A stretch of DNA of 61,868 bases from positions 1-61,868 of the forward strand of contig JBBHKE010000050.1 of assembly GCA_037447655.1 (NCBI GenBank), in the 5' to 3' direction. The first letter of the stretch is position 1; each line of letters begins with the position of its first letter. Shown here one piece after another: positions 1 through 61,868 of this stretch. Source of the DNA: Zygnema cylindricum (Eukaryota > Streptophyta > Zygnematophyceae > Zygnematales > Zygnemataceae). The notes beneath the pieces are model-generated. The model was not told the DNA's origin, did no database searches, and saw nothing but the letters and a program-made list of their open reading frames with translations. Made by a program: the position numbers and the translations under genes.

Positions 1-249
1 GGACCCATGTTTTTCATGTTGGTATCTCTTCAACTAGTTCATATTGTGTATCACTTCAAGGTTGTTTATAGAATACTACCGTACATCTACATTTTTATCC
101 GCCGACATTTTGTACGTACAACTTGTTAGTTGAAGTTATAGATGTCTTATATGTACGAATTTGGACCTTTTTTCTGAAAACTACGTAGTATTCGTTTGTT
201 TCGTAAATTTCGCAAATTTTGTACGTGTCACATTGTACGGAAAATTGTA
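1..249. other. Non-coding, GTAC-rich flank
   Basis: No gene seen. Short ORFs here have no recognisable domain. GTAC is frequent (for example around 80-115 and 220-255), as in several other intergenic parts of the window. Confidence 0.5.
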
Positions 250-765
250 CGGACATTTAAAAAAAAATTGCTTCATTTGCGCGTGCGTATTTTTTATCTG
301 TCCTCCACTCCGTCTTCAAAAAGAAGTCACCGTGGGAGACGCTATAAATTCCGCCGCTCGCGGCTAGGTCGTTGCACTTTTCGGAGACGCCATAAATTCT
401 GCTTAAAGAAAAATACGCGCGTGGAAATGGAGCAAAACTGTAAAAATTAAACAAATCTGAAAAGTTCAACTAACTAGTGGCGAGCGCTAAAATTATGGCG
501 TCTTTGAAAAGTTCAACGAACTAGCGGCGAGCGGCAGAATTTATGGCATATCTGAAAAGTGCAAAGTACTAGCAACGAGGGGCGGAATTTACGACGTCTT
601 CAACGGCGGCTTCCTTTTGAAGACGGAGTGGATGACACATTTTGCTTCATTTGCGCGTGCGTATTCTTATGTGCTCAACTCTTTCTTTTGAAAAAATCCG
701 CCGTTAAAGACGCGGTAAATTCCATCGCCCGTCGCTAGTTCGTTGCACGATTCAGTTTTTAGGGA
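250..765. repeat. Complex direct and inverted repeat block
   Basis: A unit resembling CTAGCGGCGAGCGGCAGAAT occurs in direct orientation near 474, 521 and 572. It occurs inverted near 344-367 and 715-740. The inverted pair 344-367 / 521-544 matches at about 22 of 24 positions. An outer direct repeat (CTTCATTTGCGCGTGCGTAT) lies near 270 and 643. This looks like a foldback or rearranged element rather than a gene. Confidence 0.55.
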
Positions 766-1412
766 ATTGAATATTTAAATATTTAAATTTTAAAAGTAAA
801 AAAATACGAATTTTACTGCGAATTTTATATAATTTGTTTTATGCCCACTCTACGTATTATTCATTAGTTTACTTCGTGCATTTTATGTGTTGTTTTGTGA
901 CAACCGAACAGCACCAACTGTAGCTAAATCACAAGCCATCATAGAACCAAAAGGGAAACACTCAAGATACTAACTTCGGCCCACTGCACAAATAATTCAA
1001 TATGGCCAAATGGTCCCTAAACCACACCAGCGTGCAGTTTACCGTGTTTGCTGACAACTCACAAAGTTTCAAGCAAAACGCTAAATTAAATCAAGAGATA
1101 TAGCCCAACGATTATCCTTGAAAATGCACAAACGTGACTTTTGAATTCTTGTACAAGGAATATATCAAAAACACTAAGTCCTAGAATTTATACAAATAAA
1201 TTCTACTACTATATGTTTGGCAAATCACAACAATATAAAGTATGTTACAGTACTATCCAACCGTACTCTAATGAAATCTGACTAGGTAACTGATATACGC
1301 TTAGTTAATCAATAGTGCATCTACTATTCAGTACAAACGGACAAACCCCAATTGTCTACGGATGACTAATACTAGCTTTACGGACAAATAAACAAATACA
1401 CGGGAAGACAAT
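766..1412. other. No gene recognised
   Basis: AT-rich sequence with no convincing ORF, RNA gene or repeat unit. It may be older LTR-derived sequence, since its composition resembles the tract near 4.1-4.5 kb, but no firm alignment was possible by eye. Confidence 0.4.
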
Positions 1413-2720
1413 TGTTGATTTTTGTGTATTTTTTAGGTGTTTATTAGGATAGAAAAAGGCAGAGGCAATCTGCCTCTAACTCCCTTCTCCAAGCCTCCAC
1501 ACTTGTTTTATTCACTGAAGGTTAGATAGGGAGAAAGAGCCATGGCTGCCTAGGATCTGTAGAGAGATAAGAAGTTGATTTGGTAGGTTTACCAAAAAGG
1601 AATTTGACAAACCAAGGAATTGAACCTGGTACCAACCGTCCGTCAAGTCTCCAATAGCGTTAGCTTTATCTTATAGTCTAGGACTAGTGCTAAAGTATAT
1701 AGGGTACGATAAATATATTAACATGTACGTTGCGGTATGTTTCATTTAACAACCTATGGAACGAAATGAAACATAGAAAGGTATGGTAAAGCACGGAATA
1801 CAGTACCGCACGAAATGAACGATACAAAATTTGATTTCAACGGACGAAATCAAATGTCGTTTTGAGATCGACGGTTTGCAAATAAAAATGAGATTTCAAC
1901 GGTCAACACGGGTTGACGATTGTAGAAATTCAGCGGTCAACACATAACGGCGACCGTTGAATGTCAACGTTCAACATAATTTGGCGCGCCATCAGGATCG
2001 AACGACCGACATTGATCGCCGAATCACGAACGGATGTCACGCGTATGTGTTAAGATGCCAGAGATAATTTTTGGTTCTACTTCGCGAAAATGGAGGAAAA
2101 TGGCACGTGGAATTATCCTATAGGATGCCGGAGAAGAAAGGGGCAGAATGGCGATGACTTGTTTGCCACACGGCAGACCGAGAGTGGTGCCGAATATTTC
2201 CGTACATAAAGTTCGCCGGCTACCGTACATTGTATGTACATTATTTAGCGTAGGATGTTTTGATTGGTCTAGAGTAGTTGTAAGTAGGTTTTTAGGACTT
2301 AGACAATTTTTTTTGAAAGTCCTCTCTTCCAGAGATCATCTATATAAATATTATATCTTTCAACAACCATAACTTAATGCTCAGGTGAGCAATTTCAGTG
2401 ATTCTTTTTGCTGCGGACTCAAATGAGTCCAGTCTACACAAGGGTGTAGTCGGTCAGAGTTTTTGCCTGCTAAGGTGGCTGCAATTCTTAGGGAAAGTTA
2501 AAAGTGGGTAAATGTGTCCAAAACTCATATTCTAACTTCGCATTATAGGGTGGAACTAAGCACACAGAAAGTCTTATATCACAGAGGTGAAGATGGATAA
2601 GGGTTCTAATTGCCAAGGTGTCAATAATTTGGGTTCATATAACCTTGGAGTCGGCACTATCTAGATTAGCTTTTTTTGGATCTGCGAATTATGTGGGGGA
2701 ATGGAGCCTATAGAATTTCA
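1413..2720 (+). mobile_element. Solo Ty1/copia LTR (gag start included)
   Basis: Begins TGTTGATTTTTG and ends ATAGAATTTCA, the same boundaries as the complete element at 33759-39969, but no primer site or internal region follows. Flanks are ACAAT and ACAAA, a possible decayed 5-bp target duplication. It carries the family landmarks in the same order: GCCATGGCTGCC (about 1540), an antisense tRNA-like module (1616-1690), GTAC repeats (about 2203-2240), two leader hairpins (2378-2391 and 2415-2430), and a gag start codon about 20 bases before the LTR end. It most likely arose by LTR-LTR recombination. Confidence 0.7.
1616..1690 (-). other. tRNA-like module inside LTR (antisense)
   Basis: Read on the minus strand, an A-box-like segment (TAAGATAAAGC) is followed about 45 bases later by a B-box-like GGTTCAATTCC, the spacing of a tRNA internal promoter. 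It is not a functional tRNA: the cloverleaf cannot be completed. Equivalent modules sit at the same relative place in the other LTRs of this family. Confidence 0.5.
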
Positions 2721-3085
2721 ACAAACTTTTGTTCAATAAAGTTAGCACCGATAATGTAACTTGTACGCGACGAGATTTGCCGCGTCATAGTGGTTCATTT
2801 GAAGATTGTGTTACCTCTATGTCGGTCTGATCTTGTATGTCGGAGGGTATGTCATAAATAATGTATTACGCGCCATTCCGCAATATCCGTATCACATAAA
2901 TATCGTCCGATTAAGGAATTCTTGTAAATCTTGTCACTCGGTACATCTTGTCACGAAGTATACTGTAGTGACGTCTTCATATTAATTCTGCCACGTAGAA
3001 TTAAATAACAACTCTGAAAATATTTCTAAGTCTTGAGGCTTCCTCTCACAAAATATAGAGAGGACTTAAGCTTTCAAAAACAACA
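2721..3085 (-). mobile_element. 3' LTR remnant of a minus-strand copia element
   Basis: On the minus strand a polypurine tract (TTTAGGGGAG at 3086-3095) is directly followed by TGTTGTTTTTGAAAGC. This matches the LTR start next to the RNase H fragment at 4861. The other end of this LTR is not resolved; the solo LTR at 1413-2720 abuts it. Confidence 0.5.
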
Positions 3086-3490
3086 CTCCCCTAAAGCTTT
3101 AGACTCTCTTACCCACTTAATCCATAAGCGTCGCTTCACAAATGTAACCAAACTACAACCACCTAAATACCTTGAGATTTTTACTGTAAAATTCTAGTCT
3201 AACTTTTTCCGATTTTTGCATATTCATGCTCATACTATAACTTTTGACTCACCTATCTCTAGAATATCTTTTATAATGTTGTCAAAGTTTGTCTCTCTGC
3301 CTTCTAATTTTTGTCCGAATTTTGTTAGAGTAGAAATTCCATTTTCATCCTTCATTTAAGAACTTTCTAGCATATTTCTTATTGTCTTTTTCCTTGTCAA
3401 TCTGATTACCGTTTTACTCTTAACTCTTTCTATTTGTATTCCAAATTTATTTTTAGTCTTCTCTAAATTTTGCATGTTGCACTTGTATTT
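3086..3490 (-). pseudogene. Decayed copia RT/RNase H remnant
   Basis: Translation of about 3330-3480 on the minus strand gives a broken match to the part of reverse transcriptase after YVDD in the 33.8-kb element (KFGIQIER, then IRNMLES against GIQMER and IGNMLEK). Frames are interrupted and no ORF survives. Downstream it runs into a polypurine tract and LTR start. Confidence 0.5.
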
Positions 3491-4099
3491 TAAGACTGTC
3501 TTAGTTTTGGTGACTCATTCAAAGGTCTATTGTGTAAGTAGTAGGTCAATAGCTTTCCGATCCGTTGAAAGTTCCACAATTTCTCAAGTTGAGGCCTCCA
3601 AAATTTGCGTCATTGTACAATTTGTTGCCGTTACCCGTTGCTATTTTTCGTGTTTTGAAAATCTTTTTTGAAGAGTAAAAGGCTCCCCTTAGAAAAAAAA
3701 ATCGTACAGGGTGGTTTTTAATAACTTTTCCCCGGTTAATTCTCCATCTCGCCCCCGAAAATCGTGTGGTTGGAGGGGAAGGTTGGGTTCGACTGTCAAT
3801 TATTGGTATTTGCGCTTGCGGCGATTCACCGGTGCTTGATAATCTTGGTATAGCGACGAGAGGGTCGCGTCGCTGGTTGAACGACAAAACACGCATATCG
3901 TTCCTTCTACTAGATTCTCATGTGCCCGTCTTCAAAATTATAGCGACTACATCATCTCGTCATTGGTTAAGCCATGATGTTGTTTCGTTGCTATTTTTTG
4001 TTTTTCCTTCAGAGCTCGTCATTGATGATATAGCGACGAGATTTGTTGAATTGAGACAACTGGTGCCCTAAAAAAAGAAGAAGATACATCACTAGCAGT
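3491..4099. other. No gene recognised
   Basis: ORFs on both strands overlap here but show no recognisable domain. A short motif TATAGCGACGAG recurs at about 3848 and 4030. No element boundaries were found. Confidence 0.4.
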
Positions 4100-4861
4100 T
4101 GGCATAATAACAATCAAAGTATAAAGAGGAAACTACCACGAACACCCACAAATGACCAACTTCACAATGAACCCCCAAGCAAACCAGACAAACACTAGGT
4201 TTGCAAATTTGCCACAAAAAAGAAAACACTCCAAAGAAATCCGTGGAGAATTTCACAAAACTTTGCCAAAAGATCACAATTATCTTACAATTCAAAAACC
4301 CCAAAAACTACTTCGCAGTTTTTGATACAAGGAAATCCTAAGTTCCAAAATATTATAAGTCCTACAAATACAAGTGAACCTACAGCTGATCGAAACAATA
4401 CCCCAATTATCTTGGTCTATCAGTACACTAAACCTTTATCAAACCAAATCCCGCATTTGGCCGTACAAAGTATTTACATCAATCTTAACTCTAGCTGCCG
4501 CTAAAGTACGCAACAAAAGTTTGTACACTAAAAAGACGGCGCAGTCAATATTTCTCTTGTAAAAATAACGGCGAACTCCGTCAACCTTCTGCGCATTCGT
4601 TCATCAACGAAGATGAACCTCCACGTGTAAATCCGGTCCCCAAATTGAATTTGTACTTTGTCATCCGGATCAAACAATCTTGACCCCCTCACGGCCAAAC
4701 ACGTGTACCTGGAGTGTACCAAACTTGTGTACTCCATTTAGAGTTACATACCAGACTAAGCCTGTGCTTCGCCAATTGAATCTGTACACAAAAATGACTA
4801 AGTCCAAAATCTCCTTCTCACACACGAGATATAGAGAGGACTAAAGGTTTCTAAAACAACA
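4100..4861 (-). mobile_element. 3' LTR of a minus-strand copia fragment (left end unresolved)
   Basis: The right boundary is clear: polypurine tract GGTTTAGGGGAG then TGTTGTTTTAGAAACC on the minus strand, starting at 4861. The LTR sequence matches the one at 3085 for its first tens of bases. The left boundary is approximate because no terminal CA or target duplication was recognised. Confidence 0.45.
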
Positions 4862-5560
4862 CTCCCCTAAACCTTTAGACTCACTCAGCCACTAAGTCCA
4901 CATGCATCTCTACAAAATTCAATTTAGGTGCAGGTGGAGGCTTAATCTCATATCTGCTACCACCATCTCATCCGGCAAATAAGTGAGTTTCAAAATTTTG
5001 TCCATCCCCATCCCTCTTGTAAAATGTAGCTTGATATAAATGTGCTTGCTTTTGAAGTGATGACTTGGGTTAGATGCAATCACTATAGCTGCTTGGTTGT
5101 CACACCACACTATTTGAGGTTTAGTTTGCATAAAATGAAGTTTTTGTAGGAGTTACTTTACCCGAATTAACTCGTTGACAGCTAAGTTGGCTGCCATGTA
5201 TTCAGCCTCAATTGTAGACAGAGCTGTGACTTTCTGAAGCTTCCTGCTCCAGCATCATGTTCCACACCCAATCTTCAAAATGCATCCGGTAGTGGAGCGG
5301 CGACTTGGCATGTCTTCGTAGATCGCTTTGCTCCAAGTCCGAATTTTGACTTCATCTCCGTCGAAAGCAATTCGCATATTCCGTGTCTCGCAAGATAGCG
5401 AGGGACCCTCTTTACTGCCTCCCAATCCGATCCCCTCTGATTTTATATACTCCGGTTTAGAGCAACAACTGCTACCGCAATGTTTGGACGTGTGAGTTCA
5501 TGATGTAGATTAGTCTGCCGAGAATCTAACGTTATGGAATGGCAACCATAGAATCTACCT
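4862..5560 (-). pseudogene. Copia RNase H fragment
   Basis: Minus-strand translation across several frames matches the C-terminal RNase H domain of the 33.8-kb element: YEDMPSRRSTTGCI, then STIEAEYMAA (catalytic Glu), then WCDNQAAIVIASNP (catalytic Asp), then a degenerate C-terminus. Stops and frameshifts interrupt it. It ends at the polypurine tract next to the 4861 LTR. The RT, integrase and protease that should precede it are missing; gag-like sequence starts right after 5560, so about 4 kb has been deleted or two fragments joined. Confidence 0.7.
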
Positions 5561-5580
5561 CCCCTGATTCCAAGGTGTCA

Positions 5581-5898
5581 TCAAAAAATGGGTGACATGA
5601 ATATAGAACCAGTTGTTATCGGTGTGATCGTCTCCTTCTCCTTTCTTTTGTCCACTACCTCCCCTTCCTTTGTCTCCTCCGTTGGAGTTGGATTTGTATC
5701 TCTGGTGAATATGCTTCCTCCAAACCATGGAGGGATACCAAGACTAGATGGACGCCTCACCCGTCCACTCACTATTCCCGAAAACCTTTTCTCACATAGC
5801 GCTCTGGTTATCATATTTTCCCAGTATATGAAGCCAATTCCATTAAAGATGGCCACCTTAGAGGGTGGGCCTATAACGTGCAATTTTGAGACCTCCAT
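5581..5898 (-). pseudogene. Copia gag N-terminal fragment
   Basis: A 105-codon ORF beginning MEVSKLHVIGPPSKVAIFNG, homologous to the gag start of the 33.8-kb element (METIEFQVMGPPSKVPIFDG). The first codons lie in the LTR and the next ones overlie a degenerate primer site. The start is supported because the second Met of the other copy is absent here. The ORF stops well short of a full gag. Confidence 0.7.
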
Positions 5899-6885
5899 AG
5901 GTCTTTAGAATGGGAAGTTCACAGGAATCCCCTAAGATAACCGTGACCCCTTTGTGTTTTCGCAAAAATAAAAACACCTCTATCCTTCTAAAGGCAAGAC
6001 TCCCTTGAGTCGATAGAAAGAAGAATCTTTGAATTTACTCCCCTGAGCAGTAAGTTATGAGTGGTCAAAGATGACCTTTTGTACAAGAGCTCTCTCGGAG
6101 ATAAGAGGCTACCTACTAATTTTTCTAAGTCCTATCTCTCTCGTTAAACCCCCTTTTTTGACGTACGACACCAACCAAAGAACTGTATTACACAAAAAGG
6201 TACAGGTGCCGGTGTACTTTATGTACATCCATTGTACGACATGGCCAAATGACGACGCCTGCCATATCCAAATTTGTTCTCGTATTCTCAAGAGTTGCCC
6301 CAATCTAATGTTGTCACGCCACGTGTCACTTGACGTGACGATGAGCGTAAAACGCCAAAAACACCTATTCCGGGATCGCGGTGCCTATCGTGGCCATCCG
6401 ACCAAAAACCAACTTTAATTTTAGCCGTTGAAAATAGATGCGCGGTATTTTTTTCGCGGTCAAAACAAATGCGTTGAATCCGTTTTGTAAAGTAGATAAA
6501 ACCATACTATACTTGATTTGTTTCTATTAGGAATCAATTTATCTAGTTAAATGAATTCTTCTACGTGTTAACATTTATATATTTGTCAAACCGTAAAGCA
6601 CTTCGCACTTGTCCTAGACTAATAGGATAAAGCTACCGGCTACTGGCGACTTTGACGGACGACGGGTACCAAGATCAAATCTTGGGTCCGTCAAGTACCT
6701 TTTTAATGAACCTACCAAACTATTGCTTGTCTCCCTCTGTATAGCATAGACAGCCATGGCTCTTGCTCCTTCTCCAACTTTCAATCACTACATCAAGTGT
6801 CGGAGTTGAAAAGAGGAGTTAGAGGCAGATTGCCTCTGCTTCTTTTCTGCATTTTATCTTTTACAAGATTAAACCTAAAAATAAT
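5879..6885 (-). mobile_element. 5' LTR of a minus-strand copia element, right end lost
   Basis: Contains the family modules in minus orientation: the leader hairpin GACTC-AAGG-GAGTC (5998-6011), a cluster of four GTAC motifs (about 6199-6240), a tRNA-like module (about 6610-6690), and the GCCATGGCT core (about 6752). The terminal TGTTG is missing near 6885, where a truncated RNase H reading frame of another element begins. This is a chimeric junction. Confidence 0.6.
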
Positions 6886-6895
6886 AAAAGAATCT

Positions 6896-7273
6896 TTAAT
6901 TTCTACACGGAGCATCCTCATAATTGGCATCACTCGAAGTGGTGATGTTAGTATTATCCCCTCCCAAATGCAACCATAGATCTATCCTTCCTACAAAGTA
7001 CCGCATGACCCTTTTGGCCGCTTCCCAATATTTCTTCCTAGGATCATTTAGACTCCTACTTAATACCCCCACAGCTGCTGCTATATCAAAACGAGTACAG
7101 TTCATAAAATAGATCAATTTACCCGGAATAGTTTGCATGAACTTGCTTTCCTCATGGACTAACTCATTATCCGAGATCAAGACTCCCTCTTCTGAGCTCC
7201 CCTCATTTCCCTTCTTTAAGTCCATTGGAGTCGTACAACTGTTTGCTTTATCCATTTGAAATTTTTCAAGCAT
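6896..7273 (-). pseudogene. Copia RT C-terminus / RNase H N-terminus, truncated
   Basis: Reads MLEKFQMDKANSCTTPMDLK, later MNCTRFDIAAAVGVLSRSLN, ending in SDANYEDAP. It aligns throughout with the 33.8-kb element, where this segment joins RT to RNase H. It ends abruptly at about 6890 beside another LTR, so the catalytic Glu and later Asp of RNase H and the 3' LTR are lost. It is the 3' part of the long minus-strand element that starts at 11802. Confidence 0.75.
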
Positions 7274-7742
7274 GTTTCCAATTGCTTCCTTTTGAGTTAG
7301 TCTAATTCTTTTTTTCTCTTTATCCCTCTTAATCTAAATTCCCAAAATATATTTTTCCTTCCCCTAGTCTTTCATCTCAAATCTACTCTTTAGATCATTT
7401 TCAATCTATTAATTTTCTCCATTGATTTACTCAAAACAAGCAAATCCTCCACATATATGGCAATGAAAATTATAACTTCCTCATCGTCAAATAGATAGAT
7501 GGAATGATCCAAATTGATTCCGATACATCCTGAACTTGTCAAAAACTCATCCTACTTCTTGTTCCTTTTGCGTGGAGCTTGCTTTATTCCATAAAGGGAC
7601 TTTATCAATCTGCAGACGTTACCTTTTTCTCCTTTCTCCACAAATCCTTCCGGCTGTCGCATGAAGATCTCTTCTTCTAATTCTCCGAGTAAGAAAGCGG
7701 TTTTGATGTTTATCAGGTGCACTTCCATGTCTTTCGCTACCG
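7274..7742 (-). pseudogene. Decayed copia reverse transcriptase core
   Basis: No long ORF, but minus-strand frames still show RT segments between the RT N-terminus (7743-8081) and the RNase H piece, including the YVDD-region neighbourhood near 7440-7460 and the PEGF / VCRLIKSLYGIK-like segment near 7580-7660. Frameshifts and stops break it repeatedly. Confidence 0.55.
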
Positions 7743-8081
7743 CTACACTAAGTAGAATTTGGACGGAGGGAAATCTAACAACCAGAGCGAAGGTCTCCTC
7801 ATAATCGATTCCCTCATTCTGTTGAACCCTTTTGCCATTAATATGGCCTTGTATCGCTCGATAGTGTTGTCCGAATTGAGTTTCAACTTAAATACCCACT
7901 TACATTCTATCGATTTTTTGTCCAGAGGACAATCCACCAACTCCCATGTGTTAGCTTCCATAATCGAAGCCATCTCATCATTAATAGTTGTCACCCATCT
8001 ACTACTTTCTAGGCTATTAATTGCCTCCGAGTAAGTTTGGGGTTCGCTCAAATATGATTGCTTAGTTACCTTGTTGTTCAC
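7743..8081 (-). pseudogene. Copia RT N-terminal fragment
   Basis: ORF of 112 codons with the linker EPQTYSEAINS, then WVTTINDEMASIMEANTWEL, ECKWVFKLKLNSDNTIERYK and LMAKGFN. This is the conserved entry to copia RT. Compared with the 33.8-kb copy, codons that are stops there (the Ser of LNSDN, the Tyr of ERYK) are intact here, confirming those stops as lesions. Confidence 0.8.
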
Positions 8082-8120
8082 TTGTCTCTCTTAAAGAATC
8101 TTGCTGCTTCTCTTTCCTCC

Positions 8121-8925
8121 TTAAGACTCTGATGCTGAGAGAGAGGGTAATCTCGTATTTCTTTGAACAACTTCATCTTCTCCCATATTTGTGGAGTCCA
8201 TCTCTGGACGTTCATCGTCCATTTTTGGTATTTCCTCATTTTCTTCTTGGGTTTGGCCCGAAAGCTGTGACTCCAAGAGAGGGTCACTCTCGGTCAGATT
8301 TTTCTCTTCCTCTGCAAGGTCAAGCTTAACCGGAGTTCGGTTAGCAGAATTTGAATCTAACTCATTTCCGGATTCAATTCTAATTCTAATCGGTTTATTG
8401 TATTTAAAAAAATCTATTGACTTCCTTTCATCCATGACAACCAAGTGTTTTACTAGAATGATGTCTTCTCTTTCGAGATCATAAACTCTATATCCGTTTA
8501 CATTTTCCTCATACCTAAGTAGGTATCCTGACTTTCCCCTTGCATCTAACTTCCAATTAGATTTTTCTGTGTTAGACTAAACACTTGACTTCCAAACACC
8601 TTTAAGTGTAAACAATTAGGTTTTCTCCCGGTCCATCTTTCATAAGGTGTTCGTCCTTTTACCGCCAAGGTAAAGACTCTATTTTTGAGATAGTCAGCAC
8701 AATTCCTAGCATCTGCCCAAAAACGATTTCTATTTTTTTTTTATCTGACAACATACTACAAGCACTATCACTTAATGTCCGATTTAGCCTCTGGGCTACA
8801 CCGTTTTCATCTGGGTTCTTTGGAATATTCTTTTGGAGTTGAACCCCTTCCTCTTTCAAGAAATCATAAATCTCACTAGAAGTGTTTTCCCCTCGGTTAT
8901 CACTCCTAACTCTCTTTATAGGTGT
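8121..8925 (-). pseudogene. Copia integrase C-terminal region and linker
   Basis: Two ORF pieces. 8659-8859 has NPDENGVAQRLNRTLSDSAC, matching the integrase segment that normally carries the catalytic Glu (NGVAERVNRT). Here that position is Gln, so the active site is lost. 8121-8444 is the acidic linker after integrase (VVMDERKSIDFFKYNKPIRI). Frames are broken between them. Confidence 0.7.
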
Positions 8926-9702
8926 CTAATAGAGCTTTATACTCCATGTTTTATACTGCTTAAAATAAGTCGAAGCCTGAGATTTGTTTTTCAAGAAATA
9001 TACGCTAGAGTATCTAGACCAATCATTAGTGATAGTAAGCATAAATCTTTTTCCTCCAAGTGATGGCACTTTGGCTGGTCCCCATATATTAGTATGAACT
9101 AGATCTAAGACATTTTCACCCTTATATATTGCGGTTTTCGGGAAAGGCAATCTGTGGGCGTTAACTTGAGCACATCGGCTACAATCATCCAAAATCTCAT
9201 TGTCTCCAAAATGTATTCCCTCAACTACACTCATTTTCTTCATTTTCTTCAACCTATCTAAATTTACATGTTCCAATCTTTTATGCCATATCATCAAATC
9301 ACTTACACCAGCATAGTAAACTCCATTCTTTGTATTACTCAAATTTAACCTAAACATTCCTTGGCTATCCTTTTTAGCTGTGAAGTACACTTCATTCTCA
9401 AAGCTAGCAACAAAGACTCGTTTCTTAATATTAATCTCAAAACCTTTATCAACTAAGACCGGTGTAGAGATAAAATTCTTGTTCAACTCTGGAATAAAAA
9501 GAACATCAGAGAAAGTGACTATAGATGTCTTACCATCAACTAAGACACTCAGATCCACAGATCCCACTAAATTAGTGGTCACTATTCTCCCATCCCCCAA
9601 CTCTATCTCTACAACAAGGATCTTTCTCATTTTGGTGAACAATGCTTTTTCACTACACATGTGCATAGAGGCTTCCTGAATCAATAATCCATCATTTTTC
9701 AT
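8926..9702 (-). pseudogene. Copia protease C-term, GAG-pre-integrase and integrase N-term
   Basis: A 258-codon ORF. The protease motif region (SMHMC) has lost its catalytic Asp: the position aligned to DLGAS reads IQEAS. The pre-integrase zinc motif remains (WHKRLEHVNLDRL ... CSRCAQ). In integrase, VLDLVHTNIWGP shows Asn where the first catalytic Asp (HTD) belongs. It is a clean alignment to the 33.8-kb element but a dead enzyme. Confidence 0.8.
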
Positions 9703-10831
9703 AAGCTTCTCTTACTCTACCTGGAGCACACTTTTGCCTCGTTGGAATCTTCGGCTCACCTTCCACCTCCAACTCCTCATTCAGAAGCAGTTCTCTATCG
9801 TCCTCATTGCAATCCTCTTCCATGACTTTTGTTGCCACAAAGGCCTTTTTTTTCCTTGCGGCTAGTTTTCCCATATGATCCTCCATCAACATCAGCTCAA
9901 TCAGTTTAGTACACTCCGTTATGTAGTGTCCCGTCTTCTTACCAAAGTGACAAAGCCCTTTCGAAAGCCTTGATCCAGATTTGCCAAGGTTTTCTCTTCC
10001 TTTTCCAGAAAAGTTTCCATGAGGTTTCTTGGAATCCTTATCCCCCAGTTAGCTCCAGCAACCAATGCTTGAACATACTTTCCTCCTCTTCGAATCTCAA
10101 TTGTGCTTTCCCGAACCAAAATCATCTCCACAAGGGAGTTCTAGATCCATCGATGATATGGCAAATCCTGAACCATGCTAACAATGTTTTCATAGTCATC
10201 TAGGAGTTTCATTAACAAAGTATTTACTTTCTTTTTCTCGGTCTCCCTTTTTCGTGCACTCTCCAACTCCATAAATAACTCGGCCAAGTCATTATAAAAG
10301 TCTAACATCTTTCCCCTTTTGTACACATATGTGTGTACCTTCTAATTTGCCAATTCGTGCTGCTGAATCGTATCGCTGTTGTAAATGTTGACAAGAGCCT
10401 CCCAAACCTCGTCCGCTTTGTCCACATAGAGATGAGGTGAAGCCACTGCTTGACTGAGACGCCCGAGAATAAAATGAGTCGCCATAGTATTGCTGAAATC
10501 CCAAATTTCAATATCATTTGCCTTGGTTTTCTAAACATCTGCTACTAGAGCCTATCCATTAGCCATCGGTGTGAGTTTCTCCTTCCCCTTCTCTTTCTCG
10601 TAACAGCAAGATGCTTTCTCCAACAACCACTTCCACCTCTGCCCTCGCTCATCCTCCCGTGAATCGATCCTCTAAACCCTGGTGGAACTCCCAATTTTGC
10701 GGATGGCCACGCACACGACCACTCACAATGCCCCATAACCGTTTTTCAAACAATGCACCCTTCATCATGGTCTCCCATTAAATGAACCCTGTTTGATTGA
10801 AAATAGGTACCCTAGAGGGTAATCCATAACG
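9703..10831 (-). pseudogene. Copia gag, decayed
   Basis: Fragments in several frames. Around 10831-10545 is the N-terminus (MEVTK, stop, then HVMDYP over the primer site). At 10141-10326 is MYKRGKMLDFYNDLAELFME with VNTLLMKLLDDYENIVSMVQ. At 9919-10131 is ILVRESTIEIRRGGKYVQAL and then the nucleic-acid-binding knuckle LCHFGKKTGHYITEC near 9915-9960, where the second Cys of CX2CX4HX4C is Gly. Linker remains lie at 9692-9892. Confidence 0.7.
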
Positions 10832-11802
10832 TGTTATTTTGTGACCTCCATTGCTACATAGAATGTTCACCTTATATGAAGCCTGTAGAATAATATTTGC
10901 ACTTTTGACTTTGAAAATGAATAATGCCACATTGGCACGAAAACACTTTGATCGACTAACCCATGTGTAGCCTAGACTCCCCTGAGTCCGCAGCAAAAAC
11001 AATCAGTGAAATTGCTCACTTGCTCATTAAATTATGGCTAACAAAAGATGGTATATAAATACAAATCCACTTTGGGAGAGAGGCGGAAAAACTTTAATTT
11101 TTCTAAGTCCTAAGTTAACTCTCTAAGCCTACTACTATTGTACCTAGCTAATCAAAAGACTATAAGTAAAAAGGAAGTACAGGTACCGATGTACTTCTTG
11201 TACAGCTATAGTACGGCATGGCCGCTCCGCTGACACGTGTCAGTTCGTGAGCCATAAATGATCCCCCGCGATTTTCGCTGTCGAATCATATCTCACCACG
11301 TGTCAACCGCCGACTATGATCTGCAAACGGCAAAAAATTCACTTCGATACACCGACGCCATTGTGAGCCGTTCGATCTGATCTAGACATTTGATTTCGTC
11401 CGTCAAAATTAAATTTCGTTTTGTGATTTTTGTGCAGTCTGAAATTCGTGTTGCCTGGTACATTTCTATGTTCAATTTGTCCTATAAGTAGTTAAATGAA
11501 AAAGATTGCGTCGTATAGTTTATATAGATAACATACCCTATATACTTAATTCTATTACAAGACCTACCGGATAAGGCGGACTGCTATTCTGTACGGTGGT
11601 CATCCGAAGGTCACTAGATCAACTCCCACACCTAACAGCCAATCTTTTGCAATGGGCTATCCCACTTATTTCTCAGCTTGTCTTCTATGTCTCGCTAAGG
11701 TAGCCATGGCTGCCTGTCATTCCTTAGTGACTACGACAAGTATGAAGACTATAATGAAACCATGAACAAAAGAACTTGGAATATAAAATACCTTTTTCAA
11801 CA
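10832..11802 (-). mobile_element. 5' LTR of the long minus-strand copia element
   Basis: On the minus strand it starts TGTTGAAAAAGGTA (position 11802; compare TGTTGAAAAGGGG at 33759) and ends AATAACA next to a degenerate primer site (CGTTATGG). It carries the GCCATGGCTGCC core (about 11704), a tRNA-like module (about 11555-11640), five GTAC motifs within about 55 bases (11165-11220), and the leader hairpin GACTC-AGGG-GAGTC (10975-10988). The gag start codon is inside the LTR. A 20-bp minisatellite abuts the outer end. Confidence 0.75.
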
Positions 11803-12440
11803 TGACATGTGTGGGCATGAGTTGGCATGTGTGGCCATGAGTGGGAATTTGTAGCTATGAGTGAGCAGGTGTGGCCATGAGTGGGCATTTGTGGCCAAAA
11901 ATGGGCATATGTAGCTATGAATTAGCATGTGTGACTATAAATTGGCTTATATGGCCATGAGTGGGCATATATGGCAATGAGTGAGCAAGTGTGGCAATGA
12001 GTGGGCATGTGTGGCTATGAGTGGGATTGTATAGCCATTAATGGCCATGTGTGGCCATGAGTGGGCATGTGTGGCCATGAGTGGGCATGTGTAGCCATGA
12101 ATGGGCATGTGTTGCCATAAGTGGCCATGTGTGGCCATGAGTAAGCATGTGTGGCTATGAGTGGGCATGTGTTGCCATGAATGACATGTGTGGCCATAAA
12201 TGACATGTGTGGGCATAAATGGACATGTGTGGCCATGAGTGGGCATGTGTGGCCATGAGTGGACATGTGTGGCCAAGAGTGGGCATATGTGGCCATGAGT
12301 GGACATGTGTGGCCAAGAGTGGGCATGTATGGCCATGAAAGGGCATGTGTGGCCATAAAGAGGCATGTGTGGCCATGGGTGTGCATGTGTGGATATGAAT
12401 GGGCATGTGTAGCTATGAGTTGGCATGTGTGTGTTTAAAT
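11803..12440. repeat. 20-bp minisatellite
   Basis: About 30 copies of a 20-bp unit, GGCCATGAGTGGGCATGTGT, with point variants and some half units. The long minus-strand ORFs rich in His, Pro, Thr and Trp are translations of the repeat and not evidence of a gene. It begins exactly at the outer edge of the copia 5' LTR. Confidence 0.9.
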
Positions 12441-12479
12441 ATGTGATTTTTTTATGTAATATAAAGGTCATTTAACTTT

Positions 12480-12790
12480 GAAACAAAATGTTTTAGAAAG
12501 CGACTAGGCTCTAACCCTCTCTCTCATCGCCAAACTTGTTGTAATCACTGATGATTAGAATGAGAGAGAGAAAGATCCATGTTTTCCTTAGCAGCTAAGA
12601 GAGGATAGTGGACAGTCTGAGTATACTGTACTAAAAAGATAATTGACCCGCTAGGTATTGATCGTGGCCTACCATTGGCCAGAATAGTCGTTAGCCTTAT
12701 CCCATAGTCTAGGCCCTTTGTTGGGATATAAAGGGTTCGTTAGCTACTTAAATATTTACATGCATGCTAAACCGATTAACTAAAGTTAAA
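12480..12790 (+). mobile_element. LTR fragment of the 1.4-kb solo-LTR type
   Basis: Follows the solo LTR in order: an ACTTGTT-TCACTGA stretch, GAGAGAGAAAGATCCATG, then an antisense tRNA-like module (about 12655-12720, including ATAGTCTAGGCCC and a GATCAATACC-like B-box on the minus strand), then ATATAAAGGGTTCG. The ends were not found, so the fragment limits are approximate. Confidence 0.5.
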
Positions 12791-14235
12791 AGCAATATCA
12801 CATAGAAATGGTAAGCATTTTGTATGTCATTCTATGACTATTGGTGTTGGAGGGTTGCAACAATAGTTGTAGAAGTAGACATGAATAGAGTAGAAGCTAA
12901 CAAAAATCCTATCAAATGCCAATGTTGCACTCATTATAAACACTGATCCACATATTAAAATTACACCAAATTAAACATATAATTAAATCTCTTTAGATAT
13001 TGTTAATTCCCAAAATTAGAATAGAATTGGTCAAGTAAACCATAAGATATGGAGTCTGTTGGTTTCACTAAAACTGCCCTATAAATTTCCATGTTCCTAA
13101 AACTATATACAAAGCCTTTTTAAGTCCTAAACTTAATTGCTCAGTGTGCCAGTTCAGTGTGGATGCTCAGTAAGCTTGTGGCTACACACGTTGACGATAT
13201 GGACATTGTTTTTTTGTTTGACATTGTTTTTTTTTCTTTGGGATTGCAAAACATTCAAGAGGGCATGGAAAATGTAATGCTGATGATTTGCGGTTCTTCA
13301 GCTGTCAAGCTATCCTCGGTGTTTCCAGTTTGTTTTCAGTCCCTTTGGTAGAGAAGTGAACCTAAACTGCATACGAAAAAACATTGTCAGCCTCTTTTTC
13401 AATATCAGCCGAAAGCTGAGAAGAAACACAGTGAAAAACGGGAAAACCGAAACTCTAAGCACCGATGTCTTCCAGTTATCACATTTAAAGGTTAATTATT
13501 TAAAGTGATCCACTACCACAAAGTTGCATACACCATCACTTGGAGATCGTCAGTTACTGTGCGGTTAATGTAAAAAGTTTATAATGTGAAGTTATATGCA
13601 AAACCCAAGTTCTATGTTATTTATCATTATCGTAGGTACTATGTAATCACAGCATTTGTGTCAAATCGCTATAAAATGTTTTGAGTTCTGACTGATTGTA
13701 TGGGCAAAGTGAAATTGTTGCGTTTTTTCTTTCATTAAATCGTATGAGATTATTTAATGTAATATCATATCATGTCATATCACGTCACGTCACGTCATGT
13801 CCTATCATGTCATATCATATCATTATTAGATATTATTATTGTATCGTCGTATATTATTGGAGTGTATCCAGTCTGTGGATAGAGGACTCGTGAGCATTCT
13901 TTGCCAATAGGGGACATTGTTCACGGAAATGGTGCAGGTGCAGTAGAAATGGGAGTTGGTTTTTCTTGTCCAGTCTTACAAATCTGCTTCTGGATTGCCA
14001 TCGATACAGCCACAAATTGAGCATGTCAGAGTTCTGTCAAGGGACTATATTGGCAACTTTAAGCACACACGCTTTTGAAAACGAATACGTGGGATGGTGC
14101 GCTATATCTTTTTTCTATCCTGTTCTGTTTCAGTTGTTTGCAGAGGTTTTCCTGCTTGTTACATGACTGATGTGTTTGTACTATTTTACACTCTTCTGTA
14201 CATTTATGTATTGGTTGTTTTTTTTGGGCAGAAAT
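12791..14235. other. No gene recognised; ATCAYGTCA repeats
   Basis: No convincing coding region: ORFs at 13157 and 13966 lack any recognisable domain. At about 13765-13825 there is a run of imperfect 5-10 bp repeats of the type CATGTCATATCACGTCACGT, which contains several CACGTCA cores. Confidence 0.45.
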
Positions 14236-14375
14236 GACAAATCTAGGGCCCAGCTCGCAAGAAAGAAAAAACTGGGATCTAGCTGGCAAGAAAGACAAAA
14301 CCGGGATCCAACTGGCAAGAAAGACAAAACCGGGATCCAACTGGCAAAAAAGACAACCGGGGCCCAGCTGGGAAA
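14236..14375. repeat. 29-bp tandem repeat, about four copies
   Basis: Unit AAAACCGGGATCCAACTGGC followed by AAGAAAGAC, with the first and last copies divergent (GGGATCTAGCTGG, GGGCCCAGCTGG). It leads directly into the purine tract. Confidence 0.8.
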
Positions 14376-14583
14376 GAGAGAGAGAGAGGGAGGAAAAAAA
14401 ATAATAATAAGAGAGACGAGAGAAGAGAGATTAGATATAAGAGAGAAGAGAGAAAAGAGAGGAGAGAAAAGAAAAGCGAGAGAGTGGAAAAGAAAAGAGA
14501 GAAAGAGGAAGAAAAGAGAGACAGAGGAACAAGAGAGACAAGAGACAGAGAGGAAAAAAAGAGAACGAAGAAAAAAATCAAAG

Positions 14584-14615
<32 letters not shown>

Positions 14616-14942
14616 AGAGAGAAAAGATAAAAAAGGAAGAAGAAGAAAAAAAAAAGATAGAGAAACAAGAGAAGTGAGTGAAGAGAGAGAGGAGAGAGAA
14701 GATAGAGAGAAGTCATAGAGAAGAGAGAGAGAAGAGAGAGAATGAAGAGAGAGAGAGAGAAGAGAGAGAAAAAAGAGAGAGAGAGAGAGAAAAGAGAGAA
14801 AAGAGAGAGAAAAGAGAGAGAAGAGAAAGAGAAGAGAGAATAGAGAGAGAAAAGAGAGAGAAAGGATAGAGAGAGAAAAGAGAGCGAGAGAGAAAAGAGG
14901 GAAAAAAAAGAGAGAGAGAGAGAGAAAAGAGAGAAAGAGATT
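14376..14942. repeat. Purine-only GA-rich tract with poly-A core
   Basis: About 570 bases almost wholly A and G on the plus strand (GAGAGAAAAGAGAG-like), including about 28 consecutive A near 14584-14611. Long Arg/Glu/Lys and Ser/Phe/Leu ORFs on the two strands are composition artefacts. Such tracts can form triplexes. Confidence 0.9.
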
Positions 14943-14975
14943 TACGACATAGGAACATCCTATAGCCAGTGTTAT

Positions 14976-15580
14976 TGTTAAGATTCTGAAGAAGTGGCCA
15001 TAGGATCGATCAATTAAAAGACAGGGAGCTAAGGAAAACAATTCTCTATATGAGAAAGCAAGACTTAATTACTGAACAAGAAAAGAAGATAGATTAATAC
15101 CACGACAAAATAAGCACTCAGTGCAAAACTAGCAGGAGGGAAAAATTGGAGAGAATCATTCAATTGATGATTAATTGATGCATAGCTTTGGTACATTTTT
15201 ATATGTGTACGTGTCGTGTAGACCTATGCAACTTGCGTGTCACGTAAAGAAATAGGATCTAACTTGTGACACACGTAGACCAATGAAAGACCGCCAAGTA
15301 CTAAATGTCCGCATGCTTTTTCGTCACGTATACTCAAAATTTGCTGCGACTTGACTTGCCATACGGTACAAGTAAGCTACGACGTTTCATCAAATCTTGA
15401 CGCCTACGCAAAGTTAACTTGACGTCTACGTAAATATATCGTGACGTCTATTCAATTGTACCTTACGTTTACCCAACCGTACTTGTACCTAACAAGAATT
15501 TCCTTGACTTCTATCTCACGCAAAATTGACTAACGTTGACTTCTGGTACTTAACAGAAAATGGACACAGAAATCTTAACA
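14976..15580 (-). mobile_element. 3' LTR of the second copia element
   Basis: On the plus strand it runs TGTTAAGATTCTG...CAGAAATCTTAACA. The minus-strand start is next to a polypurine tract (AGAAGGGG at 15581-15588). It pairs with the 5' LTR at 19901-20463. It is about 40 bp longer than its partner because of small indels. No exact 5-bp target duplication is visible (GTTAT versus ATAAT). Confidence 0.85.
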
Positions 15581-15623
15581 CCCCTTCTCTGGGTCATTTT
15601 CAGCATATTATCAAATGTCCAGA

Positions 15624-16268
15624 CTAAATAGGACAAACTCCTGTGAGCTGATTACAAACAACAATTTTATCTCGAGGAACTGCCTTAGTCAAGTGATCTG
15701 CTGCTTGTTGAGCTGAACTAACAAACTCAAACTTTAAAACTTTCTTTTCAACATGTTCTCTCACAAAATGTGTTTCAATGTCTATATGTTTTGTTCTTGC
15801 ATGGTAAACTGGATTTTTCATCAAAGCAATGCTACTTTGATTATCTGTGAGGATCAAAGTCTCCTCTATTGGTTCAAACCCTATCTCAGCATAAAAGTTG
15901 CGAAGCCAAATAGCTTCATTTGCTGCTTGAGTAGCCGCCACGTATTCTGCCTCCGTGCTTGATAATGCCACAGAAGATTGACGTTTCGAACTCCAACTTA
16001 TAGGTCCTCTTGAACACGTAAAAATCCAGCCGGTAGTGCTCCTCCTTGTGTCGAGGTCGCCTCCCCAATCCGCATCAACATAACCGGAAAAATCAATGTC
16101 TCCGGTGTTCTTTAAAAATTGTAGGCTGTAATTTATAGTCCCTTTCACATAACGTAAAATACGTTTAACAGCATACCAATGCTTTAGACCTGGGTTCTGC
16201 ATGAATTGACTAATCGAGCCTACAGCTGCAGCTAAATCAGGGCGTGTGCCAACCATTAAGTACATCAA
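15624..16268 (-). pseudogene. Copia RNase H (second element)
   Basis: Uninterrupted 214-codon ORF: MVGTRPDLAAAVGSISQFMQ, then YVDADWGGDLDTRRSTTGWI, SSTEAEYVAATQAANEAIWL and LTDNQSSIALMKNPVYHART. The Asp, Glu and Asp of RNase H are all present. It ends just inside the 3' LTR. As part of a polyprotein it has no start of its own, and it is separated from RT by a frameshift near 16280. Confidence 0.85.
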
Positions 16269-16295
16269 GCTACCTATTGCCTCTTTTTAAGGGAC

Positions 16296-17218
16296 TTACC
16301 TCATCTGTTCTTTCTCAAACTCTGACTTCGGACTCATTTCCTTTGTAAGCTTTTGACTCAGATCTAAAGGCGTTGATAGGGGAATACAATCTTCCATACC
16401 AAAGCGGTTTAAAACTTCTCCTGCATATTTTTGTTGATTCATGGAGACTGTATAAACATCGTTTTTGATTTCTATACCAAGAAGGTAACTTAACTCTCCA
16501 AGGTCAGTTGTCTCAAATTTACTATTCAAGAACCGTTTGACCTTTTCAATCTCGGCTGAGAGATAACCAAACACACTCATGTCATCAAAGTAGACTGAGA
16601 CAATAACTAAGTTTTTGTCTTCCCCAATAGTGTAAACTGCTCTATCTGTGTGACATCTTTCAAAGCCCTATTTTCTCATTTCGGTGTCAAGTTTGATGTT
16701 CCAACACCTAGGACTTTGTTTTAGACCGTATATAGATTTGTGTAGTTTACACACCATGTGTTCTTTTCCTGGTTCTATCATGCCCTCTGGTTGTTCCATG
16801 TAGACTTCTTCCTCTAAATCCCCATTAAGAAATGCAGTTTTGATATCTAGTTGATGCATCTGCATTCCCTCAGCTGCCCCTAAGGCTATTAAACTTCTGA
16901 GACTATTAAACTTCACTACTGGTGAGAAAGTCTCAGTATAATCAACCCCCTCTTCTTGTGAATACCCCTTAGCTACCGACCTCGTTTTATATCTTTCCAC
17001 TAATCCATCTGATTTCCTCTTAATCTTAAAGACCCATTTACACACCACAATGTTTTTCTCTTCTGGCGTTCTACTAAGGTCCAAGTTTGGTTTTTGATCA
17101 GTGCTTCATATTCTAATTCTATTGCCTTTTTCCATTGATGAGAATTAGAACCCTCCAAAGCTTCATGAAAAGTTTGCGGTTCCCCCTCTGCCGCCATAAA
17201 ACAATAAGCTAAACCCAC
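16296..17218 (-). pseudogene. Copia reverse transcriptase (second element)
   Basis: Pieces in three frames. 17000-17218 and 16668-17084 hold KKAIELEYEALIKNQTWTLV, CKWVFKIKRKSDGLVERYKT, VAKGYSQEEGVDYTETFSPV and LDIKTAFLNGDLEEEVYMEQ. Around 16580-16620 the active-site strand reads VYFDDM (normally YVDD). 16296-16580 holds FETTDLGELSYLLGIEIK. Frameshifts near 17050, 16670 and 16280 break it. Confidence 0.8.
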
Positions 17219-18060
17219 ATCTTACATTTCTTCAATGAGCCGTTTAGGTTTAGCACGTATTCAATAAGATACTCTTTGAGGGGTTACCTTCAATCTCGAT
17301 TGTTGAATCGGATTCGGAGAGGTTATAATTTGCGAAGGTTGTGATGCCGGTAACTTCTCCACTTGTAAAGGTTAAAACGTTGATGTTCCACCGAGGATGA
17401 TGGAAGTCTGAGATGGAATGGAAATCAGCGTCGATGACGAAGGCTCCACTTCATCGTCTCTGCTTGGAGTATCTGGTGTTTGTGGAGACCCGCTTTCCAA
17501 TTCTTCTTGATTGTTAAAGGGAACTGTGACATTCTCTGGTTTTTCGTCCCAAGGGTCAAAACTACATGTCACATCTGAATTACATTCCTTCCCTTCATCC
17601 ATAGTCACATCTCGACTAACATGAACTTTCCTTGTAACTGAGTCATAAATTCTGTAAGCTTTTCTATTTATGTCATAACCTACAAAGACACCAGTGTAAC
17701 TTTTCTTGTCAAATTTCTTTCTAGTCTGTGCTGGGATGTGAACAAAGGTTTTGCTTCCAAAAACTCTAAAATGTTTAACATTTGGTTTAAAGCCTGACCA
17801 AGCTTCTTCAAGTGTAATATCTTTCGGAGAAGTACTAGGAGAATGATTTTTCAAATAAACAGCAGTAAGGATAGCTTCAGCCCATAGGTTTTGACTTAGT
17901 TTTGCACTATGTACTAAACATCGTGCAATTTCAACTAAAGTTCGGTTAAGTCTTTCTGATACTCCATTTTGCTGCTGACTTTAAGCTACTGTGAATTCTT
18001 ACTGTATCCCCCAAGTTTTGCAGTTTTCTTTAAAAGCATTGGAGGTATATTCTCCCCCAT
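17219..18060 (-). pseudogene. Copia integrase C-terminal part and linker (second element)
   Basis: 17372-17854 contains KNHSPSTSPKDITLEEAWSG, FRVFGSKTFVHIPAQTRKKF and VGYDINRKAYRIYD, the usual region after the integrase core, then a Ser/Pro/Glu-rich linker to RT. 17860-18010 in broken frames holds QQNGVSERLNRTLVEIARCL, including the catalytic Glu, preceded by a stop. Confidence 0.75.
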
Positions 18061-18600
18061 TATCCGACCTTAAAATCTGGATTTGTTCTCCTGCCTAGTT
18101 TTCTACCATGGTTTTAAACTCTCTGAATTTCTCAAGGGCTTCACTCTTAGATTTGATAAAGTACACCCATACTTTTCTAGTGCAGTCATCCGTAAACGTG
18201 ATGAAGGCATATTCTCCTCCATTATCCGACCTTAAAATCTGGATTTGTTCTCCTTCCTGGTTTTCTACCATGGTTTTAAACTCTCTGAATTTCTCAAGGG
18301 CTTCACTCTTAGATTTCATAAAGTACACCCATACTTTTCTATTGCAGTCATCCGTAAACGTGATGAAAAATCTAGAACCTCCATTACTTAAGGGGTGAGG
18401 ACCGCTCAAGTTAGAATGAATAAGCTCCAGCTTCCTTCTATGTTTGGGTTCATCAACTTTGTGAAAAGGAAGCTTTCTTTGCTTACCTTGAGCGCATCCT
18501 TCACACACCTTAAGGTTGTCTTTGACGTTGACGTCCTCAAGTCCTCGGACCATCTTCTTTTCGATGAGTCGTTTAAGATTCTGCTCTCCCAGATGACCAA
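18061..18600 (-). pseudogene. Copia integrase core with internal 162-bp duplication
   Basis: Begins KVCEGCAQGKQRKLPFHKVD (zinc-binding end), then LELIHSNLSGPHPLSNGGSR, where Asn replaces the first catalytic Asp. The segment ITFTDDC...KSKSEALEKFREFKTMVENQ...ILRSDNGGEY occurs twice in frame, about 18059-18220 and 18221-18382. The DNA duplication is exact in length (54 codons) and nearly identical. The second copy ends with an in-frame stop (Gln to TAG). Confidence 0.85.
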
Positions 18601-18610
18601 ATTGTTGATG

Positions 18611-18997
18611 CTATAGCTCCAAAGTCTGCGCTTCTTTGTTGAAATTTATCTGTGCATCTTCATCATCCAAGCGTAGAACAAAAAGATTCCCCTCCAGATA
18701 TCCAAGAGCGATTAGTTTCCCCTCACTTTTGATTTCACACCGTTCACTTTTCTTTTTCTCAAATTCGACTTTTAGTCCACTCTTGACAGCATGCATAAGA
18801 CTGAAAAGGTTATGCTTTAAACCTGGTAAGTATAAAACATCTTTTAAATGCCCTTCATGACTACCAGTATCACAGTATAACTGTAACTTAACCTCGCATA
18901 TTAAATTGGTCTCTAGAATCTTATCATCTGCCAGTACAATTCGTCGAGGGTTCTGTAATGCTGTGAGAGAAGAAAATTTGGACTTATCATTACACAT
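18611..18997 (-). pseudogene. Copia protease C-term and GAG-pre-integrase (second element)
   Basis: ORF with MCNDKSKFSSLTALQNPRRI, VLADDKILETNLICEVKLQL, HLKDVLYLPGLKHNLFSLMH and KIALGYLEGNLFVL-like pre-integrase sequence. The protease active-site Asp (WIIDSGASHHMC-like, near 19000-19030) lies just upstream in the same direction. Confidence 0.75.
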
Positions 18998-18999
18998 AT

Positions 19000-19888
19000 G
19001 ATGAGATGCTCCAGAATCTATAATCCATTTACTTTTCTGAGCATTTGACTATGTGAGAACAAATTTAGTCTCATCCTGAATGGTCATGGCAAATGATGGT
19101 TTGTTCTGTCTAGTTTTGTCTTTATTACGACAAACTGAAGACTTATTTTTTGGTTTTCCACAACTATAACAAACAATCCTTTTCCTGAAGTTTTCTGTTT
19201 CTTTCTTTTTGAATCTACAGTCAGCAGTATGATGATTGGTTTTTCCACATATAGCACAAGCAGTTACAAACTCATTACGTTTTACTGACTATTTGCCTTT
19301 GACATAAAGAGCTGAATCTGACTCTTTTCCTCTTTTCTTTTAATTTCAACTTCTTCCTGATTGAAATGCTGACATACTGCATCAAAGTCGACAGTAGGTT
19401 AACTTTTCAAAGCCGTGATCATCATAGCATACTGTGATGGTAATGACCTAAACAGTGTAAGGATCAAATCATCATCATTCAGTTTTGTGTCGACTGCGGC
19501 TACATTAATTTAAGCTCTTTTAGTCTATTTATAAGAGTTCCATAGTATCTCCATTCTCCATACTAAAGTCCAGCAATTTGTTTTTTAATTGCATGATATT
19601 TGAAGGATTAATACGCTCATGTACAGTCCTTAACTTATCTCACATAGCTTTAGGTTTTTCTAACTCAACTATGTGTAAAAGTTGACTGTCTTCCACTGCT
19701 AGAAAAATTAACGTCGTTTCCTCTTCTTTCGTTCTATCATAACCTGGTGCCATTAAAACTTAGGTTTCAGTTCAGTGCCTGCAACAATACCCCAGTAATT
19801 CTTATATTTTAAAATGCGGGTCATCTTAGCTTTCCATAGTAAATAGTTACTACCATTAAATTTTCGGATGTCTGTAATTTTTCCTAGT
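19000..19888 (-). pseudogene. Copia gag (second element), decayed
   Basis: Broken frames with a zinc knuckle CAICGKTNHHTADC (about 19205-19260, a perfect CX2CX4HX4C), a second degenerate knuckle CYSCGK near 19150-19170, and UBN2-type gag segments upstream (MAPGYDRTKEEETTLIFLAV near 19690-19755). Several stops interrupt it. It belongs to a different copia lineage from the elements with the half-tRNA primer site. Confidence 0.7.
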
Positions 19889-19900
19889 GCTCCGATACCA
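19889..19900 (-). promoter_or_regulatory. Primer binding site, initiator tRNA-Met 3' end
   Basis: Directly inside the 5' LTR the minus strand reads TGGTATCGGAGC. This is one base from the common plant retrotransposon site TGGTATCAGAGC, complementary to the 3' end of initiator tRNA-Met. It is conventional priming, in contrast to the element at 33.8 kb. Confidence 0.85.
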
Positions 19901-20463
19901 TGTTGAGATTATGAAGAAGTGGCCATAGGATTGATCAATTACAAGACACGAAGCTAGGGAAAACAATTCTCTAAATGAGAAAGCAAAGCTTAATTACTGA
20001 ACAAGAAAGAAGATAGATTAATTCCACGACAAAATAAGCACTCAGTGCAAAACTAGCAGGGAAAAATTGGAGAGAATAATTCGATTGATGATTTTTTAAT
20101 GCATAGCTTTGGTACATTTTTATATGCGTAGGTGTCGTGTAGACCTATGCAACTTGCGTGTCACGTAAAGAAATAGAATCTAACTTGTGACACACGTAGA
20201 CCAATGAAAGACCGCCAAGTACAAAATGTCCGCATGCTTTTTCGTCACGAATACTCAAAATTTACGGCTACTTGACTTCCCGTACACTACAAGTCAAGGA
20301 CCACGTTTTCACGAAAAACTTGACGTCTACGTATATGTACCTTCACGTCTATCAACTATACATATAACTAACAAAACTCCGGTTGACTTCTCTCTCTTGT
20401 AACAACTTTGACCAACTTTGACTTTCTGGTCTTTCGCTGAAAATGGACGCAGAAATCTTAACA
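19901..20463 (-). mobile_element. 5' LTR of the second copia element
   Basis: Plus strand starts TGTTGAGATTATG and ends GAAATCTTAACA. It is colinear with the 3' LTR at 14976-15580, with many substitutions and indels, so the insertion is older than the 33.8-kb one. Contains GTAC and CACGTA-type motifs. Confidence 0.85.
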
Positions 20464-21296
20464 ATAATGGCAATCATCACTAATGGAAAGGCTAAATTTG
20501 ATTTTTCCCTTTTATATTTAATTTCGTTTCTCAAAAACTTTACAATTGGATTCCATTTCCATGCCGCGTGTCAAACTTTGATTGGCTAAAAGTTCTCTGC
20601 ATCTCATTTTCCTTAAAACTCCACCGACATTTTCTTAGAAAGATCCACCATATCACCATCTTTTCCTATTGCCTAAATGCCAATTGAATTCTAGTATTTT
20701 ACATTCATTCTCTTTTTTAAGCTTTTCATTTATACATTGACGGACATAAGAAACAATAATGTATTCAAAATCCCCATTTTTTTGGTCTCTTTCCGTGCAA
20801 AATGAGCTAATCTTAGCTAAAAGAACCCTATCGAAGAAGCAAGGAAAAAAAAATGACTAAACACTTGCGACTTCCTACAGCGCGCCAAAATGTAGCGATG
20901 CTCACAGGTTGGCTACAAATGTCACGCAACGGTCCAGAATGATCTAAAGCAGACCTTGTCGTTTTCACGCTATATTATAACTGCTGCGTGGCGGCTCAGT
21001 ACTCGTTACAAATTCCTCTTGTAAATCAGCAAAGATGAGAAAACAGCTTTGGGAATTCAGCCACATTTGACAAACTGATCGAACGTTCGGATTTTCATCA
21101 TCACGGCAGCAAGAGTGGCGAACGGATGAGATTCAATTCGTCCCACAAATGAATTAAACGGTAAAGTAGGCCGACAGTTGACGCGCAGTTTGGGTCCGGG
21201 ATTGCCGGCGAGCGCGAGAAGGTACGCCGTCAGAACCAATAGGAGGCCGAATACGACCGCGTGGACCAGTACGGACGCTAGAGTGGTTCGCCAGGT
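20464..21296 (-). other. Mostly non-coding; possible coding fragment at 21060-21296
   Basis: 20464-21055 shows nothing convincing. At about 21060-21296 the minus strand has an open frame of higher GC content: a hydrophobic stretch (VHAVVFGLLLVLTAYLLALA, likely one membrane helix), then NPGPKLRVNCRPTLPFNSFV and a C-terminus ending FVKCG. It is not recognised. The 5' side is cut where an LTR fragment of the second copia type begins. It could be a host gene fragment or chance. Confidence 0.3.
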
Positions 21297-21365
21297 ACGG
21301 ACTTGTACCTAACAAGACTTTACTTGACTTCTATCTCACGCAAAATTGACTAACGTTGACTTCTT
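21297..21365 (-). repeat. Short LTR fragment of the second copia type
   Basis: The tract ACTTGTACCTAACAAGACTT followed by TACTTGACTTCTATCTCACG and more matches 15478-15545 inside the 3' LTR almost base for base over about 68 bp. No further LTR sequence follows, so it is a broken-off or captured piece. Confidence 0.7.
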
Positions 21366-21764
21366 TCTTTGAAGTACGGAAAGGCTTAACCTTCTTGACA
21401 CGGTGTGCTTTTTGTACGGTTTGTCTTTTGTACAGCTTACTTAGAAATCGTACGCAGAATGTAGAATCAAATTTGTGGACTCAAAGTCTCAAACATTAGA
21501 GATTGTACTCCATAGATGTCCAATTCGTACAAAAGAAATAAAGTCAAATCTGTGGATTAAAAACTTAAAGGTTGTACTCATTCTCGCTTAAAATGAGTAC
21601 AAGATTTTAATTTTTCTCGCTTGGATGAGTTTTGCAATTGGTTCTCTAGGAAAGAAAAGACACTATATGTACAAATTCTTCGTACGTCAGATGTGCTTCC
21701 CAAAAAGACAAATCACAAATGATATTTACATGTCACCTGGACGCCGTCGGTGCCAGCCTTTCAG

Positions 21765-22104
21765 TATACCAAGAAAATATACGGATAGCAACGAAAGGAC
21801 AAATATACATATTCCACGATGTTGTAACTTGTTGTGTTGCCTATAGCTCCCAATTTTAGGCGATAGTCCGTACGGACATCTGGTACGGATCAAGTGGTCG
21901 AAGCGGAACCTGAATCTTGCCAACAATCCAAGTACTCCGCCATAAGTATGTTGGGTTTGTATGCAAGATTCAGGTTCGGCTTCGATCACTCAATCCGTAC
22001 CAAAAGTCGTACAGAATATCGCCTAAAATTGGGAGCTATAAGCAACACCACAATTCCAACATCGTGGACTATGTACATTTGTCCTTTCGTCTTGTTTTGG
22101 TATA
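21765..22104. repeat. Large foldback (inverted repeat)
   Basis: The left arm 21765-21921 and right arm 21961-22104 are inverted copies with roughly 85% identity by eye, separated by about 40 bases. Matching landmarks are TATACC at the tip, GAAAGGACAAAT, CCACGATGTTG, AGCTCCCAATTTTAGGCGAT, and GAACCTGAATCTTGC next to the loop. Transcribed, it would make a hairpin of about 145 bp. No terminal target duplication was recognised. Confidence 0.8.
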
Positions 22105-22322
22105 TCTTGCATAAATGTGAACGATAAAATCCTGTACAATATTCATACAAATCCAAATTGTACGCCTTTTCGTGAGTTGTTCTACCGTACTGCTACATCT
22201 GCACATCGGGTCAGTGCTTCCCAGCGCGCCAAGTCCGTACAGCTATCGGCACCTATCGCGTCAACGAAATTGTGTACGGTTTGTAAAGTTTGAAGTACAG
22301 AAACGCTTCACCTTATTGACAG

Positions 22323-22817
22323 TTGCGTGGTTCACACTTGAAAAATGGGAAAACGGGGTCCTCGTGTGAATCTAGTTTTTCTACATGGCGCGGCGAGAAC
22401 ATTGGGGATGTAGTCCTCACAGACCCTACAGGGTCCCATGTTTCCTCCCGCGCGGCATTACATACTGGTGTTGCAGCTCGGGATGCAGCGGCTTCAAAAG
22501 AACGTGACTACGCGCACCGAGACCCAGCTGATAGTTTCACACCATTTGTTTTGGAGATATTTGGGACCTTGGACCCGTCTTTCGACAACTTTTTGCGCGA
22601 CTGCGCTCGACGATCTTTCGAAATTAAAGGGTCGAGTAGCCCTTCTCCAGCTCTCATGTCACCTTTCTACCGTCAACGCATCTCTGTCGCGCTTCAACGT
22701 TCCCAAGCTTCGGCCATTATCAGGCAGAGCACGGTGGTGAATGATGGTCGAGGACTGCGAGACTTACCGCCGCGCCACCCGGCGCATATAGACGATATCC
22801 ATAGTTTTTATCTTTAG
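22323..22817 (+). pseudogene. Non-LTR retrotransposon polyprotein, C-terminal fragment
   Basis: 164-codon ORF, homologous from about 22386. Segments: IGDVVLTDPTG, AARDAAASKERDYAHRDPAD, FTPFVLEIFGTLDPSFDNFL, SPFYRQRISVALQRSQASAI. The pattern is that of the region downstream of reverse transcriptase in LINE-like polyproteins of protists and algae. Its identity is supported within the window by a second copy on the minus strand at 41.0-41.7 kb (AARDVAKAKERDYAQ, FYRQRLSVALQR). No reverse transcriptase core is present, so the element is truncated at its 5' side. The exact family is not determined. Confidence 0.6.
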
Positions 22818-23729
22818 ATAGGTCCAGTTTGAGGGTTTATCGTCTAGGTTATTTTGTAGTGTTTCCATAGTTTGGTTTTGTTGTACTTGCTTTCTTTCAT
22901 TCCTTTGAGGCTTTTCACGCATTTTTGTTGTGTTTTTAGTCCTTTAGGATTTTGGTCTTTAACCTTTGTTGGTCATCAATACTTTTTATTGACAATCATG
23001 TTTTGTACTTTGATGGTATTACCATCGCGTTCTTGGAAATAAAATCCTGTTAGACAAAAAACGGTATGGTATACTGCTTTGCGCGGAGAGTAGACAGCCG
23101 GTACAGGTCGAAACGAGGAGACTCGCAGAGGGTCGAGGAGAGTAACGCCGGCCGTAGGATAACCTCGCGGAGACTCCCGCGAATGCCGGTTCGACACATT
23201 TCGAATTGGCCCGCGAAGACTTCACCGGGCCAGGTATACCTGTCTTAGCTGGCGGCGTACGACGTCTCGCGGGAGGACGCAAACGGATAAATAGGTGCTT
23301 TCGCGGCAGGCGATGTTTAAGCTCAAGTAAAACAAAATTTTATAATAACCAACGCCGCAAGTAAAACAAAAAATAATAAAAATCAACGCACGGATGCGTC
23401 CCAAAAAAATAAAATAAAAATTAACACGTGCTCCCCATTGCCGCTACGTTACCATTACGCCTATATCGTCGATCTCCTCGATACGTTGCCACTCAAAATA
23501 GAGTAGTTAATCACTCAATTTGTTGCTGGCTGATCGGGTGGTCCTTAGCGGCCATGAGGCTGTTTTAATTAATTAATTTTTTGGTTGCCAATATATTTTT
23601 AATGCTGCTCAATTAATATATTTTTATAATTACGGAATACTAATGCATTAATCGTAATATAATACAACATTTATATATAATACATCACAAATGTAAAAAT
23701 ATATACATTGGCTATCCGTTTAGATCTTG
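22818..23729. other. No gene recognised
   Basis: Follows the non-LTR fragment. 23060-23290 is GC-richer with CGCGGAGACTCCCGCG-like short palindromes, but its ORFs on both strands have no recognisable domain. From 23310 onward the sequence is AT-rich. Confidence 0.4.
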
Positions 23730-24650
23730 GACAAACGACATTTATAACAAAAAAAAACCAAATAAACAATGAGAATAGTTAGTTGTTGCATTTATTTTGT
23801 TTTATAATATCACAAAACGAAAACTAGAACAAATTTTACCCCCACAATTGATGCTATCGTGTTTGCTATTTTACAATGTCTCAAACCTATTAAGATTGAC
23901 AAACACGACGACTACATTTTTAATCGACCTATTTGGTTTGTGTTAAGTTCTAGTTTTTTATACATAAAACAAAAACATTAACTAAACCTTTTTGATCTAA
24001 CGTAATTGATTAAGTATATGACAAAAGGCATTTATAAAAAAAAAAACAAATAAACAAATATAATATTTAGCCGTTGCTTTTATTTTCTCTCATAATATCA
24101 CAAAAGGAAAAATTGTATAAATTTTACTCCCACGATCGATGTTATGATTTTTGTATCTTACAATGTTTGAAACCTATTAAATTTGACAAAAAAACGACTT
24201 CATTTTTTATCGACCATAATAGAGAAATTCTATCTTGTTTGTGTTACGTGATAGTTTGTTGTATACACCAAATACACTAACTAAAACTTTTTGATCTAAT
24301 GTAATTGACAATACAAAAAATGAAATATCCGATTAGATATTCGACAAAAGACATTTATACAAAAAAGAACCAAATAAGGGATGACAGCTCTTAGTCGTTG
24401 CTTTTGTTTCGTTTTGTAATATCAAAAAACGAAAAATATAGCAAATTTTACCCCCACGATTGGTAATATCATTTTTCTATCTTACAATGTTTCATTTCTA
24501 TTAAGTTTGATAAACACAACGACTACATTTTTAATCGACGATGATAAATAAACTATATTTGGTTTGTGTTGAGTCATAGTTTGTTATATAAACCAAAACA
24601 CATTAACTAACTTTTTTTAGCATAACGTAATTGCTGATAAAAATAATGAA
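23730..24650. repeat. About 300-bp tandem repeat, three diverged copies
   Basis: Copies start at about 23730, 24020 and 24343 with GACAAA(C/A)GACATTTATA. Each contains TTTTAC(C/T)CCCACGAT, TCTTACAATGTTT-like, ATCGACC and AACTAA-CTTTTTGATCTAA landmarks. Period is about 290-323 bp. No ORF, AT-rich: a short satellite array. Confidence 0.75.
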
Positions 24651-24672
24651 ATAAAATCATATACATAAAGAA

Positions 24673-24675
<3 letters not shown>

Positions 24676-24704
<29 letters not shown>
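24676..24704. repeat. (TG)n microsatellite
   Basis: About 29 bases of uninterrupted GT/TG dinucleotides. Confidence 0.95.
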
Positions 24705-25100
24705 ATATCCAATTTAATGATGAAAACACATAGGGCAGCAAATATTAAATAATTTATTTTGTGAATACTAATTAAAATGAACATTTTGTGAAATACAATA
24801 CAAAAAACATTAACTTCGACAACATTAGAGATAACACGTCTTTTTTTATCAAAAAAAAATTTTTATCACATAAAAAAAAAAGTTATGCAATTTTAGGGTT
24901 CGTACAAAATAAAATAAAAAAACAAATAAAATATAAACATGTAATGGGCAGAAAATAATAAAACTATAAGAAAACTTATTACGCGAGTCTCAATTTCTAA
25001 AAAAATAAGTCTAAATAAACATTATAAGTTTTTACAAAGTTTCAAAAGCTACAAAAAACACATTTACAACAAGTGCCAAAAAAGTCCCACAAACTTTAAT
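24705..25100. other. AT-rich, no gene; likely downstream flank of the Crypton
   Basis: Very AT-rich sequence just 3' of the minus-strand Crypton gene. No inverted repeat or clear element end was found, which is normal for Cryptons. Confidence 0.4.
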
Positions 25101-26042
25101 TTAGTTTTTTTTGTTTTCAGTCGTTAATCTTTTTGATATGTCGCGCAAACTCCATTTGTTCACGAATTGGCGATCTTGCAACCTGTCCAATGCCGTACTT
25201 AATGTTACCTCATTTTCTTTTGCTATTCTACCAACTTCTACCAAAATGACATTCCAATTATAAAACGTCCAATATTCTCCTTTCCTCCAACTAGTTCCAC
25301 TTGATTCCAATTTCGCGATGGAAGGAAGTCCACCTATACCATCGTGGTAGGCTTTCCACACATCTTTGACCGTGTGTAGTCGAGCTCCAATTTGTGTCAT
25401 TAAAGAAACTTGATTTAAGTTTTCTTGCGATAGAATAGGACGTGGAAATTCTTCAGTTGTCCTTGTCGTTTCTACAGGGGTTTCATGTTCTTCGTCTTCA
25501 CTTCGAGGAAGATTGCGTTCAGGAGTCCCAATTCCCATAGCTGATTCATTTTCTGATGATCTATTTTGATTTTCACATGGTTGTGTTCCATGCAACGGAT
25601 CTCGGTGACCGTTCACCATGTGCATAATGCAGGTTAACTTGTCATTTATATTACAAATTTTCTCATTCAAGCTTGAAACTGTCTCTTTTACATATAGCAT
25701 TTCCTCTCCCATATAATCGATTTTTCTTCCACAGGTCTCACTCCACATGAATAGCGAATCAACAGATTTTCCCACCTGTGAAATTGTGATCGGCACATTT
25801 GCTTCGGCATCAGCAATTGAAGCCCACATGTTTGATGCTTCATGACACGTTTTTTTGACTTCGTCTTTGAACGTTGACCACAAACGAGATTCGAATAATT
25901 TGTGCTTGAAGATAGGAAGATCAGGAAATAAATCCTGGAAAAAAACATGGTCTTGTAAAAACACACTTTTGAGCCATAACATGGTGTGAAGGAAATTTTG
26001 TGCGCTTAAATCTCTTTCAAATTTGGAAGCTCGAGCATTTCT
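25101..26042 (-). pseudogene. Crypton exon 5: GCR1-like C-terminal domain
   Basis: Open for 313 codons to a TAA. N-terminal half is helical (FERDLSAQNFLHTMLWLKSV, WASIADAEANVPITISQVGK); an acidic, Ser/Glu/Thr-rich linker follows. The last 80 residues are GCR1-like: DVWKAYHDGIGGLPSIAKLE, then SSGTSWRKGEYWTFYNWNVI. The splice acceptor TTTTTGTGCAG lies at 26043-26053. Confidence 0.8.
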
Positions 26043-26488
26043 CTGCACAAAAAAACATTTGTATGTATTAATAGAAGAATAATTCATTAAGTATAAAACA
26101 AAAAGCAAAAAAATAATACATTATATATATATAAAACAAAATGTATATATACATTAAATATATATAAAAAAAATGTGATAGAAAGAGAAAAAAAGAAAAA
26201 ATTAAAAAGAGATTGAGTGGGAAAGAGAAAAAAAAAATTAAAGGAAAAACAAATTACCCAAAAAACATATAAAAAACAACATAAAAACAGGAAAACAATT
26301 GAAAAAATTCAAATATAATTGAAAAGACAAAAAAAAATGAAAATAAACAAAAAACAACAAAAAAAATCAAAATAAGTGATACAAAAAAAATAATAGAATA
26401 ATAAAAAAAATTGCGACAAACATAAAACACCAAAGTTTACTTACAAAAAAATTAATGATATAAATGGTGAGGGTTTTTATAAACATAC

Positions 26489-26708
26489 CGTTGGCAGCTC
26501 AACATATGCCGTTTCGACCCACGGCCAAAACATAGCACAAAGAGTAGCAGGGGGTTTCACTCTGGAACGAGGTAGAAAATACTTTCTGGTGTTGTTTTCG
26601 TGTCCAGAAGCTTGTAGTAGAATGTCTGTTGGCAAATCCCCGACATATGAGTATGAAAAGTGGTCAGATGTCCAACGTCCCATCACTTTGATGACTTCTC
26701 GATCAGCA
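26489..26708 (-). pseudogene. Crypton exon 4: catalytic Tyr segment
   Basis: Reads ADREVIKVMGRWTSDHFSYS, YVGDLPTDILLQASGHENNT, RKYFLPRSRVKPPATLCAMF, WPWVETAYVELPT, ending before GTATGT. GRW and the following SYSY hold the conserved Trp and the tyrosine nucleophile. The YFLPR...PP..L...FWPWVE block is the family's usual continuation. Confidence 0.85.
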
Positions 26709-26827
26709 CTGAAATATTTACCATAAAAGAAAACAAAAATTTGGAAAATTAGAACATAGATAACAAAACTTTATTATTTCAAATGAATGCATGATAAAAA
26801 TCAAATGGTAAGTTTACCAAAACCCAC

Positions 26828-27168
26828 CCTCCTGTCGCCAACATCGTTGCCTCTTGACCACGTCCGGCATGGGTTTTATGAGACAAGGAAATATTTTTGG
26901 TTTGGAATGTTTTTCTAATATACTGGAACTGTGTATTATAGCAAAGAGGCTGCATAAACGGTGTTTCTTTTCCTTTTTCGTCTTTCGCTAAAACTCTCCC
27001 TTCCGTGAAAGGTTCACCGTACCAGGTTTCTTTCGTCGAAAAATTGGGAATTGCATTTTTATTTGTAGCTAATTCCCACCTCCAAAAAAACTGTTGGGCC
27101 ACAGCACCTACCGGACAAACAAGAAAGTCTAAGTGACGCATGCATCCGATAAATTCCGCACGACCATT
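26828..27168 (-). pseudogene. Crypton exon 3: HxxR segment
   Basis: Reads MRHLDFLVCPVGAVAQQFFW and RWELATNKN, then FQYIRKTFQTKNISLSHKTH, AGRGQEATMLATG. The motif CPVGAVAQxFFWRWE is characteristic of Ndc10-like recombinases. HAGR supplies the catalytic HxxR pair. The exon ends with GG before GTGGGT; the next exon supplies T. Confidence 0.85.
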
Positions 27169-27287
27169 CTGCGGTTAAAAAATACAATAAAAAAACCGAA
27201 AAAATTAGTCAAATTTGTTTTTGGGTTATGCACAAAACATTACAAAATACACATTTCGTTAAAGCTTCAATTTTATACATTACTTAC

Positions 27288-27438
27288 CACATTAGTTTTC
27301 CCATTTCTTGTAACCATCGCCAAAACATAACCCTTGTCCGGCCCAAGATAAAGAAGATCATACGAAAAAACATCCGCTAACTGAGCATTTCTCGAATCAT
27401 CGCCTCGACTGAGACACGCATGGTTCATGATAAATTGA
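27288..27438 (-). pseudogene. Crypton exon 2: catalytic Arg segment
   Basis: Joins in phase to exon 1 (AG + T = Ser) and reads QFIMNHACLSRGDDSRNAQL, then ADVFSYDLLYLGPDKGYVLA, ending before GTAAGT. The Arg of LSRGDD is the expected first catalytic Arg. The Lys of NGKTN fits the beta-hairpin Lys. Confidence 0.8.
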
Positions 27439-27908
27439 CTCCGACAAAAAACAAAAACAAAACATCAAAGATACAAAAAATGGCAATGTTACAAATATAA
27501 TGAGAGTTTTCTTTGAAAAAAATATACCCTTTCTAAAAAAAAACAAAAAATGCATCACAAAAAAAAATAAACAAAACAACACAAACAAAAAAATGACAAT
27601 GTTACAAACATAATTCGAGCTTTATTTTAAAAGAATGTATATTTTCTCCCAAAAATAAAAATTGCACATAATTTTCGTCTCTGCTTTAAATAGACTTTGG
27701 AGTTAACTTCTAAAAACTTTTTGCATCTCGAAAAAACATATTAAAAAAAATGTATTGTAAAGTCAAAAATTAAAATCTAAACCCTAAAATAACAAAATTG
27801 GATAAGAAACTCAAATAAAAATGCACCCTATAAAATAAAGTGTTAAGTAAAAAACAACATGAATCGAGAAAATGAAATGTAAAATTTAGTATTTTTATCG
27901 ATACATAC

Positions 27909-28470
27909 CTCACGTGAACGCTGGTGTATGGTTCCATCCCCAACTTTTTTTCTTTGTGCTTTCCTTCGGCCAACTCCAACCAAAATGTTGAAAACCCTTT
28001 GTAATCTTCGAGAGAATACGCTTCTCGTATGCCTTCTTGACGGTCTTCATGGTTATTTTTTTTTAAATTTGATGTATTTTTTTTGGACTTTGTAAAAGTT
28101 TTTGGATGATATTATTGTCTCTAAGATTTTCACCCCCTCCTCCTTTTATGGCTAATTGCGTTTTATACGAGTCTTGGAGTCCTTTCACCCATTGTATGAG
28201 TGTGGCATAACTTTTATTTTTGTTATTTTCTAAAAGTCCAATAACCCCATCAGGTGTAATAGCTACATTTGGGTGCCCTTGTGCACTCCAAAATGTTTCA
28301 TACTGATTTTAACCAACTTGATAAGCTTTTTATGTGTTTGGGTTACGTTGTTTTAACGTATTTCTGATGATCCGTGCTCTATCTGTTTCACTATATTGTG
28401 GGGGGTTATTTATTCCTACATTGCTATCGTCATCTTCTAAATGAACAATTTTTGACAGTTTCCAAATGTG
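27909..28470 (-). pseudogene. Crypton exon 1: core-binding region, broken
   Basis: Minus-strand translation gives YSETDRARIIRNTLKQRNPN, stop, KAYQVG, stop, NQYETFWSAQGHPNVAITPD, then on to LLQSPKKIHQI. After a frameshift in AAAAAAAAA near 28060 it continues HEDRQEGIREAYSLEDYKGF and LELAEGKHKEKKLGMEPYTS, ending VHV plus two bases of a split codon before GTATGT. The upstream start was not found. Confidence 0.65.
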
Positions 28471-28700
28471 AGCCCTGAGACAACACTAGGTAAAATTTGA
28501 AAAACTCCCTTACGCCAAGAAAACATTGAAAAGGAAATTTTTATGAAGAAGAAAAAAAAAATCATAATAAAAATAAAATAATAAGAAAAACCTTTAAAAA
28601 GTTTAATTTAAAATAAAACTGTTGAAAGAAAAACAAGTAAATGAATAAAAAAGATGAAATGAAAAAATAAAATAAAAACATAAAACAAAAACTCAAAACT
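28471..28700. other. AT-rich, no gene recognised
   Basis: 5' side of the Crypton. Mostly A-rich runs without a visible start exon. Confidence 0.35.
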
Positions 28701-28790
28701 GTAAGATTTAGGGTTAGGCTGTAAGATTTAGGGTTAGGCTGTAGGATTTAGGGTTAGGTTGTAGGATTTAGGGTTAGGCTGTAGGATTTA
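28701..28790. repeat. Telomere-like 20-bp tandem repeat
   Basis: Four and a half copies of GTAAGATTTAGGGTTAGGCT with A/G and C/T variants. The ATTTAGGGTTAGG core resembles plant telomere TTTAGGG repeats but with a 20-bp period. It is an interstitial array between a Crypton and satellite DNA. Confidence 0.75.
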
Positions 28791-29839
28791 GCTGTTGGTT
28801 TTAACACTAAATACGTTAAATCGTAAATCAAAACCTATGGTTAAAGCGCACGTAATAAATAGATTAACGTACGTCTATATTTACTTAGGTTTCAAAACAA
28901 TACAATTTGAAACGTAATCATTTGCGATACATACTGAAAAAAATTGGTTCACATTTGAGCGTACGAAATTCGCGCGGAGGGTTAATGTACATTGGAGAGT
29001 ACGGAGCGTACAGAATTCGCGCGGAGAGTTAATTTACATTGGAGAGTACGGAATTCAAGTTTACCACGTACGGACATCCGCGAGGAGAGTTAATCTACAT
29101 TGAAAAGTACGGAATTTCACTTTCGACCGTAGGGAATATGATAAATAACGTCACATTTTGGAGTAAGTAAATAGTACACGCGGATTTGTCTTGTACTCTT
29201 TCAAATTTGAATATATATACCTTCTCCGCTTTCAAAATACCTTCTCCTCCTTTCAAAATACTACGTCAATGATGACTGTAGGATATTTTTACACTCTCCG
29301 CGTATGATCCTCATTTCACGTAGCGTAGTAAAAAAAAATTCGCCTGCGGCGCCCAAAGGACGACAATATGACTGTACTTTTTTGTTTTTTTTGTAATTTC
29401 ATACGTAAAGTGTTCTCACGTGACGCGCGGCTAATTTTATTTTAGTTTTTAATGGCAAAAGTCAAGTGTTCTCACGTGACGCGCGACTCAGTTGTTCGAC
29501 GGATTAAATGGTAGTGTTTAAAGTGTGAACGTTTTTAATATTATGTAGATATTTTGAGTCGCGAACGCGATTTTCATGTTCTCATGCAACGCGTGTGACG
29601 CTATTTGTGGTGAATGCTCTATATGAGAACGCTGTAAGTATGAACACTTAACTTTTTTTTGTTTTTTTGGTCCATCTGACCTAATCAGCGAGGAGACTCC
29701 CAAAAAAAATTTCTCCGCGCTTCGCGCGATTTTTTTGTCCTTATCAATAACTGGGAGGGATTCACATTGCCCGGGCAAAATCCTCCTCGAAGGTCTCCGC
29801 CGCCCGCCAAATAAGGCCTCCCCCCAATGTCTAATACCA
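28791..29839. other. No gene; short tandem repeats around 28960-29125 and 29415-29600
   Basis: At 28960-29125 a unit of about 55 bp with CGCGCGGAGAGTTAAT and TACATTGGAGAGTACGG occurs three times. At 29410-29490 AGTGTTCTCACGTGACGCGCG occurs twice, with a diverged third copy near 29577. No RNA gene or plausible ORF is recognised. Confidence 0.5.
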
Positions 29840-31020
29840 CTACGGTATAATAATACGATATAGTAATACAAAAATAATAATACAATATAATAATTCGATA
29901 TAGTAATACGACAATACGATACAGTAATACAGTATTCATATAATAATACAATATTATATGATATAGTAATACGATATAATTATACGATGTGCTATCATAC
30001 AATATAATATGATATTACAAAATATGATATAACAATATGATATAATAATACGATATGATTTATATTTTTATTATTTTTATTTTATTATTATTATTCTATT
30101 TTTATATTAATCTGCTAAGAATGATATGCTATGAATCTGATCAGATGTGAATCTAATCTGAATCTGATGAATCTGATGTAATATGAACCAGATGTGATAC
30201 TGATCTGATATGAATTTGATGTAATATGTATATGATTTGATTCGAATCTCAGATCTCATCTATGATCTGATGAATTTGATCTGACATGAATCAGATCTGA
30301 TATGAGAGTGATCTGATATTAAATATGATATTAAATACGATACTAAATGCGATATTACATACGATATTACATACGATATTAAGTACGATATTAGTACGAT
30401 ATTAAATACTATGTTAAATACGATATTAAATACTATATTAAATACAATATTAAATACGATATTGATACAATAATAAAATACGATTTTAAATACGATATTA
30501 AGCACAATATTAATACATTATTAGAACATACGATATTAAATACAATATGAATACAATATCAAATACGATATTAAATACGATATTTAAATACGATATTCAA
30601 TACGATGTTTAATACGATATAGAATACGATATTAAATGCCATACTTACTAAATACGATATTTATACGATATTAAAATACGATATTAAAATGTTAAAATAC
30701 GGTATAAAATACTGTATTAAATGCGGTATATAATACTGTACAAAATATGACATAAAATACCGTATAAAGTACAGTATAAAGTACGGTATAAAATACGGTA
30801 TATACTATGATATACAGTACAGTATATAATAATATGGTATAATACGATATACAATAATACAATATGTGATGCGGTATAATACGATGTAATACGTTATGTG
30901 CTACGGTGTAATATGATGTAATACATTATATAATACGATATCATACAATATAATACAATATTATACGATATAAAATGATACGGTATAATATAGGATATAA
31001 TAATACGATATAATAATAGT
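29840..31020. repeat. AT-rich satellite (ACGATATTAAAT type)
   Basis: Over 1 kb of imperfect 9-12 bp repeats, mainly TACGATATTAAA and variants, with an island at about 30110-30310 built from GATCTGATATGAATCTGATG. All ORFs are repeat translations. Confidence 0.85.
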
Positions 31021-32149
31021 GTTCCACAATTTTTTGTTTTGATCTTTTGATCTCTAGATGATTTTTTTTTTCCTTTGTCTTCATTTTGATTGCTCAGCTT
31101 CAAAAAGTCTCCATGGCTTTTCAAAGGAATGCTTCAAACCTTCCGAATAATGCGATTACATGAGCTTCAGTCTCCTTCACTTCATTGTCTTTTTCTATCG
31201 TCCTCAACCAATCGTATGGTTCCAGTTGTCAAGTATGATAATCTTCCTAGTATGATTTATCAATGACTTAAAAGGCGGTTTCTTATGACATCTTTGAAAA
31301 AAACTCGTCTGAAATAACTGGCATGTGTGAGGCTATTCCATAGTGCGGTCACCACATCAATGGACAACACATTCCTACTACAATTGTAGACAAAACTAGC
31401 TTCCAATTCACAAAAAGACAAAAATGATTGTTGTTCATTTGATTAATCAACTGAGGCAAATATTGTCCCCTCAAATACTTTCCCCCTTATCCCTCTCCCC
31501 CTTTTTCCCTCTCTCCCCTTTTCCCCTTGGATGGATTACAAGATTTAGAACCATAAAGAATGGCGTATATCCATTTTTCTATTGCTACTATATTTATCAA
31601 TTATTTTGGAATAGAGTACGGCTAAACAATCGAAAAGAGTGCATCAAAATGAAGGTTTTTGTTAGAAAGACATCATAAGATAACAAAGGATATACTTCAT
31701 TTTGACGTCTCGACTGTCAAAGCTCACCTCCTTTTTGTCCTTTTTGTACCGATGAAAAAAAAAGTTGCGAAAAAAAATAAACCGATGAAAGGGAAATTCA
31801 ACCAAACAAAAAGGGAAACAACAGGACACAAAGAAATTCAAACACATTTTCTGTTTTTCAAAAATCAATGATAAACTCCCATTGCACCATTTCTTTTGTT
31901 TTTTTGCAAAAAAGTCTCACAAACATGTCAAACTTCTCGACGTCCTTTGACAACCTTTAGTCCTACTTTTCAATGTATCTACTCTTAGGGTTTAACTCTC
32001 CCGAGATGATAATTGCACATCTGTGTTTTTTAGCGATTTACCAACGGAAACATCCATGTTTTTTTGTCGCCTACCAACATATGTGCGTCTTATAATTTGC
32101 AATCGACCGAAACATCTGCCTTTGTTCCTGCCTCTGTTGTCAGAATTAC
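31021..32149. other. No gene recognised
   Basis: Mixed AT-rich sequence. The overlapping ORFs at 31659-31871 on both strands are Lys/Phe-rich composition products. No boundaries or repeats stand out. Confidence 0.4.
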
Positions 32150-32820
32150 ATGACCAAATATTGACCAAAAATAACCAAAAGATGACTAAAAAATGACCTA
32201 AAAATGATCAGCAATTGACCAAAAGATGACAAAAAAATTACCGAAATATGACCAAAAATTGACCAAAACATGACCAAAAAATGACCAAATAAACGACCAA
32301 AAGATGACTAAATATTACCAAAAGATGACTAAAAAATACCAAAAGATGACTAAAACTTACCAAAAGATGACCAAAAACTTACCTATAAATGACCAGAAAT
32401 TGACCAAAAGATGACTGAAAAATTACGAAAAAATGACAAAATAATGACCAAAAAATTACCAAAAAATGACAAAAAACTGACAAAAAATAACCAAAAATGA
32501 CCAAAAGATGACCAAAAATTGACTAAAACATGACCAAAAAATGACAAAAAAACGACCAAAACATGACCAAAGATTGAATTACCAAACGATGACCAAAAAA
32601 TGACCTAGATGACCAGAAATTAACCAAAAGATGACTAAAAATTTACCAAAAACTTACCAAAAAATTACCAAAAGATGACCAAAAATTGACCAAAAGATAA
32701 CCAGAAATTGAGGAAAAGATAACCAAAAAATGACCAAAAACTGACCAAAAGATGACCAAAAATTGAAATGACCAAAAAAATAACCAAACCATGAAGAAAC
32801 AATGACCAAAAGACAAGAAA
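32150..32820. repeat. 11-bp minisatellite (GACCAAAAGAT type)
   Basis: Dozens of tandem variants of ACCAAAAGATG / ACCAAAAAATG / ACCAAAAATTG. Minus-strand ORFs rich in FWSFFGHF are translations of the repeat. Confidence 0.9.
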
Positions 32821-32851
32821 CACACTTAAGTGAGAACAGACAACTGTCGTG

Positions 32852-33074
32852 TACACCGCCAATCGTTATTAGCGTTGTGTACGCTAATTCCGTCCCGCTT
32901 TTTTTTTTTTTTTTATTCTCAAATAGAATTATCCACACTATTTAAAAAAAACCCTAATTTCTAATTAGAATAGACGATTTCTTCGAAAATTTTCAAATTC
33001 CCAATTAGCGTAAACCACGCTAATTATTCGTATACGCTAAAAAAACTTACACGCTAATAACGATTGGCGGTGTA
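32852..33074. mobile_element. MITE, 24-bp perfect terminal inverted repeats
   Basis: Starts TACACCGCCAATCGTTATTA and ends with its reverse complement TAATAACGATTGGCGGTGTA. TIRs match for 24 bp (through AGCG-T). The terminal TA at both ends suggests a TA target duplication (Tc1/mariner-like). About 220 bp, AT-rich, non-coding. Related copies are at 44785-44980 and 58539-58757. Confidence 0.8.
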
Positions 33075-33753
33075 GTGGTCATCAAAAATTATTCCTTGCT
33101 AAAAATGATCGTAACATAAGATATAAAAATGATACACATTCCGAAAATCACCAACCGACAAAAACAAGAGTGGATCAGCCGTACAAATTGAAAGAGTCTA
33201 GAATATTCCTTTTCATTTTTCATGATACATACATCTATATACAGTTATACGCATATGCATGTATGTATACATTTACTATACGTATAGAAAAATAGGGTCC
33301 TATCACGTTTGAGACAAAAGAACAAAAGTGAGAAAGCCCTCGAAAGTGAGAAAATGAAAAAGGGCTCTCCTCTACATTTTCCCCAATACGACAATACGAC
33401 CTCTTCAAAGAGAAGAGGAAAAAAAACTTGTCCTCTGTCTATTCCCTCTCTCGTCCTTATCTAAACAAAAAGTATGCAAAAAGAAAAAAATTGGCTTCTC
33501 CTCTTTCTCTTCCCTTTCTCTCTAAGTAGTTTTTCCCAATTCCCATATTATGATGCAATCCCTCTTGCCCCCGCCACCGCCCCGCCCACAAAGCTAAGAC
33601 CATACCAAAGGAGATCACACTTCAAACCCCTCCGTCGACATCCTCGTTATGCATCCTCGTGTTACACTCGTTAAAAATGTATACATAGAAAAATATATCG
33701 ACATAAATATATATAGAAATAAACATACATCAATATATACGAAAAAATATATA
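33075..33753. other. No gene; grades into AT-rich satellite
   Basis: Contains no recognisable gene. From about 33665 it becomes TATA-rich sequence of the kind found beyond 39970, showing that the copia element at 33759 landed in that satellite. Confidence 0.5.
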
Positions 33754-33758
33754 TCTAT

Positions 33759-34649
33759 TGTTGAAAAGGGGTAATTAGTAGTTCACTTCCCTATTTTAGT
33801 TTTGTTTTAAAGAAAGAGAGTAAGGATCAAAGGAGCGCCATGGCTGCCGCCATATTTAGAAAGTGGCAGTTTTTGCAGTAAAGGGTATTTTGGCTAAAAT
33901 GATGCCTAGGTCTAGATTTGAACCTGTGACCTCTAGATTCTATATAGCCTAACGCCTTAACCATTAAGGCGTTACGAAACGATACACGTGACGGGTTTCA
34001 TAACTATATAAACATTAACGAAACAGCTAATTAACAGCAGACTAACCAAAAGGAGCAATTTCTGCATGTACGCGAATCTGAACCGTGTAAAATATGTTTT
34101 GATCGGACGGCCAACATTATAGCCGCCACGCGAAGTGAACTTTTTGGCGGCATACGGATATAGCGTCACGCGGTGCCACGTGGCGCTACATTATTTGATA
34201 CCGGAGAAGATGGGAGGAGGAACCATGGCTTTCGATATGACAGGTGTCACCTTGTAGACCTTGTCGTACAATGGTTGTACAATAAGTACATCGCCCATTG
34301 TACCTTCTTGTACTTTATAGTGTTCCTATTGGACTAGGGTTTAATAGTAGGTAGTCGTGAGTAGGCAGACCGAGACTTAGTAATATTTAGGTACCTCTCT
34401 CTCTAAGAGAGCTTGTAACTATAAAGGTCATCTTTGACCAGCCATAACTTACTGCTCGGGTGAGCAAACTCACTGATTCTTTTTGCGTTTGACTCAGGGG
34501 AGTCTTGTCCTCACAGGGTTGAGAGTGGTCAAAATATTTGTGTGCCTGGGAGGCGCTTATTCAGCGGGAAAGTAGAAGGGGCAAATATTATCCTAGAGGC
34601 TTTACATAGGCTGCTCATTCTGTGGGTCAATGGAGACCATAGAATTTCA
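33759..34649 (+). mobile_element. 5' LTR of the young copia element
   Basis: TGTTGAAAAGGGG to ATAGAATTTCA. Contains GCCATGGCTGCC (about 33839), an antisense tRNA-like module (about 33911-33980), five GTAC motifs at 34264-34317, a CT-rich tract, the leader hairpins 34453-34466 and 34491-34504, and the gag start codon at 34630. Transcription start is not mapped; the hairpins are most likely in R/U5. Confidence 0.9.
33911..33980 (-). other. tRNA-Leu/Ser-like module in LTR (antisense)
   Basis: On the minus strand: GCCT-TAATGGTTA-AGGC, a 4-bp D-stem with a canonical D-loop containing the A-box TGGTTAAGGCG, then GTTAGGCTATATAGAATC, then AGAGGTCACAGGTTCAAATC containing the B-box. The acceptor and T stems do not pair, so it is not a working tRNA. 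It is repeated at 39231-39300 in the 3' LTR. Confidence 0.6.
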
Positions 34650-35640
34650 GGTTATGGGCCCACCCTCTAAGGTGCCCATATTTGATGGATCAGAATTTCT
34701 TTATTGGGAAATGATGATGGAGGGAGAACTATTTGAGAAGCATCTATGGGGCATAGTGTCTGGACAAATTCGATGCCCACCTCCACCTGGGTTTGGAGGG
34801 ACACGTTTTTCTGGCACCTCCGCCTCTACAGTTGGTAGAAAAGCTGCCACCATCACCGAGGATGAAGATGAGGAAGGAGAAGAGATTGTCATGGAAGGAG
34901 AAAAGGAAGGAGTTGCAACTCAAGTAACACCATTACCGACGGCGATACCGGCAGCAGCACCACCAGAAACAACGACAAGGGTTCAGACCGAAAGATCAGA
35001 GTATGATAAGTGGAACTACAAAGACAAGGTTGCTAAGCTCTTAATTCTTAAAAGTGTAGCAAAGGGCATTGCCATTCCCCTTATGCATGTCAAATCTTCA
35101 TCTCAGATTTGGATATCACTAGTTAACAAATATAAGAGTGGATCATTGCAGCAACAACAGTTGGCAGAAATATGATTGCAGTTTATTCTTATAAGGGAGG
35201 AAGTATGGATAATTATTGCAATGACATAGGAGCATTGTTTGGAGAGTTAGAGAGTGCAGGTAACTCATGGTCTGAGAGACAAAGAGTGAACACATTAATG
35301 ATGAAACTACCTGTAGAGTATGAGAATATCATTAACCGATTGCAGGACATAGGAGATAGCAATTGGAATTGGGATGACACTGTGGGAATGATTTTAGTGA
35401 AAGAAAGCACCATAGAGCTTAGAAGAGGGAGTCCAAGTGTTCAAGCATTGTTTACAAGAGCTGATTGGCGGAAGCGTGATGAGGAGAGAGGGAAAGATCC
35501 CTATTGAAACTTTGGTGGAAGAGGACAAGGAGGTGGCAGATTTGATAGATAGGGGAGAGGAACTTCTCGAGGAGGATTATGTCACTTCTGCAAGAAACCG
35601 AGACACTATATGGCAGATTATGTCAGACTTGCAGATCTTC
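34630..35640 (+). pseudogene. Copia gag of the young element
   Basis: METIEFQVMGPPSKVPIFDG opens the frame; residues 1-7 are encoded by the LTR. The first segment runs to a TGA at 35173-35175 (34630-35175). After a frameshift it continues as YKGGSMDNYCNDIGALFGEL, VNTLMMKLPVEYENIINRLQ and ILVKESTIELRRGSPSVQAL (35172-35507). More stops follow. The zinc knuckle CHFCKKPRHYMADY (about 35580-35621) has Tyr instead of the last Cys. About four nonsense or frameshift lesions in all. Confidence 0.85.
34650..34664 (+). promoter_or_regulatory. Primer binding site for a 5' half of initiator tRNA-Met
   Basis: GGTTATGGGCCCACC lies immediately after the LTR terminal CA. It is the complement of the anticodon arm of plant-type initiator tRNA-Met (GGUGGGCCCAUAACC), 15 of 15 from memory of that tRNA. 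Drosophila copia is the known precedent for priming from this internal position with a cleaved half tRNA. The site is also coding, as Gln-Val-Met-Gly-Pro-Pro of gag. Confidence 0.85.
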
Positions 35641-35767
35641 GACTGAAAGATGGTCAAGGAACCTCAAAGGACTGAGGAAAGAAAAAGGCTTTCCTGACTC
35701 AAGTTCTTGATGAGGAAGTGGAAGAAAAAACTGAACCTGAAGAGGAGCTTAAGGGCTTCTCCTTAAT

Positions 35768-35989
35768 ATGAAAAACACTGAAAAGTATGTCGACATTCCA
35801 CGGAGACAAAAGTGTGCTTTCGGAGGTAAGAAGGATCCACCCGAGGATGGGTGGATCATAGACTTAGGGGCTTCAATGCATATGTGCAAAGAAAAGCGGT
35901 GGTTCACTAAACTGAGAAAGATCCCAACAGTTGAGATAGAGTACGGAGATGGTAGAGTAAAAAACCACAAGTCTTGTTGGAACTGTTGA
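35768..35989 (+). pseudogene. Copia aspartic protease segment
   Basis: WIIDLGASMHMCKEKRWFTK carries the active-site region, with Leu in place of the Ser/Thr that normally follows Asp (DSGA). A one-base frameshift in the A-run of GTAAAAAACC near 35965 separates it from the rest of pol. Confidence 0.85.
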
Positions 35990-35990
35990 C

Positions 35991-37652
35991 TTGAAGGTTC
36001 TAGTTGATGGAAAGGCCTCAATTGTAACACTCTCAAAAGTTCTTTACATTCCACAACTAAGCAAGAACCTAGTCTCAACAGCTGTCCTAGATGAAAAGGA
36101 GTTTGAAACAGGAACTAGGAAAGGAATCTTCACAACAAGCTTTGATAATGAGGTTTATTTCATAGCTGAGAAGGGCAGTCAAGGAATGTTCAGAATTGTA
36201 CTTTGCAATGAAAAGAGTGTTCTCTACTCGTGTGCAAGTGAGATGATGCTTTGGCATAAAAGGTTGGGGCATGTGCATCTAGATAGATTAAAGAAAATGA
36301 AGAAAAAGGGAATAGTGGAGGGTATTACTATTGAAGATGATGAGACCTTTGATGATTGTAGTGGATGTGCCCAAGGGAAGATTCATAGACTTCCATTTCC
36401 AAAGGCAACCACATTTAGGAGAGAGAAAGTATTAGATCTAGTTCACACTGATGTTTGGGGACCAGCTAGGTATGCTTCACATGGGGGGAAGAGATGGATG
36501 TTAACTATCAGAGATGTTTGGTCTGGATACACGAAGGTATACTTTCTCAAACATAAGTCAGAGGTATTAAAATGTTTCAAAGAGTATAAAGTATGGAGTG
36601 AAAAGCTACATGAAACCTCAATAAAAGAGAAAAGAAGTGATAATGGGAAAGAATACACCTTCAGGGAATTTGAAGAATATCTTAAAGAAGAAGGAATTCA
36701 TCATGAGAAAACTGTTCCCTATAATCCGGAACAAAATGGAGTAGCAGAAAGAGTGAATAGAACTTTAGGAGATATGTCCAGAAGTATGTTAAGTGATAAG
36801 AGGATAGGGCTGCAGTTTTGGGCTGAGTCTATGAACTATGCTAATTTCATCAAAAATAGAGTCCTAACTTCGGCAAATAAGGAGGAAACTCCGTATGAGA
36901 GGTGGACAGGAAGAAAGCCTGATTTGTCTAGTTTGAGAGTGTTCGGAAGTCAAGTCTACAGTTTGGATTCCGATAAGACTAAATGGAAGTTAGAGGGAAG
37001 AGGGAAACCAGGATATCTTGTAGGATATGATGAGAGCACAAAAGGATACCGAGTGTATGACTTGAAAAAGAGAGATATAATTTTGGTAAAACACATAGTG
37101 GTGATGAATGAAGAGAAGTCCATTGATCCATTCAAATATAATAAGGAAGTCAAAATCAGATTTGAAACGGATCAGTTTTCTGACTTTGACTTTGAAAATG
37201 AAGAGAAGGAAGAGGGAGAAAAAGAAAAATCTGAAGATCTACCAAAGGAGAAGGAAGAAAGGACAACATCCGAGACAACGCCACAATACGAAGTGGAAAC
37301 CGATGAGGAACTTGATGAGACACCGGAATTGGAAGATAGGGAAGCTGAAAATCTCCCAAAACGAAACCCAAGGATGCCTTCCATACCGGCGTCCGATTTT
37401 GAAGGGGGAAGAAGAAGTAGTAAACGACTTCAAGAAAGACAAGTAAATAACCAACTCACAAAGATGTCTCACCCAGATGAACCTCAAACATACTTAGAGG
37501 CCATAAACACTCCAGAAAGTAGCTGGTGGATCACAGCTATAAATGAAGAAATGGCCTCTATCATGGAAGCCAATACATGGGAGTTGGTAGATTGTCCACC
37601 AGACCGAAAACCGATCGAATGTAAGTGGGTGTTTAAACTTAAATTAAACTAG
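35991..37652 (+). pseudogene. Copia protease C-term, pre-integrase, integrase and RT entry
   Basis: One 553-codon frame. Pre-integrase zinc motif: LWHKRLGHVHLDRL ... CSGCAQGK. Integrase catalytic residues are all present: first Asp in LVHTDVWGP, second in KRSDNGKEYTFREF, Glu in NGVAERVNRT. Then the IRVFG-like C-terminal part (SSLRVFGSQVYSLDS), a Glu/Lys-rich acidic linker, and RT entry ECKWVFKLKLN. Ends with TAG where the older copy has Ser (LNSDN). Confidence 0.9.
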
Positions 37653-39065
37653 GATAATACCATTGAGAGGTAAAAAGCTAGGTTAGTTGCAAAAGGTTAT
37701 ACACAGAAAGAGGGGATAGACTACGAAGAAACCTTTGCACCTGTAGTCATATTTCCTTCTGTTAGAATCCTTTTAAGTATAGCTGTAGCGGAGGATATGG
37801 GAATCCACCAGATGGATATTAAAACGGCCTTTTTGCACGGAGAGTTGGAAGAAGAAATTTACATGAGGCAACCGGAAGGATTCGTGGAAAGTGGGGAAGA
37901 AAACAAAGTTTGCAAACTGATAAAATCACTCTATGGGCTTAAGCAAGCCCCGCGACAGTGGAATATAAAGCTCGACGACTTTTTGACCGGTTTGGGGTAT
38001 ATCAGAATTAGTTCAGATCACTCTATATATTTATTTGAGGATGAGAATGGAGTGATATTTATTGCTATTTATGTGGATGATTTGTTGGTCTTAAGCAAGT
38101 CCTTAGATAAAATTAACAAACTAAAACAGGATCTTAGAAGCAGTTTTGATATGAAAGATCTTGGCGAAGCAAAGTACATTTTGGGAATTCAGATGGAAAG
38201 AGATAGAGGGAATAGAATTATAAGTCTACCTCAAAAAGAAGCAATCGGTAATATGCTAGAAAAATTTCAAATGGAGAAAGCAAACGGATGTACTACTCCC
38301 ATGGATTTGAAGAAAGTGAGTGAGGGGAGTGAAGAGGGAGGAATATTCATCATTAATGATGAGATGGAAGAGATAGAAAGAAAATTTATGGAAAATATCC
38401 CTTATCGGCAGATTGTAGGCAGTTTAATTTATTTTATGAACTGTACCCGTTCGGATATAGCTGCAGCTGTAGGTGTCCTTAGTAGAAATCTAAATGAACC
38501 AAGAAAGAGAGATTGGGAGGCTACCAAAAGGGTGATGAGGTATCTGGTGGGGACAAGGGAATTATGGTTGCATTTGGGAGGGGAGCACCCTGACATCACC
38601 ACTTGGAGTGATGCCAACTATAGAGATGTGCCTTTAAGGAGGTGTATGAATGGATATGTGTTACAAATTGGATCCGGTGCATGTTGTTGGAGTAGCAAGC
38701 AACAAAAAGTAGTTGCTCAGTCCACTATGGAGGCTGAATACATGGCTTCCTGTGCTGCCACCAAAGAATTAATGTGGGTTAAATCTCTTCTTGAAGAACT
38801 TGGGTTCATGAAGTCTGGAACTCAAAATGCTTTTTGTGATAATCAAGCTGCTATCTCGATTGCAGCTAATCCGAAACATCACTTCAAAGCTAAGCATATG
38901 GATATTAGACTAAGCTTTGTCAGAGTGAAGGTAGAAAAAAAATTTATTAAACTGGTTCATAAAACTGATAGAGAAATGATTGCAGACATGATGACAAAAG
39001 CAGTGCCTTCCCCTAAGTTGATTTATTGCAGAGAAAACTGTGGATTAAAATTGAAAAGTGACTAG
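37653..39065 (+). pseudogene. Copia reverse transcriptase and RNase H
   Basis: Same frame as the preceding segment, interrupted only by TAG (37650-37652) and TAA (37671-37673, Tyr in the older copy). RT: VAKGYTQKEGIDYEETFAPV, HQMDIKTAFLHGELEEEIYM, then AIYVDDLLVLSK with the catalytic YVDD. RNase H: TWSDANYRDVPLRRCMNGYV, STMEAEYMASCAATKELMWV, AFCDNQAAISIAANPKHHFK, holding Asp, Glu and Asp. Stop TAG at 39063-39065; a polypurine tract follows. Confidence 0.9.
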
Positions 39066-39078
39066 GAATTAAGGGGAG
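39066..39078 (+). promoter_or_regulatory. Polypurine tract
   Basis: GAATTAAGGGGAG lies directly before the 3' LTR TGTTG; it is the plus-strand primer of reverse transcription. The other copia fragments here have TTTAGGGGAG at the same place. Confidence 0.85.
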
Positions 39079-39969
39079 TGTTGAAAAGGGGTAATTAGTA
39101 GTTCACTTCCCTATTTTAGTTTTGTTTTAAAGAAAGAGAGTAAGGATCAAAGGCGCGCCATGGCTGCCGCCATATTTAGAAAGTGGCAGTTTTTGCAGTT
39201 AAGGGTATTTTGGCTAAAATGATGCCTAGGTCTAGATTTGAACCTATGACCTCTAGATTCTATATAGCCTAACGCCTTAACCATTAAGACCTTACGAAAC
39301 GATACACGTGATGGGTTTCATAACTATATAAACATTAACGAAACAACTAATTAACAGCAGACTAACCAAAAGGAGCAATTTCTGCATGTACGCGAATCTG
39401 AACCGTGTAAAATATGTTTTGATCGGACGGCCGGCATTATTACCGCCACGCGAAGTGAGCTTATTGGCGGCATACGGATATAGCGTCACGCGGTGCCACG
39501 TGGCGCTACATTATTTGATACCGGAGAAGATGGGAGGAGGAACCATGGCTTTCGATATGACAGGTGTCACCTTGTAGACCTTGTCGTACAATGGTTGTAC
39601 AATAAGTACATCGCCCATTGTACCTTCTTGTACTTTATAGTGTTCCTATTGGACTAGGGTTTAATAGTAGGTAGTCGTGAGTAGGCAGACCGAGACTTAG
39701 TAATATTTAGGTACCTCTCTCTCTAAGAGAGCTTGTAACTATAAAGGTCATCTTTGACCAGCCATAACTTACTGCTCGGGTGAGCAAACTCACTGATTCT
39801 TTTTGCGTTTGACTCAGGGGAGTCTTGTCCTTAGAAGGGTGAGAGTGGTCAGAATATTTGTGTGCCTGGGCGGCGCTTATTCAGCGGGAAAGTAGAAGGG
39901 GCAAATATTATCCTAGAGGCTTTACATAGGCTGCTCATTCTGTGGGTCAATGGAGACCACATAATTTCA
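39079..39969 (+). mobile_element. 3' LTR of the young copia element
   Basis: Equal in length to the 5' LTR. Differences are scattered: for example the first codons of the embedded gag start read ATGGAGACCACATAA here, a stop that does not matter in a 3' LTR. Hairpins are at 39773-39786 and 39811-39824. Confidence 0.9.
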
Positions 39970-39974
39970 TCTAT

Positions 39975-40725
39975 ATTAACATATATCGATATAAACATAT
40001 ATTGATATAAACATATATAGATGTCAACATATATGGATATTAACATAGATAGATATAAATATAAATATATCAAAACATAGATCGATATAAACATATATCG
40101 ATATACACAAATATAGATATACACATATGTAGACATACAGAGTTATAGATATACACATATAAAGATATAAACATAGGCAAATATAAATAGATATGAACAT
40201 AAATCGATACAAACATAGATATATACAAACATATATAGATATTAATATATATTGATATATACACATATCGATATTTGCATATATCGATATTTTCATGCAT
40301 CGATTTAAACATATATCGATATAAACATAGATCGATATCAACATAGATCAATATAAACATAGATCAAAATATACATAGATCAATATAAATATGTATCGAT
40401 ATAAACATAAATCGGATCGATGTAAACATATATCGGATCGATGTAAACATATATTGGATCGATGTACACATATATCGGGTTGATGTAAAACATATTCAGG
40501 ATCAACGCAAACATATATCGGATCGCCATAAACATAAATCGATATAAAGATATATAAATATATAAACATATATCAATATAATCATATATTGATATAAACA
40601 TATATCGATAAAAACATTAAACAGATACAAACATTATACTAATATAAACATTATTCAAACATAAACATTATACAGATGTAAACATATAAAGATATAAACA
40701 TATACAAACATAAACATAAGGAAAC
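39975..40725. repeat. AT-rich satellite (ACATATATCGATATAA type)
   Basis: Imperfect 12-18 bp repeats of ATATATCGATATAAACAT with an inner block of about 30-bp units (ATCGGATCGATGTAAACATA, about 40410-40540). It continues the sequence at 33665-33753, so the array was split by the copia insertion. Confidence 0.85.
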
Positions 40726-40995
40726 ATATTGAACCAAAAAACGTTATGGCAAACCAACTGAGGCCAGGGGTACAAAACGGGCACGGCCATAACTGAAAAA
40801 CTAAAAGGCAATATAAATCAAAGAAAGCAACGTGAATACAACGCGTAAAAATAATGCACTTGAACCCAAAAAACAAAAAACAGAACAACTCATTCAAACG
40901 AACCCTCCAACCATAACGCCAACACAATTAAATATCTATGAAAAGATACCTCGTAGGTCCCCTAAGCCCGAGGGAGCGCATTGAAGGACGTCCGA
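40726..40995. other. No gene recognised
   Basis: A short stretch between satellite and non-LTR remnant. Nothing supported. Confidence 0.4.
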
Positions 40996-41720
40996 AACGG
41001 CAATGATCCATAATCACAATAGGTGATCGAAGGAGAATAAAAACATGCACTCGTTGTAAAGCCACAGATAAACGTTGACGATAAAAAGATCTAAGGACCA
41101 AAAGAGGAGGGCTTTAGATCCTCGTCGCTCGAAAGAGAACGGACCACAATTACAAGGAAAAACGTCCGATGCTAGACACAAAAAAACCAAAGATATCGAC
41201 GGTTATTGGAATAAAGTCATCGATAGCGTCTCATTGTGCATAATCACGCTCCTTCGCCTTAGCGACATCACGGGCGGCCACCTCAACATGTCAAGCTGCC
41301 TCGCGAAGGATTGTAGTAGAAGTACGGTTCGCAAAAAAAATGTCGCCAAAGATACGACGGGCGCCATCGAGAAAAAAAACATCAATCCTTGGCGAAAAAA
41401 TAATGTGAGAAATTTTTGACGCACAGAAAAGTCCCCCTCCAAAGTGATTGTCGCAATGGCATCATGAATAGTGTCATGAACCTGGATCAATTGTCCCCCA
41501 TGGGAGCATCGAAGCAAACAGATGCCATTAGGCTCCAAGACGCGACCACAAAAGCTAGAGAGTCGAGTAAAGAAAGACGAGGGAGGTCAAGGCGAAACCA
41601 GAGGGAAGTGGTGAATTGATCGTGTGTGAATCGAAGTATGGATAAAATAAGTGTAGTGGATAACCAAGCACCAGAACCATGTCCATCACAAGAGAGAAGA
41701 CACACACACGAAAAATAAGA
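40996..41720 (-). pseudogene. Non-LTR retrotransposon C-terminal remnant, minus strand
   Basis: Pieces in different frames, in order on the minus strand: GSGAWLSTTLILSILRFTHD, QFTTSLWFRLDLPRLSLLDS (41.5-41.7 kb); GICLLRCSHGGQLIQVHDTI, HDAIATITLEGDFSVR (41.41-41.54 kb); RRIFGDIFFANRTST, AARDVAKAKERDYAQ, DDFIPITVDIFGFF (about 41.19-41.38 kb); FYRQRLSVALQRVHVF (about 41.05-41.1 kb). This is the post-RT region of a LINE-like polyprotein: F..+RLGLP, C..GG..I.+HD..+D.I, then a GD-VVT nuclease-like block. The last part is homologous to 22386-22817. Confidence 0.6.
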
Positions 41721-43789
41721 GGGAAGCGCCTTGAGAAGCTCAGATTTTATGGCGGCGAGAACCCGATCGGAAATTGATTCTTGGACATGCGTTACGGGTT
41801 TTGTAATAAGGGTTTAATGAACCACCATATCCACTAAGGTAAGAGGAGGAAGTGAACGTGTCGCGTCTACGGCGAATACACCGTCCGAGACTCGAGAGAC
41901 CACTGTGGCGAGAACGGGGGTGCCTCTCACCAAGAAGTGCGAAACAAGAGTGGAGGCAATAAGGTATCATTAAATTTATAATATGTGGTTTACAAGCTCT
42001 ACGTGGAAATAAATCGTACAAAATATAACAACATGTAATGTTGGCCATACATATACAAAATTTCTTGATCGAACATATGCCTTAAGGCTCTCGTCCATCA
42101 AGCGTCGCCAATAATTGTACGAACACTTTTACAAGCATTAATGTTTTAATCACTTATCCATCAAGTCGTGCCAGGAAGGCAACTGACTCCTACGTTCTTT
42201 AATGTGAATAATATCATGTAGGTTCCTCTTCAAACGGTTAGAATAGGTGAATATTTTAAAAGCACAAAGTTTGAACGTCGTATCTGTACGAAATAACAAC
42301 ATTTAAGATTTGTAGAAATATATTTGAATTTACGTGCTTACTTTACAGGTTTAATTTGCGGTAATTTGTTTTAAATAGCACAACCCTTTGTGAGAAGATA
42401 AATTGATGCCGAAAGGAGTGTCAATTGATGTCTATTGATAAAGTTTTTTTCATTCGTTTCGTTGGATTTGAGTTCACCTTGTCCGAAGGCACATGGCCTT
42501 TGCCAATTGTTAGGTTGTTGTTGATTGTCTGCCGTGGATCATATCTTCTATTTCTAAATGTACCAACTGTACGCGTCTAGTGTCCTGCTTGAGAACAGTT
42601 TGGGACACTAGCCAGACACTTGAATAAAATGAGTGTTTTCTTTGAAAACACAAAATCAGAAGGTCGAAGTTATCGCCCTAAAGTTTGGAGAATCTTGCCA
42701 AATATTTAATAAACATTATTTGTAAAAGAAAGAAAGAAAACTTTACGGCTTGGTACGAAATCAGTAAATAACCTCATTTTTCGCTTGATGAAGCCCCATA
42801 TTTTGCCGCAAATTGAACTCTAATTCGCGAAACATCACATCTAAAGGAAACGCAGATTAAGAAACGGCGTGATTGGAAACTATTCAAAACGAAAGTAATG
42901 TATGGATATCTTGTACGAAAAGAAATAAACCTTGTACACAAAATGAAACGGAAACAAAAACTTGTTAAAGTATCAACGCATTTTTTCATTTAGTTAACAC
43001 GCGTATAAGTGTAAACACATTTTTTTCATTTAGTTTCATTGAGAAGCTTTTATGTTTGTGCGTTTTTGATTCTTATAATATTTTTTTTGTTTCATGCAAG
43101 TCTATTTATTTTTACAATACTTTTAGTACTTCAGAACGTCGTTCCATACGTATCTCCATTTACGTTCAATGTGATGTTTCACGTTTACGTTCAATGTGAT
43201 GTTTCACCAATTAAATTCCAATTTTGCGGCAAGTTAAAATCCAACATGCATATACATTGTGTTGTTCAGAAACCCTTTGTCCATTAATTTGGCGAGAAAG
43301 TGAGCTTGCTCCCAGCAATTTTATTTACATGTTGTCATCCCAGTTTTGTCAGCGTTAAACTTGGCCGGCCGTGTGAATTGTTGATATATTATGACGGTCG
43401 ACGTTCACAAGCGATGCAAAATTTCAACCGGTTGACTACAATTTTTAGCAAGTCAAAACTGTTCAACGGATTAACCGTCAATTCTCATCCCAAAGGTACC
43501 AAGCTTGTAGAAATGTGTACGCTAAATGTAAAAATGTTAAATGTATTATCTTTGACAAGCTGACTTAGGCACTTGCTTCCAAACCAAAAAACGTTTGCGC
43601 TGATCATTTTTCTGGTACCTGTAAAGTGTAAATCACCATGTACTCGTGCCTAATTGACAGCTTATGCACGTGTTGGCCGTTGAACGCGCCACATCCAGTT
43701 CTACATTGCCACGTGGTAGTTTTTACTGCTCGTAGTTTGAAACAGTTCAAGCACTTTCATATGCGAAAGGCTCTGAACCATAGATGTCT
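41721..43789. other. No gene recognised
   Basis: No domain-bearing ORF. 41740-42048 has a minus-strand ORF without recognisable features. 43170-43210 contains the short direct repeat ACGTTCAATGTGATGTTTCAC twice in tandem. Confidence 0.4.
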
Positions 43790-44540
43790 CATTCGTACGG
43801 AAATGACATTTTTACGAAATTTCATTATTTTTTTCAGTTTTTGAATCTTTCGTAAAATGTGCATACTTTTCGTACGGACATAATGTACGGGTTAGATGTA
43901 CCAAAGATTCCAAATAAGAGACGTCGCTTCATTTCCGCGCGGGAAGACAGTCTCGTCCAATTCGTACGAATTTGGACTTTTTACGCAAATTACGTAGGTA
44001 TTCGTCGCTTTTATACTTTTCGTCAATTTCGTACAGTTTGTGCTGTACTTTTAGGGTTGAAACGGAGATGTATGAAGATATACGAAAGTGTTAAAAAATT
44101 GTGAAAAAGAACTGCAAAAATAAGGTAATGTACAACACTATACGGAAAGTGTACCGAAAAAGCCATAGAAGTACGGAAAATTTGGCGTTTAGTGCGAACG
44201 ATTTAATCGCGACGAACTATACGTAATAAACGCATTGAACCTTTTGAAAAAATCGTAAAAATCGTTAATGAATTTTCGTCCGTACTATTCCGTACATGTA
44301 AACAAAAATATATTTCACATATACCGCAGTTTGTACCATTTTTTATCCGTATCTTTTCGTTTGGTACAACCCCGTACATTTCCGTAAAATTTCTGTTCAG
44401 TTTACCGGACAGAATGTACTACGAAGTGCAACGTATCTTTTCGTCAAATTTCGTACATTTGCCGTACAAAAACGTACAGCTATCGTAAAATACCGTACAT
44501 TTCACGTGAATTAGCCGTTCAGTTTACCGGACAGAAAGTA
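43790..44540. other. GTAC / CGTAC-rich non-coding tract
   Basis: More than twenty GTAC tetramers in about 750 bases, most as CGTAC or GTACGG, several in recurring phrases (TTTCGTACATTT, GTTTACCGGACAGAA twice, near 44400 and 44523). No ORF of note. Confidence 0.6.
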
Positions 44541-44784
44541 CATCGCGTTTTTTTCCGATTTATTAAAAAGTCACGAATTATACGTTTTAATCGGAAAAAA
44601 GGAAAAAATCGCACGATTTGAACAACTATGTTATAAAGTTAGTTTTAGTATGAAGTCAAATTCGGTCAACGCATTCTAAAAACTATTGAATTTTGTTTCG
44701 TGCGCATATTCGTTATTTTTAGGGCGTTTCATGCGTGCGTTGTATGCCCATGAGACGTCTACGCTATGATCTCTACGTATGCGG

Positions 44785-44980
44785 TACACCGCTCAACGTT
44801 ATTAGTGGTAGAGCTTTTTCTCGCCACTCAAAACATTTTCTTCGTGCACACTTGTCGAATTGTCAATGGTTCATTGGAATGCGAGTGTTTCACCTTCCGA
44901 TTGGCGGCTCCGATTGACAATTCCACACGTGTGCGCAACATAAAAAAGTTTTAAGTGGATTATTTTTTTTTAACACCGAC
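44785..44980. mobile_element. Degenerate MITE copy
   Basis: The left end TACACCGCTCAACGTTATTA resembles the TIR of the MITE at 32852. The middle (CACACTTGTCG...TTCCGATTGGCGG...TTTTAAGTGG) aligns with the intronic MITE at 58539. The right TIR is lost, so the right limit is approximate. Confidence 0.55.
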
Positions 44981-46136
44981 AAGGATGAGCGGAAAGCATT
45001 TGACAGCGAGTCTCTGATAGCGTCTCCGATAATCCTCCAGCTGTGAAAGACTTTTGTGTATATATTTATTATGTTTTTAACACGTGTCTTAGATTGAAGC
45101 TCAAGACCACCGCCATTCAGCTGTGAAAGATTCACATTTGTCTTTTTGTATATTTTTTTGTTTTATTAAGACAGACTTATAGAGCTCACTCATGACCACC
45201 GCCCGTCTTCAGCTGTAAAAGTACCACGTGTTGATCCGTTTTCATGTTGTAACGTATCTCGCAATGATTACTTGACAGCGTTGCTAACCAGGTTCCGAGC
45301 AGACGAACTCCCTCCATACATGATGATACAAATTTTGACTTATTTTCTTTTCAAGTCGTACCTGTTAACGAGCATTTGATAGCACGCTTTCTTGCTCCCT
45401 GCATGTGCTGACTGTGACTTTGAAAACTATGACGAAATGTGTCATTTCCTGTACGGAATAACTACCTCTCCGTACTAGTTTAATAAAAAGTACACTATAA
45501 AATCACAGTCCATAACAGTCCATTCAGTACCTGCCTTTCTGTCAAGGAAGGTTAGTGTACAAAAACCGCCAATCAGACAAAGACGCGCCGACATTATTTA
45601 TGACAAATTTGCTAAATGTCGGTCAAAAAGATTCCTTCTTTGACAACTCATAACGAAGTTGCGCATGTACCGCCAAAAGCCACAAAATTTTCCGGCTGTA
45701 CTATTGTGAAACTGTTAAAGGTGACGAGCACGCTCGCAATCGTGCGAATAGGTTACGAATTGATGCGCGTTTTCGTGCGCACTATATGAACATTTCGACT
45801 TACGTGTAAAGGCGAAAGGTCCTCTGCAAGTTATGAAATGCTGGCAATGTTGACGCTGCAATTTCATTGGTCGACAGTTGAGTTATGCAAAAGTGAATGG
45901 TTTCGATTCGTGCTCACCGGCCAATAAGAAAAGGTGGCGGAAAATATCTCCGCTTCGGTTCCTTCGGCGACGCCGTAAATAGCTCTGCATCTCTGGGGAA
46001 AAGATAAACAACAGTTTCCCCCGCGGCAGCCCCTGCCGTCGATCGGACCAACGGATCCTTCTCAACTGAAACTGAAACTGTCGCCTGGCGCTTTCTGCGA
46101 AACTTCTGCATCCTGCTGACGTGGCGAGTGGTAGCC
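44981..46136. promoter_or_regulatory. Upstream region of the LRR-protease-LysM gene
   Basis: No gene in this stretch. GC content rises from about 45.8 kb. Possible core elements are TATATGAA near 45783, ATTGGT near 45867 and CCAAT at 45921-45925, and the ATG at 46137 sits in GTAGCCATGG. No start site can be fixed from sequence alone. Confidence 0.3.
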
Positions 46137-46233
46137 ATGGCTGCTGGCACAACCTTCGCGACTGTCCTGATTTTGGCGTGCCACGTGGCACTCGTAGCGG
46201 GAGACTTCAAAGGACCCTTGCCAGAGCCTGACA
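46137..46233 (+). CDS. Exon 1: signal peptide
   Basis: MAAGTTFATVLILACHVALV then AGDFKGPLPEPD: a short n-region, a hydrophobic core and a plausible cleavage after AG. The start is chosen for its GCCATGG context; the frame upstream has no ATG before a stop. Ends with A before GTAGGT (phase 1). Confidence 0.75.
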
Positions 46234-49200
46234 GTAGGTCTTCCCCTCCTTTACCCTTCCTTTTCGCCCTTCTTGGTCTGCTGCCCATGTATTCACACGT
46301 GCGAAGCGTGAATCTGATTGGGTCCTCCGCCTCGTCTGTCCGTACGGTTGTGCTGCAGAGTCGGCTCTGGAGGCGGTGAAGGCGGCCGTCGGGAACAAGG
46401 GGAACTTTCCGGAAATCGTGTGTGGTGGAGACCATTTCGCGTGCGACAATTCCCGTCGCGTGTATGCGATGTGAGCGACCATCCCTGCGTGCACTCTCGG
46501 CTGCAATGAATCCGCTCTGAATCTCGCACTGATTCTAACACCGAATCTCGCACTAAATATCGCATTGAATATCGCACTAAATCTCGCACTAAATATCGTA
46601 CTGAATATCGCACTGCATTCCGCACTGAATTCCGCACGGATGCATGGTGGGCAGAGTGCGGCACTCTCTGCTGCGATGCGCTTTCAGAGCCAGGCTGGGG
46701 GGATATGGGGGGGGGAAGCAGACGGGTGGGGAAGGGTGGGGAGGAAAGGGGAGGTGGGAGGGGGGGGAGGGGAGTGGAGGTGGGATAAGGGAATAAAGGA
46801 TGTTGGATCTCGCTAGAGAAAGTGGGTGGTGGGGGGAGGGAAAAGGAAGGAGAAGGGGTGAAGTGTCAAAATAATAGGGGGGAGGGAAGGGGAAGAGTGG
46901 TGGAAGGGTAGAGAGAGGGAATGGGAAGGGGAGGGAAGTGGGGGGAAGGTAAGGGGAGGGAAGAGACAATGGCTGCCTTTATTAGGAGAGGTAGGAGAGA
47001 GGGGTGAGGGAAGGAAGTGGGGAATAAGGAAAATTTTTAGAACAGGGAAGGCAAAAAGAGAGCGGGGGAGAGAGGTAGAGAATCAAGGATCTAGTTATGG
47101 CAGAGAGGCGGGAAAGGAAAAGGGGTGGAAAGAGTGAGGAACTTCGTCAGGAGAGGGAGGGATGAGGCGGAGGGAAAAGGGGAGAGAAAGGGGGGGGGGA
47201 GGGAAAAGAACGAGGGATCTTGTTAGAAGAGTGTTGGAGTAAAGTGTGAATGATGTACCTTTCACGTGTCTGAAAGGAAGCATTAAAATTTGCACTAAAT
47301 GTATAACAAATTTCTTCACAGAAACCTGTATTGATCTCCACACTGAAAAATCACAATGACTGTAGCAATGAATTTCGCACTAAAATTTGTACAGCATCCG
47401 CTGTGAAATTCAAATTGACTCTAACACCAAGTCTTGCACTGAATTTCGCACTGAAATTTGAGCATGACCCACACTGAAAATAGCACTAAATCTACTGAAC
47501 CTGGATTTGACTCTGCACTTATGCCATTTGAGACGGATGGAGAATAGGGGGAGTCCGGGGGGAGAATTTGATAGGAAAGAGAAGAAAAAAGAAAAGAAAG
47601 GAAAAAAAAAAGGACGGAGAGGGAAAGTGTGAAGATGGAATAGAAAGTTTGGTTTATTGACAAATAGAGGGGAAGGGGGGAGGAGGTGTAGTGACCTATC
47701 GGATTACGGTCGGGAGGGAAGCATTGCTCCGGAGATCGGCAACCTCACACGAATAAAAATATTGTGAGTGTAAATTGAGAGAAGAAATGCATCTCATATG
47801 ACGGTTTTTTTATGATACGAATAATGTTTCTCGTGTTGGTGACCATTTTTAAAAAGTGATGGAAAATGTTAACAAAAATTGTATTCCTTTATAAGTGGTA
47901 ACAATTGGGGAGGTATGCAAGATGGTGGCGGGAGCGGGGGTGAAAGGAAAAAAAAATATTCTAAGAAATAAAATGAAAGTAAATGACGGTGATTTAAGGA
48001 ATTTTAAACATTGGAGAATTGAATAAAAGTTGTAGTTGGTTAGATTGAAAATTTATGTTGTTTTTCAAAAAATCATTTTTAATAAGGAAGAATTCCGTAT
48101 TCGAGTGGTGATTCAATCTTTGAAGGGGTGCATTGGTGGCTTTGAGGCGATCACCACTTCAATAATTAACCACTGAATAGTATTTTGACGGTAAAGCAAT
48201 GTGTTCTAAAGGTAAATGTTTTTTTTCGTTTATTTACTCATTGTAAATTGATTATGGAAAGTGGAGGGATAAAATGAGGGTGATTTTGGATAAGTGGAAA
48301 AAAGTCATCTACTTTTTCATTTGCGCAAGTACAGTATTGGCTAAGTACATGTACATTGTGTTTACCAAGAATGTTATTATTATTAAAATCCAATCTTTTT
48401 TATATTGAAGACATTCGGAGCTTTGGGATCGGCATGCGAGGTGTCACAGATATGTAGGATACAACAAATTAAGTGGAAGTATTCCATCGTCCATCGGTCG
48501 ATTGACAACCCTCGAATACTTGTAAGACAAGCTATCGACATATGATCTACCAAGTGAATTAGTAACTAAGCTTGATACCTTAAATAGTATTGCGTATTGT
48601 AAGGGGTTGAGGAAGGCGGGGGGCCGTTTTTAGCAACTGAAAGCATAATATTATAAAGACAACTAAATAATATTATCAAAGAATATTATAAATAAAAAAT
48701 ATAGAAATATCATAATAAAATATCCTTAGTAATAATTCCAATTAAAAAGAATGAAAGGAAACTATAAATATAACTAATAGGTACAGTTATATAAAAAAAT
48801 TTTCAAATATCAGTAAACATAAATAATAGTGTAACTAAATGATCAAAAAAGTTAAAAGTAGTGATTGTAGAAATTATTTTTGATAATTTTCAAAAATTAA
48901 ATAATAATAGAGGCTAATAATTCTTGTTTATAACAAATAATTTTGTAATGGTACATAAATACTAACAGTCTTTTAAAAAAATAACACATACTAATGATAA
49001 AAAATACTTATTACTAGCAATACGAGTTCATGAATAACAATATGTAGTCATGGGAACAAAATATTAATAATGATAGGTCTCAATGAAGGCAATAGGAGGT
49101 TTTTGGATGCGGCTTCCGGTTGTCACAGATGGTTGGATATAAACACACTAATGAGTAATTTGTAACAACTACTTACATTCAATCAAGCGTAAAAAAATAT

Positions 49201-52200
49201 TTAGCGAAAACATAACTAATAACAAACGTCATAACATGTAACAAATTATTTTACGTAAATTTGGGAGGTTTGGGGGTGGGGATGCGAGGTGTCACAGAGA
49301 TATAGCTGGCAACCAGTTGAGTGGAAGCATTCCATCGTCCATCGGTCAACTAAAATCCCTCCAAACATTGTAAGAAATATATAAGAGAAAAATTTTACAG
49401 CTTTGAAACATCCCTCGAAACATTGTAAGACACATTTTGTAAAGGATAATAATACAAAAAATAAGAACGATCCTTTAAAAATAGTCTATTTTACGGGGTA
49501 GTCCGTGAGAAGGGGGTGGTAATAAGCATGTGAAAAGTAGTTTTGATCATAGCATATTATTATTAAAAAATGAAACAAATAATGTACATCTTATTTTCAT
49601 TAATATATACTAATGAAGAAAATATTTTATAATATTAACAATAATTTAAATTGTAAAAACAAATTAAATATAACGGTGATAAGTAAATTTGATAGAAAGA
49701 GTCAGTAACAATAATTGACTGTAGTAATAACTATTTATTAATAAGTAGTTATTATTAGTAACTTATTGTCATGAATATAAATAAGTAATATAAGCTGATA
49801 ATAATTAAGTAATTAATAGTGATGATGAATATTTAATAGTAAAAATTAACTACAATTGAAAATAACACTAACTGTCAACCTTGATCAATAATCAATGATA
49901 CAAGATTAATAATTAGTAATTGACAAATCATAAATAATAAATTATAATTCATAACCAGCCATTTAGCAAAAAAGATTAATGTTAAATAATCTTACAAAAT
50001 GGATAGTAAAACTAACAATATTCAACATGTTTGACTAAAAGGGGTTTGGGAGGTTTGTGGGTGGGGATGCGAGGTGTCACAGATATTTATCTCAAAACAA
50101 GTTGAATGGAAGTATTCCATCGTCCATCGGTCAAATGACATCTCTCAAATACTTGTAAGAAATTAATGAGAAATACACATTTTCCAAATTTGAAACGTCC
50201 CACTAAACATTGTAAGACATATTTTGCAATAAATAGTAATAGAAAAAAACAAAACCGTTCCCTTCAACAATATTAATTATTATAAATTGTGGATGGGCAG
50301 GGGCGGGAGAAAAAAGAAACTATTTATGATCATTTCGATTTAATATTAAAAATAAATTGACAAAAACAACAGATACAACAACTAATTATATTGATGTCGA
50401 AAAATGATTTAAATTTATTAGATAAATTAACATTAAACTATAAATAATAACAAAGAATAAATGATAATGGTAATTTTTAGAATCAATAAAATCAATCAGT
50501 AGTAAAAACCGATCATAATAATTAGTAATTTATGAACATAAATAAATAAAAATAAACTGATAATAAAATACTAATAAATACTGAAGATAAATATTTATTA
50601 CTAAAAACTGATTTTAACAATAAAAAATAACTAGTGATGCTAATTAATAAGTTAAAAGTTGATAATAACTAATCATAAAACATAGATGATAGCAAAAATT
50701 CATTAGTAACTTTAATAAGCCTGTTTGAGTAAAAGGAGTTTAGAGGATTGCGGATGGGGATGGGGGTTTCCACAGATATTTGTGGAGCAACCAGTTGAGT
50801 GGAAGCATTCCATCGTCCATCGGTCAAATGACATCCCTCAATACCTTGTAATAAATATAGGAGAACACATTTTACAAATTAGTAACACCCCGCAAAAAAT
50901 TGCTGGACAAATTTTGTAGTAGATAATAATAAAAAAAAACCATAATTGATTTATTAACAATAATTTGTTTATCCCCTAGATTAGGGTTGTGGAGGGGGGG
51001 ATGGACAGCAGTCAAGTAAAAACTGGTTATGATCATAACAAGTCTATATAATTTAAAAATGATATAACAACTATCATTACAATTAAATTTGATTAATTTT
51101 GAAAATGTCAATGATTAATTACAAATAATAACAATATGTAAATGATAATAGCAATAAGTAAAACTAAAAACAATAATCAGTAATTATAATTGATAATTAT
51201 TAGAATTCCGCAAAATACGGGATGTGGCATGTCGTGAAGGGCAATCTCTTGCCAAGTCATAAGCAAAATCAACCGATAATAAATCATAAATAATACTAAT
51301 GATAAATATACAACACTATAAATTAATCATAACATTTTAAATAACAAAAATAAATAATGCTAATCAATAATCAGTCATTAATATTTATTAAACATGTAAA
51401 ATGGTTGATAATAGAAACTTTTTAATAACAATAATAATCCAATTTTGCGAGTCTTGAGGGTGGGGATGTGAGGTGTCACAGATGGCTTCAAATTAACAAG
51501 TTGAGTGGAAGCATTCCATCGTCCATCGGTCAAATGACATCCCTCTATAACTTGTAAGAAATAAAAGAGAATTGCACATTTCTACTTATTGGAAACATCC
51601 CTTGAAATCTTGTAGGATACGTCACTTAGATACTAGATAGATAAAATATTTAATTCATAAAATAAAACATAAGATAAAAAAAACAAAAATGATATCTGAA
51701 CAATTATGATCTTCATATGCGGGTGGAATGACATGTGAGCACGGGTGGGGGGGGGTGTTTAATTAAGAAAAATTTAAGTTTCAACCAGGATTTTATTACT
51801 TTTTAAATATTTTCCTATTTATAAATTGTAATTGTTATTATTAAGTAGTGTTTTTGATTTTAATAATTATCAACATTAATCTACTTACCATTATTTTCAA
51901 TAGCCATTAATCTGTTATTATCACGGCGGGATCCAATTTTGTTGCACCAGGAGCAAAAAATAAATAAAGAAAATATTACTTTTGAAACGAGTAAGTGTAA
52001 TGTTGATTAACTAAAAAGACATAAAATAATTGTTTTCTAAGATTTTTCGATAATAATAAAATAGCATTGAAAAAAACATAATATTAGAACTAATTATATT
52101 TATAATAAAACGATAAAAATACTTAATACTATCAGTATAAAAAAATAGGCCATTCTCATTTCCGCATTTGTAATTTTTTGGTGGAAAATCAATTTGGTCA

Positions 52201-55200
52201 AAAAACTTTGATTGATCACTTTTACCAAAAAAACGATAACTTTAACCTTTTTAAGGCTGATAAAGAATTGGAGAAATTATTGTCTTACTAACAACTTAAA
52301 ATCAATGGGGGAAACACATTTACACCAATAAGCACAATGCTGGATAAAATTTACAAGTACATAGTGCATAAATCATATCTTACATTTATTGGCGTCAACT
52401 TGCAACTGGTGTTTGAGTGTAAAGTACCTACGAGGTTTGGGGGTGAGGATGTCACAGGGACCTATCTGACAACCAGTTGAGTGGAAGCATTCCATCGTCC
52501 ATCGGTCAACTGACAATCCTTCGATACTTGTAAGAAGAATAAGATAAACTTACACGGAAAATCCATCGAAATCTTGTAGGGATCACCTACCAGATAGATA
52601 AATAAATAAATTAACAATAAATAAATACATGTTCATAAATAAATAAATAAACAAAAATGATGTTTTGAACAATTATGATCTTCGTATGTCGGTGGAATAA
52701 AATGTGGGCAAGGGGAAAGAGGACTTAAACGGAAAATCCATCAAAATCTTGTAGGGATCACCTACCAGATAGATAAATAAATAAATTAACAATAAATAAA
52801 TATATGTTCATAAATAAATAAATAAACAAAAATGATGTTTTGAACAATTATGATCTTCGTATGTGGGTGGAATAAAATGTGGGCAAGGGGAAAGAGGGGA
52901 GATTGAAGTAGTGAAACTTAAGTTAGAACAAGGTTATGTTTAATAATATATTGCATTATAATGGATGTAATTTGTTTCGTTATTGATATTTTATATATTA
53001 TCCAAATAATAAATTGTAATTGCTAATATTGATGACTATTATTGTTAATGATCAGTATTAGCATTAGTTTATTTATTTATTTTTTTGATATCAATAATTG
53101 CTTGTTACTTTTAAATTGGGCTTCAATTTTGTCTTACCAATAGTATAAAAATAATTCAAAAAATCATAGTTGCGATATGAGCAAATGAAATGTTGAATAA
53201 CTAAAAAAAACATAAAAAAAAACTGCTTTTTATGATTTTTAAATCATAAAAAATCAGTTAAAAAAAACCAGCTTATAATACAACTTATTACAGTTAATGT
53301 TGATAAATTATAATATATTTAATACGATCAGTATGAATAATTAGGCGAATTCCTTGTAGTTCACTGGTGGAAAGTCAATCTAGTAAAAAAACAAAAAATT
53401 GATTAATTTACTTTGAGCAAAAAAATGATAATTAATATTCCATTAAGGTTGGGAAATATAAGTAGTTGTTGTATTAGTTCCAACTGAAAATCAATGAAAA
53501 AAATACGTCTTTTTACACACACAAGCGCCATGTTGGATAGAATAAACAATAATGTTTTGCAAAAAAATCATACTTTACATTTGTTTATTGTGAACTTGCA
53601 ACGCATATTAAGTATGAAGTACCTAAGAGTTATGGGGGGTGAGGATGTCACAGAGTTTTACATGGCAACCAGTTGATTGGAAGCATTCCGTCGTCCATCG
53701 GTAAACTGAGATTTCTCTCCACATTGTAAGAAGGATTCCGTTTGAATAGATGCCTTTTTTTAATATTTAAAACGTAAATGTTAAATGAGTAAAGTTTCCA
53801 TTAAAGGAGAGGGAAAAAAGGTGGGGACTTGTGTGCGGGCCGATAGGTTTTTAAGCAATTGAAAAATTAATTATGAACAATTAAGGGATTTCAATTTTAA
53901 TAATGAATGGTGCATGTTTACCTTTTTGTTCATTACTGTAGCACCAACTCCATCGGACCCAAATCACGTTCAATATTGTTATCTAGCAGTCTGGGATAAA
54001 ACATTTCTTAAGTGGATTTAACAGGATCCAAACTTGTGCCCAAGTAATAAACTTAGAAATGGCCAGGGAACCAATCTTCACATTGAATTCCGCAACAGAG
54101 GTATATAAGTTTGTTTATTGTAAGAAAATTTACGAAAATTTAAGCTATTGGGCTTCCATGTCATTGTAACCTAAGCAAACTAATGTATGCTCCATGTTCA
54201 TTTCTACTCCTTGAGTCCTCTCGCCACGACTTATCCCAGAATTTCTTTTAACACCCGCATTCCTCTTACCATCACTTGTTCCCCACTCGCCCTCTCCCTA
54301 TCAAATCTTGAACAAATGAATACCCCACTTAGTAGTTGAACGAAAAAACAGTTTGTAAACAAAAAAAGTTATGTAAGGTTCTCATCTAGTGGTGATACAC
54401 ATGCTAAACAATTAAAAAAATGTTTTCCACCTAAGTAAAATTTGAAAACGAGAAAACATGAGATATAACAGTAATTATAATGAATTTTATAAAAAAAAAA
54501 AGTATTGGAACTGTGTGGAAGTTATTAAAACAACTGTATTATTTTCTACTTCTCAAAGATGGTGCTACAAGAAAATTCAGAGTAGGCTAGGAATGTGTTA
54601 TTCTTTTCTTTCATAACATACTCCATATCAGTTCCAAAATTTCACAACAAGGATTTTTTGTCAAATGTTGTGCTCGTGAATTTGATGATTTTCTCGTATG
54701 CTCGTGCGCAGGTTATTGAAAGACAACCTTTTGAGTGGCTTGATTTCGTTCCCGTTAGATTCTTGGGAATCTATGCCTGAATTTGACTTTGGAAACAACT
54801 TTCTTTCCGGTTCTGCAATAGTGTATAAAAAGACCCCAAATGTTTGCAACGCGACTATTGGGAACTGCTTCAATGTCGATGATCCTTTGCTGAAAAATTG
54901 TTCTTCAAAGGGGCAAAGGAACAAATTTCTGTGTTGGCAGTTCTGTAATGCTTCTCAACCGATGGGTTCGTGTGGCGGCCACGGCATCTGTCCTGGACTG
55001 AATAAGTCTTGCATATGCGATGCTGACTATTCCACGGATATAAGTTTCAACAACACATGCACTTTCAGTAAGTCTCTACACTGTCGACACTATCCACGCT
55101 AATTGACGTTTGTTTTTGCTTGTGGCCCTTTTCACACCCAACTAAAAAACGTGCCCAACAAATGTAACAACATATACTGGGTATTGTGAAGTTTTTTCAA

Positions 55201-58200
55201 CCTGATAGTTGCGCAATATGGAGTTTTATTTGTATAACGACTCACTTTCTGCATTTTTAACAAAATATGTGTATTTTTATCATCGCCAGCGTTAGTGACA
55301 ATTTTAACGAACTGCCATTATCTCAAACATGAATTATTTTTTTAAAAGTGTGTTGCAAGTTTGCTGAAATTGCGTCATGTGTCCAAAATTCCAAGGATAG
55401 TTCGTTTTCGAAAGTAAATAATGGTCTTAAATTTGTGGAGCCATCATCTTAGTTGTTTACGATTAGGGTCTGTGCATTGCTTAGTAATCACATTTTCATG
55501 CATTAAGCGCCCTTTTAAGTTATTGGGTCAATATAACCACAAATAACTTCTGAGATATTGTAAGGTCAACAACGTGCAAATGTATGCTTTTGATGTATGA
55601 TTTTGAATTTGGCTTCTTATTTTTGTGATGAATTTTGCAGAACCACGTGGGTTGGGATTATTAACACCGCCGCAAATATTATCTAACAAAACAAATCAAT
55701 TTTTCCGTTATGCAAGTTCTGGATATTTGTATTCTAAGGATAAGAAACCATCATGGCTGGTGGCGACCTCATGGAATTGGACTGCTCAACTACCTAGCAA
55801 CAAAGTCAAGGACCAATCTAGCTGCAGTAAATGCCCAAAGTTCCCTGAATTTGTTTTAATTTATCTAAAAATATGTCCTTCGTTATATTGAAATTAAACT
55901 CTTTGGTTCAAATGACCTTCATTCAAGATTTTTGTGGCTATTAGCACACTAATGCAGCAAAACCAACTCAACGAAATGGGATTTATTTTTGTCATGTTTT
56001 TGTGAATCGATAAGAAGGCAGACTATGCAAATAAATGACAATTCGAATGGTTAATTTTTTTGTTCCTTTTTTTTTGTTATGTGTAGATACATGCTGGATC
56101 ATTTCTTCTTTCACTGCCATTGAACATGCTTATTACATTGCAAACGCGGGAACACAACCTCTCCCTGACTTTCCAGCCGGGCAAATGCTTAATTGCTCTA
56201 AAATTACCTGCGCAAGAGGAGGTTGGCCGAACGAAGCTTTTGATTACGCTGCAAACATTGGTCTTTTATCATCGAAAAATTTCACAAATGAAAGTACCTG
56301 CAAATTGGTCAATGTACGTAAATGTTTGTGCCTTCCAGATATCCTCATTTGTGTTTTTTCTCCTGTCCTTTTATATATTTAGGATTTCTTGTATGACATT
56401 TTCTCTCTTTCTTTCTTTTTTTTCAATGTTTAAATCAGATATCTTGCAAGCACATAATTTCTGACTATGCTTCCAAATATCCTCCACGTACTCCGTGTCT
56501 ACTTTTTTTTTTTCTTTATTGCTCTTTATGATCTTTCGCATACCTGGTTCACCCTATCTGCTCACTTTTCTTCAACATTTAATTACGCACCCTGTAATTA
56601 CTCTTTTTACATTCTTCACGTACTTTCAAAACATAATATTCATGGACTGATTTTTTAACGATGAAATTATATACCCTGTGTTCACTTTTTGTAAATTCTT
56701 CACATTTTTTTACAACATAACATTCGCATGTGATGATTTTGCAGAAATTAAACGGAATACAAATTTTATCATATGATAGAATTCGAATGAATGGCTGGAG
56801 TGGCCTCTTATTGGCTCTTCAACAGCAGCCATCTGTGGTGGCTATCGAGGCCAGCTCCTATGCTTTCATCAATTACAACCCTGAATTAGTGAGCACTTTC
56901 GCATTTCTTTTAATTTTATGCAATCTACATATGTTTTTTGGGAATATTCTAATGATGTGAGACCAATTCGAAATCATTGCTGCAAAGTATTTTAACTGCG
57001 GTTAGAATCACTGGGCTATCCTCAGATGTCATCCTCAAATGTCTAATGTATCAAATTTTATAGAACTGTTGTGTGTGCTTTTATGAACTAATTTCACATG
57101 GTATACGATTATTTGTTGTGACACGCGTGTGTTTGGGATTGGTGCAGGGTGTCTTTGATGACGAGACTTGCTTCTCAAACGGGGTGGACCATGCGGTGTT
57201 AGTTGTTGGTTACGATTTGACAGCCGAGACGCCATATTGGCTCATTCAAAATTCATGGGGAACCAGTTGGGGTGATAAAGGATACATCCGTCTTAAAATA
57301 TCAAGTGGTTATGGGATTTGCGGAATCAATACTCAACCAGCTATCATACCAATAATGAAACCCAAAGGTAAGTTCGGTAAAAGACGTATATTTTGCTCAA
57401 ATTTTGTGTGACTCAAAAAGGATATGTAGGAGCAGCTGGCTATCTTTATAAATGCTAGTTTGTGAATTGAATGAACTATCATAGTATGGGATTGATTTTT
57501 TTCCATATACCGTGAGTGGGTGAAGTCAACGTGCTGATATGTACGCTTTTTTATATATTTTTCCTTCTGGGACATTTTAGCTGGTGATCTCTGCAACGTC
57601 AAAAATTATGCACAAATACAACAGAATGCTTCTATTGGTCCTGGAAGCATGAACCCATGTGGCAATGGTTTATGTACTTCAAACAGCAAAACATATACCT
57701 GTAAATGTATGGATCAATTTGTAGCCGTCAACAATACGGACGGAACCCAAACTTGTGCTCCAGGTGAGAGACATCATGTGTTTTCAGACTTCGTTTTCAA
57801 GCATGTTAAACATCTTTGATTTATTGTAGAAAACAAAGTATTTTTACATTTTCAGGTTTTCGCCAATGAGTAAGGCTGATTTAACACTCTAGCTTCAACC
57901 CAAAGAAATATACATCCGAAAGGAATTGGTTACTTGCTTTGGTCAAAAGCAATCTGAACACACGTTTGTTTTGTCGCTAGCCATTACAATTTTTCGTTTT
58001 TCTTTCTTATAAACGTAATTTGTCGATTGTTTTCAAGTGTTTCAAGATTATCTAAATGGCCTCACACCAATTTTTGTTTTGTTTAGCCTCTCCATGTACC
58101 TTCACATCGCGCAACCCTTGTGGAATGGGAACCTGCGTGGACTCTAAGGACAAACCGGGAACGTATGCTTGCGTTTGTGTGATGGGATATGCGGCGGACG

Positions 58201-60635
58201 ATGCAGACGGTTCTCTCGCATGTCTTCCAGGTGGGTTATGTCTACTTTTACCTTATTGCATAATGTTTGTCAAAACTGCTTTGAAGTAACGATTGAACGC
58301 GAATGTGATGAGTAATTTTAACAGCTCTAAGTTGAGAATCAAATTCATCAATATTTGTACAAATCCAACCTCAAAAGGCACAAAGTTTCTTTGCAGATAA
58401 TTCAACAGTTTTGCAGACATTTCGTTTTCTAAACTCTTTATAGATTAAGGTTAGTCAGGATTTCAGTACATGGTGCAAAAATATTTAATTTGTTGAATCA
58501 ACCACATGTAAATGCATGACGTAAATTTGAAGACATGGTACACCGCAAATCGCTTTTAGTGTTAATGTTTTTTTTGCCACTTAATACATCTTTTCTCCAT
58601 ACACACTTGTCGGATTATGGATCTGACGGTGGCGATTGAAAGGTAAGATTCTTAGCTTCCGATTGGCGGTCTCAAATTGAATATCGGACAAGTGTGTATG
58701 GAGAAAAGATGTTTTAAGTAGCAAAAAATTTGTTAACAAATAGCGATACACGGTGTAGCATGGAACGCTTTCCTGGTTATATTAATACGATATGTGAAGT
58801 TTTTGTTGCTGTCCACCAACGATTGTCCTTCAACCTTATTTTTTCCTTCATGGTTTATTTTTGTTGCAGCTGCCGCCACATTAGGGGCAAAGGAATATGT
58901 TGTGCCAGTTGGTGGATCTATTTCTTGCTCGACTATCTTCACCACATATGGCATCTCACAACAAAATTTCTTAAAACAAAACAAGGTTTTATTTCTATTA
59001 CCTTTAATCCAATGTTTTTTTATGTATGTACGATCAAACTTTTGGTTTTGTTCGTCAATGACTGCTCAAATTGAAGCAACTATCGTTTTTTTTCAAAGGT
59101 AAATAATGCAATGGCAGTAGTCCGTTGCATAAATAATGTATTTTATTTGAATACTAACCTAATAACATTGCGGAAATACATTTGGGTTGAGCTTCAGAAC
59201 TTAAATTGCAGCCGGTTTCTCCCAAAAGGTGCCAAAGTTAATATCACCAACTCCATAGAATGTTCCCTAATTTATGCTGCGGAAGAGGTAAGTTTTTGTT
59301 CTTGTGAACCACGCTATTTTCTTTTCATTCAATCTGATTTACATGTGCTTAGAGCTTTTAGAGCCTTGATGTAACTCTTCGTTTCTTCCGAAAATAATGG
59401 TTATGGTTATTGGCTCCATTATTATGGTCTTGTATTTTAGCATTTCCATTTGGGTACTTGATTAATTTTGGATAGCTGATCTATACAAATCGAACTTTGC
59501 AGGGCGATTCGTGTGATTCCATAAAGTATAAGTTTCAACTCAGCAGCTACGTAAATCTCGGAGGAGCAAATTCTCCAAATCCGGACTTGGATTGCTCAAA
59601 TTTGAAACCTTTTCAACAGGTGATTTTGGAATACCTTAACCTTACATTTAAAATTTTGTTGCATGAATGGACACTAATGGAAAGTGCGATGTAATTTTCC
59701 TCAATCTTTGACGACTTAATATATTGCTATGCTTCCATTATTGCGTCACTTAAGACATGCAAAAATTCTGATGATTTTGTGTGATGTGCTTGCGAAATAA
59801 ATCCGTTTTTGCTAGATATGCATTACGAAGGGAGAATTGCCATTTCGTGGACCCTGTACCCGTCCATATAGCATTAAAGGGGGGGAAACATGCGCAAGCA
59901 TCATTCGTGAATATATGAATGGAAACGCGACACTATTCTACACTTTAAACCCTGGTGTGTATTGTGGTCATATCCGGGAATATTCTGATGATGATAGCAA
60001 CTTTAAGCAAGAGGTAAGAACAATTCCATCGCGTCAATTTTTTTTTTAGTTTTAAAAGTTTCAATCCATAACTAACAATCGTTCTTTCCAAAAAACCATA
60101 TTTCATTTTTTGCCTTATCAAAGTTTAATGGCACAAGGTTTTCCTTATTCGTACTTTCGATTTGCAAGTTTCTCGTATACCATCCGATGTGCTTAAGCTT
60201 GACAGATTACTATCATGGATGTGTGGGTACTATGGTTTTTGCAATCTCCTATACTAAATATTTTAGCCCTTTGTGGTTGCCTTTTGTCTAAAACCACGGT
60301 TTGTAATTTCTATTACGCAAAGTCTATCTAGTGTGGAAAATAATGTTCAGAATGGATGTTGTTTCTCTTTTGTTCCTCAGGTTTGCTTAGACAGTGTGGA
60401 CCTTGGAGGTGCAATAGCAGGATGCAGTGGGACAGCTGTCACATTGGCAACCTCACACAACTGTGCCATTTTGAGAACCAATTACTTCAAAGATGATCCT
60501 AAGACAAAAATTAAACCTGCATCCTTTCTCACTTTAAATAAGTTCGCTTGTCAAAACTCTGCACTTAACACTATTCGTGCAAAGGCCAAAAGAGCCAGTG
60601 TAACTCCCAAAATTTGTACTCCAAAACTGAGATGA
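46137..60635 (+). CDS. Secreted LRR - papain (C1A) protease - EGF - LysM protein, 22 exons
   Basis: CDS exons: 46137-46233, 46359-46470, 47692-47763, 48450-48521, 49298-49369, 50083-50154, 50776-50847, 51482-51553, 52458-52529, 53654-53725, 54712-55067, 55641-55826, 56087-56313, 56745-56888, 57148-57367, 57581-57763, 58087-58230, 58870-58985, 59198-59287, 59503-59619, 59816-60013, 60381-60635. Every junction is GT-AG with matching phase, giving about 1006 residues without a stop. Domains: signal peptide 1-22; LRR cap about 33-70; LRRs about 71-295; EGF-like about 338-378; C1A protease about 410-615; EGF-like about 664-698 and 702-748; LysM units about 757-803, 808-859, 870-925 and 939-980. 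Protease residues Gln439, Cys445, His581 and Asn601 are present; no I29 propeptide is recognisable. There is no membrane segment after the signal, so the product is probably secreted. Likely role (inference): proteolysis directed by LRR ligand and glycan binding in the wall or apoplast. Confidence 0.85.
46359..46470 (+). CDS. Exon 2: LRR N-terminal cap
   Basis: Joined codon AAG, then SALEAVKAAVGNKGNFPEIV and CGGDHFACDNSRRVYA. This is the familiar plant cap layout (AL..., then a Cys pair around an aromatic residue, then R-V before the first repeat). Ends AT before GTGAGC, completed to Ile by the next exon. Acceptor TTGTGCTGCAG. Confidence 0.8.
46530..46650. repeat. Intronic short tandem repeat (ATCGCACTGAAT type)
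   Basis: About seven imperfect repeats of 12-18 bp based on AATATCGCACTAAATCTCGC in intron 2. Similar CGCACTGAA motifs return at 47430-47480. Confidence 0.75.
46680..47230. repeat. G-rich purine tract in intron 2
   Basis: Long runs of GGGGAGGGG and GGGAAGGGG on the coding strand, with many G-runs of four to eight. Potential for G-quadruplex in the transcript. The minus-strand Pro/Ser/Leu-rich ORFs are composition artefacts. Confidence 0.8.
47692..47763 (+). CDS. Exon 3: LRR 1 (divergent)
   Basis: 72 nt, phase 2 to phase 2. Reads DLSDYGREGSIAPEIGNLTR plus IKIL with the split Leu: the usual first repeat after the RVYAI of the cap. It differs clearly from the seven later repeats (APEIGNL rather than PSSIGQ). 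Acceptor GGAGGAGGTGTAG is G-rich; donor GTGAGT. Confidence 0.8.
48450..48521 (+). CDS. Exon 4: LRR 2
   Basis: 72 nt. YVGYNKLSGSIPSSIGRLTT plus LEYL. Acceptor GGCATGCGAGGTGTCACAG, donor GTAAGA. Spliced codons at both ends give Leu. Confidence 0.85.
49129..49158 (+). pseudogene. Relic LRR exon
   Basis: After GGTTGTCACAG the sequence ATGGTTGGATATAAACACAC aligns with the first 28-30 bases of the LRR exons (WLDINTLMS versus WLQINKLSG), then homology stops. The conserved intron lead-in GGAGGTTTTTGGATGCGG is also present. It is an abandoned exon copy. Confidence 0.6.
49298..49369 (+). CDS. Exon 5: LRR 3
   Basis: 72 nt. DIAGNQLSGSIPSSIGQLKS plus LQTL. Acceptor GGGGATGCGAGGTGTCACAG, donor GTAAGA. 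Confidence 0.85.
50083..50154 (+). CDS. Exon 6: LRR 4
   Basis: 72 nt. YLSQNKLNGSIPSSIGQMTS plus LKYL. Acceptor identical over 20 bases to that of exon 5; donor GTAAGA. Confidence 0.85.
50776..50847 (+). CDS. Exon 7: LRR 5
   Basis: 72 nt. YLWSNQLSGSIPSSIGQMTS plus LNTL. Acceptor GGGGATGGGGGTTTCCACAG; donor GTAATA is weaker than the others. Confidence 0.8.
51482..51553 (+). CDS. Exon 8: LRR 6
   Basis: 72 nt. WLQINKLSGSIPSSIGQMTS plus LYNL. Acceptor GGGGATGTGAGGTGTCACAG, donor GTAAGA. Confidence 0.85.
52458..52529 (+). CDS. Exon 9: LRR 7
   Basis: 72 nt. DLSDNQLSGSIPSSIGQLTI plus LRYL, the closest to the plant LRR consensus. First base is G, so the split Leu is TTG. Acceptor GGTGAGGATGTCACAG. 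Confidence 0.85.
52548..52897. repeat. 175-bp tandem duplication in an LRR intron
   Basis: Two near-identical copies, 52548-52722 and 52723-52897, each beginning ACTTA(C/A)ACGGAAAATCCATC and containing a TAAATAAATAAA run. They are more alike than any pair of LRR introns, so the duplication is recent. Confidence 0.85.
53654..53725 (+). CDS. Exon 10: LRR 8
   Basis: 72 nt. VLHGNQLIGSIPSSIGKLRF plus LSTL. Has the only third-position change in the CCATCGTCC core (CCGTCGTCC). Acceptor GGTGAGGATGTCACAG. Confidence 0.85.
54712..55067 (+). CDS. Exon 11: last LRR, Cys-rich linker and EGF-like 1
   Basis: Opens LLKDNLLSGLISFPLDSWES and FDFGNNFLSGSAI, which close the LRR solenoid. Then a Cys-rich linker (VCNATIGNCF, LLKNCSSKGQ, FLCWQFC) and an EGF-like unit SCGGHGICPGLNKSCICDAD ending in NTC. 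Ends A before GTAAGT. Confidence 0.85.
55641..55826 (+). CDS. Exon 12: start of papain domain
   Basis: KPRGLGLLTPPQILSNKTNQ leads to PSWLVATSWNWTAQLPSNKV and KDQSSC. WNWTA stands for the family's DWR; the Gln of VKDQ is the oxyanion-hole residue. There is no ERFNIN or GNFD propeptide motif before it, which is unusual for C1A proteases. Confidence 0.85.
56087..56313 (+). CDS. Exon 13: catalytic Cys of papain domain
   Basis: Completes SCNTCW (family CGSCW) with the nucleophile Cys445, then IISSFTAIEHAYYIANAGTQ, FPAGQMLNCSKITCARGGWP and NEAFDYAANIGLLSSKN. This matches the LS.Q.LVDC...GC.GG segment. The substitution of GS by NT around the Cys is atypical but keeps Cys-Trp. Confidence 0.9.
56745..56888 (+). 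CDS. Exon 14: papain domain, middle
   Basis: KLNGIQILSYDRIRMNGWSG, LLLALQQQPSVVAIEASSYA, FINYNPEL. QQPSVVAIEA corresponds to the NGPVSVAIDA strand of papain. Phase 0 at both ends. Confidence 0.85.
57148..57367 (+). CDS. Exon 15: catalytic His and Asn of papain domain
   Basis: GVFDDETCFSNGVDHAVLVV (His581), GYDLTAETPYWLIQNSWGTS (Asn601), WGDKGYIRLKISSGYGICGI: a textbook C1A C-terminal half. Confidence 0.92.
57581..57763 (+). CDS. Exon 16: EGF-like 2
   Basis: AGDLCNVKNYAQIQQNASIG then MNPCGNGLCTSNSKTYTCKC and ending TCAP. Six-Cys EGF spacing with an extra upstream Cys. Phases 1-1, so it is an exchangeable module. Confidence 0.85.
58087..58230 (+). CDS. Exon 17: EGF-like 3
   Basis: SPCTFTSRNPCGMGTCVDSK, then GTYACVCVMGYAADD and ACLP. 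Phases 1-1, the same as exon 16, consistent with tandem exon duplication. Confidence 0.85.
58539..58757. mobile_element. MITE in intron 17
   Basis: TIR-like ends TACACCGCAAATCGCTTTTA and its inverse TAGCGATACACGGTGTA, with TA at both ends. Inside, TCTTTTCTCCATACACACTT is inverted at about 58692-58711, so the element folds almost completely. It lies between the EGF and LysM exons on neutral ground. Confidence 0.7.
58870..58985 (+). CDS. Exon 18: LysM 1, first half
   Basis: AATLGAKEYVVPVGGSISCS, TIFTTYGISQQNFLKQNK: the Y.V..GDS...I...Y.IS...L...N pattern of LysM. Donor AAG|GTTTTA is weak. The phase and the continuation in exon 19 support it. Confidence 0.75.
59198..59287 (+). CDS. Exon 19: LysM 1 end and LysM 2 start
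   Basis: NLNCSRFLPKGAKVNITNSI, ECSLIYAAEE: the N.NCS.L.PG..V.I end of LysM 1 and the Cys before LysM 2. The acceptor GAGCTTCAG was chosen because it restores the LysM alignment in frame; an acceptor at TTTTTTTCAAAG (59099) would add unrelated residues. Confidence 0.7.
59503..59619 (+). CDS. Exon 20: LysM 2
   Basis: GDSCDSIKYKFQLSSYVNLG, GANSPNPDLDCSNLKPFQQ: GDSC.SI...F.LS...NP.LDCSNL is typical of plant LysM proteins. Phase 0-0. Confidence 0.85.
59816..60013 (+). CDS. Exon 21: LysM 2 end and LysM 3
   Basis: ICITKGELPFRGPCTRPYSI, KGGETCASIIREYMNGNATL, FYTLNPGVYCGHIREY. C..PY.IK.GETC.SI and LNPG are clear LysM marks. Confidence 0.85.
60381..60635 (+). CDS. Exon 22: LysM 3 end, LysM 4-like tail, stop
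   Basis: VCLDSVDLGGAIAGCSGTAV, TLATSHNCAILRTNYFKDDP, SFLTLNKFACQNSAL, then a basic tail (IRAKAKRASVTPKICTPKLR) and TGA. The fourth LysM is weaker, lacking the GDT turn. No membrane anchor, GPI signal or kinase follows. Confidence 0.8.
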   Translation, partial: VCLDSVDLGGAIAGCSGTAVTLATSHNCAILRTNYFKDDPKTKIKPASFLTLNKFACQNSALNTIRAKAKRASVTPKICTPKLR

Positions 60636-61615
60636 GAGAGTGTACGGCAAGCTTAGGTCAAATGTGACAAAGAAGGAAATTGATTTCTTCCAGATTCTGT
60701 CGAAGGATGTTCTTTATAGGTACTTTTTAGTTTTTTGCTAACTTGGGTACCTTATTTACTTCAGGCAAGAAATTTTGCTGAATAGTTTTAAGACTGCTCT
60801 TTATTACTTCTTCTTCTTCATACGTTTGTAGTGGATGACGCTTTTGCGAATTCCAATATCTTAATAGCTTCAGTGTGGATTCGTAGAACAGTTTTTAGTG
60901 GTTTAAAATTGATTTTACAACCGCGTTGAAGTTTGAGTCACTCGTTATTTTTTGGATGTCCGTACCATAATTCTTTGAAGTATGAATGTTTAGACCGGTA
61001 TTGATGATTTTAGGACTTATTATTGCTTATGCATAATTTTTGAGTGATAACCTTTTTGCGAATTGGATTTCTTGTTTTACTTTTAAGCAGGAAAATGTAA
61101 ATCAATGCTATGACTTCATGACTGATTTTATAGCTACCCCATAATTTTTAAGTCACTTCTGCATTTGCAATGTTGATTTCCTTATTCATTTCAAGCATGA
61201 ATATATAGAACAATAATAAAAAAACTGAAGTCTTTTTTCATTGCTTCTTATAATTCTCCACAAAATGAAATAGGTTGTATGCCAGATTTGAAAAATTGTA
61301 CCTAACGTATCTTCAGCAAATAGTAAAAACTAGAATCAAATAAAATAAATAATAAAGATTAATAATTAATGATAAATAATTTGAAACAATGATAAATAAT
61401 TGTAAATAATGTTCAACAACAATAAACAAAAAAAAATGATATACATAACAATGGAAAAATAGTGATTGAAAAACATTCATGAACAAGTAATGATAATAAA
61501 GAGTAAATATTCAGTTATTAAAAAAGGTAAATATAATAAAAAAAAAAAAAAACGGGATTTCTTAGAGGATTTAGAGAAAACAAGTCCATGGAAAGTTTTT
61601 TTCATTTGAAAATTT
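60636..61615. other. Downstream flank of the gene, no gene recognised
   Basis: 3' UTR probably starts here. AATAATAAAAAAAC near 61210 and AAATAAAATAAATAATAAAG near 61337 are possible poly-A signals. From about 61320 the sequence is AATAATAA-rich, like the LRR introns. Confidence 0.4.
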
Positions 61616-61868
61616 AGAAAATGTAGATGGGAGGAAAAGGGAGGATTATTTTTAACCAAAACGTGAGAGGGGAGGGGAGAGGAGGGGAAGAAAGAGGGGT
61701 GGGGAGAGGAGGGGAGGGGAGAGGACTGGAGACTAGTGGGAGGGAGGGGAAGCGAGGGGGGGAGGCGAGGGAAGAGGGGAGGAAAAAGGGGGAGGGGAAG
61801 GAGGCCGAAGAGGGGGGAAACAAGGAGGGGAAGGAGGCCGAAGAGGGGGGAAAACAGGAGGGGAAGTT
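61616..61868. repeat. G-rich purine tract at window end
   Basis: GGGGAGGGGAGAGGAGGGG-type sequence, like that in intron 2. A 27-28 bp unit (GGGGAAGGAGGCCGAAGAGG onward) is repeated at the very end. It runs off the window. Confidence 0.8.

Follow-up and report, generated by a model that had tools for sequence, protein, structure and literature searches.

The window, by which we mean the whole stretch of 61,868 nucleotides of Zygnema cylindricum DNA analysed here, contains one gene that joins plant-type LRRs, a C1A (papain-family) protease, EGF-like units and LysM repeats. It is a genuine single gene and one member of a large, divergent family of this zygnematophyte alga. We give somewhat better than an even chance (about 0.55) to the full reading, in which its product is a modular protease that is secreted, tethered by its LysM repeats and addressed by its LRRs. 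The tethering and the addressing are predicted from domain content.

Gene model and domain content

Exons were rebuilt from splice sites and phases. This yields a single open frame of 22 exons with GT-AG introns, whose spliced form contains no internal stop and ends with TGA at 60633-60635 (Table 1). The earlier note had described 22 exons with matching phases and about 1006 codons up to a TGA, and the rebuilt model returns the same coordinates and length. Modules of the 1006-codon protein follow in the order signal peptide, plant-type LRRs, EGF-like unit, C1A protease, two EGF units and LysM repeats. An acceptor of exon 19 at 59099, located 99 bases upstream and giving a protein of 1039 aa, was dropped in favour of 59198 (1006 aa) because the extra stretch is absent from relatives. 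The whole-protein Pfam scan, the search with residues 290-740 and the alignment of relatives were all done with the 1039-aa version.

Table 1. Features of the LRR-C1A-LysM gene (positions refer to the window)
Feature	Positions	Strand	Basis
Whole gene, 22 exons, 1006 codons + TGA	46137..60635	+	splice model; exon order repeated in paralogs
Exon 1, signal peptide	46137..46233	+	hydropathy; copy with 62% identity in locus L047
Exon 2, cap region N-terminal to the LRRs, with two Cys	46359..46470	+	splice model; no Pfam LRRNT_2 match
Exon 3, first LRR (degenerate); 72 nt, phase 2-2	47692..47763	+	splice model
Exons 4-7, LRR exons	48450-48521, 49298-49369, 50083-50154, 50776-50847	+	each 72 nt, phase 2-2
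Exons 8-10, LRR exons	51482-51553, 52458-52529, 53654-53725	+	each 72 nt, phase 2-2
Exon 11: last LRR, LRR C-terminal cap, Cys-rich stretch, EGF-like unit 0	54712..55067	+	one open frame
Exons 12-15: short linker, then C1A protease	55641-55826, 56087-56313, 56745-56888, 57148-57367	+	Pfam; no I29 match in linker
Gln439 codon, oxyanion-hole Gln	55814..55816	+	invariant in four-protein alignment
Cys445 codon, nucleophile	56092..56094	+	invariant in four-protein alignment
His581 codon	57190..57192	+	invariant in four-protein alignment
Asn601 codon	57250..57252	+	invariant in four-protein alignment
Exons 16-17, EGF-like units 1 and 2	57581-57763, 58087-58230	+	Pfam
Exons 18-22, LysM-like repeats and tail	58870-58985, 59198-59287, 59503-59619, 59816-60013, 60381-60635	+	Pfam; profile vs PDB

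Exons 3-10 hold one LRR each, and the seven exons from 4 to 10 are 62-83% identical in pairwise comparison. Other repeats lie in introns: intron 2 contains a 12-nt array (46503-46630), which by eye resembles sequence behind exon 2 in locus L047, and intron 9 a tandem duplication of 175 nt (52548-52897). Elsewhere in the window, Ty1/copia-like retrotransposon frames are found at 6896-10048 (-), 15624-19048 (-) and 34597-39065 (+), the third consisting of two long frames; their integrase, reverse transcriptase and RNase H text was recognised by eye.

Pfam detects LRR_1 (seven stretches) and LRR_8 in the window protein, indicating a plant-type LRR solenoid. Peptidase_C1 (PF00112) is matched with E=4e-40 and 138.8 bits (cut-off 20.7). 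LysM (PF01476) is matched with 27.0 bits (cut-off 20.9); E is 3e-5 when the whole protein is scanned and 4e-6 for its C-terminal piece, where two LysM stretches are found. EGF exceeds the Pfam cut-off in the window protein only when it is tested in pieces, and EGF unit 0 falls under this cut-off here and above it in P0002 and P0003, two relatives described below. LRR, EGF-like and LysM modules are thus present in the same frame, as previously claimed. Among Pfam families that the earlier note had proposed for checking, LRR_8, Peptidase_C1, EGF (in pieces) and LysM are matched, and LRRNT_2 is not matched in the window protein; the Mesotaenium relative does match it.

No match to the I29 propeptide (PF08246) was obtained at E up to 10 in the whole protein or in the linker, HMMER filters dropping weak ones. 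Pfam also gives no match to a granulin domain after the C1A unit, where EGF and LysM stand instead, and none to a kinase in the window protein. Hydropathy over 19 residues exceeds 1.6 in one segment only, which is N-terminal (exon 1), and searching for a transmembrane segment revealed no 19-residue stretch above 1.2 beyond residue 30. Carrying a signal peptide but lacking a membrane segment, the protein should be secreted. The proposal of a secreted protease with two recognition-type ends is supported by these features, by Pfam matches to LRR, C1A and LysM and by the recurring module order.

Gln439, Cys445, His581 and Asn601, named before as C1A residues, are all located at these positions. 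Cys445 is preceded by Thr, as opposed to Ser in papain; other copies have Ile, Val or Asn. A structure model of the protease of P0003 (residues 191-400) has mean pLDDT above 65 in 18 of 21 ten-residue blocks (range 48-91). Among the best 50 structures retrieved with it by Foldseek, mature papain-family enzymes reach TM scores (by target) of 0.82-0.90 and pro-forms 0.62-0.64. The papain fold is thus shown by the model of a relative, P0003. A full-length structure model of P0002 was set aside as too weak (mean pLDDT 51.6). In the PDB, the LysM profile matched a pair of LysM chains named "Chitinase A" (E=1e-10 and 7e-7), from horsetail and fern, as well as Ecp6 (4e-4). Matches to these chains and to fungal Ecp6 suggest GlcNAc polymers as putative ligand.

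Relatives in other organisms and paralogs in the genome

Using residues 290-740 as query, three proteins were found among 2985 candidates: P0002 and P0003, assigned to Mesotaenium endlicherianum by their "Mesen1" names, and P0004 from Closterium sp. Naga37s-1. P0002 and P0004 contain LRR, C1A and LysM according to Pfam, and their EGF units are also visible in the alignment, from which, and not from its Pfam list, EGF was assigned in P0004. P0003 begins at the LRR end and has the remaining modules in the same order, with three LysM stretches. The arrangement LRR-EGF-C1A-EGF-EGF-LysM in one gene is therefore shared by the window, P0002 and P0004, and by P0003 from the LRR end onward. The same architecture, for which the earlier note had suggested searching streptophyte algal and bryophyte proteomes, is thus found in Mesotaenium (P0002) and Closterium (P0004).

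A profile search gave 38 matches among 7800 candidates. Six of them are relatives, namely P0002-P0004, P0005, P0006 and P0007; the other 32 are C1A proteins without LysM as judged by Pfam. P0005 contains C1A, EGF and LysM, and its name is that of a transcript assembly, so that in some relative one transcript joins these three modules. The metagenomic P0006 is 56% identical over 67%, and P0007 is a hypothetical protein of 566 aa from Trebouxia sp. C0004 with the order C1A-EGF-EGF-LysM. Presence of this core in a chlorophyte suggests that it may predate streptophytes. In a third protein search (69 matches, 7994 scored candidates) no further member was recognised by domains; this search omitted the known P0005 and P0007 and hence is not exhaustive. 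A tree of 19 rows, from which L036, L041 and loci lacking some of exons 11-19 were left out, groups the Z. cylindricum copies in a single supported clade that includes P0006 (100/99).

We also searched the organism's own genome (352.8 Mb, 2689 contigs). At least 150 matches each were obtained for Peptidase_C1 (150 scored of 303 candidates) and for the exon-11 protein (150 scored of 402 candidates), every scored candidate being a match, and at least 118 for the EGF2 exon (150 scored of 163 candidates). After 13 N-terminal pieces had been dropped, 137 protease places of the C-terminal exon type were kept (profile start 117 or later), some of which may be haplotype duplicates or pseudogenes. At no fewer than 59 of the 137, a same-strand match to exon 11 (LRR-cap/EGF) is found up to 15 kb upstream (median 3.1 kb), and pairs in wrong order or strand do not occur among the matches listed. 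The EGF2 exon follows within 10 kb downstream at 87 places or more, with two wrong-order pairs. Both neighbours accompany at least 56 places and either one at least 90; a further nine have Pfam LysM alone as partner, and 38 are without any partner exon among the matches listed.

Twenty loci were fetched as 10-kb stretches: the four other places with the protease exon on the contig that holds the window, and sixteen top-listed ones, all chosen for having exon 15, with some ordinary-papain-like places left out. Exon 11 and the exons behind it occur in the same order in 16 of the 20 (exon 13 was not found in L034). LRR exons lie upstream in 15 of these 16, the sixteenth having only 330 bases upstream. 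Exons 16 and 17 are present in 19 of the 20 loci and some LysM exon in 17. All of exons 11-22 were found in eight loci, six of them stop-free, among which L038 has its last exon cut by the end of the fetched stretch; L036 and L041 have one in-frame stop each under a mechanical splice choice. L030 and L031 appear incomplete or decayed, and L047 has exons 1-2 and neither an LRR exon nor exon 11. Catalytic residues are retained in most copies read; L039 has Arg in place of the Trp behind Cys, and in L030 the Cys motif is missing from the exon start found.

Over aligned DNA the 20 copies differ from the window by 13-24%, on which ground haplotype duplicates were rejected as the sole source of copy number. 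L036 and L043 (96% over 9.9 kb), as well as L045 and L046 (98% over 3.3 kb), may be haplotype duplicates of each other. The same order in relatives, in fetched paralogs and genome-wide rules out a lone chance fusion: since it is shared with Mesotaenium and Closterium and with dozens of paralogs in the genome, the gene is one member of a large family.

The window's contig (C39, 244 kb) carries five protease-exon places (57145, 103574, 120932, 158759 and 213077), an exon-11 type match at 140476 and EGF2 matches at 74596 and 165093, which make up a local cluster with partial copies. Thirteen C1A places have Pfam LysM downstream and no exon-11 match among the matches listed (contigs C2338, C209 (two), C2476, C1552, C1597, C1920, C41, C791, C695, C2211, C1482 and C1321); they may constitute a second C1A-LysM subfamily that lacks an LRR front of this kind. 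Since the genome-wide Pfam LysM search missed the window's own LysM exons, it undercounts the LRR-C1A-LysM family. No listed protease exon lies within 15 kb downstream of 91 of the 150 listed exon-11 matches, many of which cover query positions 24-111 with 30-45% identity. Another LRR-EGF gene family may exist.

Selection, LRR variation and possible module exchange

Coding exons from the LRR cap to LysM are under purifying selection. With fragments containing stops excluded, pooled dN/dS ranges by exon from 0.13 to 0.60 in a close set (10-17 copies per exon) and from 0.12 to 0.56 in the full set (12-20 copies). In the close set the lowest values belong to exon 15, which holds the catalytic His and Asn (0.13), and exon 16 (0.14); exon 22 has the highest (0.60).

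In LRR exons 4-10, changes are concentrated at five concave positions, where pN is 0.64 as compared with 0.10 elsewhere. Among 33649 five-column sets tested, the chosen concave set alone reaches its pN contrast. As pS is elevated at these codons too (0.60 vs 0.22 elsewhere), we make no claim of positive selection on the LRR face. Variability of exposed positions is common in LRR proteins in general. Entropy over 42 LRR exons (8 from the window and 34 from the loci) is highest at positions 1, 23, 4 and 22. The concave face of the exon-9 type, compared by eye, is almost stable among close copies.

Comparison with locus L039 (its positions 1-3007) revealed a sharp break. The window is identical to it over 52071-55026, a single mismatch follows at 55027, and divergence begins at 55078; near-identity of about 3 kb thus stops 10 bases past the exon-11 donor. 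Identity per 500 bases drops from 1.00 before the break to 0.67-0.92 after it, and downstream the highest identity to the window among top copies is that of L036 and L043 (84%). This break may reflect either module exchange or an assembly join. The large family shows signs of module exchange.

Possible function and comparison with known systems

Our best guess, made by analogy, is targeted proteolysis of microbial surfaces. LysM repeats would tether the secreted protein to GlcNAc-containing polymers, either the chitin of chytrid-like attackers or the wall of the alga itself. Chytrids are reported to infect Ancylonema, a zygnematophyte. Choice of a protein target or ligand would fall to the LRR solenoid, whose concave face is variable, and its cleavage to the papain unit; LRR and EGF would occupy the place of the I29 propeptide. 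Phase-symmetric single-LRR exons permit in-frame repeat gain and module swapping; such tandem 72-nt exons, together with exchange at the intron-11 boundary, could provide new target ends on a constant protease. A bolder version, which we regard as unlikely, is that a sister lineage of land plants has evolved a recombining repertoire of secreted "guided proteases", uniting LRR, apoplastic papain and LysM in one polypeptide and gaining new specificities via duplication of 72-nt LRR exons and swaps of LRR modules at intron 11.

That two adjacent genes, or an assembly join, have been read as one gene is very improbable. The break 10 bases past exon 11 would fit such a reading, and the single-gene model of this particular copy is derived from sequence, but LRR and EGF sit in one open frame within exon 11, and the order is shared by two other genera and by at least 59 places in the own genome, none of them reversed. 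For the family as a whole the two-gene reading is contradicted, and the view of the earlier note that this is one gene rather than two is upheld by Mesotaenium, Closterium and dozens of paralogs.

With the single gene taken as given, its protease might act on the alga itself, in remodelling of own wall glycoproteins or in conjugation, mating recognition or separation of filament cells, with LysM holding the proteins on the wall and LRR variants matching self partners. The secretion signal, the LysM repeats and the strong conservation of the protease across copies agree with this, as do relatives in Closterium and Mesotaenium, both of which are unicellular. In the comparison given in the Zygnema genome paper, Mesotaenium is termed unicellular-type. 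We judge, however, that 56 or more ordered loci, pseudogene-like copies and the module break resemble a recognition repertoire more than a wall enzyme, and hold a self-directed role to be possible, if rather unlikely. It is also conceivable, and in our opinion quite improbable, that LRR-EGF is an inhibitory pro-part of a recognition-gated zymogen or decoy, protease activity being altered by binding of a ligand or inhibitor, as if Rcr3 and Cf-2 were placed in one chain. The LRR-EGF part does stand at the propeptide position, with no I29 match in window protein or linker, and in tomato Rcr3 is reported to form a pair with Cf-2, a receptor-like protein. The P0002 full-length model is nevertheless too weak for an LRR-protease contact to be read from it, and neither a membrane anchor nor a signalling domain was found by Pfam and hydropathy.

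The window protein can be compared with several known systems. The earlier note knew of no described protein with such an order, which needs correction in one part: Van Holle and Van Damme (2019, PMC6362431, accessible part) have already reported C1A with LysM in one chain, in Archaeplastida that are non-vascular. No account of the LRR-fronted form was found in the literature searched. Likeness to the published proteins consists in papain domain and LysM in one chain. On the contrary, the accessible text of that paper makes no mention of an LRR front end, EGF units with LysM or family expansion, and EGF occurs there with GNA and ricin B. The terms "papain", "EGF", "LysM" and "lysin" are absent from the main text of the Zygnema genome paper. 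Trebouxia P0007 has C1A, two EGF-like units (under the Pfam cut-off) and LysM in the same order; it differs in having one LysM match and a long tree branch. The model deposited for it contains no LRR and seems truncated at the start, Peptidase_C1 being matched from profile position 24.

The catalytic residues and the C1A fold, the latter as modelled in P0003, are shared with papain-like plant proteases that carry I29, with or without granulin. The granulin-type ones are those of RD21 type. In contrast to all these, the window protein is without I29 or granulin match and carries LRR-EGF in front and EGF-EGF-LysM behind. LysM/LRR receptor kinases or receptor-like proteins resemble it in plant-type LRRs, its LysM being of chitinase/Ecp6 type, whereas the window protein has a protease, no kinase match and no transmembrane segment. 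According to the accessible parts of the respective papers, LysM receptor kinases are called exclusive to embryophytes (PMC10834447), and one is reported from Chara (PMC6362431). A large LRR-protease-LysM family would be a direct candidate for recognition at the outside of the cell by a route other than receptor kinases.

Tomato Rcr3 and Cf-2 are, in the accessible part of the literature on them, a secreted papain with an LRR partner, and the window protein may perhaps work in a like manner; there, however, two proteins are involved, as opposed to one chain in the window gene. The fusion would thus represent a single-chain parallel to the tomato pair of LRR receptor and papain. If the guided-protease reading is true, one polypeptide unites what land plants keep separate, namely LRR recognition, apoplastic papain and LysM glycan recognition.
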